A DNA stretch of 64,000 nucleotides from Syncephalis fuscata. Its lineage: Eukaryota; Zoopagomycota; Zoopagomycetes; Zoopagales; Piptocephalidaceae. Below the pieces are notes generated by a model. It made no database searches. It was given only the letters and a program-made list of their open reading frames with translations, and was not told where the DNA came from. How positions within the stretch are numbered: position 1 is the stretch's first letter; the number at the start of each line of letters is the position of its first letter. Positions 1-64,000 of the stretch are shown here, one piece after another. Made by a program: the position numbers and the translations under genes. Where the stretch lies: positions 124,001-188,000 of the forward strand of contig JAHLTZ010000008.1 of the NCBI GenBank assembly GCA_025786725.1. The letters are read 5' to 3'.

Positions 1-1250
1 TCGGCACCATACACGCATAGGTAAACCGTCTGGATCGGCCATAAACATACTGGAGTCGCCAATGCTACAACAAAACAAATGGCCGCGATATAAAATACCA
101 AGACAAAGTGTACTGCCATTTTCTGCGCATACATCTGGATCTAAATCAGCGACAGCTTCATTTAATCGCTGATGTAAATCGCCTAGCGCAGTTGTTACGC
201 GACGTGCCACATCTTCATCGCCATTTTCAGTGATGCTAATGGCTTCTGATTCTAAAATCGACTGAACAACATCTGGCAACACTTGGTCAAGCAAGTCTAC
301 AAAATGACGTCCATATGATACATAGCCTGGCCTAACTAGACGTTTACTATGAATAAATGCATATTAGTAATGCTATATGTTCCGCCAACCTATTATACTT
401 ACTCAATAACTTCACCATGTCCATCAGCCACATAGAAACAACGAGCCCATCGACCGCCGACTTGTAGATCAAATGTGCTTGCATTATCTTCGTTCATAGT
501 AATGCCGTTAGGATAAACGTGCTTTTGACCCGCCAACGACTCATAATGCAATTCAAGCGGACCTTCTTCAAATTGACGTAGACTTTCATCTGAATCTGAT
601 TCATCGTCAATATTTACGGTAATACCCGTTGTTGCCATATCATCGTCGTCATCATCGTCCATTTCTGCATCGGCAAATACTGCATCATCGCGTTCACTTA
701 AACCGCTTACAGTATCGTCGTCATATGCACGCGATGACATTGTTTCTGTGCCATACAATGAAGCAGGCGGTGTAGCAGTACCTCGCGATGAAGTAGAGCT
801 ACGCAGGCCCAATCGGTCGCGCATAACGCTGCCAAAGCTAGCCCGCTTCAAACTATTATTAGATATCTTTCGGCCTGGCGAGGGACTGCTTTTACGAGCT
901 AACAATAGGCTGCCCAAGTTAAACCGGTTGGCAGATGCACCATTATTGGATACTGGATTGATACGCGGACTTGGTGGCGGACTTCCATTGACCGAAGAGG
1001 CAGCAGAGGACATAGTCACTGGCGTGGCTGGTGATTGCCGTGTTGCTGCGCGTGAATTTGAACGAGAATTGCTCGTTGCGGTGGCATTGCCGGTATAGGA
1101 ACGCTCTTCACTGCGTAACCGACTCGTACTACGATGTCGTTTACCATGACCGTCGACTGGTGAAGATCTACCGTTACGAGGTAAATCTAACGAACGACTA
1201 GGTAATTCCACACGAATTCGTTGTCGTGATCTCAAATCTGGTGAAGCCAT
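1..1250 (-). CDS. PP2C-family Ser/Thr protein phosphatase, 3' end outside window
   Basis: Metal-dependent (Mg/Mn) Ser/Thr phosphatases of the PPM/PP2C family carry an early DGHGG metal-binding motif and a later G-S-T...GDS motif. Here exon 1 (403-1250) ends in FYVADGHGEVI. A 56-base intron (347-402, GTAAGT...TAG) joins it in frame to exon 2, which reads GSTLCLGILYRGHLFCCSIG followed by DSSMFM, the second PP2C motif. The first 230 or so residues are a Ser/Arg-rich low-complexity tail followed by an Asp-rich stretch, so the catalytic domain begins late. The motif reads DGHGE rather than DGHGG, a change at a normally invariant glycine. The start is the first ATG of the open frame. The remaining catalytic domain lies beyond base 1. 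The family call is firm; substrate and activity are not known. Confidence 0.75.
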
Positions 1251-1964
1251 ATTCTATTATTTATAGTGCTATTGTAGCTATAACAGGCTGAGTTAGTAAA
1301 GAAAACGGAATATTACAAACAAAATTAAGTATTCGGAGTGTCAAAATGACCAACAAGCCATCCAACTCAGTGTATGCAAGAACGTGCAGCACCGTAGATT
1401 GGCTGTCGCATTAAACATTCAGAAACCAACTCAGCTACTTACCAGTGACAATATTGAAACAAACAGTCAATACCGATGGTAAATACGACTCGTGCGTGTA
1501 TTTTTAAATAAAGCTATATTGCCTGTCTACGTATTGCAATAGTGTTGAAATACTTTGATCTTTGTGCGCCAACAAGCATTCACTATAGAAGAATAGATCG
1601 CATACATAGACCGGTTAGTCAATAGTTTGGCAGTATGCATATATGCGTGCAGGAGAATGCGCGTGTAGACAAATATGCACCAACACATGCCTACACGCAT
1701 TGATAGTTGTGCTTTACAATAGTGCTACTTACATAGAGTAGAAATACCAAAGTCGTTGAAAAGGCAGTATGCACGTAATAGTGTTGTTGTTGTTTTAACA
1801 AAAAGCAAAGAACTAGGAAAGCGTCCTCAAGGCAGACCAGCGCGTATGAAGAAAGGAAAACTCGCAGAATATAGTGCTAAAAAGAAAGGAAATGGCAGTG
1901 GTATAATCGCTGTAGCAATAATACTAGACAGTGCAATATAGCAATAGCAATGCTAGTAGCAATG

Positions 1965-2024
1965 ATAGTAGTAGTAGAGTAGTAGTAGTAGTAAGTAGTA
2001 AGTAGTAAGTAGTAAGTAGTAGTG
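1965..2024 (+). repeat. AGT/AAGT microsatellite
   Basis: An imperfect run of AGT triplets that changes to AGTA/AAGTAGT units, in the middle of the gene-poor region. Confidence 0.85.
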
Positions 2025-3129
2025 GCAGTAATATTGATAGTATTGATAATAGCAGTGATAATAGCAGCAATGAAAGCAAAGAAAGAATCACTGTTTTGTC
2101 AATCTAACAACAAAGACAGCGCACGTAAATGAGAGAGTAGAAAAGAAGAAGAACCAATGGGCGTCAAGTACAAGTCGACAAGTGCAGCTGGTTAAAAAGC
2201 AAGCGGTTTGGTGAATAGAAAATGCGCAAGGACGACACGTGTGTGCATAGAACGAGACGACACCAACAATATCGAGACTATCGTTCGTTTTGTTTTTAAA
2301 ATGGTAAATAATCTGTGGCCGGTTAAAGGCGAGCGCTATGATATCAATGTGTGGATGAGGAAGGGCGAAAAGAGAATGGAAAGTGAGGGACAGAGTGAGT
2401 AAGAGTAATGGGCCACCCTAAATAGAGACACGGTTAAAACAGCCACAGGCCAACAAGTTATGGCACAATAATTTGGGCCAAGGAGCAGCGAGACAGGTTG
2501 GTCAGGTTTGTTGCTTGATACTAAGCAGTGAATGAGAACAAGATCAAGCAGGGAGAGGAGGTGGAGAAGCAGGTCGTTATAGAGTGTGGCTTAAACGACC
2601 ATGAACAAGTATTGTAGAAACAAGCATGCGAAACATTGAAGACGCGTGGCTCTCCTTGAAAATAAATAGACTACTACCAATAGTACAAATACACAAAGTA
2701 CCACCACCAGTATGACTAATGACTATGATTATAGTTACAATGACAATAATAGACACTACTAATACACTTTTATAGTCGTATTATAATTGATAAATAATGA
2801 TTCATATTTATATTCATATTTATTATAACGAATGATAATACTATATAATAGCTATTGCTATTAATAATAATATACATTAATATGGACTTTAGTAGACCAC
2901 ATGGATCATGATATTAGTACAACACTTTAACGACCTAATTGAGCAGTAGCTGTATGGGTGCGTGTCAAGGCCATCATAAAGGTCAGTTACGTTGAACTCA
3001 CGTTGTAGATAGAATCATTCTTTACTAAACTTTTCTTTATTCATAGTGTAACATAGACCAATAATAGATTGTGTACTATTATTTGTTTACGCACTGTCCA
3101 GTAACAAGCGGATAAACAAAATGTAGTTA

Positions 3130-3165
3130 AATAGATAGACAGATAAATGAATAGATAGATAGAAA
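3130..3165 (+). repeat. ATAG (GATA) microsatellite
   Basis: Repeated ATAG/ATAA units. The apparent 79-residue minus-strand frame across it gives an isoleucine/tyrosine repeat and is a simple-repeat artefact. Confidence 0.8.
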
Positions 3166-4043
3166 AGCAAGCAGGTAAGCGAACAAGTAAACGACCTTTG
3201 CAGCCATGGAAAACTAAAACGAGAGTAGCATGGCGAAACATATCCGTAAATACATGCCCACATGCTGCAGTTTTATTCATCCGTTTCTATTCGTCACCGA
3301 TATGGCTAGAGAGTGCAAGGAAGGAGAATGGCGTATGTGTATATAGTCATTGTTAGTACGAAGAAGATAATAATAAAAAAAGAAACAAGACAAAAATAGA
3401 TATTATATGAACAAAGACCTAATGAATCAAAATTATTATTATTGTTTAAATACCATCAAGTTAGATTAAAGATTGTTCTATTTGATTCAATACAACACAA
3501 TAATGGTATTATTATAATGATATTGTTGCTATAAATACATCTAGTGGTACAACAAAGAGGTTGTGATTGCAAAGGCTTGCCATAAACATAGAACATAGTA
3601 CTTGGTATTATAGATGCATTGGACCGTTTCTAGGCTTTCCATCTCTAGAAAGTAACTGGATAACTGGTTGGCCAAACGTACGAACTTAATTATGCCTTAT
3701 TTTGCTCCTCTTCTCCAACCTGTTACTGTTGCTCATCATCCTATTCTTGCCCCTAGACGGCACGTGCATTTGCCAAGTGTGACCTATCAATAACGATGTC
3801 CAGTATGCAGCCAGCCTATTAAGGCAATCTTCACGTGGCGGCAGCATGTAAGCGCATTGTGCCATAATGCGGAGAAGTAGTCAATAGTTAGCTATGGCAA
3901 TAGATCGTTAATTTCACTAAATAAAATAATACTAATCAATATGAGTGTGGGGTAAAAGAATAAATACTATAGATAATGATGAAATAAAACAATATTTTTA
4001 CTTTATTACTATTGTTTGATATTAGTATTATAATGGCTATCCT

Positions 4044-7000
4044 TTAAACTTTACGCTTTTTCTTGCCTTTAGTGCCATGTTGCTGGGATCGTTTCTTTAA
4101 TGATTCGGCCTCTTTAAGAACGGTGTTAACGACAGATCCGGGCACAACAGTCTTTTTTGACTTGGCCTTGGCTGATGGACGCTGACCACGCTTGCACCAC
4201 GGCCTGAATCGACAACCGCTTTTGCTTGTGCCCATGTGTCATCGTCCTCACTATCGTTTATTTTGACCTCGATGGTAGTAGTCGTCGTTGTTGTCACGGT
4301 TTCACGATCTTTAATCTCGTAAGCCGATAAATCCATAGCATCAAGCATTGCACGTTGCTTTTCCTTAATAGCGGCTACTTGTTCACGTCCTTCGGCCGAC
4401 AATTCATCGTCAAGTGATGTTTCAAGTGGCTGCCATGCGGCATCATCGGTTGGTGACCGTGTTACGGCGACCGTTGTAGTGATGCCGCTTTTCTTTGTAG
4501 GGCCTGTTCCACTACTGGGTAATTCAGCCTCAACGGCACTTGATAGAATCGTATTAAAGTACGCGGAGCATTTGCGCAACACCTTTACAAACATGGCAAG
4601 TATTTGCGATACAGGCAAGTGCAATTCTTGTTCTAGATCATCAACCGATTTCTTTTGCAGGCCAATGGCTAATAAAATAGCGCTTTGTACGCCTGAAAGA
4701 TGTACATGGACGGCATCCATACGACGTTCGAAATACCATTCTGCCAAACGTGGTACCATATCAAGTACAACGTGGTAATCCAGCTGCTGGTTGGCGTATG
4801 ATTCAAGTCGTTTTAAATCGTAAGGCGATAAATCACGATCAAGATCAATGCGTTTTAAACCAGCATTACGTAGCTTGCCATCGTCGGTCTTGCTACCCGC
4901 ATCGGCAGCTTCCATAATACTTAGAGCGAGTGAGGCGTGGAAATTACGGAACTGGTAAGCCAATAGCGATAGTAATCGACGTCGGAAATCGGTACTGAAT
5001 TCAGGAAGCCAATTGGTCGAGCACTGTGTGGGCAAATCGGCAGCATGCAAATCACGTAACATTACACAGGTATGTTCACCAGTCAATTCATTTGATGTCT
5101 GGCGTAAATAGACAGGCGCGTAGCCAGATCGTTTCCAGAAACGATGTAGATTTGCCGTCAATCCGTAGGAAACACCAAGCCAGTGCAGACGATGTCCTCG
5201 GATTTGCGATAGCTTCAATAATAGTGGTGGCATACGAGCTGGATCACGAATGCGTACTTGATCCGTTTGTAGATTGGACAGACTCCAGCTCTTGCTTGAC
5301 ACACGCTGTACACCATGTTCCGGATCAATAAGTGCTGATGCATCTAATTCGGACAAATCTTGGCATTTGCCCTCATAGAACTGGCCCAACAGTGCGAGTG
5401 CACGTGCACCATAGCCCATCTTCACATAGTCGGATGAGTAGCAATACGAACAACACGTGCACCGGATAAGCTGGCAAAGTCATCGTCTTGGAACTGCTGC
5501 GCCATAAGCCATGGGATTAAATCACCATTGGCACGTTGGCCACGACGTAGACCGTGCATAACTGATTGGCGTGATATTTGGCCTTCAAGACATATCTGAA
5601 TAACACAAAGTGGATCGGGCAAGCCACGAGACTCTGATGCTGGCGGTAATAGTACGTAAAGCTCGTGAGCCGGTGCATCCGACATTAGTTGAAGATCGTT
5701 TGGTGAGTTCTTATAGTGACTGGCTACGTAAAGTGCCATCATCTTCTGTAAAAATGCTTCAGATACTGGATGATAGGAGAAGAGTGTATCGCGGTGTACT
5801 CGGTATAATTCGCATTCGTCGGGATGTGGACAGCCTTGTAGCGTTTTACCGGCCACGCTTGCATCAAGACATAGCAGTTGATTGAGCCAGGTCTCAACAA
5901 CATCGCCTGGTGCATATCGAATTGGTTCATCAAGTGTAATTTCTCTAATGTACGTCCACCAGCCGTGACACCGCTCGCTGCAGCATCTTTACGTGCTTTA
6001 CCGTCACGGCCTACGACATTACCATCGGGTGTGACGTGTGACGAGTCATCGCGGCCAATAAATCCACGGCTTTGCTCACGTAGCTGCTGAATCAGCTTAA
6101 GTGAAAGTGATCGGCCAGTGCCTTCGTAGCCATTAATGGTCGATGCCATAAATACAAGGAATGGACCAAGTAGCTTGCGTACAAGAGGCAATGGAATAGC
6201 CGCCGCTTCGTCAATTACCAATAGTTCAGCCTGGCTTAATGTATGTGCATCTTGCGGTTGAATGTACTAAACAGATGTCAGAAAAACATATGTTTAATTG
6301 ACTATCTTATTTACCTGGATTGTTTGCCGGTGATCGCGAAAGATATTAACGCGGACAATAGCTTTGTTAAAGTCAGGATTTGTACTTTGTACAATGTCGT
6401 AGTCTAAATGTTCCTCGTAGCCTAGCGCGTCAAATCCTTTGAATATAAATTCAAATAAAGTTTTTAAATTTTCCGGACTTGGCGAAGTAACGAAAATGTT
6501 GGAGTAGCCGTAGGCAACTGCGGCTGCCATAGCAATACCCAGTGCCGCTGACTTGCCTCGTCCACGAGAGGCGGTCAATGTAACAGTGCTACGCAATGTT
6601 TTCTCTGAAATAGCCTCAACAAATGTAAGAATGGCGCGTGCCTAATAATAAACCGTCAGTTGACTTATTGATTTCATTTAATAATATATAATTAATATTA
6701 CCTGATCGAGTGTACGTGCTGTATTAACAAGCGATCCAACTGGCTGCGTATCTGCCAACGATTCTTTAAGTTCTTTGAGCTCTTTAACACGCTCTGGCAC
6801 ATGATTCTATAAAATATTAATTATGTTGTTATTAATAAATACAAATGCCACTTACTGAATCTGGGGCAACCAATGGCTTTATACTACGGCCCATTGAAAT
6901 TGGCAACACGTTCAGTTCATCATCAAGCACAAGACAGTTTTCACATGAGCCCAAAGAAAGAATAAATCGTTCGTTGAATCGAGCTGTAACATCATCGTGT

Positions 7001-7758
7001 GCTTCTGTACGATAACGGGAATGGACATCCTATAATAAAATCAATAAACATTGTTAATATTTGTAATTTTATTACTATATAAATGTTATTAATTTACCAT
7101 CGTCATTGTATATAATTTTCGAAGTGATGTCATTGTTCGTAGTAACAACACCACCATGCCGCCACCTTCGACCGTTTCAATGGTACGAGCCAATAGATTG
7201 GGTGTAAGTGCTTCAAAATCCTAATGAATACATAACAATTAATTATATCGCTGAAGAATTCTTTTAGTAATGTACCTGTAAAACACACATGCCAAATGTT
7301 TGACCCAATACTTTATGCGTTTCTTTATAATAAGTATAGCGAATATTCGTCATGCTAATAAATAGTTCAAATGGATCCTCTTCATTCACTTCGCGAATGC
7401 CTCGTTTAATATCCTTCTTAATCTTGGCCTCTCGCTTCTTTCGATGGCTATAGCGTGTTAAAACAGCTTGTTAGTTGAGTATTAGCAAGTTCATTGCTAC
7501 ACACCTTGTAAAGCCTAGATCTTTTTTATAGCACCATAGCACAGAGGGACGCGCGGCCACTTGAGTTTGTGATAGTAGCCAGTGAAGATTGACGACCTAA
7601 AAGACAAAAATAAATCAGTAAGACGCTGCTTGTCAAATGCCTTCTACTTACCTGGTCACGACCACGATCGCCTACCAACACAAAGAAAGAACGATGCTTT
7701 TGCTGGACACCATTCTTTACGAGGTATGAATCCGCGAATCGATGGCTTTGCGTACCAT
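4044..7758 (-). CDS. RNA cytidine acetyltransferase (NAT10/Kre33/TmcA family)
   Basis: Makes N4-acetylcytidine in 18S rRNA and in tRNA and is needed for small-subunit biogenesis in the nucleolus. Eight exons: 7652-7758, 7505-7596, 7276-7447, 7098-7220, 6856-7029, 6702-6806, 6315-6641, 4044-6266, all with GT-AG introns of 48-104 bases. Visible landmarks in order are MVRKAIDSRI at the start, the Walker-A-like loop SRGRGKSAALGIA, the DEAA helicase box (VIDEAAAIPLP), the GNAT region SLSGARVVRIATHP then MGYGARAL, and a Lys-rich tail ending GKKKRKV. The expected length of about 1,000 residues is recovered. Frame breaks occur near 7,725, 5,942, 5,425 and 4,190. Each is repaired by a single base, so error or recent decay are both possible. 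Family identity is very secure. Confidence 0.93.
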
Positions 7759-8211
7759 AGTGAACTGTATTAAAGAAAATCTAGTACAAACAGCGCGATA
7801 AAAGAAACAGTGCTGAATAATAAATGGTAAAAAAAATAAAAATAAATCAAAATTGATTAAAATTAAAAAGTATATTTATCTAATTTTCCTATTTTTTTAA
7901 ATTCCTCATGAAAACCATGGGATACATCCCTTTTTGTTAGTGTTAGCATGTGGTAGTTATAATAAACCCATTTTGGTCACAAACTGCCTTAATAGTGCTA
8001 ATTAGCAGGCAAATAATAATCACATCTCTTTAGCCATTAATCACTATCAATCTGCATTTAATAACCAAGTGCTTACGCCAGTATTTAAGTCGCGCTTTTC
8101 GCTAACTGTTTGCCAATATTCAGTAGCTTTTTTCTTGTTATTTTGTTTTAGTTTAACGCTCACACTTTTAACGTCCATACCTCCAACATCCATTCTAACC
8201 TTAAGCTTATT

Positions 8212-8794
8212 ATGCATTTCAGTCTATTACCCACAATCATTATTCTCGGTCGTCTATTTGCAACAATTATTATTAATGTTAACTCAGTAGCTTCGTTGCC
8301 GACACAGAGCGGTCGAAGGGAAGTTTCGACAAGCTGCGAAAGGCTGCCATCATAAATGGCTCATCCCCCTTGGCATCAAACCCAGCAATTGATGATCTAA
8401 AACGTATCATGCCATCCGACAAATATTTCAAAAAAGACGGATTTTACGTATATCCTGAAGAGTGGTTTGGCTACAGTAATAAATGGGCTATTGCCCATGG
8501 ATACTACGCTGCTTCGGCTAGTGTTTATGGCCAACCTGGCTATGCCGAAGAAGTTGCTGTCTATATTACCTGTACGAATAGTCTGAAACTATACAATCTA
8601 CTGGCAACAGGTCGTAAGGTGTGCAAAATTACTGCTTTGTTTGTATTGTTTACTAACTGTTGACATTTTAGCTTATGCAGATGCACTGGCAAAAATACCC
8701 CATTGAGATACCAGGCACTGGTAGACATGGAATTGCAACACTTCAATCGTTTCAGCCTGAACCTCAATATGCGTGTAATGTTTTTCTATATTAA
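8212..8794 (+). CDS. Small secreted protein S1, copy 1 (new two-exon family)
   Basis: No family recognised. Exon 1 (8212-8618) encodes a hydrophobic signal peptide (MHFSLLPTIIILG) followed by a short basic linker and a core with YVYPEEWFGYSNKWAIAHGY and VAVYITC. The intron (8619-8671, GTGTGC...TTTAG) is phase 0. Exon 2 (8672-8794) has IEIPGTG and ends YACNVFLY. The Cys, the intron position 16 codons after it, the IPG motif and the final Cys are shared with S2, S3 and the locus at 46.0 kb. Compared with copy 2, a G run after GGTCGAA is one base shorter here (near 8,320), which breaks the frame between signal peptide and core. Error or decay cannot be told apart. Predicted to be extracellular. 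Confidence 0.65.
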
Positions 8795-10027
8795 AACATG
8801 ATAATGAGTAATATTAATAAAAGTTTTATGATAATAACACTTTAAGCTTATTTTATCTATAATTTATCAGCCATAACCTGTGGCAAACACTGAACCAGCA
8901 ATGATTCAATATTCATCACAGACTAATATGGCAAATTAAAATCTAGCATTAATACCAAATATTAATTTTATGGTTTGCTCTGCGGTAGCTTGCATTACAT
9001 CTTCAACAATTTTTGGTGTGTGCATCTGCAATAAATAGCAAGTTAAATTGAGTTAAAATGTGTTATATTCAAATTAAATACTGCAAGATTTCTATGACAT
9101 TTAACAACTAAATGTTCCATGACATTGATAGTGGCAAAAATTGGCAAGTTGTTACACCATATGTTGGTTTATGATCGATATAATGTAAAATATAGACACT
9201 ACACTGCTCATGAAAATCACAACATATGGCGAAAGTATTTCATTTTATGATAACAAAAACAGCAAGCACAGTGTAAGAAGAAAAGTACTTGTTGCGTTCT
9301 AACCTACAGTCAAGTATTCAATACATGTAGAAAAATACAACATATCTAAGAAATGAAAATGTAAATAAATTCAGTGGTAAAATAATGTATTGCAATGATA
9401 ATTAAATTTAAAACTACTAACTTAATTGTCAGCAGATGTAATGCATCATTTATGAAGCTGTACTGTTTTATAAATACTGGTAATCACCACGATCGATACA
9501 TTGTAACAAGGGGGTCGTAACTACTTCGCTTGTTACATATTGCAATATGACTATTCAGTTCATTATAGTTGAATCATGATAATTAATGGCCAATAGGAAA
9601 CAAAATTAGTATCAAAGCATTGTCAACCAACATATTGTGTTTTAACCGCTAGATAAGTACAAGTAAATATCAGAAATTAGCATTATAAGATAACGCTAAG
9701 ATAAGGTGCTGCTTGGCTAGCTGAGTTACAATTTGTTAAATAAAGCTGTAAAAATATAAATATTAGTGTGATTGTTTTTATAAACATTATGCCAATCGGC
9801 ATTATTGTAATACAAGTATGTAATAGAATTTCCTTGTTGCCATAAAAAGTAGATTGATACACGTGAAACAGCTAAAGAAAAATTATATCGTTCTGCTTAT
9901 GGATCGGAGTTTTATAATCTTGATGCCTTTGAATTGCTTTTTAAAATAAATAGATAGATTTTTCGGACTATTTTAGTTTTCAATATTAACCATCCATTAC
10001 ACTAGTAGATTTTACAAACAAACAGAC
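8795..10027. other. Intergenic, with diverged X-like relic
   Basis: AT-rich spacer between S1 and S2. Bases about 9,480-9,760 resemble the interior of repeat X (for example TTCAGTTCATTATAGTTGAA and a later CTTGGCTAGCTGAGTTACAA), with many changes, indicating an older insertion. A short minus-strand frame of 29 codons follows a possible TTGCAG acceptor near 9,029. It is too small to call a gene. Confidence 0.5.
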
Positions 10028-10652
10028 ATGCATTTTACTAGAACAGCTTTTGTATCAGCTTGCTATGGACTGGCAATCTACGCCAGCCTTATAGCTACTA
10101 GTTTGGCTTCTCCAGCTTCTCCACTTGAGAAATATATAATGAAAAAACAATTAGCCGAAAAACAATTAGCCGAAACACAATTCGCACCAATAGACAGCCC
10201 AGAATCATCGACAACCAAAGTATCACTTTTCGATGCCATCAGTGCAGCTTTACCACTTGGATTTAAGTTCTATTGGGGCAAGTACAAACTGAGCTTCCCA
10301 AAAGAATGGAAAAAAGACGCTAGTGGTGGCTGGGCATACACTTATGCAGTACTATCCTCCAAAGGTTCAAGGTTATATTACACCGGACAGAAAAGCGCCT
10401 ATGTGATTTGCACCGATAACACTGAGCTATTTTCAGACTTTAGCAAACAGCTTAATGTAAGTAAGCGCTGTGTAAATAGTATTATGTGCTGACTTTTACT
10501 AGGATGCATCAGAAAAGAAAGCATTGCGGACGTTGACTATTCCAGGATTAGCCGGTTTCATAACAGAGCAGCAGCCTTCCTTTAAGCCGACTAAACAAAT
10601 CAGCTGTTTGCCGGTGTATTATCAACATGCTTTGTCTAAGAATAAGCTGTAA
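10028..10652 (+). CDS. Small secreted protein S2, copy 1
   Basis: Second member of the new family. Exon 1 (10028-10456) starts with MHFTRTAFVSACYGLAIYAS, a clear signal peptide, then a KKQLAEKQLAETQ repeat and a core with FPKEWKKDASGGWAYTYAVL and SAYVICTD. The intron (10457-10502, GTAAGT...CTAG) is phase 0 and lies 16 codons from the Cys, as in S1 and S3. Exon 2 (10503-10652) reads TIPGLAGF, SFKPTKQISC, LPVYY and ends SKNKL. The frame is intact. Against copy 2 it differs by three replacement changes in exon 1 (Gly/Val in the signal peptide, Gly/Asp after FYW, Gly/Arg after YYT). Role unknown; extracellular location is predicted from the signal peptide. Confidence 0.75.
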
Positions 10653-10900
10653 CGCCGACAGGTTAATGGCAGCATACACATGCTTTGTTTCACTATTGTC
10701 TTTGCCATAATAGTGTGTCGCTTGAAATAGAAATATACATGCAAAGCTGTAACTCTGATTCATGTACATTTTTGGCTACTCCAAAAGAGATACTTTGAAG
10801 CAACGTTACACGATCACAATAAATTTCTTATTTAAATCAAGCCAAATTTGCATTAGATACCAATAAAAAACTCAGTAGACGATTCCTATCTACAACTAAA

Positions 10901-11632
10901 ATGCGCTATACATTTACGACTCTTGCTATTGTCAGTTACCTCGTTGCTTTTTCTAACGACGGATTATTGTCACCTGTCAGTGCTGAGCCAATTCCCGAAA
11001 GCAGAAGAAACCAATTAACTACGGCACAAGTATAGGCTAATACTTTAAAATTCCTACAATCTAAAAATGAGCATCCTATTGAGCCGGAAAAGTTTTTGAG
11101 CGCAATAGAAAGTGCTATACCATATAAGTTGCTTTATGAAGGCCAAGGATTTAAGTTGAAATTCACCACGCCTTGGACAATTAATCAATCAAAAACTTTG
11201 TGCGAGCATCTGCTTATTACAAAAACGCAAGTTCATCGCTGTTTCGTGTAGAAAAGAAAATAGAAGTTTATGTTCAATGTCCTAGGCTTTTCCAGGATTA
11301 TCAGGTAATAGTAAATAAACTAAAGGTAAGACGGTAGTTTTGATCGTTATAGTCTGATTAAACTGACTGTATTTTTGCAGAAACTAAAGGAACCAGAAGA
11401 TCCAAAGAAATTGAAAAATCCAAGGCAAAAAATAGCTCCACTAAAAATCCCAGGTACAGATGAAATTATGGTAGATAAATTGGCGACTTTTATGCCTATT
11501 AAGCAAGCTACTTGTATGGTGTTCACATTTAAAAAACCAAATTCTCCAGAAAGCAATTTGCCATCAAACACTGATCCATCCTCAAGTGATAAGAGTAAAA
11601 GCAAAAAACTCTGGCCATTGAAAAGACTATAG
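10901..11632 (+). pseudogene. Small secreted protein S3, copy 1 (interrupted)
   Basis: Third member of the family. A signal peptide (MRYTFTTLAIVSYLVAF) precedes a linker that contains an in-frame TAG near 11,032. A missing A near 11,189 breaks the core just before FVRASAYYKN. The core then reads KKIEVYVQCP. The phase-0 intron is 11326-11380, again 16 codons after the Cys. Exon 2 (11381-11632) has LKIPGTDEI, TFMPIKQATC and a Ser/Lys-rich tail absent from S1 and S2. Copy 2 has its own, different breaks in the linker. Either both S3 copies are decaying or the region is poorly assembled. The gene converges on the OPT gene 300 bases away. Confidence 0.6.
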
Positions 11633-11932
11633 TCTCTTAAAACTAACAATTTTTTAGAAATAAACAAATATATTTAAATGCATCATACAGTTGCTGTAAT
11701 TACCATTACCATATTCGGTAATTATAATTTATTTATATTAACATTATAATTCATCGTGCTTAAAGTCATTTGTATTACCATTTACTAAACAATTATAACC
11801 ACAACATATATATTAATTAATTTATTAATTTTGTATTAGTCCTTACAAGAAAGCCAGCAACTTATTGCAATAATAATTCGATTAAAGCATGTGTTTTTTG
11901 CTAGAAAAGTGTTTATAACACACTAAAAGTTT

Positions 11933-14105
11933 GGACAATCTCCTTCATTGCCCCACCATTCCAATTTAACTTCCTTGTACTGAAGGCAAAGAAGATAATG
12001 AAACCAGCAAGCGCAATACCAGAATCCATACCAGCTGATAGAATATAGTTGAATCGGCTCCACCAGGCGTTACGGTAGCGATAGACGACAAACTGAAAAA
12101 CGAAGGCTAAAAGGAACCAGCTGGTGTACATACCAGGTTGAGCAGGTGGCATGGCGGCAGTACTGCCGATGAACACCGGGATGTGAATGTATTTAAACCA
12201 TGAGTTGGGGTACCGACGGGACAGAAGCCAGAATGGCACTGGAAGCAAAAAGCCAATAAGGAAGCACCAGTTAAGAGCAGAGTAAAAGCCAGATGAACCA
12301 AGCATACGATTTGGACCGATGGCCCCCAAATTACCGAGTAGAGTAAATGCACGGCATTAGAGCAGTTCCAGACTGGCTCATCTGGCTGACAGATATTAGG
12401 AATTAGATTAAACATGAGATAAGCAGTGCTAAGATTGACAAGACCGGCGATGATTGTGCCGACACTTTGGGCAATAAACATGTGGCGTGGCGGAATCTTC
12501 ATGTAATGGCCGAGCTTCAAATCACCAAGGAAATAATACCTTGGTTCATGGCAATGTGACCGTATGCCTTGAAGGTAACATTGGCAATGGCACGACCAGG
12601 TAAAATAAAACCGATAACCATTCCCATAATAATGTTAAGACTAAGTGTTTGATTGTGACGGCTGTAATGATACCAGCAGGAATGATAAAAATGGCGGCGA
12701 GGGCAACAGCAAGAATGACACCCCACCATGGCAGATCGATACCAAATACTTCGCACACGACAATGGCTAATACAATATTGGCAACAAACATAAGGCCATA
12801 CCACCAGTCTGGCACTTCGTCGTAGCGGTCCATCAACTTGGCGTGAATATCGTCACTTTCGGAACGAGAGTTATTGAAATGGGCCATGATTTCCTTGCCA
12901 TGATACAGAATTGTGTGAGAGATAACGGCGGCTAGACTAGCAAAACCAAAACCATTTCTTACGGCAAACATAAGGGACATTTGTGGTGGACCGACCTCAG
13001 CATATTTTGCTTCGTCAAGCTGCAAGTTTTTGTCCACAAGCGAGGTGATTGGATAATCTTCAAAGTTAGAAGTAAACAGAGCGGAACTGAAAACGGGCAT
13101 GCTTTGAGCGTTCCAAACATTGTTGAAAAGTCCATAGGGAATGAGAACCCAGGTGACTATAACGAAGCCAGCAAATATGTTGGCAGCAACCCAGAATGGT
13201 ACAGCCAATGGAGACAAAAGGAAAGATGAAATGTAGTTCCAGTCAAATGATATCGCGAGTAGACCAAGACCACGAGTGCCCGAACCAAGCTGGTTGGCCA
13301 GTTTGTTATGTGGAGCAAAGTAGCACAAAAGGGAGATTGTGCTAAGGAGGTGGCCAAGTAACCGGGAAGAAAATAGTATAGAAAACTGCCCAAAGCAGCA
13401 AACCCGAAGAAACGAAGACGCGTCATTTGGCCAGGCGCAATGTCGTCAACATCGTGCAAAGTACGGAAAAGTGTGACGTTAACAAGCTGAGCAGGCCAGA
13501 TCATAGCACTTGGACGAATGAGGAAACGACGGCCATACCAGCCAAACCGTAACCGAGACATTGTGTTGTGACGACAAGCAAGAACGATGGGAAGAAGCCA
13601 AGATCTTGTTCATAGTAGATGCGCTTAATCGTGACGATATCAACGCATAGGCAGTAGCGGCAGCGGCATTGGCACATCCAGTAATCAATACGTGCTCCTT
13701 AACGTTGAAGGGGCCCGGATTAAGGTTGAATGAAAAGCGCCTGACCAACAATGCGATTGGCAAAGTGCGAGCCATAAAGACGCCGAGTGGATAAGAGAGC
13801 AGCTGAGCCACCAGGACCGACACCGTAAGTGGAGTTTCACGGAACCAGAAGAACTGGTTGATGAACGACAATACGACGGTGAAAAAATACCTAGGACCCA
13901 AAAGCGAACGTCATACTAGGTAAAGTTGGGTCATCTTTGTTACTGACAGTGGCCCGAACAATATCGAATGGTGAGTCTTTTTCCTCGAGGTCATTTGATG
14001 ACACAGTAGAGCTTTTCTCTAAATCGTCCTGCTGAACTTTTCTGCCGGATGCAACTCACGCATCACCGACACGCGGTTATACTCATTACTATTGAGCGGG
14101 CTCAT
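11933..14105 (-). CDS. OPT-family oligopeptide transporter, copy 1
   Basis: Proton-coupled uptake of tetra- and pentapeptides or related small molecules across the plasma membrane. No intron is needed. The protein starts [12 protein letters not shown], has an acidic N-terminal tail, and carries both OPT signatures: [10 protein letters not shown] after the first membrane helices and [11 protein letters not shown] in the second half. NQFFWFR and the typical C-terminal [12 protein letters not shown] just before the stop are also present. About 12 hydrophobic segments can be seen, and the reconstructed length of about 720 residues suits the family. At least seven one-base frame breaks occur relative to the conserved protein, at positions that mostly differ from those in copy 2. 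Family assignment is secure; whether this copy makes a full protein is not. Confidence 0.85.
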
Positions 14106-16012
14106 GTTGTCATAAAATAATAAGTAAAATGTTACTCAGCTAAAAAAAATTGAATTGAAAGGTCTTAAAATATGCTGTGGCTAATTAAAAAGCAGCTGCG
14201 GACTGGCTCATAAATACCATAAATAAGGTAGCAGTCAATAGATTCAATCGTAGCTGATTGTTTTAAGTGAAGCTTTTTGATAAAGCGCAAAAATAACGAG
14301 CAAAAGCAATAATATCCGTGTCGATAATTGATAATCAAATTCGTTAAAATAAAACGTAAATGCACAGCGTCGCTATGGTATCGTCAGTGACGGGAAACTG
14401 TGCGGCAGATAGATGTATAGAAGAAAGAAGGCAAATGAGATAGATGCTAAATTTGTGAATAGTTGCGACGAGACAAGCAAAATAGCGGATTTTTATAGTG
14501 TTCTTGTAGTTGGCGTAAAGGCAAAACAACTGGTTAACAATTGCCAATACGCTGCTTCACAAAGTTACTCACCTGCCCATACTATAGACATAACATTAAG
14601 TCAGCCACAGTGAACAACAGGTGACGAGTGAAACGCCGATTAGACAACATGAGAACACTTGTGGATAGTGAAATGTTGACGAAAGTTGGAGCAATGTTTG
14701 TGTAGTGTATGTTGGTTTTAGCTAAATGCCTAACACCGCTAAACTGGTCGTTAGTGCAGCGTTCAATGGTGTGACCGCGGCGTTTTTTTCGCCATCAATA
14801 AATAATATTACATCAATCTACTTTGCTGTATAACAAAAAATATGACGCAAATAGTCTTTAGAATCAAGCATTACGCGTGCTAATAATAAATTTTGAGTAA
14901 CATGTAACTGTGTGTCGTGTAAGCAGAATATTTCATTAATTGCAACAACAAAGCTTATCCCTCATTCTGGGTAATATAAATGAATAAAACTATTGTGTGC
15001 CATTTGTTTGGCACAAACAGAGGCCATATCGCCAATGAGCAACTTCGTTTGCAAAGATCATGTGAACAATATGTGGAGTCGCCCAATTGTGCACAGGTGT
15101 ACCTATCCTTGTTCAGCTTTTAGCGCTATTTTGAGGCCTTGTAACCGCTAATGTCCATATTAGGCTGCTTTACCAATAGCTATCAATAATACACAAATGG
15201 AATTCATCAAATTATTGGCTATTGTTTTACTACCTGATATGCCATTACTCCTATAACCGTTTTCAAACATTACTTTTATCCCACGGCGTTTGATATTTAC
15301 GCCAGCAATAGTTGTTTCTAGTTGAGGCCAAACTCGAAGTTTCACATCCACAAATAGCTGTATATACGGGTTCGCTAAACAGTAATGCATATTTAGCCTA
15401 AATTAGTAGTAGCACTATTTATTGATCAACAAACAAGGCATTTCTACACGTCAGGTCTTTACACTCAAGGTGTGCAGGTTAAAAATACCTTCATGCTTAG
15501 TAAAAAAATATTGATCTGTCTATAGCTATTAGATGCTGCCAAGTTTTGATAAACGATCAGATAGAGCGCAAAATTATAAATAAAAATCAGCATGCTGCGT
15601 TTTAATTATGGTAGATAGAGGAGGTGTTACTAGCCCAGTAGTTAAGGCAGCGTCTCCCAAGCTGAAGGCTTTGGGTTCTTTAGTTTGAATCAATCCTTAA
15701 GTGGAAATCCCCCAGTTTTTCTAGTTAAACAAGCTCAATTAAATTAAATAAGTGGGTCTAGAAACAAGACCTTGGCCAGAATAGCTGAAAAGAAACAATT
15801 GTAATTAACTTCAAGAGAATAGTGCTGTTTAGCACCATTTAAAAGAAATGACCTCCGCGTAAAGTTTATATGGACCGGATTTTGTGCAAAAACGTGGCTA
15901 TCCACCCATTAGTTTGGAGAAGTCCAAAATAGTGGAAAGCAGCACAAATTCTTTAATTATGCACAGCAGGACTCATAAGTTTTCTAAAATAAAATAAAAA
16001 TAAAGAGAAATT
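14106..16012. other. Right arm of cargo block 1, no secure gene
   Basis: About 1.9 kb upstream of the OPT gene. It holds a 47-codon plus-strand frame at 14,980-15,123, a 76-codon minus-strand frame at 15,160-15,390 (KLRVWPQLETTIAG region) that is mostly kept in copy 2, and a degenerate tRNA-like sequence. None is a recognised gene. The interval next to the OPT start is the likely promoter region of that gene. Confidence 0.5.
15623..15695 (+). pseudogene. Degenerate tRNA-like sequence (possible SINE remnant)
   Basis: Contains an A-box-like TAGCCCAGTAGTTAAGGC and, 35 bases on, GGTTC and GAATC, the two halves of a B box, separated by TTTAGTTT. The anticodon and T stems do not pair well, so this is not a working tRNA. 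It could be a tRNA relic or the head of a tRNA-derived SINE. It is duplicated with the block. Confidence 0.35.
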
Positions 16013-17170
16013 AAAAAATACGCCGTTATTAAATTTTAGGGGATTTTGAAAATACATTGTTTTAAATTTCATTATAATAAGGTCCTCTTTTCAAATTTTA
16101 TTTATTGAAATATATTGTTTTAAAAATCTACCAAATGTCTACCAAGCTATTTTAAAATGCCGTATTTAACAATATTGAAATACTGAAGCCTCTGTTGACA
16201 AGTTTAATTTGTTAGCAATTGAAATTTTAAGAGGAAAAAAGTGATTCAACAAGATTACAGCTCATTTGTCTTCATGAAGACCGTTCCAGCAACAAATATT
16301 GGTTTATTTCGGCTGCTAGAAAGCAGAAAACCAGCCTATTAAAGACTGCTAATGCAATCTTGAACGTTTTGACGACTATCCATACAATTCTGGTAATAAT
16401 AATATTATATTTATTACTAAATATATGCAAATAATGTTGCTACACTTTCAAATGTAAAATCAACATATATACAAGTAAAAACATCAAGATAAGCGCATGT
16501 TAATTATTAATATACACCAACAATTGCAATGATCAACAGATGCTATTGTTTGTTATTAGTATTAAATGACTTTGACTTATAGCAATAGTTTAAATCAACA
16601 GATTTATAACAAAAGTTGTAATTGATTGTTACGCTTCTTGTTTTAAAAATTGCAACTTGATGACCAAGCAACACATTATCCTGTCGCTATCCTATAACAT
16701 TAATTTCTGATGCTTATTAACGCTTACTTAACGCTCAGAATAAATGTGTTGTTTGGTTGTATTGCTTTTATAATAAGATTATTCCTTATTGGTCGTTAAT
16801 TACCACAGTTTAACTATAATAAACTGAATAACTTGTATGACACTAAGTAGAAATAATATTGGACTAGAAACTTATTATCCTTTATTATATTGAACAAAGC
16901 TATCATTATATAGTAAACACAACTAATAATAGAACTTGAATGCCTTGTGGTATTTCATCATTAGTGCAGCATATTAGTTCAGGTGGCTGCTCATATGCTC
17001 ACAACTAACAAGTAGCTACTCGTCATATTGTCGTAATAGACATTTGTTACTAGTAATCAGTACTAATATTTGATAGTTATATTATTTTTGTGATCAATCA
17101 CACGATATATCACTTAGTCACACTTTTACAAGACCTGTCCGGAATATCAGAACAGTAATAGTATGTTACA
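16010..17170 (+). mobile_element. Repeat X, copy X1 (truncated)
   Basis: Matches X3 (41,733-43,070) in inverted orientation and X2 in direct orientation. The left end carries the terminal motif CCTCTTTTCAAATTTT then ATTTATTGAAATATATTG. The body includes TTGTTACGCTTCTTG and ends at CCTGTCCGGAATATCAGAAC. It lacks the part of X3 that encodes the zinc-knuckle-like stretch, so it is truncated on the right. No transposase frame remains. Confidence 0.75.
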
Positions 17171-17403
17171 ACCTTATTCTTTCTTTTTATGTACATACTT
17201 TAAACCATGTTATGCAAAAAAAAAATTAGTTGCATTCGATCATTATTTACTCAAATAAATTATTACAAATATAAATGTATATTTTGATTGAATTAAAACG
17301 CAATTATTAAATTACAAACAATATTAAATAAATTATTTTATATGATATTATTATTTAAATAATGTTTATTTACAAAATTTTGTTAATACAGTTAATTTGA
17401 CTG

Positions 17404-17920
17404 TTAAATAACATATAAGTTTAGTTCATTAGCTTTATAGTTGTTATTAAAGTTACTTACCAAAATACGGACAAATTCATTGTAGCTAACACGGTCCGCA
17501 TCGTCTCGTGTCGTGATTTTTGGCTGTCATTGCGTCAACATGTTGCTTTATATCATTTTGCTGACAATCTCCAACTGCAGTGTGTAATGCCGATTTAAGC
17601 TGATCTGTCATCAAACATTCTTTTATCCATATCATAAGCTTTGAAATTACGCCAAGTTTAATACGCTGATCACCGATTAATTGCAAGATTTGCTTTTTAT
17701 GCTTAACAAATTCTAGCATCTTGACTTGGCCATCCTTGTTGCAATCCAGATTAGCAAATAGTTTACTGAGAGTCTCGTCTGACACTGGTGAACCAGAAGC
17801 AATAAGAGCCTTTTTTAGCTCGGCTTCTGTAATAGCACGATCTCCATCGGTATCATAGCTTGAAAATGGGTCGACAAAATTCAATGAGGCTTGGTTAACT
17901 TGCTTGTAATCGAGTACCAT
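17404..17920 (-). CDS. EF-hand calcium-binding protein (calmodulin-like)
   Basis: Small Ca2+ sensor. EF-hand 1 is canonical (DTDGDRAITEAE) and EF-hand 2 is near-canonical (DCNKDGQVKMLEF). A last, weaker loop is read as DDADRVSYNEFVRIL once one extra A in a run of five (near 17,520) is ignored; otherwise the frame ends early at HDTRRCGPC. VRIL is followed by GTAAGT, so either a short last exon was not found or translation runs on 18 codons to a TAA at 17,404. The start chosen is the ATG in AAAATGG. An in-frame ATG nine codons upstream would add MPLFIAIFK. Target and pathway are unknown. Confidence 0.7.
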
Positions 17921-17947
17921 TTTGAATATAGCAATAAATAAAGGCAA

Positions 17948-19432
17948 TAGATGAGAGCTGAATATTGGTACTATAACGAATGTTAATAAAAACGACTATT
18001 TAAACTATAAAAAACCACGTCATCATAGCAATTCACTAAACAGTCATATTCTGTACAATAGTTCACGTCTACGCGCAACATCATCATATTCTACTAGCTA
18101 CAATATTAACTTTGTCATTTTCACTATTCATTAAGTTTGCGTCATTGGTTTGAATACAATAAAAACGTCATTTTATTTCATGTTGGCTTGTAATACAATA
18201 ACAACGCCATTCTATCTGATGTTTGATCTATAGCATTGCTATTGCTACTAATTAGCAAGTTAATTATAGTTTATTATTTAGTGTGCACATATTCTTGATT
18301 CACTTGTATCATTAATGTTGTATATTGGTAATAATATATATATATATCATTTTATTCATTATTAAATCTTAGCTTTATTAATTGTACATCTGTCGCTGTA
18401 TATAGCGCGCTTGTAATTATTGTGTTACCATTGCTTAAATTACAAGATCCAACGAGTTCAGTTTAAGCTTGTTGTACTTAAATTAAGCTTTTCTCGTCAG
18501 GGTCTTTTGCCTGACTCTCCATTTTAATTGCCGACAGAATTATAAATACTTAATGCTGCCGGCCAAACATTAAATAAACAACTTTTTCTACTTCCAATTA
18601 CTTTTAGCTTATTTTCAGGTTTACACAGTTAAAACTTTTGTTTAAATTACGGAATAAAGCTATTTATTGGTAACAAAAGTTGTTAAGCGATTAAATTAAT
18701 AATTTATATTGATTTAAACAATTAGCAATTGACTAGACTACCTTTATTGCTCGCTCTCTCTTCTATTTAGGTTGCTTAGCAAAGCTTACAAAATTATAAA
18801 ACTAATTTGTAACAATAGTTATGTTTCTAATTTGATTAAAGCTATTTTTAAATTTTAATGATTTATATTTGGTTAAAAGAAAATACACGACAATTATGAA
18901 ATAAGTGTTACAAAATATGTAAGCAATTGTTTTTTATTATACCGAAATATCATATTGTATAGCTACAGTAATAATGGATACTTGTATATTATAAATTACC
19001 AATGAATTTATTATTTGCTACCAATTATATATATTTTATTTATTTATTTACTTTCTTGTTTATTTAAAGTTATATTTATTATTTATTATGCTAGACCACA
19101 TTAGTGATTTCAATCAATAATTTTAGTATTCATTAATACTATATTTGTAATTTATAGATCTTCGACATATAGCCGAAGTTTTTACAATATATATTAATAT
19201 TACTACTATTTTTTATTTATTAAATATACGTAAATATGATTACAGCTTTGGACATCAAATAATAACTACTCATATCCATATTTATATTAGTATATCAATA
19301 GCGATAGTCACTTATTTAACCAAATAACCATTTAGTAATAAAAATATCTAATTATTTATAATTATATTATAACAATACGTTTATTTATATCGTACGAAAA
19401 AAATGACTATTTACAAGCGAATTATCGAATGG
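17948..19432. other. AT-rich intergenic region
   Basis: Very AT-rich with TA and TTTA simple repeats (for example near 18,338 and 19,030). I see no coding structure, tRNA or X/Y repeat match here. Confidence 0.6.
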
Positions 19433-19852
19433 TTATAAATCAACTACTGATAAAAGGTCAGCATCGGATAAAAAAATACTTTTTGCCTCTTTAGCTTCCT
19501 TGTTACGACGATCTTTCGCCTCAAGCTTATCGAGTATCTGTGATGGGTCTTGTCGTTGATGACTGTGATTCTTGGCAGAAGGCACGAACTTTCTAACGCT
19601 TGTTGGCATTTGTTGTTCACTCGATAAATCATTGTGACGTCCCATAGTTTTGGATAGCTGATTTGTATCCTGCATAGCTATGCCAAGTTCTTCGTTAGAC
19701 GAACCTAGTGAAGCTTCAGCTATAGCGGCCTCGGCATGCCCATCCGACGAGCTTGAGCCCGAGTTCAAAAACGACTGCCGCAAAGACGATACCGGATGAG
19801 GGTATTTCTTCTGCGAAGCCATCAGCTGCTGAATAAACAACGGGCCGTCCAT
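19433..19852 (-). CDS. Hypothetical low-complexity protein
   Basis: Not recognised. About 139 residues beginning MDGPLFIQQLMASQKKYPHP, with a Ser-rich stretch (SGSSSSDGHAEAAIAEASLG), then a polar region and a charged helix-like segment (ILDKLEAKDRRNKEAKEAK) near the end. No signal peptide or membrane segment is seen from this start. A longer frame begins upstream with hydrophobic residues, but the ATG used here has the better context. It follows the FIST gene by about 175 bases on the same strand. Coding status rests on an open, compositionally sensible frame only. Confidence 0.45.
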   Translation of the reverse strand: MDGPLFIQQLMASQKKYPHPVSSLRQSFLNSGSSSSDGHAEAAIAEASLGSSNEELGIAMQDTNQLSKTMGRHNDLSSEQQMPTSVRKFVPSAKNHSHQRQDPSQILDKLEAKDRRNKEAKEAKSIFLSDADLLSVVDL

Positions 19853-20026
19853 TTCGACAATGAATAAAATAGAGTTCTTGGTAGCAACAGAACAATAGAG
19901 TATAAGAGTAATGGTTGCCAACAAACTGATAATGTAGAATGTACAAATATTTCAGAAAATGATACTAAATAGTGGGAGATTCAACACCGATACACCTTGG
20001 GAACCAAATTTATTAAGACATTTGTT

Positions 20027-21804
20027 TTACTTTAATATTTGCAGCCCATTAGACACAGAACATAGCCATGTGTACAGACTATTGCCCTCGTTTTTACCAT
20101 CCGACGTCGACAAAATAATGCCATTTTCACATCCAATGGCAAGAGACGAACTGGGCGTGGAAGTGTTGGTAGGTGAGACTTGCCATGTAAGTGACTTAGT
20201 ATTAATCTCCATTGGTGTATCTAGTGTATTTGATTAATTAACAACAAATAAACATACTTTTAGTTACCATTATCTAGTGCTGAATAACTATTATCATACA
20301 TAAAAAACTATTAATTACTAATTAGTATTATGACCGATTATTATTGCCATCAAGATTAGCATATATTTATTTTCATACCTGTATATGTTCTCCTGGGATA
20401 AGATCGCCCAGTGTATCTATGGCTACCTGGCCTCGTGATGGATCACCACTGATAACTCTGCCTAGTAAGCGAGCTTCCTATATATCATTGTTATATTTAA
20501 TCCTGCTATTAATATGCCATCAGTAAATAGTAGTAATACCTTTGGCGAATACGGTGCTGTCTTATCGCATTTAAGATCTTTGTTATAAACGCCAATATAG
20601 TATTCTGTAGTCTCAGATTTTAATTTTTGAGATGTATCCATTGAGCGATAGTGTGTTAATAGTGTAGATATAGCTGCCTTGTCATCTAAATCTACAATTA
20701 CATTACCGCGACATCTAGTTATTATGCATTCGTATTGATTAGTCAGTAGCAATATATGGAATATAGCATATTGACTTGCCTTGTGATAGTCATAGGATTG
20801 CCAAGAGGCTGAAGTCCAGGGAATGAGCGTGTCACTGGTACGCTATCTTCTGACGAATTATACGTAATGGCGGCACCCACAATACCACTCTCTGTTACTT
20901 GTTCATTATAGAATAGCGTATGAGATAGACCAGTAACAAACGGTGTTAATGCAGCTACGCCGCCCATCTAAAACAACAACAGCATAAATAAAATGGTTGC
21001 AGTTTTAATAGATAGCTACCATGACAGCTTGAGGAAAGCGATGGTTGACAGCCTCAAAAAATGCATATGGTTCCGTGTCAGTGGCCAATATAAACGCGGT
21101 AGGATTCTAACGATTTATAAGCAGTGATTGTAATTAGTAGCTGTTAACCTACCGACATGGCTGTGTTTAGTTCGCTAGGTAAACAGTCGCTTATAGGTGC
21201 TCGCGTAATAGACCGGAAATCGGACGTTGACCAGTTCGATTCGTCAGTTCTAGTGTTACGATCGCCACTACCTTGTTCTGAGCTCATACGCAAGTGCGCA
21301 GGCCAACGACCTACAGGATTGGAGCGACGCCGTGGCAGTCTGCCTACAGGTATATGGAAGGGTACTACCTGCGTTGTGTTTGTATCAAATGCTAGTTCTA
21401 TAATAGCCACACCAGGTTTTGTGGTGTGGCCATTAATCGCGTCAACAACGCAGCCAAGTTGCACGGTATTAGTTGCTTTTGACGTTTCATTCAGACTATC
21501 CGTGCATAACTGCGGCAGAGTAAGAAGCTCAGTTTCCGAGTAATGTTTGTTTGCATAAATTAGCCGGAGTATACGGTGCTGTTTATCGTCATTACTGGTG
21601 CTCGTCTTTTGTCGTAAACTAATGGCACACTTATTCACGGCAGCTTGTATGTTTTCTTCATGACTATAGGCAGCATTTACGGCCGTCCACAGAAAAGCTT
21701 AGACTGAGCTTTCTTATTTTGTCGCAGCGTTAGACCATAGCAATATCTACCTGAATGCTGGTATAATATGGATATTGACGTGTCGCACGGTGGGATAGAA
21801 GCAT
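20027..21804 (-). CDS. FIST-domain protein (FIST_N + FIST_C)
   Basis: FIST domains are sensory/ligand-binding modules, found in FBXO22 in animals and in bacterial signalling proteins. The middle exons read MMGGVAALTPFV, SHTLFYNEQVTESGIVGAAI, GLQPLGNPMTITR and RGNVIVDLDDKAA, which is the FIST core (GG, Gv.GaaI, PiG.p...T, gN.I.dLd..A). The larger upstream exon (NKCAISLRQK to NTAMS) with LGCVVDAINGHTTKPG fits FIST_N. Introns lie near 21,100-21,150, 20,970-21,020, 20,715-20,779 and 20,475-20,540; the 20,715-20,779 one uses a GC donor (AG/GCAAGT). The first exon (MLLSHRATRQYPYY) looks like a mitochondrial leader but its join is out of frame by one base. The last exon is open in more than one frame, so the C-terminus is uncertain. 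Confidence 0.7.
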
Positions 21805-22063
21805 AGTGGAACAGTAATAACAGCAAAAATAAATGTGCAAATATCAATCGATTAATTAATTAATGGGAGCTACTATCTAAAAAGTTTTATCTCTAAACAG
21901 TGTTTGTAAATCGGCCCACATAAAAATATGATAAAGATCCGTTGAATAAGCGAAAGCAACATTAACATACTTTGAAAGATAAAGCAATGATGCTTTAGTT
22001 TAAATAAATAAATAATTTATTATCAACCATTAAATCTACGCCATTAGGTGAAAACAACTTTAA

Positions 22064-23716
22064 CTAGACGGCACTATAATCCGTGATTGCTATGAAATTG
22101 CTACGCGTACTGAAATACATGCTGGCCATCATCAAATAGGCCGATTCGTGTTGATCTCCCATAAAGCCGTAAATATAGCGCACATCTTGCTTCTTATTCA
22201 TATCGATAAGTACTGACTCGGAAATTCCATCAACATGAACCTCTCGAAATACGTACAAATTACCAATGATATGCTCGTATGCAATGGCAAATGGCCAATA
22301 GAATGTTTCGGTATAATCATGTCCATCTTTTTCATAAACCAATACACGATCAAATAAATAGCCAGTAAATCCTTCTTGCAGCAAAGCGATAGTGGCATGG
22401 CTTTCTGGAATGCGCATCGAGCCTTGTGCAGCGCAGCTTTTACCAGCAGATGCCACGCTGTGGACTACCTGCATATCGGCAATTTCATTGTGGCCCATTT
22501 CAAGTACCACTCGTGATGCATCTAAGGCGCAGGCACGAAATGGTATTGATTGTGGTCGTTGACTAAGGTAAAGCCATCCAAGACGTAGTTGTTTAACGGG
22601 CTTGGTGGCTGAAAATCTATATAAAGCCCATGTAATACGATGGCTATCATTAGCCTCTAATCGCGCCGTATATACGACTGCCGAGCCTTTTTCAACTTTA
22701 TAGAAGCACAAAGCATGCCAATGGCCGTCAATACTGCCAGGACAAATGGTGCCGCGTTCATGTCACCATTGATATATTTGTTTTAATGCCACTTCCTAAA
22801 AAGGTATTTTTAGATTGATGTAATCTACACTGTAGCATTACCTACCTTTATAATTCATCATACTAAATTGATCTAATCTAAATGATACTAGATCTTTATT
22901 CAAATGCTCAGACACTATTGCCCACCTTCCACTAACCAGTTCCAACTGAGCATCTATAGGAATGGTACACGTATGCAGTACTTGGTGATGGTGACGATCA
23001 CGTATTTCCAAAATACCATTTTCGGTCCTAGTTTCTGGCGTGCCTATTATGGCCGTGTAGCAATCTGACATTAACGGGTACTCATCCTTGCCACAACAAT
23101 GGCTAGGATTGAGCCTCCATGGTATAGCTTTCTTAGCTTCATAAGCTGAGACTGTGTCGTTGTTTATGCTCGAATTATCAATACTGGAGCTTGTAAGACT
23201 TTCAAGGCTGTAAATCGTTTCGATAGAATCGTTTGTCTCTTTGGAACATCCTTTCAATACAACACCAGTGGCTGCCACAGCACCGTTATTAAACTGCTTG
23301 CCATTCAGATCGATATTGACCTCAACATCTGTTGTGTTGGAGCGGCACAGCCGCCAATTGTGCTCAATGCATACGTGTCGCCGATAGACGTCATACCAGT
23401 CGAGGCTTTTTAAAGAAGTGGGCACATTATCTGGCATATCAGTACTATTGCGATAGTTACGAGCGCACCAATAGACAAACTCCCACTCTTTGGCATGATA
23501 AGCACCAAACATAAAATGATGTTTGTATATCTCTTTCCATAATAGCGTGTTGTTTCTAATTCTATTTCTTAATGAGCGACAGCAAACGCTTAAACGTAGC
23601 AATACTGATATTGGCAAATAGATAAACATACGATGCAAGTCGCTGGCTGGAAGTGTCCTTAGTAGCGTTATTAGTTTACAAGGTCGAGTCGATTGGACGT
23701 GCTTAATGGAAATCAT
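22064..23716 (-). CDS. F-box domain protein
   Basis: F-box proteins recruit substrates to SCF ubiquitin ligases through Skp1. The F-box lies at about residues 23-70 (LHRMFIYLPISVLLRLSVCC, then LWKEIYKHHF). The rest, WYDVYRRH, HNWRLCRSN and several beta-like segments ending TDYSAV, resembles the beta-propeller-like C-terminal half of fungal F-box proteins but has no clear motif. Exon 1 is 22,841-23,716 and an intron of about 50 bases (GTAGGT...TTTTTAG) follows NYKG. Just after it one TGA interrupts the frame near 22,762, probably a single-base error. It lies directly upstream of the FIST gene, same strand. Confidence 0.7.
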
Positions 23717-23976
23717 TTTGGAAAAAAGACATGCCGCACAGATAAGCGGTTGCTGCCAATTATATTTATATTAGCAGCCTTGCCTTTTCTGTACAATGCT
23801 GTGCCATGACTGTTAATCAACAAACAACTGGTTTATTGGTAAAATCACAGCAACAAAATGACTTGCGCATTAATAAACACTTCAACATTTGTATGTTCAT
23901 TTAAGCCGATTAATGTTCTACAAATACTTAACATAATAATAAAAGCGTTTTATTTATATTAAATAATGTGTGACGA

Positions 23977-24830
23977 CTAATTATCATCGTCATGTGGGAA
24001 GGCTGATGGAGGCAAAAATGTATAACAAAGACCAAAAATAAACGCCACCAGTCCAATGCAACTACAAGCAGAGGTGTAATAAACCAGTTTTTTCTTTCGC
24101 CGTAGTGATTTGGCCACAACATTGTTGATGGTGTTTTGGTCAGATGATTTGGTTGGTATTGCCGGTCTTCAGCTCGGCCCCTTTGGCAGAAAAGACAGCA
24201 ACAGCTGACGATGAATAGTATGGCACCAGCAATAATCGCTGGTAATCCAATAATTAAATGAGCTAGAAAAAACGAATTCATATCACCTGAGGAACAGGCG
24301 AATTGATTGTTGTGTGAACTTGATATAATACACTCCGCATGGCACTAGCATTGCAGCTTTAATTGATTGTGCATGAATTGATTTAGTCTATTTACCTGAC
24401 TACTTGTTAAACATAGACTATAGGCATCTTTAATAGGCTTGCAAACGCCATTTAGTCCACAGAATCCACTTTTACAATTACCATAGGTATGCCAGCCTTC
24501 ATCTTGAACAATTGAAGTTAGATTGGCCTGGTATTGTTGGCGTAGTTCAAGCGTTTTCGGTACAGGACAGCGTTTACACTTGTGGCCTGTACCGACTTGC
24601 GGAATGTTTATAGATACAATTTGCAACTGGGAAATAGTACATCCAGCTGTGTTATTTGGTTTACAAAAAAAGCCATCTTCTTGGACAAAGCACTTTTGGC
24701 CTGAAGGACAAAATCTCCCGTAGTTGAACAGGCTGACACCGATGCATTCATAATTCCTATCGCTACTGCTTGATTTAATGCTAAATAAGATGATATAGCT
24801 GAACACAATTACTGCATATATAGCAAGCAA
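23977..24830 (-). CDS. Cys-rich membrane protein, unknown function
   Basis: Not recognised. A signal peptide or anchor (MLAIYAVIVFSYIILFSI) precedes an ectodomain with about 14 cysteines, including paired clusters such as GHKCKRCPVP and GNCKSGFCGLNGVCKP. Then comes a membrane helix (FFLAHLIIGLPAIIAGAILF) followed by Cys residues, a basic loop (SLRRKKKL) and a second hydrophobic segment before the end FPHDDDN. The ectodomain and first helix share one frame but a single TAG (24,345-24,347) separates them, and a one-base shift precedes the last helix. A cell-surface protein with disulfide-rich repeats is likely. The breaks could be errors or mean a pseudogene. Confidence 0.55.
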
Positions 24831-25192
24831 TAGCCTAAGTAATAGAGAATAAAACTAAACCAATGGATACGTAAAAACAAACTTGGGTCACAATGCCGAA
24901 TAGAGCAGGCTTTAAATGTTTGCCAAGGTGTCATACCTGATCTACGCTGTAAGTATGCCGTTTAGATCACCACTTCAGCTTTTATCATGTAAATCGGAGG
25001 TGAAATCATTTTATTGAGTAATAATCGATACACGCATATGGGTTGAGTTGGGTTTTGACATGCAGCCATCCTAAACATTGTGTTACAAAAAGGCCTTTAG
25101 ATAATCTATTTTGGATGTCACTGGACAACTTGTGAACGTGAGCTTTGATGTGAATAAAATAGTAACAAATTAGCAAATAGCTAGTTTATTTA
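24831..25192. other. Intergenic
   Basis: About 360 bases between two minus-strand genes; the promoter of the Cys-rich membrane protein gene should lie here. No other feature seen. Confidence 0.5.
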
Positions 25193-26593
25193 TTAGCTCG
25201 TTGCCATTAAATTGATATTCGACAATTCCTGTTGAACATAATCGCCTGTAAGAATCTCGGGATACTTTTCGTCATCCTTGTTATTTAACAACGGATGCAA
25301 TAGGTTGTCGGAAGCGATATGAAGGAAAAAGGTCGAAGAAATGCGCCATAGCGGCCTGTCTGGCCGGCTTGTCTTTGATCGTTCAATTGCCTAATCAATT
25401 CGTAATAAGTATGTATTGCTTATCAAGTATAAAAATAGATCACCTGTACAGTTGCATCGGTAATGACAACTTCATGATAGCCGGCCTGAACGACGCCTCC
25501 TGTCAGCCATTCAAGTTCCTTGCCTGCTTGTACGAGTAGACAGCCATCGGGTACACGAACTGCAAGTTTCTTTGCACCATTTCGTGGCCAAATGTACAGC
25601 CCGGGGAAGCGAGATTTGCCATGAATGGTCAATAGATTAAAGTCATAATGGAATCCTATTATAAATTGTTAGCTACTATTACTACTATTGCTTCTATAGT
25701 CATATTCAAGCCTTACCAGCCAAAATAGTATCGGGCTTATTGTATTGTTGCAAGTCAGATGCTGTTGGGGCGAGTAAATGTGGCCCTCCTTTTGTTAGCT
25801 TTGTAAGCGCATCAGCCGGCAAATCAAAGCCAACAGCGGTCATTTCCGCAATTGTCAGCACAGCTGCATGCATATGGTTGCCCCAGTTGTTCATCGTACT
25901 TTCCCATTGCGGAAAGCCTAGTTAAAAACAATGCACAATAATTACAAATTAGTACATAATCAAAACTATAAATACTGAAACTATTACCTTCAGGAATAAC
26001 AGGTGGTGCATTCAGCTGTGGAAACTTTGAGCTGTTAGGCTGCTCGCCAATGCGCCAGAAGAATCGCCACTTAGGATCGGGACCAGTAGAAATTAATGGC
26101 CGGCTTTCCTCTGGCATCTAATTTATTTAAATAAATTAAATACAGTAACAAAGTATTCGTTTATATTTATTTAGCTTACCTTATTGATAACATCTTGGCA
26201 ATGTGGATCATTCCACACTTGGGCGCTTCACGTAGCGACGGTGTAGCGCCGATTTGATAGCTGAGTTCTGCACGAACATCCTTCATCTTTTGTTCCTCTG
26301 GTTGAGCAAAGTAGTCCTCAACCATATCGAGAAACCGTTCGTTATCTTGCTGCGTCACTCTTGGATCCGCACCAATAAAGCGCCATAGTCGCGCAGTGCT
26401 TCAGCAGCCTAAACAATAGTAATAGAAGTATATATATATTGATATGACATTTATATATGTTATACATTATCGATGTTTGCCCTTCTATTTATCTTTCTTT
26501 AGTAAAGCTTACCTTGCGGCACTCTGCACTGGCTGCAGCGCTGGTTTTATCGCTGAAATAAACGTTAAGATCAATAATAGGCAAGTCTTCCAT
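25193..26593 (-). CDS. 2-oxoglutarate/Fe(II) dioxygenase, isopenicillin-N-synthase-like fold
   Basis: Non-haem iron oxygenase. The facial triad is visible as H-x-D in AGFHYDFNLLTIHG and the distal His in AGYHEVVITDATV; the 2-oxoglutarate-binding R-x-S is seen in LWRISSTFF. The N-terminus MEDLPIIDLNVYFSDK is the usual LPIIDL start of the family, followed by ALRDYGALLV, MVEDYFAQPEE and WRFFWRIGEQP. At least five exons are present: 26,513-26,593, then one starting at 26,408, and further ones split near 26,165, 25,975, 25,715 and 25,440. One-base breaks occur near 26,368 (GTGCGGATCC) and near 26,220. The substrate cannot be told; such enzymes act in secondary metabolism or on small acids. No biosynthetic partners are next to it. 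Confidence 0.8.
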
Positions 26594-26749
26594 GACTATA
26601 GACAACAATTGAATGTGGTGTAGAAATGAACAGTTTGAAAAAAGACTGACGTGGGCCAGCAATACCATTTTCAATATCCGCTTACTGACCAACTCAGGCC
26701 TTACATGCCCAAATAGATTACAACACAGCTGAATATAAATAGAATGAAT

Positions 26750-28895
26750 CAGTAGCTAAAATATTATTCAGATATGTTATTTGTTTTTGGGTTTTATTTA
26801 TACTAAAATAAAAGATATTAACCTGTATTCATATTCATTATACATAGTCTCTTGTTAATAACATTAATAAATCTTACATTCATAATACAACATACATATT
26901 ATGTACATGCCTATTCTATTGCCGTATCATGCCATTTAGTTATTGATTTTTGTAATTACAATTAGTATACGTTTTGTTTCTTACTTTAAGTAATAATGGT
27001 AATATAGTAGATTATATTGCATCAGGTGTTGTAATGGTCATTGGCTGATCACTATTATATTTTATAGCACTCTGATTGCAATACAAGATAAAATAATCGT
27101 AAATCTTGTTTAATAAATAGTAATACGTATTATGTTGATAGCAATTAAAATGACAAATCTGCTATTTTATAGCCTTCGCTATCTACTAACAGTAGCACGT
27201 TTTTTGTGTTAGCTGTACCACTTAGCAATAAAGAATAATTAATCAGATGGTTAAATCTTGAGATAGCATCTGGAGATTTAAATGGTTTTTCGTAAAATAC
27301 TTTAAATCTATGATATCCAAGTTCTAGTACGGCTTAAATGAACAAATATATTGCTGTAAATGTGCTGTTGTTTTTGGATTCACGAATAGCAAAATTTTCA
27401 ATATATAATAAAAAATCGCTATACATACTCATACTTGGAGTGGAATGAAGATTAAGGGTAGACATAGCGTTTCTACATCGGCATGTGCTAGTATATTAGC
27501 AGTTAACTGTAAATTGTCTTCAATAAAACTCAATTATCATCTAGTTTTCTAACAAGAATTACGGATTTGCCAGATTTCTTAAAGCAAATTTCACCTTGCA
27601 TTAAGCAGCGCGGACCATGTCCTAGATAGCAATTCAAAACCATATATGTTCCATTTGAATGTAGTAGTGGTATCTGAGCGATGAAATAATCTACTAGATA
27701 TAATTACTATTTCATCCGTAACTTTCAATAAAAACATTTCCCCTTGATGACTTGCAATAGTATCCATGCATTTTTGATTATAAGCAAGATCAAAAATGTG
27801 TGTTTTTTCTAATATATAATAGTTAGTTGCTTTTAGCTGTTAACTCAAAATGACTAATCATCATCCAGTGACCACGAATGTATGCATTATTGATTAACAG
27901 AAGAACTGACGCGGTCGCACAATTGAGCCTAGATGCACTGGCCAGATAGAAATAATGCACGACTGTTTGCAAATAATGCTTATGCTATTTGCTTGCTCAT
28001 TAACAGCCACTATGAATCTATCTGAAATCTATAGTTGACATCATTGCGAAATAGTCAACACAAATGCCAATATTACATAGTAAACATTTTTCCTATTGGC
28101 AGGTATTGCTCAGCAATAAAGCATTTCCGCATGCCATCATGATGATAAGCAATCCGTTGCAATGCAATAGAACGACTGCTGTTTGGTTCTTTCTCCATTG
28201 AGCTTCTAACTAAATAGAATATGCCTTTAAGCCAATTGACATCAGTAGCAATCGATAGCAAAATGCATGAAACCATTCGGTATTCTGCTCATTCAGCTAA
28301 GTATCGCTGATTACTGTTTTGATAGGTGATGCAAACAACTTCAATGTACTACTGCCTTCACATACCAGGACAGTCATGTATCTTGTTGCCATCAGCGATA
28401 TTATAATAATGCTATATCAGTGATGCAAGCAAGTGTCTTGTTAACTAACGCAATACCGCAGCCATTTACAGCACCATGAAAACAGAACAAGTGAGCTGCG
28501 TCGGCAAATGCGGCAACACGCACAGTAACAAGCATAGTAATATGATCCACCATGATGAGTAAATAAGACAAGAAAAGGGGCAATAGCTGGACTGTCAAGA
28601 ACCATTACTGTCAACAATACTTTGCTAAAAGACAGGCGATCATAGCGCGCATTTATAATAAACATAAGCTAGACGTGTATTTTGAGCATATGTATATGCC
28701 ACACAACCTTCAAAAATCATTAAACTGTTTGGAATGACAATCTACCTACAATACAGTCGTCATAATCATACCATCTATTCTATTTATTATGATGTGTTAT
28801 TTTGAATATAAAATTATATAGATTAGTATATTGTCTATTGATTATACATTATTGGTAAAAGCTACTTGTTTATTATTAATTTTATTTATTATAGA
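26750..28895. repeat. Repeat Y1 (inverted partner of Y2)
   Basis: The reverse complement matches 43,320-45,440 almost throughout. Read on the minus strand it holds several conserved short frames: one beginning MFIINARYDRLSFSK, one beginning MVSCILLSIATD, a stretch reading IPLLHSNGTYMVLNCYLGHG followed by a one-base break, and a last frame AVLELGYHRFKVFYEK ending KIADLSF. These look like exons of a broken, unrecognised gene. The copy here has a frameshift in the first frame relative to Y2 but an intact last frame. Confidence 0.85.
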
Positions 28896-29747
28896 TACTT
28901 TATTAAATTATATTTTGAGTTGATGATCAAATAACTAACTTTAATAATATCCGCGCAATTGAACTAGAAATTCGTTTATTAAACTGAAAATTGGGTGGTG
29001 AGTAGCATTGGTCATCAATATGCATTATCATAGATTTAATATTTAGTATGCATGTATTTTCTAAGCATTTAAACCATTTCCATTGTATACTAATACTATT
29101 ATATATTATTTTATACTATACCGAATATATTTTTTTATTTCAGTCATTTAAACTATATGCTCTATAGACCTAACACTGCAATCCATACATTTTGCATGGT
29201 ACATTCATTCTACTGTATATCATTATATCACCTAACAACACTTTATCAATAAAAGCTGCTTAATTATTATCAACTGTATTATATATTTCAATCTCTCTCG
29301 CTTATTATGCTCATACAATCATATACAATATAGTTTGTTCACTTGATATGCATAGTCATTTTACAAGTATCCCACGATGGTTCCACACGACATCGATCAC
29401 GCATACAAATAGGTGTGTGTGTGTGCTGTCTTGTGTGTATGTGTTGAAGGTCTCAAGGTTGGTTTGGTTGAGCCGTCTATATTTTCTTTCTTTCTTCAAC
29501 AACTTTTTAAATCGTCGATTAGCCAGCCACTGCACTTGAATCACAAAGTGTACGCCTTATTGGAGTAGTTGTAGAAGTCGGCTCGTTTGAATTCAAACAC
29601 CAAGAATACTGTTTCTAGATTATTTGTTTGCTACTAGTGTCGTTTTATACATAAATCGCCGGATTATTCCAGTGCAGCTACCGCGTCTAGTCCTATAGCG
29701 TTGAATCCCGCCCATGTACCCAGTGCATTTCTCTTGTTTGTCCCCCG
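28896..29747. other. Intergenic, with GT microsatellite
   Basis: AT-rich DNA upstream of the acrB-like gene. A GTGTGTGTGTG tract lies near 29,413. The last 200 bases are the likely promoter and leader of the plus-strand gene. Confidence 0.5.
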
Positions 29748-32652
29748 ATGACACTGAATACACAGCGAAAAGTAATAGATCTACAGCAATCGATGCTTTC
29801 GTCAACCATTAACTCGATTTCTTCTACTTCCGACAACACTGTTCAATCTGTTTATACCAACTGCTGTGCACACAACTCAGACTGCTCATCGATGCATTCT
29901 ACTGCATCCGCGCTTTATTATTTATCATCAAATACAAAAAAATCAACTTCAGTGCAACAGCAACAACAGCTTATTCACTATCTATTGCTATGGAGCTTTG
30001 TCTTGGGATCCAAATGTCTGGCCAGTCAGCCATGGAACTCGCCTCTTATCGCCACAATATGCTGCCACATGGATTGGGCGCTATTCTGTCTACTATCGGT
30101 ATCGATCATAATACGAACGCTTAAGATATCAAGTCGTTTATTTGTCACTGCCGTACTATTTCATTTTTTGCTTGATGTAATATTATGGTCGATGCTTCAC
30201 TCCAATTTCTCGTCTACTACTACTACGTACAACAGCAATAATAATGCCAGTTCTAGTTTTAACCTATCAGAAACAATCGATCGAAAGAGCAGATGGCGTT
30301 ACAATATGGCTAACGGTGTTATTTACCTTTATTTTTTACTATGGCTACATCGACCATTGATCAACATTATACTGGGTAGAGATTACCACACTGGCCATGG
30401 CCGGTCCGGTAAACTTAATAGATGGTGGTTTACAAGTCTAAGTGGTCTATTGGTAATTACGATACATCATTGGATAAGCCAGTATTACTATGTTCCATCA
30501 AGACTTGTAGTTACTGGCTTTTATTCTATGTTAAATACTGCACTTATTGAAAATCTGGAGCAATTGTTATCTGTCCATGTTATTGGGCATGGCGTATATT
30601 TATTGCTATCAAAGAATATGGATATTTTTATTTATCTACGACATCAACAGTTGATACGTAGAGAAGACAAGAAAGCAAAAAATGGCCTTCATATTGCCTC
30701 TATGTTTTCAGTATCTGATAGGGATACTCGCCGATCAGCTCATGAAGATTTGAAAGCAGTATCGAGTTCGGAATCTTTCTGTATATTAATAAGAAAAGAA
30801 ACTAACCATAATAACAAATACAATCAACGCCATCCATTACCACTATTAAAAAAACAAATTAACAGCAATTCTTTACTGTCATTTAATGAGGAACAACCAT
30901 GGGCGATACCAGCCTATTCAACATCTAGTCATAGTCGTGACGACAAAGGACATGATAGTCAGAGTTTACCTTCCATAGCAGCAGCAGGAAGTATAAATCG
31001 ACAGCAGCAACAACAGCTTGTTGGCCATGCTTATACATCGTCTAATGCACGTTTACCAACCTCGCCACTTTTACCGCATCATCCAATGTATGCTCGAGTT
31101 GAAGTATTGGACAGTTTTGATTTATGTGTCGTTGGATTATCTGCATACACGGCTACATTTACTTGGCTATTTCCATCGTCGATGATTAGTGCGTTGGATG
31201 CTAAGCCATGGCAACAAGAAAACGCGCCAATGAAATAGATCAACAGCAGCAAATAGATGTATCGCTCGATAATAAAAACGAGCTTATTAACTCGGCCAAT
31301 CGAACTATGATCATTACAGCACGCGATTTAACCATACGCGTTGACGATGTAGTATGGACGGAGACAGATCTAGATCCTGGATGTCATGCGCTGACGGTTT
31401 ATGGGCTAAGACCCATAACGGAGTATCGAGTGACTATGTCGTTGGCCGGCTACCGTAGTGCACCCATACGAATCTGTACAGATCCCGATCTCAAGGTAAG
31501 ATATAAAATAATATTAATAGTATGGTGTAAAGATAATAATACTCAATGATCATCTAGTAGTTAAGCCATTAGAGGAGGAAATGGCCAGACTGGACAGTAA
31601 ACCGCTACATTCTAATGGTACAAGTTTACCAAGTAATAGCGCAAAGGAAATGCCTAAAAACACTGCCGAGACAGTGCCTCAAGAATCAAGTTCTGTAGTA
31701 GCAGCAGATAAAGATAGTACATTACATCAATCTTTATTACCGACTACGGACAAGGAGATGGAAAAGAAACCACAAGAGGAAGAAAGTAATGAAGTATTAG
31801 ATAATTCACTTGAAACACTAGCCACCACGTTAAAACAGCAATTGGAGCATGTCAATAAAGAGAAGCAACAGCTACAGACACGACAGCGCAAGCTGAAACG
31901 CGATTTGCAAAAGGCCGAAAATCAGTCACGAGGAGAGATAGAAGCGCTAAAACGAGCGATTGCACGTTCTGAAAGTCAAGATGCTAAAAACCGACAGCGT
32001 GTGCAATTTCTACAAGATCTGGTGAAGCGAACGTTAGGCTGTATGGATGAATTAGACGAGCAAGTGGCCCAAGCACATGCCAATCATGCCCAAGTCAGCG
32101 CAGAAGCCACCGAACTAGAGGTAGCTCTACTACGAGTACGAGAGGAGTGTCGAGAAGCAGAACAGCGTCATCAACGCCAAACGGCAATGCTTCAGCGCCA
32201 GAATCGTGAACAACAGACACGTTTAAGTGGAATAGAGTCTACTCGCGATGAAGCACTGGCCAAGATAGCTCGATTGCGCGAGCAGCAACTTCCAATGCAT
32301 ACTAGAGACTTGGCGGATTTAAAGACGCGATTAAACGAATCACAATTCGTGTGGAGGAATTACGCCAGCAACATGAAGTGCGCAGTCGACAAATGCTGCA
32401 CGCGATAAAGAAGAGGGTGCTGGTATAGCTCAAATTAAGCGGGATATTTCGATAGCACAAGAGCGTAACCAATCCTTACTGCAGCTTACACAAGAAGAGG
32501 CGTCATTTAGTGATCGACTTCGTTGTGAATTATTTAATCTGCACGCTCCAGCGGACTCAACCATGGACAATACTAACCGTCAATCTTATCATAATTTAGA
32601 CAGTAGTAATGAAGGCGAGCGTGATAGCAATGTAGATGCAAATGCACGATAA
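29748..32652 (+). CDS. acrB-like ubiquitination-network membrane protein with coiled coil
   Basis: In Aspergillus AcrB is a membrane protein with a coiled coil, genetically linked to ubiquitin/deubiquitination control of carbon regulation and drug resistance. Exon 1 (29748-31188) encodes a polar N-terminus and several hydrophobic helices (for example FVTAVLFHFLLDVILW and NGVIYLYFLLWLHRPLINII). A 50-base intron (31189-31238, GTGCGT...ATAG) joins in phase to a fibronectin-III-like segment (ARDLTIRVDDVVW, ALTVYGLRPITEYRVTMSLA). A second intron begins at 31,496 (GTAAGA) and ends near 31,574. The remainder is a long Glu/Gln/Arg coiled coil. Two compensating frame changes occur near 32,345-32,400, after which the frame runs to SNVDANAR. 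The assignment rests on domain order, not on a diagnostic motif. Confidence 0.55.
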
Positions 32653-32756
32653 TTATAAATATCAATATATAACAAAATTATATTATGTGCAGTTATTTAC
32701 TCTAATGAACAATATGTCTATAATATACTGATCTTTATTCGTTTTTATAATATTAT

Positions 32757-33520
32757 TCTATTGTTACGCTTCTTGTTTTAAAAATCGCAACTTGGATGAC
32801 CAAGCAACACATTATCCTGTCGCTATCCTATAACGTTAATTTCTAATGCTTATTAACGCTTACCTTAACGCTCAGAATACAATGTGTTGTTTGGTTGTAT
32901 TGCTTTTATAATAAGATTATTCCTTATTGTCGTTGATTACCACAGTTTAACTATAATAAACTGAATAACTTGTATGACACTAAGTAAAATAATATTGGAC
33001 TAGAAACTTGATTATTCTTTATTGATATTGAATAAAGCTATCATTATATAGTAAACACAACTAATAATAGAACTTGAATGCCTTGTGGTATTTCATCATC
33101 AGCGCAGCATATTAGTTTAGGGGCTGCTCATATGTTCACAACTAACAAGTAGCTACTCGTCATATTGTCGTAATAGACATTTGTTACTAGTGATCGGTAC
33201 TAATATCCGATAGGTATATTATTCTTGCAATCAATCACATGCGACTTTAACTGGTGATCCAATCACACGATATATCACTTAGTCACACTTTTACAAGACC
33301 CTGTCCGGAATATCAGAACAGTGATAATATAAATTTTGATAATAAGCTAAAATGAATTAAATTATAAAATTAATCTTTATTGAAAAACAAATACAAACTA
33401 CTAATGAAACAGCTATCAAGAAAAGAAAACGTGTTATTAAAGAATGTTTAATTTGTAGTAAACGCCATTACAAGAAAACGAAGTGTGGGGTAAATAAAAA
33501 ACAATATATTTAATAAATAA
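32757..33520 (+). mobile_element. Repeat X, copy X2 (left-truncated)
   Basis: Direct match to the right half of X1 and inverted match to X3. Begins at GTTACGCTTCTTG, right after the acrB-like gene, so its left terminus is missing. Its right end has a reading frame (about 33,370-33,503) with C-x2-C-x3-H-x5-C (CLICSKRHYKKTKCG) preceded by KKRKR, then the terminal motif ATTTGAAAAGAGGGATTTAG. It borders the second cargo block. Confidence 0.75.
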
Positions 33521-33883
33521 AATTTGAAAAGAGGGATTTAGTATAATGAAATTTAAAAACGGTGTATTTATTTTATAAAAAACAGGAAAATAAATAAATT
33601 TAAAAGTGTATTTTCCAAATTTTTCCTATAATAAAGCCATTTTGGTCACAAACTGCCTTAATAAGTGCTAACTTAGCAGGCAAATAATAATCACATCTCT
33701 TTAGCCATTAATCATCTATCAATCTGCATTTAATAACCAAGTGCTTACGCCAGTATTTAAGTCGCGCTTTTCGCTAACTGTTTGCCAATATTCAGTAGCT
33801 TTTTTCTTGTTATTTTGTTTTAGTTTAACGCTCACACTTTTAACGTCCATACCTCCAACATCCATTCTAACCTTAAGCTTATT

Positions 33884-34468
33884 ATGCATTTCAGTCTATT
33901 ACCCACAATCATTATTCTCGGTCGTCTATTTGCAACAATTATTATTAATGTTAACTCAGTAGCTTCGTTGCCGACACAGAGCGGTCGAAGGGGAAGTTTC
34001 GACAAGCTGCGAAAGGCTGCCATCATAAATGGCTCATCCCCCTTGGCATCAAACCCAGCAATTGATGATCTAAAACGTATCATGCCATCCGACAAATATT
34101 TCAAAAAAGACGGATTTTACGTATATCCTGAAGAGTGGTTTGGCTACAGTAATAAATGGGCTATTGCCCATGGATACTACGCTGCTTCGGCTAGTGTTTA
34201 TGGCCAACCTGGCTATGCCGAAGAAGTTGCTGTCTATATTACCTGTACGAATAGTCTGAAACTATACAATCTACTGGCAACAGGTCGTAAGGTGTGCAAA
34301 ATTACTGCTTTGTTTGTATTTGTTTACTAACTGTTGACATTTTAGCTTATGCAGATGCACTGGCAAAAATACCCCATTGAGATACCAGGCACTGGTAGAC
34401 ATGGAATTGCAACACTTCAATCGTTTCAGCCTGAACCTCAATATGCGTGTAATGTTTTTCTATATTAA
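33884..34468 (+). CDS. Small secreted protein S1, copy 2 (intact)
   Basis: The intact version of S1. Exon 1 (33884-34291): signal peptide MHFSLLPTIIILGRLFATII, basic linker (GRRGSFDKLRK), core FYVYPEEWFGYSNKWAIAHG and EEVAVYITCTNSLKLYN. Intron 34292-34345, phase 0, GTGTGC...TTTAG. Exon 2 (34346-34468): PIEIPGTGRHG, FQPEPQYACNVFLY, stop. The mature protein has only two cysteines, one per exon, at positions shared with S2, S3 and the 46-kb locus, so a single disulfide is likely. About 176 residues in all. Function unknown; effector-like by size and secretion only. Confidence 0.75.
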
Positions 34469-35703
34469 AACATGATAATGAGTAATATTAATAAAAGTTT
34501 TATGATAATAACACTTTAAGCTTATCTTTATCTATAATTTATCAGCCATAACCTGTGGCAAACACTGAACCAGCAATGATTCAATATTCATCACAGACTA
34601 ATATGGCAAATTAAAATCTAGCATTAATACCAAATATTAATTTTATGGTTTGCTCTGCGGTAGCTTGCATTACATCTTCAACAATTTTTGGTGTGTGCAT
34701 CTGCAATAAATAGCAAGTTAAATTGAGTTAAAATGTGTTATATTCAAATTAAATACTGCAAGATTTCTATGACATTTAACAACTAAATGTTCCATGACAT
34801 TGATAGTGGCAAAAATTGGCAAGTTGTTACACCATATGTTGGTTTATGATCGATATAATGTAAAATATAGACACTACACTGCTCATGAAAATCATAACAT
34901 ATGGCGAAAGTATTTCATTTTATGATAACAAAAACAGCAAGCACAGTGTAAGAAGAAAAGTACTCGTTGTGTTCTAACCTACAGTCAAGTATTCAATACA
35001 TGTAGAAAAATACAACATATATAAGAATGAAAATGTAAATAAATTCAGTGGCAAAATAATGTATTGCAATGATAATTAAATTTAAAACTACTAACTTAAT
35101 TGTCAGCAGATGTAATGCATCATTTATGAAGCTGTACTGTTTTATAAATACTGGTAATCACCACGATCGATATATTGTAACAAGGGGGTCGTAACTACTC
35201 CGCTTGTTACATATTGCAATATGAACTATTCAGTTCATTATAGTTGAATCATGATAATTAATGGCCAATAGGAAACAAAATTAGTATCAAAGCATTGTCA
35301 ACCAACATATTGTGTTTTAACCGCTAGATAAGTACAAGTAAATATCAGAAATTAGCATTATAAGATAACGCTAAGATAAGGTGCTGCTTGGCTAGCTGAG
35401 TTACAATTTGTTAAATAAAGCTGTAAAAATATAAATATTAGTGTGATTGTTTTGTAAAACATTATGCCAATCGGCATTATTGTAATACAGGTATGTAATA
35501 GAATTTCCTTGTTGCCATAAAAAGTAGATTGATACACGTGAAACAGCTAAAGAAAAATTATATCGTTCTGCTTATGATATCGGAGTTTTATAATCTTGAT
35601 GCCTTTGAATTGCTTTTTAAAATAAATAGATAGATTTTTCGGACTATTTTAGTTTTCAATATTAACCATCCATTACACTAGTAGATTTTACAAACAAACA
35701 GAC
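34469..35703. other. Intergenic, with diverged X-like relic
   Basis: Same content as 8,795-10,027; the X-like stretch lies at about 35,150-35,440. No gene seen. Confidence 0.5.
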
Positions 35704-36328
35704 ATGCATTTTACTAGAACAGCTTTTGTATCAGCTTGCTATGTACTGGCAATCTACGCCAGCCTTATAGCTACTAGTTTGGCTTCTCCAGCTTCTCCAC
35801 TTGAGAAATATATAATGAAAAAACAATTAGCCGAAAAACAATTAGCCGAAACACAATTCGCACCAATAGACAGCCCAGAATCATCGACAACCAAAGTATC
35901 ACTTTTCGATGCCATCAGTGCAGCTTTACCACTTGGATTTAAGTTCTATTGGGACAAGTACAAACTGAGCTTTCCAAAAGAATGGAAAAAAGACGCTAGT
36001 GGTGGCTGGGCATACACCTATGCAGTACTATCCTCCAAAGGTTCAAGGTTATATTACACCAGACAGAAAAGCGCCTATGTGATCTGCACCGATAACACTG
36101 AGCTATTTTCAGACTTTAGCAAACAGCTCAATGTAAGTAAGCGCTGTGTAAATAGTATTATGTGCTGACTTTTACTAGGATGCATCAGAAAAGAAAGCAT
36201 TGCGGACGTTGACTATTCCAGGATTAGCCGGTTTCATAACAGAGCAGCAGCCTTCCTTTAAGCCGACTAAACAAATCAGCTGTTTGCCGGTGTATTATCA
36301 ACATGCTTTGTCTAAGAATAAGCTGTAA
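35704..36328 (+). CDS. Small secreted protein S2, copy 2
   Basis: Intact frame. Exon 1 35704-36132, intron 36133-36178 (GTAAGT...CTAG, phase 0), exon 2 36179-36328. Signal peptide MHFTRTAFVSACYVLAIYAS; core FPKEWKKDASGGWAYTYAVL, SAYVICTDN; exon 2 LTIPGLAG, KPTKQISCLPVYY. In exon 1 the two copies show three amino-acid replacements and about four silent changes, which suggests both stayed under coding use after duplication but with room to vary. Predicted secreted; partner unknown. Confidence 0.77.
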
Positions 36329-36576
36329 CGCCGACAGGTTAATGGCAGCATACACATGCTTTGTTTCACTATTATCTTTGCCATAATAGTGTGTCGCTTG
36401 AAATAGAAATATACATGCAAAGCTGTAACTCTGATTCATGTACATTTTTGGCTACTCCAAAAGAGATACTTTGAAGCAACGTTACACGATCACAATAAAT
36501 TTCTTATTTAAATCAAGCCAAATTTGCATTAGATACCAATAAAAAACTCAGTAGACGATTCCTATCCACAACTGAA

Positions 36577-37307
36577 ATGCGCTATACATTTACGATTCTT
36601 GCTATTGTCAGTTGCCTCGTTGCTTTTTCTAACGACGGATTATTGTCACCTGTCAGTGTGAGCCAATTCCCGAAAGCAGAAGAAACCAATTAACTACGGC
36701 AAATTACAGGCTAATACTTTAAAATTCCTACAATCTAAAAATGAGCATCCTATTGAGCCGGAAAAGTTTTTGAGCGCAATAGAAAGTGCTATACCATATA
36801 AGCTGCTTTATGAAGGCCAAGGATTTAAGTTGAAATTCACCACGCCTTGGACAATTAATCAATCAAAAAACTTTGTGCGAGCATCTGCTTATTACAAAAA
36901 CGCAAGTCCATCGCTGTTTCGTGTAGAAAAGAAAATAGAAGTTTATGTTCAATGTCCTAGGCTTTTCCAGGATTATCAGGTAATAGTAAATAAACTAAAG
37001 GTAAGACGGTAGTTTTGATCGTTATAGTCTGATTAAACTGACTGTATTTTTGCAGAAACTAAAGGAACCAGAAGATCCAAAGAAATTGAAAAATCCAAGG
37101 CAAAAAATAGCTCCACTAAAAATCCCAGGTACAGATGAAATTATGGTAGATAAATTGGCAACTTTTATGCCTATTAAGCAAGCCACTTGTATGGTGTTCA
37201 CATTTAAAAAATCAAATTCTCCAGAAAGCAATTTGCCATCAAACACTGATCCATCCTCAAGTGATAAGAGTAAAAGCAAAAAACTCTGGCCATTGAAAAG
37301 ACTATAG
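36577..37307 (+). pseudogene. Small secreted protein S3, copy 2 (interrupted)
   Basis: Signal peptide MRYTFTILAIVSCLVAF, then a one-base loss after GTCAGTG (copy 1 has GTCAGTGCTGAG) that shifts the linker into a stop. The core resumes with FLSAIESAIPYKLLYEGQG, TPWTINQSKNFVRASAYYKN and EVYVQCP, intact here unlike copy 1. Intron 37001-37055; exon 2 has the IPGT motif, the ATC cysteine and the Ser/Lys tail. Its breaks differ from those in copy 1, so an undamaged ancestor existed at or before duplication. Confidence 0.6.
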
Positions 37308-37610
37308 TCCTCTTAAAACTAACAATTTTTTAGAAATAAACAAATATATTTAAATGCATTATACAGCTGCTGTAATTACCATTACCATATTCGGTAATTA
37401 TAATTTATTTATATTAACATTATAATTCATCGTGCTTAAAGTCATTTGTATTACCATTTACTAAACAATTATAACCACAACATATATATTAATTAATTTA
37501 TTAATTTTGTATTAGTCCTTACAAGAAAGCCAGCAACTTATTGCAATAATAATTCGATTAAAGCATAATTGTTTTTTGCTAAAAAAGCGTTTATAACACA
37601 CTAGAAGTTT

Positions 37611-39776
37611 GGACAATCTCCTTCATTGCCCCACCATTCCAATTTAACTTCCTTGTACTGGAAGGCAAAGAAGATAATAAAACCAGCGAGCACAATACCA
37701 GAATCATACCAGCCGATAGAACATAGTTGAATCGACTCCACCAGACGTTACGGTAGCGATAGACGACAAACTGGAAGACGAAGGCTAAAAGGAACCAGCT
37801 GGTGTACATACCAGGTTGAGCAAGTGGCATGATGGCAGTACCGCTGGTGAACACCGGGATGTGAATGTATTTGAACCATGAGTTGGGGTAGCGACGGGAC
37901 AGAAGCCAGAATGGCACTGGAAGCAAAAAGCCAATAAGGAAGCACCAGTTAAGAGCAGAGTAAAAGCCAGATGAACCAAGCATACGATTTGGCCGATGGT
38001 GCCCCAAATGACCGAGCAAGAGTATATGATACGGGCATTAGAACAGTTCCAGACTGGCTCATCTGGCTGACAATATTAGGAATTAGATGGAACATGAGAT
38101 AAGCAGTGCCAAGATTGACAAGACCGGCGATGATTGTGCCGACACTTTGAGCAATGAACATGTGGCGTGGCGGAATCTTCATGTAATGGCCGAGCTTCAA
38201 ATTGCTAAGAAATGCAATACCTTGGTACATGGCAATGTGGCCGTATGCCTTGAAGGTAACATTGGCAATGGCACGACCAGGTAGAATAAAACCGATAATC
38301 AGCTCCGTAATAATGTCAATACCAGGTGTTTGATTGGTGACGGCTGTAATAATACCAGCAGGAATGATGAAAATGGCGGCGAGGGCAACAGCAAGAATGA
38401 CACCCCACCATGGCAGATCGATACCAAATACTTCGCACACGACAATGGCTAATACAATATTGGCAACAAACATAAGGCCATACCACCAGTCTGGCACTTC
38501 GTCGTAGCGGTCCATCAACTTGGCGTGAATATCGTCACTTTCGGAACGAGAGTCGCGGAAACGGCCATGATTTCCTTGCCATGATACAGAATTGTGTGTG
38601 AAATAACGGCGGCTAGACTAGCAAAACCAACACCATATGCTACAACAAACAAAAGGACATTTGTGGTGGCCGACCTCGGCTATTTTGCTTCGTCAAGCTG
38701 CAAGTTTTTGTCACAAGCGAGTGATTGGATAATCTTCAATGTAGAAGTAAACAGAGCGGAACTGAAAACGGGCATGCTTTGAGCGTTCCAAACATTGTTG
38801 AAAAATCCATAGGAAATTAAACCAGGTGAATAAATGAAGCCAGCAAATATGTTGGCAGCAACCCAGAATGGTACAGCCAATGGAGACAAAAGAAAGATGA
38901 AATGTAGTTCCAGTCAAATGATATCGCGAGTAGACCAAGACCACGAGTGCCCGAACCAAGCTGGTTGGCCAGTTTGTTATGTGGAGCAAAGTAGCACAAA
39001 AGGGAGATTGTGCTAAGGGAGGTGGCCAAGTAACCGGGAAGAAAATAGTATAGAAAACTACCCAAAGCAGCAAACCCGAAGAAACGAAGACGCGTCATTT
39101 GGCCAGGCCAACGTCATCGACATCGTGCAAGTACGGAAAAGTGTGACGTTAACAAGCTGGCAGGCCAGATCATAGCACTTGGACGAATGAGGAAACGACG
39201 GGCCATACCAGCCAAACCGTAACCGAGACATTGTGTTGTGACGACAAGCAAGAACGATGGAAGAAGCCAAGATCTTGTCCATAGTAGATGCGCTTAATCG
39301 TGACGATATCAACCGCATAGCGTAGCGGCAGCGGCATTGGCACATCCAGTAATCAATACGTGCTCCTTAACGTTGAAGGGGCCCGGATTAAGGTTGAATG
39401 AGAAGCAACCTAACCAACAATGCGATTGGGCAAAGTGCGAGCCATAAAGACACCGAGTGGATAAGAGAGCAGCTGAGCCACCAGGACCGACGCCGTAAGT
39501 GGAGTTTCACGGAACCAGAAGAACTGGTTAATGAACGACAATACGACGGTAAAAAAATACCTAGGACCCAAAAGCGGAACGTCATACTAGGCAAAGTCGG
39601 GTCATCTTTGTTACTGACAGTGGCCCGAACAATATCGAATGGTGAGTCTTTTTCCTCGAGGTCATTTGATGACACAGTAGAGCTTTTCTCCAAATCGTCC
39701 TGCTGAAACTTTTCTGCCGGATGCAACTCACGCATCACCGACACGCGGTTATACTCGTTACTATTGAGCGGCTCAT
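37611..39776 (-). CDS. OPT-family oligopeptide transporter, copy 2
   Basis: Same protein as copy 1: acidic N-terminal tail ([12 protein letters not shown]), TFRFWVLG, then [28 protein letters not shown], and a C-terminus read cleanly as [15 protein letters not shown] and CPNF before TAG. A CC where copy 1 has CCC shifts the frame right after the start, and further one-base losses occur near 39,405, 39,110, 38,720, 38,560, 38,065 and 37,715. Several stretches broken in copy 1 are intact here and the reverse, so the ancestral gene was whole. Likely plasma-membrane peptide uptake if expressed. Confidence 0.8.
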
Positions 39777-41280
39777 GTTGTCATAAAATAATAGAGTAAA
39801 ATGTTACTCAGCTAAAAAAAATTGAATTGAAAGGTCTTAAAATATGTTGGCTATTAAAAAGCAGCTGCGGACTGGCTCATAAATACCATAAATAAGGTAG
39901 CAGTCAATAGATTCAATCGTAGCTGATTGTTTAAGTGAAGCTTTTTGATAAAGCGCAAAAATAACGAGCAAAAGCAATAATATCGTGTCATAATTGATAA
40001 CAAATTCGTTAAAATAAAACGTAAGTGCACAGCGTCGCTATTGGTATCGTCAGTGACGGGAAAACTGTGCGGCAGATAGATGTATAGAAGAAAGAAGGCA
40101 AATGAGATAGATGCTAATTTGTGAATAGTTGCGACGAGACAAGCAAAATAGCGGGTTTTATAGTGTTCTTGTAGTTGGCGTAAAGGAACAGCTAGTTAAC
40201 AATTGCCAATACGCTGCTTCACAAAGTTACTCACCTGCCCATACTATAGACATAACATTAAGTCAGCCACAGTAACAAAGGTGACGAGTGAAACGCTGAT
40301 TAGACAACATGAGAACACTTGTGGATAGTGAAATGTTGACGAAAGTTGAGCAATGTTGTGTAGTGTATGTTGGTTTTAGCTAAATGCCTAACACCGCTAA
40401 ACTGGTCGTTAGTGCAGCGTTCAATGGTGTGACCGCGGCGTTTTTTTCGCCATCAATAAATAATATTACATCAATCTACTTTGCTGTATAACAAAAAATA
40501 TGACGCAAATAGTCTTTAGAATCAACATTACGCGTGCTAATAATAAATTTTGAGTAACATGTAACTGTGTGTCGTGTAAGCAGAATATTTCATTAATTGC
40601 AACAACAAAGCTTATCCCTCATTCTGGGTAATATAAATGAATAAAACTATTTGTGCCATTTGTTTGGCACAAACAGAGGCCATATCGCCAATGAGCAACT
40701 TCGTTTGCAAGAGATCATGTGAACAATATGTGGGGTCGCCCAATTGTGCACAGGTGTACCTATCCTTGTTCAGCTTTTAGCGCTATTTTGAGGCCTTGTA
40801 ACCGCTAATGTCCATATTAGGCTGCTTTACCAATAGCTATCAATAATACACAAATGGAATTCATCAAATTATTGGCTATTGTTTTACTACCTGATATGCC
40901 ATTACTCCTATAACCGTTTTCAAACATTATTTTTATCCCACGGCGTTTGATATTTACGCCAGCAATAGTTGTTTCTAGTTGAGGCCAAACTCGAAGCTTC
41001 ACATCTACAAATAGCTGTATATAACGGGTTCGCTAAACAGTAATGCATATTTAGCCTAAATTAGTAGTAGCACTATTTATTGATCAACAAACAAGGCATT
41101 TCTACACGTCAGGTCTTTACACTCAAGGTGTGCAGGTTAAAAATACCTTCATGCTTAGTAAAAAAATATTGATCTGTCTATAGCTATTAGATGCTGCCAA
41201 GTTTTGATAAACGATCAGATAGAGCGCAAAATTATAAATAAAAATCAACATGCTGCGTTTTAATTATGGTAGATAGAGGA
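39777..41280. other. Right arm of cargo block 2, no secure gene
   Basis: Counterpart of the right arm of block 1. Contains a 47-codon plus-strand frame (40,637-40,780) with several cysteines and the minus-strand KLRVWPQLETTIAG frame (40,817-41,002), shortened by an inserted base. Confidence 0.45.
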
Positions 41281-41354
41281 GGTGTTACTAGCCCAGTAGT
41301 TAAGGCAGCGTCTCCCAAGCTGAAGGCTTTGGGTTCTTTAGTTTGAATCAATCC
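41281..41354 (+). pseudogene. Degenerate tRNA-like sequence, copy 2
   Basis: Same A-box-like and split B-box-like sequence as at 15,623-15,695, without change in those boxes. Confidence 0.35.
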
Positions 41355-41732
41355 TTAAGTGGAAATCCCCAGTTTTTCTAGTTAAACAAGCTCAATTAAA
41401 TTAAATAAGTGGGTCTAGAAACAAGACCTTGGCCAGAATAGCTGAAAAGAAACAATTGGAATTAACTTCAAAAGAATAGTGCTGTGTAGCATCATTTAAA
41501 AGAAAATGACCTCCGCGTAAAGTTTATATGGACCGGATTTTGTGCAAAAACGTGGCTGTCCACCCATTAGTTTAGAGAAGTCCAAAATAGTAGGAAACAG
41601 CACAAATTCTTTATTATGCACAGCAGGACTCATAAGTTTTCTAAAATAAAATAAAAATAAAGAGAAATTAGTATAATGAAATTTAAATAGGGATTTTAAA
41701 ATAATTTAATAACGGCGTATTTTTCCTAATTT

Positions 41733-43070
41733 CTCTTTCAAATTTTATTTATTAAATATATTGTTTTTTATTTACCCCACACTTCGTTTTCTTGTAATGG
41801 CGTTTACTACAAATTAAACATTCTTTAATAACACGTTTTCTTTTCTTGATAGCTGTTTCATTAGTAGTTTGTATTTGTTTTTCAATAAAGATTAATTTTA
41901 TAATTTAATTCATTTTAGCTTATTATCAAAATTTATATTATCACTGTTCTGATATTCCGGACAGGGTCTTGTAAAAGTGTGACTAAGTGATATATCGTGT
42001 GATTGGATCACCAGTTAAAGTCGCATTGATTGATTGCAAGAATAATATACCTATCGATATTAGTACCGATCACTAGTAACAAATGTCTATTACGACAATA
42101 TGACGAGTAGCTACTTGTTAGTTGTGAACATATGAGCAGTCCCCTAAACTAATATGCTGCGCTGATGATGAAATACCACAAGGCATTCAAGTTCTATTAT
42201 TAGTTGTGTTTACTATATAATGATAGCTTTATTCAATATCAATAAAGAAATAATCAAGTTTCTAGTCCAATATTATTTTACTTAGTGTCATACAAGTTAT
42301 TCAGTTTATTATAGTTAAACTGTGGTAATTAACGACCAATAAGGAATAATCTTATTATAAAAGCAATACAACCAAACAACACATTGTATTCTGAGCGTTA
42401 AGGTAGGCGTTAATAAGCATCAGAAATTAATGTTATAGGATAGCGACAGGATAATGTGTTGCTTGGTCATCCAAGTTGCGATTTTTAAAACAAGAAGCGT
42501 AACAATACAATTACAACTTTTGTTATAAATCTGTTGATTTAAACTACTGCTATAAGTCAAAGTCATTTAATACTAATAACAAACAATAGCATCTGTTGAT
42601 CATTGCAATTGTTAGTGTATATTAACTAATTACACATGCGCTTATCTTGATGTTTTTACTTGTATATATGTTGATTTTACATTTGAAAGTGTAGCAACAT
42701 TATTTGCAGTATATTTAGTAATAAATATAATATTATTATTACCAGAATTGTATGGATAGTCGTCAAAACGTTCAAGATTGCATTGGGCAGTCTTTAATAG
42801 GCTGGTTTTCTGCTTTCTAGCAGCCGAAATAAACCAATATTTGTTGCTGAAACGGTCTTCATGAAGACAAATGAGCTGTAATCTTGTTGAATCACTATTT
42901 TTCCTCTTAAAATTTCAATTGCTAACAAGTTAAACTTGTCAGCAGAGGCTTCAGTATTTCAATATTGTTAAATATGGCATTTTAAAATAGCTTGGTAGAC
43001 ATTTGGTAGATTTTTTAAAACAATATATTTCAATAAATAAATTTGAAAAGAGGATTTATTATAATGAAAT
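41733..43070 (-). mobile_element. Repeat X, copy X3 (fullest copy, ~1.3 kb with terminal inverted repeats)
   Basis: The left end reads CTCTTTCAAATTTTATTTAT then TAAATATATTG, and the right end reads, on the other strand, CCTCTTTTCAAATTTATTTA then TTGAAATATATTG, so the ends are inverted repeats of 30 bases or more. It contains all parts seen separately in X1 and X2. On the minus strand at the left is the Cys/His zinc-knuckle-like frame. The interior holds further hairpin-forming pairs such as AACAACACATTG and ATAATGTGTTGC. No full transposase frame is present, so it is probably a non-autonomous or decayed DNA element. Confidence 0.75.
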
Positions 43071-43319
43071 TAAAAAACTGTATTTTCAAATTCCTTTAAA
43101 TTATTAATGTTTAATTGTGTCATAAATCTTGGACAATATAATGACTACCAATTAAATTTAAATGATGCTGTATCCAAATACCAAAACATACAATACAATA
43201 TTAAATTGCAATGTGATGATTATTAAAAAACATATTGTTTTATATATACTAACTGAACGCCAATGGCCAAATTACAGCGTGAATGGTAGTGAAACAAGTC
43301 GATATCTATAATAAATACA

Positions 43320-45440
43320 ACTAATAATAAACAAGTAGCTTTTATCAATAATGTATAATCAATAGACAATATACTAATCTATATAATTTTATATTCAAAA
43401 TAACACATCATAATAAATAGAATAGATGGTATGATTATGACGACTGTATTGTAGGTAGATTGTCATTCCAAACAGTTTAATGATTTTTGAAGGTTGTGTG
43501 GCATATACATATGCTCAAAATACACGTCTAGCTTATGTTTATTATAAATGCGCGCTATGATCGCCTGTCTTTTAGCAAATTATTGTTGACAGTAATGGTT
43601 CTTGACAGTCCAGCTATTGCCCTTTTCTTGTCTTATTTACTCATCATGGTGGATCATATTACTATGCTTGTTACTGTGCGTGTTGCCGCATTTGCCGACG
43701 CAGCTCACTTGTTCTGTTTTCATGGTGCTGTAAATGGCTGCGGTATTGCGTTAGTTAACAAGACACTTGCTTGCATCACTGATATAGCATTATTATAATA
43801 TCGCTGATGGCAACAAGATACATGACTGTCCTGGTATGTGAAGGCAGTAGTACATTGAAGTTGTTTGCATCACCTATCAAAACAGTAATCAGCGATACTT
43901 AGCTGAATGAGCAGAATACCGAATGGTTTCATGCATTTTGCTATCGATTGCTACTGATGTCAATTGGCTTAAAGGCATATTCTATTTAGTTAGAAGCTCA
44001 ATGGAGAAAGAACCAAACAGCAGTCGTTCTATTGCATTGCAACGGATTGCTTATCATCATGATGGCATGCGGAAATGCTTTATTGCTGAGCAATACCTGC
44101 CAATAGGAAAAATGTTTACTATGTAATATTGGCATTTGTGTTGACTATTTCGCAATGATGTCAACTATAGATTTCAGATAGATTCATAGTGGCTGTTAAT
44201 GAGCAAGCAAATAGCATAAGCATTATTTGCAAACAGTCGTGCATTATTTCTATCTGGCCAGTGCATCTAGGCTCAATTGTGCGACCGCGTCAGTTCTTCT
44301 GTTAATGCAATAATGCATACATTCGTGGTCACTGGATGATGATTAGTCATTTTGAGTTAACAGCTAAAAGCAACTAACTATTATATATTAGAAAAAACAC
44401 ACATTTTTGATCTTGCTTATAATCAAAAATGCATGGATACTATTGCAAGTCATCAAGGGGAAATGTTTTTATTGAAAGTTACGGATGAAATAGTAATTAT
44501 ATCTAGTAGATTATTTCATCGCTCAGATACCACTACTACATTCAAATGGAACATATATGGTTTTGAATTGCTATCTAGGACATGGTCCGCGCTGCTTAAT
44601 GCAAGGTGAAATTTGCTTTAAGAAATCTGGTAAATCCGTAATTCTTGTTAGAAAACTAGATGATAATTGAGTTTTATTGAAGACAATTTGCAGTTAACTG
44701 CTAATATGCTAGCACACACCGATATAGAAACACTATGTCTACCCTTAATCGTCATTCCACTCCAAGTATGAGTATGTATAGCGATTTTTTTATTATATAT
44801 TGAAAATTTTGCTATTCGTGAATCCAAAAACAACAGCACATTTACAGCAATATATTTAGTTCATTTAAGTCGTACTAAAACTTGGATAGGATAGATTCAA
44901 AGTATTTGTACGAAAAACCATTTAAATCTCCAGATGCTATCTCAAGATTTAACCATCTGATTAATTATTTTTTATTGCTAAGTGGTACAGCTAACACAAA
45001 AAACGTGCTACTGTTAGTAGATAGCGAAGGCTATAAAATAGCAGATTTGTCATTTTAATTGCTATCAACATAATACGTATTACTATTTATTAAACAAGAT
45101 TTACGATTATTTTATCTTGTATTGCAATCAGAGTGCTATAAAATATAATAGTGATCAGCCAATGACCATTACAACACCTGATGCAATATAATCTACTATA
45201 TTACCATTATTACTTAAAGTAAGAAACAAAACGTATACTAATTGTAATTACAAAAATCAATAACTAAATGGCATGATACGGCAATAGAATAGGTATGTAC
45301 ATAATATGTATGTTGTATTATGAATGTAAGATTTATTAATGTTATTAACAAGAGACTATGTATAATGAATATGAATACAGGTTAATATCTTTTATTTTAG
45401 TATAAATAAAACCCAAAAACAAAATAACATATCTGAATAA
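43320..45440. repeat. Repeat Y2 (inverted partner of Y1)
   Basis: Reverse-complement copy of 26,750-28,895. On the plus strand it keeps the frame MFIINARYDRLSFSK...ITDIALL (43,535-43,798) whole, and MVSCILLSIATD...GKMFTM (43,923-44,126) identical to Y1. Downstream are HSNGTYMVLNCYLGHGPRC, ending KLDDN, and SGTANTKNVLLLVDSEGYKI. Sites between them hold one-base breaks or missing introns. The gene they belonged to is not recognised. Confidence 0.85.
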
Positions 45441-46043
45441 TAGCTAATAGTTTACATTATTTATTTATTATAAGCCAATTATAATTCCAATAGTTTACCA
45501 AAATTATTTATATTAAATAATGCATAAAAGTCAAAGTTTTAACAAATAAAACTAGAACATTAGTAAACATGGCAGTTGATGAATCAAACGAGTAAGGTGC
45601 ATGTTACATTCAAATACCAAACTTGCAACATGATATGTAATTGTAGTGTGATGATTGCAAAAAACACGCTATACTCTTACGTACAAATACAATTGCAATG
45701 AATATCCTACAGAGTTCAAACGTGAAACAGGCATTTGTCTTTTTTACCTTAAAACTAGCTATAACTCTTTTTGAAGATTAAAACCTCTACATCGTTTTTT
45801 TTAGAAATTGCATGTGTATTTCTTACAAAAAAATACATGATTAATATATATATGGAAATCCTACACGTGTATTTAAAATGGACGGCTCACTAAATTTATG
45901 TTGTATGCCTATAAAGGAAAACAATGAAAAAACAACTGTAAATTAATCGATAAGGCGGTGTTTAGAATTTGGTATATATACAATCGTCTCAATTGACTAT
46001 TTTGATATCTTCTTATTCATCAATTCCTTGTTTGCTAACAACT
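45441..46043. other. Intergenic upstream of the 46-kb secreted-family gene
   Basis: AT-rich. A stretch at about 45,620-45,690 (AAATACCAAACTTGCAAC, then GTGATGATTGCAAAAAACA) loosely resembles 43,175-43,245, so these may be old duplicates. Likely promoter of the next gene. Confidence 0.4.
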
Positions 46044-46717
46044 ATGTATCAGCGCTACACTATATCAATCGTCATTGCTAGCTGTCTAATGCTACTATTA
46101 TGCAGCTTCAACTCCATGCAAAGTAACGCCACGCCAACACCTGGATTGGTACAAAGTCGATTAACCAACCTGTATGAGATGATTGCCACATTTCCTGGAT
46201 CATCTCTACCTAGCGCCAAAACGTCACATAAATTGTATGGATATACAACAATAGCAGGTCTGGCTCAAATCATCATGCCTGCTGATTCTCCATACGATTG
46301 GGACTTTTATAGATTGCGATACACTGGTACATGGAAAAATACGTGGAAAAGACATGGGCAATCAATCATGCTATGGTATCAATAGAGCTTGATAAAGATT
46401 TTTATACTGAAGCAGAAGAGCCGGTTTGGGTTATATGTACAACCTCAATGGGCGTATTTAAAATTTTATGAACGATATCAAAGTAAGTGGCATGCCAATC
46501 AATGATGATTAATAGCTAAACTATTCTATGTTTAGAGCGGCATGTTTGAGGCAAAGAAAGAAAGAAAAGATCAATACTAAACTCTATCACAATACCAGGA
46601 ACCGCAGCACAAATTAAAGATAAGGGATTTTACTTTATGCCTAACGATCAGCTTGCATGCTTAGTGTACACATACATCAACTCTTCTAATAGAAAAAGAA
46701 AAAGATTATCTTTCTAA
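46044..46717 (+). pseudogene. Small secreted protein S4, divergent and interrupted family member
   Basis: Signal peptide MYQRYTISIVIASCLMLLLC, then a core with AQIIMPADSPYDWDFYRLRY and, after a one-base shift near 46,345, TWAINHAMVSIELDKDFYTE and PVWVICTTSMGVFKI. A GTAAGT donor follows 15-16 codons after the Cys, as in S1-S3, and the acceptor is TTTAG near 46,533. Exon 2 reads ITIPGTAAQIKDKGFYFMPN then DQLACLVYTY, with one more shift before ITIPG, ending KRKRLSF. Sequence identity to S1-S3 is low but every family landmark is kept in order. Not part of either cargo block. Breaks may be real. Confidence 0.6.
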
Positions 46718-47387
46718 ACAGCAATGCAAAAATTATTGAATTTCCAAAAGATTTATAATTAATTACACGAATAATTAGGCGCTATTTTTGAATTTAGTGA
46801 ATTTTCATTGTTATTACTTTAATAAAGCAGTTACTCATTTACTAAGTAAAAATGAATTCATGAGTGATTTATTATATAAGCTTTAAATAGCTATACAGCA
46901 GCCTCTATTTAATATACAGTCAAACTCTAGCTTTATACACGTTTGACATATATAATGACAATAATTAGTCGATAGAAATAGATTTGTTAGATATATATTT
47001 ATTTTATTATATATGTAGAATCTATTTATTTATCCACATATTTAAACTACCGGAATATATTACATTTAGTGTATTTTAGGATTGTTTTATTACTGTATTC
47101 GCGATATATTTTAAAATAATGATTTTAATGATAACTAACTTTGTTATTGCTATTACTATACTTGGTAGCTATTTATTATTTGGTTTTCTCCCCATTAAAG
47201 TCATAAATGCGCATTTTTTAATCATAATCCAGACGCTTATTTTTACTTAGATGAAACAATTATATAACTGATTACTTTTTATAATAATAAATAGCGACAA
47301 AAAGACCTCTTTATAGTATATTCATAATTAATAAACTTTATTAGTAAATTGCTATTCTTCATTTCATTAATTAAATATAAGGATTCA
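46718..47387. other. AT-rich intergenic region
   Basis: Between the convergent S4 and inositol-transporter genes. I see nothing beyond likely 3' ends. Confidence 0.5.
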
Positions 47388-49449
47388 TCATGCCTTCAAT
47401 GCTGCCTCTTGTTGGTCGGTCATATTAGGATCTGTGTGACCCAATTCCTCGAGTGTACGGCCAGCCGTCTCAGGCACATACCGCCAGACGAACCACCATG
47501 CCAAAACGCCTAACGAGGCATACAACCAGAAGGCTCCGGCAGCCGTAATAGCATGAGCTAATGAAAGAAAACTGACAGAAACAATTAGATTTCCTAGCCA
47601 ATTGACGCTTGTTGCCACACCACCGGCACGTCCACGTAGCGCCAATGGAAATAGTTCCGACTGGATTAGCCATGGAACATTGCCAAGTCCCAATGCATAG
47701 GAAGCAACGTAGAATATTAAAGCAGCCAGAGCAAACCACGACCAACCAGCCGTGCCTGAGCATTCTAAAGATCCAATCGGCAGCGATCGTGTGTTTGCAT
47801 CACTAGTAAGGTCAGGCATAAATACGTCATCACGTGAGAAGCAGCGATCCAACTGAGAAACATAGGCACATCGATTGTCGGCCACACATGAGCCGCAATG
47901 ATTGTAGGCATCACAGCTGGATTGATACGGACGAAGGCCCAACAGGAAAGCAAATGCCATTCCAAGCAATACAAGGGCAAACGCCATTGCTATAACCGTA
48001 TAAAGTAGAATGCGTCGTCGACCAATTCGATCAACGTATCGAATGGCTACCAGGGTCATAAGCATATTAGTAGCAGCAACAAGTATAGAAAATGTGACTG
48101 CGCTTTGCTTATCGCGAAAGCCGCTCATTTTCAATATACTTGCCGAGTAATACATAACGGTATTAAAGCCACTTAGTTGTTGGAATGCCTGTAGGCCACA
48201 TGCCACCAATAAAGAGAGACGGTTTTGTGGCCGAAGTAAATCGGCGTATGTTGCACCGGCTGTTATTGTGGCCGCATGCTCCATGGCCATTATTTCATCT
48301 TCGACTTGTCGGCTAATACGATCTTTTAGTTTCGTATCACTGACATCGGACGAAGCTGAGTTTGAAAGCTGCGGAGCACGACGGCGGCAGCCTTGTGGCA
48401 GAGATACAGGAGTGGAAGCATAGACGCGTGTTAACATACGACGTGCAGCAGCCGTGTTATCGGCACGAGATCCACGCTTGCGTCTTAATAAATAACGTGG
48501 GCTTTCGGGTAGAAATGGCATTCCTATAAACTATTTTGTTAATAAACATTTAAGTAATAATTACTGTCTTACCGATAAGTTGAATAATAGGTGGAATACC
48601 CGCAATACCAAACATAATACGCCATCCATTAGACGTATTGCCTAGACCGGCACTTACGCAATAAGCAACTAATTGCCCACCCGTAATCATTAATACGTTC
48701 ATGGTGACCAATTGGCCGCGGTATTGTCTAGATAGAACAATTAGTGAATTTGATGTAATATGTCAGCAGGTATTACCGAGGAGAAACTTCACTAATGTAA
48801 GTTGGCACCACCATACTAGCTAAACCAACACCAATGCCCACAATAAACCGGCCCGCTAATAAAGCCGATAGCCAGGGGCAAACGCCATCATTAATGCACC
48901 CAATAAGAAAATAACGGACGAGAAGAACGTAACAGGTCGTCTGCCGAGTCGGTCACTAAGAAAGCCGGCCGAGAATCCACCAAAAATGGCACCTAGTGTT
49001 GTAGCTACACTGGACAATTAGCTATCGAGTTCCACCAAACATATTATGCACCTACCGCCAACAATAAACTCCACTTGTAGTGTATCAAGCTGGAACTCCT
49101 CCTCTACAAACAGCATGGCGCCAGAAATAACGCCAGTGTCGTAGCCAAAAAGAAAGCCGCCAATGGCCGACAACGTGGAAATAAACAAAACATACCACGA
49201 GACGGGAAGTTCGTCGTCCTCGTCAATTTCTTCAATTTCCTTTTCGTTGGGCGATATATCTGCCAGTGGCTCGACGTCCTCGTCATGGCTATTGTTATCG
49301 TCCTCGTCAAGTACACTGTGTGTGGCAGGGATATCAGCAGCAGCCATTTCAGCAGGCTCACGACTGTGCCGCAAAACAGTCGTACTTAAAACGGCCGTTG
49401 ACTGAGCCTCATTCGTTATATTTTCAAGCATTTGTTTGTTAGTTAGCAA
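47388..49449 (-). CDS. MFS sugar porter, proton/myo-inositol cotransporter type
   Basis: Twelve-helix plasma-membrane symporter of the sugar-porter family. Exons 49056-49449, 48777-49004, 48573-48727, 47388-48523, introns 48-51 bases, all in phase. The acidic N-terminal tail ([16 protein letters not shown]) precedes [14 protein letters not shown]. Family signatures are [39 protein letters not shown] and [10 protein letters not shown]. Between helices 9 and 10 there is a Cys-rich loop ([20 protein letters not shown] then LDRC), the PSI-like insert known from animal HMIT/SLC2A13 and related inositol transporters. No frame breaks, unlike its neighbours. The substrate is inferred from the loop and family; other polyols or hexoses are possible. 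Confidence 0.85.
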
Positions 49450-50016
49450 AGTTTGTCCTAGCTATTAAATTAATATGAAAATACTAAAAAAACGAATAAA
49501 TAAAAGCGGTGAGAACTTGCAGCTGAAACAAAAACGGTAAAATTGCTAATTAAATCTGGTATACAAGTCTAATAAAAGTTGCCATAAAATGTCAAATAAA
49601 GCTGTCGCCTAAGCAGAAAAGGGGACTACACCACAACCATTTTACTTGTAGTTATACACGTGAGTGCTTGTCTGTTTACAGACTGAAACACATGTGATTA
49701 ATTGTAAGAATGGCTTGTAGTTATGCTGCTGTAATCGCTATGTATTTAGTGGAGCTTTAATTATTTTATTGGTATTATAATATGATATACTACGCAATTT
49801 AACGGAGTTTTAGTTGGTTTAAAATGAGCGATTAGCTAGTACATGTACGAGTATTATTGAATTTATTATCGTGTACATTTGTTAAAATATGCTATCGATA
49901 CATTAAATTAATAAGCAAATTGTTTGAATTTGCGAACTTAAAGATACTAGATTTTACAATCTATTTATTATTGCTTTTTCTATATTTTATAAACATAGAT
50001 ATTGACTTTGCATAGT
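49450..50016. other. Intergenic
   Basis: Promoter side of the inositol-transporter gene and 3' side of the DUF1279 gene. No gene seen. Confidence 0.5.
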
Positions 50017-50733
50017 TTATAGGTTGCTCGGTGTAGATTTGGCAGCCGCTTTCTTACCAACTAGCCATGGAATATGTCCAAATCGTTTGGCTATCGAGGG
50101 AACAATCATAACTGTTAAGGCAACACGTAGTGGCATTACTATCTTGTGAATACCATAAGCAACCAACAATAAAGTGCCAATGCTAGCCGAGGAGGCCCCC
50201 TCTGCATCTTGTGAATTCTTTTGCAAAGCACGTTCGCGCGCTGCCTCATCCTGTACACGGTCTTCATCATCCAGAATTTCTGGTGCTAAAACATAGTCAT
50301 CGCCTTTCTTTTTAGTGGGAAACAAGCTATATTTTCCCAGATTTTTGCGTAACCAGTGCTCCATCGTGGCGATTTTTTCCTCGCCAGCAGCGCGTACTAC
50401 TAGGAAGCAGCAGGCATAATCAATAGCTGACACACCCAAATACGCAATAATACCGATTCTACCATAAACAGTAAAAAGGTGTTTAAGTCCTCCTTTCTTG
50501 GGCGGTGGTGGGGCGTTATTTCCATTCGATCCAGGCGCGGAAGCTGTGGATAACGACGCCGTAGGCTGACGTTCTGCCACAGTCCAGGTAAGGCGTGAAG
50601 TAGCACGCGATATCAACATTGACATTGTTGGCGTCTTTGCTCGTTTATTTGTCGTGGTATGCTGCCATTTGCGCTCTATACCAAACAACTGTCTGCGGGT
50701 ATAGACTGGTACTTTAGAGAATGGATTATACAT
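50017..50733 (-). CDS. DUF1279/FAM210-like mitochondrial membrane protein
   Basis: DUF1279 proteins (FAM210A/B in animals, NAT2 in yeast) sit in the mitochondrial inner membrane. The domain runs from LFTVYGRIGIIAYLGVSAID, with a first helix, to LLVAYGIHKIVMPLRVALTV and PSIAKRFGHIPWLVGKK, the conserved second half. Between them is a charged insert (LDDEDRVQDEAARERALQ) longer than in most relatives. Upstream is an Arg/Ser-rich stretch (MLISRATSRLTW) typical of a mitochondrial presequence. I chose the ATG of MYNPFSKVPV. The open frame extends a further 53 codons upstream, and a start at MSMLISRATS is also plausible. No intron is seen. Confidence 0.75.
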   Translation of the reverse strand: MYNPFSKVPVYTRRQLFGIERKWQHTTTNKRAKTPTMSMLISRATSRLTWTVAERQPTASLSTASAPGSNGNNAPPPPKKGGLKHLFTVYGRIGIIAYLGVSAIDYACCFLVVRAAGEEKIATMEHWLRKNLGKYSLFPTKKKGDDYVLAPEILDDEDRVQDEAARERALQKNSQDAEGASSASIGTLLLVAYGIHKIVMPLRVALTVMIVPSIAKRFGHIPWLVGKKAAAKSTPSNL

Positions 50734-50892
50734 GTTGGCGGAGTATGATGTGGGATGTGGCAAATAAACGAGAGTGTCGACGACGAAGTCAGCGGGAAAG
50801 AGCGCTGTCCTGCGCCACGTACTATTCCACCAAGTAATCTGTGATTCATAACAATAAAAGGTATAGATTTGCAACAGTTGGAAAATAAACAA

Positions 50893-51664
50893 ACAAGCAA
50901 CTTAGCAAGACAGTTTCGGCGAAAATGCAACGATTGAGTCATCCATTGGTCGGATTAAATGCTAGAATTTAAAATTAGGAGCTATTGTATTTTGACATTC
51001 ACATTTTTACTTATTTTATCTCATATTCTTAATATTTTTAAATACAATTAAACACTTATTCACCACTACTCCATGTATAATATTGCATCCAACATTAATT
51101 AATTCATGTGTAATTATCAATACAATAATGTGATTAATTATTTTTATTATTGCTTTAATATATATACATTGTCATTTATTTAGTTAGATTGGCTATAGGA
51201 AAGTGGCTGTTTAATAAAGACTTTATACTAATTATATAAATATTGATCTTACATCACAAATATGCCCAAAATGCAATAGAAAATTGAAAATAGAAGATCA
51301 TTCAGATGCAATAATCACACTGTACATAGATACAATAACAACAAATGCGGAATAGCATGGAATCACAATCATATGGCTTCTATTAATATTTGATCAATCT
51401 TTTACACATGATTAACAACAATAATAATCAACTTCAAATGTTTTAATGAAATCAAATAGTGGGTTATATTATTTATTTAAATCAATTTGTTAACAGCATT
51501 TTAATAGAAAGTAATATAACTATGTTACGTACAACAACGACATAACCTCAGTTGAAACAAACTTTGCTTTGGAGACTCAAAATGTAAAAGTCCATCATTT
51601 AAACTAATACTAATGTTGTCAGTATCAATTTAATCACTACTTTTATTAAATTAAATCTACATTA
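50893..51664. other. AT-rich intergenic region
   Basis: No gene, tRNA or repeat-family match seen between the DUF1279 promoter side and the metacaspase A stop. Confidence 0.5.
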
Positions 51665-53424
51665 TTACATCATAAATGTAATGTTCATATCCATTGGATG
51701 GCCGGTTGAAAGCTGAGGTATTTGCGTAAATTGGCCCTTCATTTTTCGACGAAGATTCTTTAATAGCTCAGTATAAGTTTGTTCGTTATTTTCCGATAAT
51801 GTAGCAATCAACGCTGTGGAAAGTGCCCCTGTTGCCTGTTCCAACTCGTGAAAATCGGCGGCCGTCTATCAGTAATGTTACTTAATTTGCTTAATATAAA
51901 AATAAATATTAGCTAGTTACCTGGTCATCACGACATCCACTAAACATGATTACATCGGCCAACGATGTTTTAGTTTGCTCAGTTTTTCGCTGTGCATCCA
52001 TATTGTCTCCCTTTTTCCGTAATAGTTTTAATCCTTCCATAAGCTGGCCTACCGCATACACAGCATTTCCTAATTATAGTATTGTCATAATCATTGATGC
52101 TGCTAATGGTTGCGCTATAGTAGCTTACGTTGCTTTAAACCACGTGCCATTTCCACAAATGCTTTGGCTGCATCTTTTCGGTAAGATTGCGTGCATAGCT
52201 GTATTTCGCCATCGCATTGATAAACATATGGCAAATCCAATGCTGTTCCGCTGTGACAACAATCAAAAACTGCCGTTAACCGCACGCCTGGTTGCAGTGG
52301 ACGAACAAGAATATCGTGCAGCATCTAAATACAAGCATGAGTCTGTTTATTATTACAACGTATTCAATCACTTACATCATCAACAATGACGCCACTCTCC
52401 CGATAATCCATCGGACAAATTGCTTCATCAAATCCATCAGCCTCATCACCATCTTTAAACTTTTGTTAGATCATAACCTATCTATTTAGAAATAAAACCA
52501 TTACAATTACCTTCATCTACAACGGACACGCCATGACCGGAAAAGTGGAAAAATAGCGAGTCGCCAGGCACGGCATCATGGACTAGCCAATGCATTGCTC
52601 CGATAATACATTCAGCTGTTGGCAAATAGTCAGGATCGTCCTGATCATCTGTCAGCATTAGCATATTCTCTTCTTGAAATCCAAATCTCGATAGAATAAA
52701 CGCCGCCATGTTGTGACAGTCATTAATGCAGCCTATAGCAAAATGATAATGAGCCAAGCATAGTGCCATGCATGCAACGCTGTTCTTACCTTTTAATTCA
52801 TTATTCTGTCCAGTATAGTTGCAGCCAATAAACAAGGCCTTACGACGCCCTCTACCATTTGTCATCTGTTAAATGTAATTATGTGCGTTGAATCAGCACC
52901 TACTGGCAATCGGAAAGTAAGAATTCGTCCTCTGATCCGGGCACCTGAATTCGTCGTGTACCACCAAATCTGTTTCTTTTTGGATAACGATCTTGTTTCC
53001 AGCTTGTAGGCGGTACTATATCTGCTGGATTACCTTGATATACCTCATCTGTAATGCCATCTATAGTGTCATCGCCAGCTGGTTGTTGTACATTTGGTAC
53101 TATTATGATATCTTCATCAAGTGTTGCCAAATCAATTGTGGGCTCGGTAGGAACACTGGCTATTGCTTCTAAATCTTCAGTTTCATTTTTTGTCTCTTTT
53201 GGCTGGCTGGCTTCTTGATGGGATACATTGCCACTTGCCAATATACTATCTTCACCAACTATACCAGCACCCGTTTGTTCCAGCTCAATTTCTCGGCTTG
53301 TTTTGGTTTGCAGCCCCAAACGACACATAAGGCCCTCCAAGTGACTGGACGAACCCTTGGACGGTGCATTTCTACGGTGTAACTTCAGCGGCTTGCCAGA
53401 CTTTTCAAGTGTTCCAGTCGACAT
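51665..53424 (-). CDS. Metacaspase A (peptidase C14)
   Basis: Ca2+-dependent Arg/Lys-specific cysteine peptidase linked to cell death and protein-aggregate control in fungi. The N-terminal 170-residue prodomain is acidic and Ser/Thr-rich, beginning [10 protein letters not shown], with no Q/N repeats. The p20 domain follows: [18 protein letters not shown], then after an intron CINDCHNM, the catalytic His in [11 protein letters not shown], and the catalytic Cys in [14 protein letters not shown]. The end is [17 protein letters not shown] and NITFMM. At least six introns with GT-AG ends are visible, for example near 52,740-52,790 and 52,080-52,135. The join of the prodomain exon to MTNGRGRRK is out of phase by one base. 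Active-site residues are all present. Confidence 0.85.
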
Positions 53425-54108
53425 GAGCAATGCTGCTACAGTTACAGGTATATAACTTGAAATAAAACACAATGACTATAGCGTTCTCTTGAGTAATGAG
53501 GCTGGGTAATATTTGTACAGCACTAAGGTGCAGTGCTAGTTAAATAGATAATACTAGGATAAGACTATAAAACTGAAAGAAAAATAACTTGAGAATAAGA
53601 GGTGTTATTGCAAGTGCATGTGCTGCTTAATAAAAGCGTGCTTTTAGTAATCCACATGTAAAGACGACATTCGTAATTGAAAATCACTGTGACCATCACA
53701 GCGTTGGCTTGTGATCCAAGGCGATAGTCATAGTAATAGTGCCTATATTTATTCATGAATAGTTTGATACATTTAAATTACTTTGTTTTAATTGCAACTA
53801 CATACTGCAGATAAATTTTTAATATTTTATATAGTTGTTTGGTTTATCATACTCTACTGGCCATAAAACTAAGCAGTATAAACTACTTTGATAGTTGCTA
53901 AAATATATTTGTATAGATCTAAGAAACAAATAACTAAAGCTTGTTTAATCTTTTTAAACTGCGTAAATCTAATAGATAAATAACTATATTAATCAGTGCT
54001 AAAGGTTCAATTAAGATGAAATGACAATAAATGTTTTATTTCAATAGCTCAACAAGCGCGTATTATAATGCTATGAATTATATTATGCTGATGACAATTA
54101 TATTATCA
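53425..54108. other. Intergenic
   Basis: Promoter side of metacaspase A and 3' side of the phosphodiesterase gene; AT-rich, nothing else seen. Confidence 0.5.
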
Positions 54109-55680
54109 TTATTTCTTTGACTTTAGAATGTTACTAGTAGAGATCCAGGATGCTTCTCCTTCATTACGGGCTGGAGTGATATTAAGCAAGCGGGCAATCA
54201 AGTTATAAAGTTGAACGTTGGGAAATCCTGCCACTTTAACTCCTTTACTGGCGTTAATTTCTGGTCCACGGGCCAAGAATGAGGCACGCATTTCTACTTC
54301 GGCGTTATTGTAGCCGTGTGTGCCTTTGCCAATATCGGTGTTGGTACCGGTGACAAATACCCAGCCCTAAGAGGTTGCTATTAGTATTTACCATCTTTTT
54401 AAATTATTATGATATTACAACTTACAGATTTTGGAATGCAAACAATGGATCCAATACGAACTTATTGGAGAAATGGTATTCTTTTGGCACATTATTGCGG
54501 AGGTAGACATTAAATTCCATTTTCTTACTAGCCTCGAGTAGTGTTTGATAAAGAGGAATGATATCGCTATCAGAGTGAGGCGTCAATAGAGCCAATGGAT
54601 AACCGTGATTGCCCGAAATCTTATTCATATCGATGATTTTGTCGAGGCTAATAGCCCGCTTCTCGCTTACTTCGGTCATGCCATGGTCGCTGACTACTAC
54701 AACGTTGACAATGTCCAAAGATTTCTCTTTTAATCCAGCAAATAATCTGTCCATCATAGCATCAACTTCTGCTAATGCGACATTAACCTATGATAATGAT
54801 AACGATGTTAATTAAGCGTCATTTTCTAGTTTCGTCATCTTACCTCTTTTGAATTTGGGCCATAATTATGGCCTTGTGTATCAACATTTGCTACATAAGT
54901 ATTAATTAATTGAGGTCGTTTGTCTTTAGGCATATCTAGCCATTCTAAGATTCGGTCGGCTTTTTGCGGTAGAGTTACTTTGCTATCGAACAAATCAAGA
55001 TAGGTTGGACGACCACCGGCAATAACTGACGAAGATCCAGGCCACATGTGTACGGCCGAGCGCAGTCCTTGTTTAACAGCAGTCACCCAGATCTATTGTA
55101 ATCGTTTGTCAGTAAGTATACGGTTTGTTACTACTCTAGTTGCTACTTACTGGCTCGCCACCCCACCACTTGCTGTCTTGGCTATGCTTTGGGTCTTTAT
55201 AATTGAATGTTTCTTTGGTTACTGGGTCGTAGAATGTGTTGCTGACAATGCCGTGGGATTGTGGGTAGAGGCCTGTCACCAGTGTATAGTGATTGGCAAA
55301 CGTGGTTGACTAGCAGAAAATAGCATTACCAAAAATGTAAGTATAATGCCTGTCACTAAATTGCTTCTTTAACTTACCGGGAACGATGGTGTCATGTACT
55401 CTGCACGTACGCCGTCTTTAGCCATCGACGCTAGTATCGGAGTAAGAGAACGATCCAAGTAATCTGCTCGCATTCCATCGATCGAGATCATAATAACCGT
55501 CTGGGAAAACGAGTCGGTGCCATTACTTCGGGTGTATTGAGGCCCTGACACACCAAGTCTTTGAGAGGTGGGCGGCGAAGCATCACGAATGTTAGCCAAG
55601 GAAGGTGCGGAAAGATTAGCGATAAATCCCACGACAAATAATAGTCCGGAAATGCTATAATGGTTGTATTGTTGCTTCAT
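54109..55680 (-). CDS. Ectonucleotide pyrophosphatase/phosphodiesterase (ENPP/NPP family)
   Basis: Hydrolyses nucleotide phosphodiester or pyrophosphate bonds outside the cell or in the secretory/vacuolar space. A signal peptide ([19 protein letters not shown]) precedes the catalytic domain. Zinc-site residues are visible in [13 protein letters not shown], the nucleophile Thr in [20 protein letters not shown], then [20 protein letters not shown] and THGYNN. Exons 55378-55680, 55151-55309, 54844-55092, 54426-54787, 54109-54366. One missing base near 54,463 is inferred because the other frame gives [15 protein letters not shown], which joins the last exon in phase. About 460 residues, so only the phosphodiesterase domain is present. 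It sits between two metacaspase genes. Confidence 0.87.
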
Positions 55681-57201
55681 TTTTATCTATAGCAATTGAT
55701 TAGTAGACCATAATAGTGATTGATATTTTACACATACTGCGTTATATAATTTGGATGAATCAAATAAAAAAATGTAATTGTGGCGCAGCCAAGTAAAAGT
55801 TAAAGTGATAAAACGTTAATCAAAATCACACAAACTAATGTTGATTTTATAGGGCTAGAGATGCTAATGAGAGCGCTTGAAGACAAACGAGATACTGATA
55901 GAAATTCTATTGTGCATCAAACCGGGCCTATTTTATAGTTACAGGCGACCCGGTATCTGAGGTCATTTACTACAATTTATAACATTGTTTCATGCTATAC
56001 TTGTTCAGTAATCAAATATATACATTCGTATAAATAAAAAGTACACTATACTTTTCATCAAAATAGATAGCAGTAACTGATGTGCTTTAATGTACATTAG
56101 CAAAAAAATAAATATAATTATTACTATATAATGTTTTAATTGTTAATGTCTAATAGTCTAATTGTTTAATAGTCTAGTTGTCTAATTGTTTAGTTGTTTA
56201 ATTGTTTAACTGTTTTTTAAATGAGCTTTAGATGAGTTTGAAACTACAGGACGCACTTACCAAAACGTGTCAACGCGCAGGTACTTCATTAAGCAATGTA
56301 TTTTTGCCTTGTAAAATCAAATTACACGAAACTTAAAGATTAGGCTGAGTTGTTTGTATTAGTAATAATTATCATGTTTTATGTTGGATGGCTGGCATGT
56401 ACAAATGCGAAATGCAGGAAAGTATATTTTATTTTATACACATTTAACGATGCTTTAATCGTTTACAGCAATAGCATTTGAAATAAAAATCGGTTATGGA
56501 TAAATCCAAATGCTAAATATTAATTACGTTTACACGTGTTACTCCGTGTTTTACCAACATCGGGCTGCCATTATCGTCACATTTCTCACGCTGTTTCAAC
56601 GCAAGTTTATTCTAGGCACCGATAGATGCACCGTAATGGTTAGTCGCCTCTACTGTTTGTACTAGTGCTTATTTCAATTTCACGTGTAACATCCAAGAAC
56701 CAAATACTTGCCTATTGGTAGAGAAATAGAATATCACCCTGAACTATTTAGCACGAGCAATCAGTACGATGCAATAATACGCAGCCTTCCAATTGAATAT
56801 TGGTTTTTTATCGATGTTGCGTTACTTCAATGCGCGCTAGATCAAACACAATATAAGAAGAACATTAACGACCAAACCAGCCATTTGTCTACTACAGCAG
56901 TACTTGATGTTTCAAGTACCAGACTTGATCTATTTTCTACACTTGACTATACCAAGCATAACGTAAATCTATAAAACATCATTGTCATTGATTTCTGTTA
57001 CAAGGTTTTATTAATTTTTTCGATATTATAATTTATAATGAAACTTCAATTAACAGTGTTTTGAAAACATTAAACATGATTAGTAAATGTTTGTCACTTT
57101 TATCTACACAGCTAATAAATATTTCACAAAAACTGTGTAAGATACCGTACAGCTATTTAAAAAACCGAAATTGCTTTATTCATGTTATTAACCAAAACCG
57201 G
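55681..57201. other. Intergenic, with TTTAATTG-type minisatellite
   Basis: 1.5 kb between the phosphodiesterase promoter side and the metacaspase B stop. An 88-codon plus-strand frame at 56,708-56,974 has no recognisable feature. A minisatellite is listed separately. Confidence 0.5.
56138..56215 (+). repeat. Short minisatellite of TAATTGTTTAATAGTC-like units
   Basis: Four to six imperfect units alternating TCTAATTGTTTAATAG and TCTAGTTGTCTAATTG, drifting to TTTAATTG. Confidence 0.7.
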
Positions 57202-59311
57202 TTACATGATAAATTCTGTTTCCATGTCCATTGGACGACCTGTGGACATTTGCGGTATTTGAGTATATTTTCCTTTAAGCTCGTTACGCAGCTTGTACAA
57301 CAGATCGGTGTAGTTAATACGTGGGTTTTCTTTCAGCACTTTAATAAGGGCGTGAGACATAGCACCGGTCGCCTTGCTATCAATGGTAGCATCGGCCGAG
57401 GTCTGGTCATCACGGCAACCAGAGAACTGAATAACATCAGCATCACTACGGCGCATCTGCTCCGTACGCTTCTGAGCTTCAGCATCATCACCTGGCTTCT
57501 TGAACAAGCGAAAACCTTCCTTCAACTGAGAAATAGTACTACCCACATCACCTAGATCAATCAAAAAATACGATGATTATTAAATAGTATTAAATATATC
57601 ATTATTGTTATTGTTACCTTGTCTGAGACTCATACCGGCGTGTAGAATAGCCATGGCCACTTCTTTATGATGGTTATCTGTAATAACTTCAATTTCACCA
57701 TCACATTTGTAGGTGAAAGGCAGATCAAGAATGGTACCACTATGACAACAATCAAAAACGGATGTCAATCTTACACCTGGTTTCAAAGGCTTGACAAGTA
57801 TTTCATGAAGTTCCTACAAAAATCACTATTAGTAAATGAACACACTTGTAATAACAAATCATCTTACATCATCGACAATCATACCGCCTTTTCATAATCA
57901 AGTGGCACTAGAGTTTCATCTTGGCCGTCCTTTTCGTCTCCATCTAGAATTACGGCAATTATAATTAAATAATGATGATTAGTACGGGTCGGCACTTGTC
58001 ATTTCAATGATTATTCTTCGCCCCAGCATTACATAGCATATTGACAATCATACGCGCGCGCAATCCATACTAGCTTGGTGGTCAGTAGATAGACCGTAGT
58101 CTTTAAATAGTAACTTACTTCCACGCATGGTTAATTTCATACCTAGATCTTCCGTCGTGGCACCGTGTCCTAATAAATCAATTATCCATAACAGTTATTG
58201 TCTATTTCTTATCTCATCAATAGCTATTTAGTCCTATTACCAGAATAATGCAAAAATAGTGAATCGCCAGGTTGAGCATCCCGAACAAGCCAATGCATTG
58301 CATTAGTAATATTGCTGCGAGTAGGCAGATACTTGGCATCTTCTTGATCATCTGTTAACTGAACACAGTGGTCGGATTTGAGTCCATAGTTTTCTTGTAA
58401 GAATTGACGGATATTATGTACATCATTGATACAGCCTATTATTGATACATTAGTATGGATATTGATACATTACCTCTATATCCGTTATTGTTATTATGAT
58501 TGTTGTCTTACCATTTAATGCTGCATTAGTACCGGTATAATTAATACCGATAAACAAAGCCTTTTTATTACCGCTATTATGAATAGCGTCGTTAATGCCA
58601 TTGATATTGTTAATATTAGCAATATTAAGCTATTTACCGGCAATCTGAGCTATAAAGCTTATTGTTGGATCCAGGAATATTCTGAACAATAGTGCTACCG
58701 CTATTCATCTTAGGTGGTTCTGCGTATTGACTACTATTTTTGCCTGATGAAGCAGAAGTGGAAACGTGTGGTGCATTCGAAAAGTTTGGATGGTCATGAC
58801 CATGATGATCTACCGTATGATCTTGTTCTTGGTCGTCATCGCGGCGATGGCGTCCGTCATTACGTCTATCATCGCGGCGGTCATCATCTCGACGATAATT
58901 GCCGTGGCGGTCATCATCATTACGCCTATCGTCACGTCGATTGTCGTGAGAAGTTGAATGAGACGATGAAGAGTAGCTGGTAGTCGTTGTTGTTTGCTGT
59001 CCGTGTCCACCAGAGGAACTTGAATAGTGCTCTTGGCGCTCTTGGCGTTCATATCGACCTTGATCATCTTGTCGTTCATAGCGCTCTGTACGTCCATGAT
59101 TGCCACGGCCATCATCATATCGCTCCTCTTCATACCGACGTCCTGAATCTTCTTCTCGACGATAGCTGCTACTGCCACCGCCATTGTTATTGTTGTTGTT
59201 GCTGTTATTGCTGTTATTGTTATTGTCGCCACCGGACATGGCAGACTGCAGCTGCTCTTTAATGGCAATAGTTGCCTTTTCCTTAAATTGGTCGGCCAAT
59301 CCCTTAAACAT
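57202..59311 (-). CDS. Metacaspase B with long Arg/Asp-rich prodomain
   Basis: Second metacaspase. The N-terminus is not the usual Q/N-P-rich fungal type. After MFKGLADQFKEKATIAIKEQ comes an Asn run (NNNNSNNSNNNNNN), then Tyr/Arg/Glu repeats (ERYERQDDQGRYERQERQEH) and Arg/Asp repeats (RRDDRRNDDDR), then a His-rich stretch. The p20 domain has GINYTG, CINDVHNI, catalytic His in FLHYSGHGATT (split by an intron after YSG), DETLVPLDYEKA, and catalytic Cys in [14 protein letters not shown]. The end reads GKYTQIPQMSTGRPMDMETE. At least six GT-AG introns, one of about 200 bases (57,943-58,149). Paralogue of metacaspase A with the same final region, so probably an old tandem duplicate. Confidence 0.87.
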
Positions 59312-59512
59312 TGTGGCAATACAAGTGTAAAACAATAACAACAGCTGTAATAAACAAGTGGCTGGCCAGTAGTTACAGGAAGAACAGCTTGATGGTGTGT
59401 GAGTAGAATTGAACAAAACGGAATTTGAATAACCTGCTGAGAAAAAGTATTGTATACCAGCACACTCTGTACCATCGCAATCCTTCGGTTATAAATACGT
59501 CATCTCAGTAAA

Positions 59513-59686
59513 ATGGATGCCGTGTTCTCCGATGAATTGGGGTGCACTGTGTCCTCCTCCTTTTCCCTGCTCACTTCAATCTTGTCATCATCTATAAACG
59601 GTGAAGGTGGTTACGCAGTAGCATCCTTGGATCCTCGTAAATCCATTAATGCATCGATGCAGCAATATACAAATAGAAGTGTATAA
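59513..59686 (+). CDS. Possible small protein, 57 codons
   Basis: Lies on the plus strand between two minus-strand genes. It starts MDAVFSDELGCTVSSSFSLL, has one Cys and a helix-like Ser/Leu stretch, and ends QQYTNRSV. A TATAAATA sequence 20 bases upstream of the ATG and an AAAATGG start context fit a real gene, and base composition is more GC-rich than the spacer around it. No family recognised. It would overlap the 3' flank of the phosphoglycerate mutase gene tail to tail. Confidence 0.35.
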   Translation: MDAVFSDELGCTVSSSFSLLTSILSSSINGEGGYAVASLDPRKSINASMQQYTNRSV

Positions 59687-59737
59687 CTATATTTATTCAT
59701 AGGTAGAATAAAATTGGAATTGTCATTGAGCCGATGG

Positions 59738-61824
59738 CTATTGCTTGATAAGCGATTGGCCGGTCATTGCCTCGGGAATAGGTAGACCCATAACTTGAAG
59801 AATAGTAGGCGCGACATCGCACAAGGCACCATTACAATTGGGTACAAATTCATGTTGCTTTGATGTCATAACAAATGGCACTAGTAAACATAATAAATTG
59901 CTTATTAGTATTAGTTATCTATTCATATTGGTGGTATTCTTGATCTTACCTGGTGAAGTAGTGTGTGCCGTATGTGGCTGTCCATTATCGCCGATCATCT
60001 TTTCGGCATTGCCATGATCAGCCGTAACAAAGAGCGTGTAGCCGTGTTTTTGACACGCTTCAAAAATAACACCGATGGCCGCATCTAATACGTATGCCAA
60101 GCAGTAAGTACAACAAACGTGCTATCGTTTATTACCGGTTTCTTACCAGTTGCTTCGACGCCCAAGATAGCCTTGTCGTACTGACCGGTATGTCCGACCA
60201 TATCGGGAGGAGCAAAGTTGCACATAACAAATGGATATTTGCCACTAGCTACAGTCTCGGCAACCTACAAGCCGTTAATAGTATAGTTAGTAACAATCAA
60301 TCTATCATTGGCCGAATCTACCTTATCACCGACTTCCTTGGCACTCATCTCTGGTTTAAGGTCGTAGGTAGCCACTTTGGGCGAGGCAATAAGTCCGCGT
60401 TCTTCACCGTCAAACTGCGCTTCCGTTCCTCCGTTAAAGAAGAAGGTAACATGGGCGTATTTCTCCGTTTCTACAATTGGTTGGTTATTTATAGATTAAT
60501 ATAGAGTCAAAATAGCTGCAATACTATTTAATTACCTGCAATATGGCATTGTGGTACTTTTCCTTTGAAAGCCACTCGGCCAATACATTATCCATCGTTT
60601 GGGGTGGGAATGCAACGTGGAATGGATAGTCTGCCTTATATTGCGTAAATGTCGTAATATCCAGATCTTTTGGTATAGTCGTTTCAAATGGCGTTGGTGG
60701 TACGCCAAATGCTTGGGTAATTTGACGCATACGATCAGCACGGAAATCAAAGAAGAATAGCGTATCGCCATCTAGACACATTATACGTAAATAACTTTGT
60801 TGTACTCTATAGGCAACCTACCTTGAACAAGACCAGATTCATCGACAATAATGGGCTTTAAGAATTCATCAGTTTCATTTTGAGCATAACGAGCTTCAAT
60901 TGTCTATAATGATAATAAGCATTAGCTATTAATAAACCTATGCTACTTAAATAAATACCGACCGCAATAGGATCAGTCGTTTTCTCTCCTTTGCCATTGA
61001 TAATGCCTTCAGTAGCTAGTTGAATGCGCTCCCAACGACGGTCACGGTCCATGGCGTAGTAGCGACCAGTAATGGTGGCCAATTTACCGTACTGGATACT
61101 ATGCATATGTTCTTGCAATTCCTTCAAATAGGTAACTAAGAATCGATGGCACTATGTATTAGCATGTATAGCTACTATGGTCGGTAAAAGAGTAGAGCTT
61201 ACTTGCAGAGCGTGGTGCAGTATCACGGCCATCGCCAAAAAAGTGAACATAGACCTGTGGGACACAAGCAGTCTTTGCGCATCGAGTAGTCCAAGTAGAT
61301 GTTTAATATGACTATGAACACCACCATCGGAGACCTGTTCCATGGTTAGCACTGGCTATTCATCTACTATGCACACAGTGCTAACTTACTAGGCCGAGGA
61401 AGTGCAAACGGCCATTGCCAGACTTTGCCCGTTCAAATGAACGATTGATATTTTTGAGCTGGCCAAACTCGTTATTTCTCAATGCTAGATCGATACGGAC
61501 AATATCCTGTAGAAAGAGAAAGGAACATGTGCGTATACACACTTGAGTAGACATATACTGGTCTAGATCACATACCACCTACCTGGTAAACGACACGACC
61601 TGCTCCAATGTTGAGATGACCAACCTCCGAATTGCCCATAAGGCCGTCGGAAGACCAACGGCTAAACCGTGAGCGTCTAGCTTTGTAAAGGGCCAGCTAC
61701 GCTCAAAGCCATCCATGACAGGTGTGTTGGCATTCCGAATTGCGTCGCCTGTCGGATCTGGATTGGCTGAGATGCCCCAACCGTCGATAGCGACAAGACA
61801 TACAGGCTGTTTAACACTGGCCAT
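59738..61824 (-). CDS. 2,3-bisphosphoglycerate-independent phosphoglycerate mutase
   Basis: Interconverts 3- and 2-phosphoglycerate in glycolysis in the cytosol; a two-manganese alkaline-phosphatase-fold enzyme. Visible landmarks in order: [12 protein letters not shown] at the start, [20 protein letters not shown] with the catalytic Ser, [62 protein letters not shown], and the C-terminus [12 protein letters not shown]. About ten short exons, with GT-AG introns near 61,510-61,590, 60,905-60,960, 60,780-60,820, 60,268-60,325 and 59,885-59,950. One-base breaks near 61,660 (after VGLP) and in the region of 61,240. Length about 515 residues, as expected. Not related to the cofactor-dependent yeast enzyme. 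Confidence 0.92.
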
Positions 61825-62686
61825 TACTGCTTAAAAGACAAATGAAGCGCGTTAGATCGAATACTACGGTAAAAGTAGAAAACTAAAAGTACGTGTGGAT
61901 AGGCAACGAACACAGCAATCAATTAATTAGTAAGTAATTAATTAATTAGAACTGATAGTTCGTTATCGATCAATGATAACGACTATAACAATTATAGTGA
62001 TGACGTATCACATCATCATCATCCATAACTATTTGGCTGTTTTAATACATTCACTATTTACTAACAACACGTTCTATGATGATGAGTATTTTGGTGCCAA
62101 ATAACTTTTATTCTTTTAATTAATCTTTTATTATATTCGCTATTATACTGAATATATGTTCTATGATAATGAGTAGTTTTAGTATTAAATGATGTTGTTG
62201 TTTTAATTTAAATACAATCTACGTCATCATTCTTTCCCTTTCTCTTTCTTCACGCTTAATAGTATATATTCATAGCATATACTTGTACACACCATATATG
62301 CTACATAGATAGGGTAAGTAGTTAGCTGACTACTATTCAAGTACAAACACCTTTTACACTACGTCCTTGCATTGCTTTTTTGTAATCTTAAATTTTTATA
62401 AATAATATTATACTAATGAACAATGTTAATCTGCATTATTGTCGCAGCTATATAGCATTTAAAACGTTGTATTTTAATGACTAATGTCACTCACTGCCTA
62501 GTTCATGTTTAATGAAACAAATTTTTAGTTTAATACAATAAGTATTACTAAACTTAGTCATTTGATCTCTCTCCCCCTCAAGTTATGCTATAGTAATAAT
62601 AAATTGCTCATAAAAACAGTTTAAATTAATAATGTTAAAATGAATAATTTAGGTGTAATTGTATTGAATATAACTGTTTGCAATAA

Positions 62687-63019
62687 ATCTGTAAATGTGC
62701 ATGTATAATACCATTGTTGTGTTATAGATTGCAATGCCATATTTTGTTTGTCATTGATATAAGATGGCACGCAGAATGTAATAAATGTAGAAAAAACAAC
62801 CTGACATTTCAAATTGCAAGAATATTGGGATACAGAGATAAATATGTATAGTTTAAAGATAGAACAATACTTTTAAAAAGAAGTTATAAGAACAGACGGT
62901 TATGGTGTCAAATTTTTGTGCGAAAAACAAAGCGACAACATTTGATTAAACTAGCACCATTACAAAGAAGAATTCAAGACATACATAGTCGAGTAAAAAG
63001 GTATCAATGGGATTTATAA
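62687..63019 (+). pseudogene. Cys-rich 110-codon frame broken by one TAG
   Basis: One frame stays open for 110 codons except for a TAG at 62,849-62,851. It has a Cys/His cluster (CKCACIIPLLCYRLQC, then WHAECNKCRKNN), then FQIARILGYRDKYV, the stop, and a strongly basic tail (LLKRSYKNRRLWCQIFVRKT) ending KRYQWDL. A zinc-binding or transposon-encoded protein fragment is possible; it ends 80 bases before an X relic. Not recognised. Confidence 0.3.
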
Positions 63020-63094
63020 AATAATGCCTACTGGTATGTAAAATATGCTTTTAATGAGTCTACCAATAAACAGTAATGCTTGTAAACATATTGT

Positions 63095-63480
63095 TATTAT
63101 TCTAATATTCTAGACAGGGTCTTGTAAAATATGGCCTAAAACATATTGTGCAATTAAGCAACATATTAAAATTAGATATGAAAGATCGTAACAATAACAC
63201 ATGTATATATATTAGATATTAGCACTAATTACTAGTAACAAACGATTATCACGAAGACACAATGACTAATTATTTGTTGTTTGTAAATATATTATTAATA
63301 AATATCAGAACTTAACACTACAGGAAAAATTCAAAATAATATATTGCTTGGTCATTTAAGTTGTAATTTCTTTAATTAGAAACGTAGCGATATACATTTT
63401 TATATAGGAGTTTCAAAACATAACGGAGGAATTTATCATTGTGCGATTTAAATTTAAAACCGTTTATTTTTAAAAAAAGT
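63095..63480 (-). mobile_element. Diverged relic of repeat X (X4)
   Basis: Shares GACAGGGTCTTGTAAAA, then ACTAGTAACAAA, then TATTGCTTGGTCATTTAAGT with X3 in the same order and orientation, but with large internal losses. It ends in GATTTAAATTTAAAACCGT, like the X outer terminus. Confidence 0.55.
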
Positions 63481-64000
63481 AAATCGTGTTTCAAGCAATT
63501 TGCTTTGCCTTGAAACGCCGTTTGCTTCAGTTTACTGTAAAGAAGGTGAAATTGTTATAAACTAATATTCGCTATGGCCTACATGTAAAGTAGATCTCAA
63601 CGGTGCTAATTGAGCTGTCTATTCCTTATTAACATAGATAAAAGCGTCTGTCTATCTATTCTATTGGATACAGCAATAGCGAAAAAGTCGAGCCCCTTTG
63701 CACATCATACATAAGATTTTAAAAATAGCTTTTAATTAATAGGAGCATTAGAATGCCGAAAAATAGCCAGGCAATCTACGGAAGTGGATAAAGTTGCGCA
63801 CAGACAGGCTACAAGGTAATATTGTAGACTATTGGTTAAATACCAGTAAACATTGACATTTGCAGCCAAGCACACTACACGATCCTGCTGAGAATTGGAC
63901 TTGAGTTACTGCATTCCACTTTGCTTGTGTAACATCATTTTGCGTCGGCGCAGAACATGCCCCCATTAAATGTACTGAGCGGATTGGCTTGCATGCCTAT

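Follow-up and report, generated by a model that had tools for sequence, protein, structure and literature searches.

A lineage-specific family of small, probably secreted proteins in Syncephalis fuscata with a predicted core resembling a kinase N-lobe

Members of the genus Syncephalis are obligate mycoparasites, as stated in PMC6784888, and a locus of Syncephalis fuscata that encodes several small proteins of low mutual identity raises the questions of whether these proteins form one family, from what they might descend and what they could do for such an organism. The locus lies in a window of 64,000 nucleotides, by which we mean the whole stretch of DNA analysed (C278:124001-188000, in an assembly of 28.95 Mb and 299 contigs). 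Three of the genes, S1, S2 and S3, were found at the coordinates at which the sequence-only reading of this window had placed them; their parts, and the further members in the window, are as follows.

33884..34291, + strand: S1 exon 1, with a signal-like start, a W-rich centre and VYITC; 98% by tblastn, deposited relative P0005
34292..34345, + strand: S1 intron, phase 0, 45 bases after the Cys codon; P0005 has the same junction
34346..34468, + strand: S1 exon 2, with IPG, FQPEPQYACNVFLY and the stop
35704..36132, + strand: S2 exon 1; deposited as P0001
36133..36178, + strand: S2 intron, phase 0; same junction in P0001
36179..36328, + strand: S2 exon 2
36577..37000, + strand: S3 exon 1, with a frame break close to the start; deposited as P0002
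37001..37055, + strand: S3 intron, phase 0
37056..37307, + strand: S3 exon 2
8212..8794, + strand: S1, copy 1, with the exon 1 frame broken
10028..10652, + strand: S2, copy 1
10901..11632, + strand: S3, copy 1, with the exon 1 frame broken
46044..46717, + strand: S4, present once, both exons with a broken frame; the intron is probably 46483-46535

A fifth type of the family was found on contig C245 (tblastn, E 1.3e-5). The family is marked by one intron and two cysteines, and the intron had been placed 16 codons after the first Cys, a count which holds if the Cys itself is included; otherwise the position is after the 15th codon following it, i.e. 45 bases in S1, S2 and S3 and likewise 15 codons in the C245 member, so that the shared phase-0 position is borne out in these four types. 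In S4 the stretch between the Cys codon and a splice-like GTAAGT is 44 bases (46439-46482), one short of 45, and the frame of S4 changes too; as this site is only one base off, S4 seems to have the family intron in common with the others. The deposited models P0005 (176 aa), P0001 (192 aa) and P0007 (178 aa) have the same splice junctions as S1, S2 and the C245 member, respectively, and S2 matches the Syncephalis fuscata protein BDF19DRAFT_412037 (P0001) at 98% over all 192 residues. The family is in this sense only partly new: its proteins are already deposited as unnamed S. fuscata hypothetical proteins, and it is their grouping that is new within the databases searched. The deposited P0003, P0004 and P0006 (copies of S3 and S1) omit coding stretches, apparently to bypass broken frames, and none of the six matches at E<=10 in a profile search was a deposited S4 protein.

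Common descent of S1-S4 had been proposed from the shared architecture, and profile searches in which each type was left out in turn, run against 5916 open frames, confirm that they are one family: profiles of the other types recovered every exon-1 type and four of the five exon-2 types. The best copy of the held-out exon 1 was recovered at E 3e-9 for S2, 4e-5 for S1, 2e-5 for S3, 8e-8 for the C245 member and 4e-5 for S4, with the remaining S3 copies at 0.008-0.03; for exon 2 the values were 1e-4 (S2), 4e-3 (S1), 6e-5 (S3) and 3e-9 (S4), and the C245 exon 2 was not recovered at E<=2 among these frames. The types have in common the W-rich centre, the motif [VA]-[YW]-[VI]-x-C, IPG (VPD in the C245 member) and an F and a C near the end. 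A weak match of the family profile elsewhere (L039 3141-3690) was read and judged to be chance.

The sequence-only reading had counted two copies each of S1-S3, which is correct for the window; the whole contig carries four. Together with a gene for an OPT peptide transporter, S1, S2 and S3 make up one 8.2-kb unit, present in four copies on C278 that are 95-97% identical.

7958..16121, no strand assigned: 8.2-kb unit, copy 1
33627..41767, no strand assigned: 8.2-kb unit, copy 2, 97% identical to 7958-16121 and 95% to C278:70328-78508
37594..39780, - strand: OPT oligopeptide transporter (Pfam PF03169, E 6e-55 on 37952-38617), frame broken
32755..33529, + strand: flanking dispersed repeat, with an inverted partner at 41736-42511

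The stretch C278:79016-87546 is 95% identical to window positions 32755-41277. The OPT frame is open in the 70-kb (741 aa) and 80-kb (718 aa) copies; it is broken in both copies in the window (37594-39780 and 11916-13910). The dispersed repeat has at least 49 matches in the genome (40 of 299 candidates scored), of about 570 bp in most cases. The window also holds an inverted pair of 2.1 kb (26762-28897 and 43303-45442, 98.8% identical) and, on the minus strand, two separate matches to the caspase domain (Peptidase_C14), at 52485-52868 and 57205-57576, one covering the front of the profile and the other the back.

Broken frames are common among the family genes, and one explanation would be that these are relics without present function, spread by repeats and now decaying. 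S3 exon 1 meets a stop shortly past its signal-like start in this assembly, S4 has a frame change in both exons and, like S3, no open frame here, the C245 member is broken in the assembly, two of the four S1 copies are broken and the 80-kb copy of S2 breaks directly after the start codon; the dispersed repeat flanking the unit would fit as well. We nevertheless consider decay improbable as an account of the family, given that the frame runs open from the start in three of the four S2 copies and is open in two of the four S1 copies, and that S2 and S3 show conservation of codons, not diversification, on small numbers. Comparison of the copies gives pN/pS values of 0.21-0.37 for S2 and, for the tested part of S3, 0.17-0.39 (in the five pairs out of six that show differences), i.e. 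below 0.4 in both, and mixed for S1 (0.05, 0.41, 0.53, 2.35 and 2.95, with one pair lacking synonymous changes), each pair contributing just 0-14 changes. Pairs of units are also separated by 27-81 indel events, and a conserved gene nearby (4100-6641, - strand, with tRNA_bind_2 and GNAT_acetyltr_2 domains) is itself spread over overlapping frames, its acetyltransferase match beginning at position 105 of the profile; indels in the assembly therefore probably account for the frame breaks at least in part. For S3 and S4 they are the likely cause, and gene decay may still have a share in it.

All five types begin with a hydrophobic, signal-like N terminus, in agreement with the signal peptides named in the sequence-only reading, and past it the deposited full models, of 176-218 aa, contain no segment that would suggest a transmembrane helix (15-residue hydropathy <=1.6). 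Export led by a signal is thus predicted from hydropathy for the whole family, and its proteins may be effector-like, as the sequence-only reading had inferred. Secreted proteins could also serve the parasite itself, e.g. as a spore or cell-wall protein or as an extracellular partner of the OPT transporter, in a structural or nutritional role. The duplication of the transporter with S1-S3 in all four copies of the unit and the conserved codons of S2 and S3 speak for such a role, which we none the less hold to be unlikely: three other scanned frames of the 3.2-kb C245 locus gave no OPT match and a RING-finger gene adjoins there, the far-side neighbour of S4 is a sugar transporter (in short flanks), and linkage by duplication requires no shared function.

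The family had been said to belong to no described family. As regards sequence this stands, since none of seven family pieces matched Pfam at E<=10, including the protein kinase family PF00069, P0007 had no Pfam match at E<=0.01 and none of three queries matched NCBIfam; as regards fold it may not, both models built being similar to a kinase N-lobe. Three protein searches (80, 1938 and 2 candidates scored) gave no relatives outside S. fuscata, and because these searches require shared five-residue words, distant relatives, e.g. in other Syncephalis, may be missed. A sequence search of the PDB returned a single match, to a V-ATPase chain at E 0.47, which we took as chance.

The models of S1 and S2 resemble the N-lobe of protein kinases (50 of the 50 matches listed in each of two fold searches), the best structural matches being the N-lobes of CMGC kinases of DYRK, CLK, PRP4 and HIPK type. 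A comparison of predicted folds had been proposed for the family, and both models give this one fold; they were built on 7-8 alignment rows from few types, with modest confidence for S1. The Foldseek E-values are 0.04 or worse, the first match in one search is a phage protein, VIA does no more than re-rank Foldseek's list, and the PDB is very rich in kinases. In the viral library BFVD nothing matched at E<=0.001, and among its 50 listed matches all six with a probability of >=0.57 are kinases (five protein kinases and one phosphoinositide 3-kinase). An RNase fold of the RALPH kind, suggested by the combination of one intron with two Cys, was also considered, and no RNase is named among the fold-search matches listed.

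Reading of the proteins shows that the catalytic features of a kinase are absent. In S1-S4 and the C245 member there is no Lys among the five residues that precede the first Cys, where the catalytic Lys of beta3 (VAIK) would be expected, and all of them have Y or W three before that Cys (the register to VAIK being uncertain by one residue); none of the five types has the glycine-rich loop GxGxxG between its first strands; and the proteins stop 5 to 38 residues past the beta5 Cys, so that the C-lobe with HRD and DFG is absent. For these reasons the proteins are not kinases and should not phosphorylate. If the family did derive from a kinase, it would then be a lobe serving as a scaffold.

Whether it did so was approached through the register of the second Cys, through profile comparisons and through intron positions. 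By the ends of the matched ranges, and given an ungapped last strand, Cys178 of the S2 model and Cys171 of the S1 model would fall on Cys235 of DYRK1A, whose residue numbering we set, by assumption, from K188. A Cys occurs at this beta5 position (as HLCLVFE) in DYRK1A, CLK2, PRP4 and three kinase genes of this genome, and a Tyr in PKA, CDK2 and CDPKs. When single sequences were aligned with two mixed kinase profiles, the second Cys came to lie on the beta5 Cys for S3, the C245 member and S4, and not for S1 and S2, a register reached by 12 of 360 shuffled versions of those three; when the profile held CMGC kinases alone, the register survived in S3 and in neither of the other two, and against four other kinases it was lost in all three. 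The scores of single sequences against kinase profiles are mostly not unusual: with the two profiles, 0 and 2 of 60 shuffles reached the alignment score of S3, 13 and 8 that of the C245 member, and 24 and 14 that of S4. In profile-profile comparison the family scored 19.6 against ten kinases (maximum of 150 shuffles 16.9, reversed family 18.8), 14.2 against six CMGC kinases, under the 95% shuffle level of 15.0, and 10.7 against four other kinases. An earlier run had given 24.9 against a maximum of 16.9 in 60 shuffles and failed to hold up in this larger test, in which similarity to kinases is not significant.

The intron offers a further comparison. It follows residue 143 in S2 and residue 136 in S1, in each case the twelfth residue of the helix predicted by the model. 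In two kinds of gene in this genome that, on their motifs, we take to be DYRK-like (C53/C101 and C234:848k), a predicted phase-0 intron closes the alpha-C segment, 18 and 22 codons past the residue three after the VAIK Lys; in S1-S3 the distance from the Cys at that place would be 15, if the register is right. A LAMMER/CLK-like gene has its intron elsewhere, slightly later and in another phase, and at least four kinase loci match uninterrupted across the place. The loci C53:20000-20400 and C101:237340-237740 are near-identical DYRK-like genes, which may reflect a recent duplication or two haplotypes left unmerged.

These results leave room for a real orphan secreted family of another origin, held by one disulfide, whose likeness to kinases would be a generic antiparallel sheet plus helix reached independently. 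The sequence profiles that fall short of significance, the Foldseek E-values of no better than 0.04, the absence of both Gly loop and catalytic Lys and the finding of S. fuscata proteins alone in all three protein searches speak for it, and we regard it as quite possible, at rather less than even odds. We prefer a lineage-specific, secreted, non-catalytic family with a single kinase N-lobe as its core, likely of DYRK origin, and with an effector-like role in binding, a reading to which we assign a probability of roughly 0.45; the two DYRK-like genes, in which a phase-0 intron also ends alpha-C, together with the predicted order of strands and alpha-C and the beta5 Cys, are the points in which the family resembles CMGC kinases.

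Under the preferred reading, the core would run from a helix through beta1, beta2, beta3 (VYxxC) and alpha-C to the phase-0 intron, and on to beta4 (IPG) and beta5 (FxPxxQxxCxVFxY). Its origin would most likely be a DYRK-type (CMGC) kinase gene of S. fuscata, of which the N-lobe was retained with its intron, while a signal sequence was gained and the C-lobe and the catalytic residues were lost. A disulfide between the first Cys and the former beta5 Cys may then have come to fix neighbouring strands, and duplication would have spread the family into five types and four copies of an 8.2-kb unit. Since no catalytic parts remain, the family should act by binding, and its most likely use in an obligate mycoparasite would be as a secreted effector-like binder of the host surface or of a host kinase partner, i.e. 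with an extracellular or a host target.

The predicted N-lobe without a C-lobe goes beyond the sequence-only reading and makes the family more interesting. Within the literature searched (titles and the starts of abstracts, without preprints and with few subscription papers), no kinase N-lobe or kinase-fold effector family was described in fungi, nor any small secreted effectors of Zoopagomycota mycoparasites, a field that seems hardly described. We therefore offer, as a tentative proposal, that these could be the first secreted, disulfide-fixed 'half kinases', in which a DYRK-type N-lobe was kept with its intron, catalysis was lost, and the product became a binding effector directed against other fungi, present in many copies and quick to diverge. 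If true, a family of this one-lobe kind would illustrate the conversion of a signalling enzyme into an effector scaffold, and it would offer a way into the question of how fungi feed on other fungi.

Compared with the CMGC kinases themselves, the family differs in being signal-led and in having no C-lobe, Gly loop, catalytic Lys or significant sequence similarity. Secreted kinases and pseudokinases of parasites are, as far as is known, complete bilobal domains, whereas the S1-S4 family would consist of one lobe only. Kinase folds that are reported to act outside the producing cell include the rhoptry kinases of Toxoplasma (PMC3682881) and CRN8 of Phytophthora (PMC3426532). The Mig1 family of Ustilago maydis (PMC12503489) is similar by description, in being clustered, divergent in sequence, secreted and held together by its Cys and fold. 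The closest parallel is provided by the RALPH effectors of powdery mildews, which, according to PMC7857584, are small, secreted proteins of low identity from a parasitic fungus, with a single characteristic intron, a pair of Cys predicted to bond and an enzyme fold without catalysis; the S. fuscata family has one intron and two Cys that may pair. The RALPH effectors differ in their RNase fold, plant hosts and phylum, the predicted fold of S1-S4 being kinase-like, and the places of intron and Cys relative to the fold, as that article describes them, are not the same in the two families. The parallel would be one of design, not of descent, and the S. fuscata proteins, if correctly interpreted, would be to kinases what the RALPH effectors, derived from RNases, are to those enzymes.
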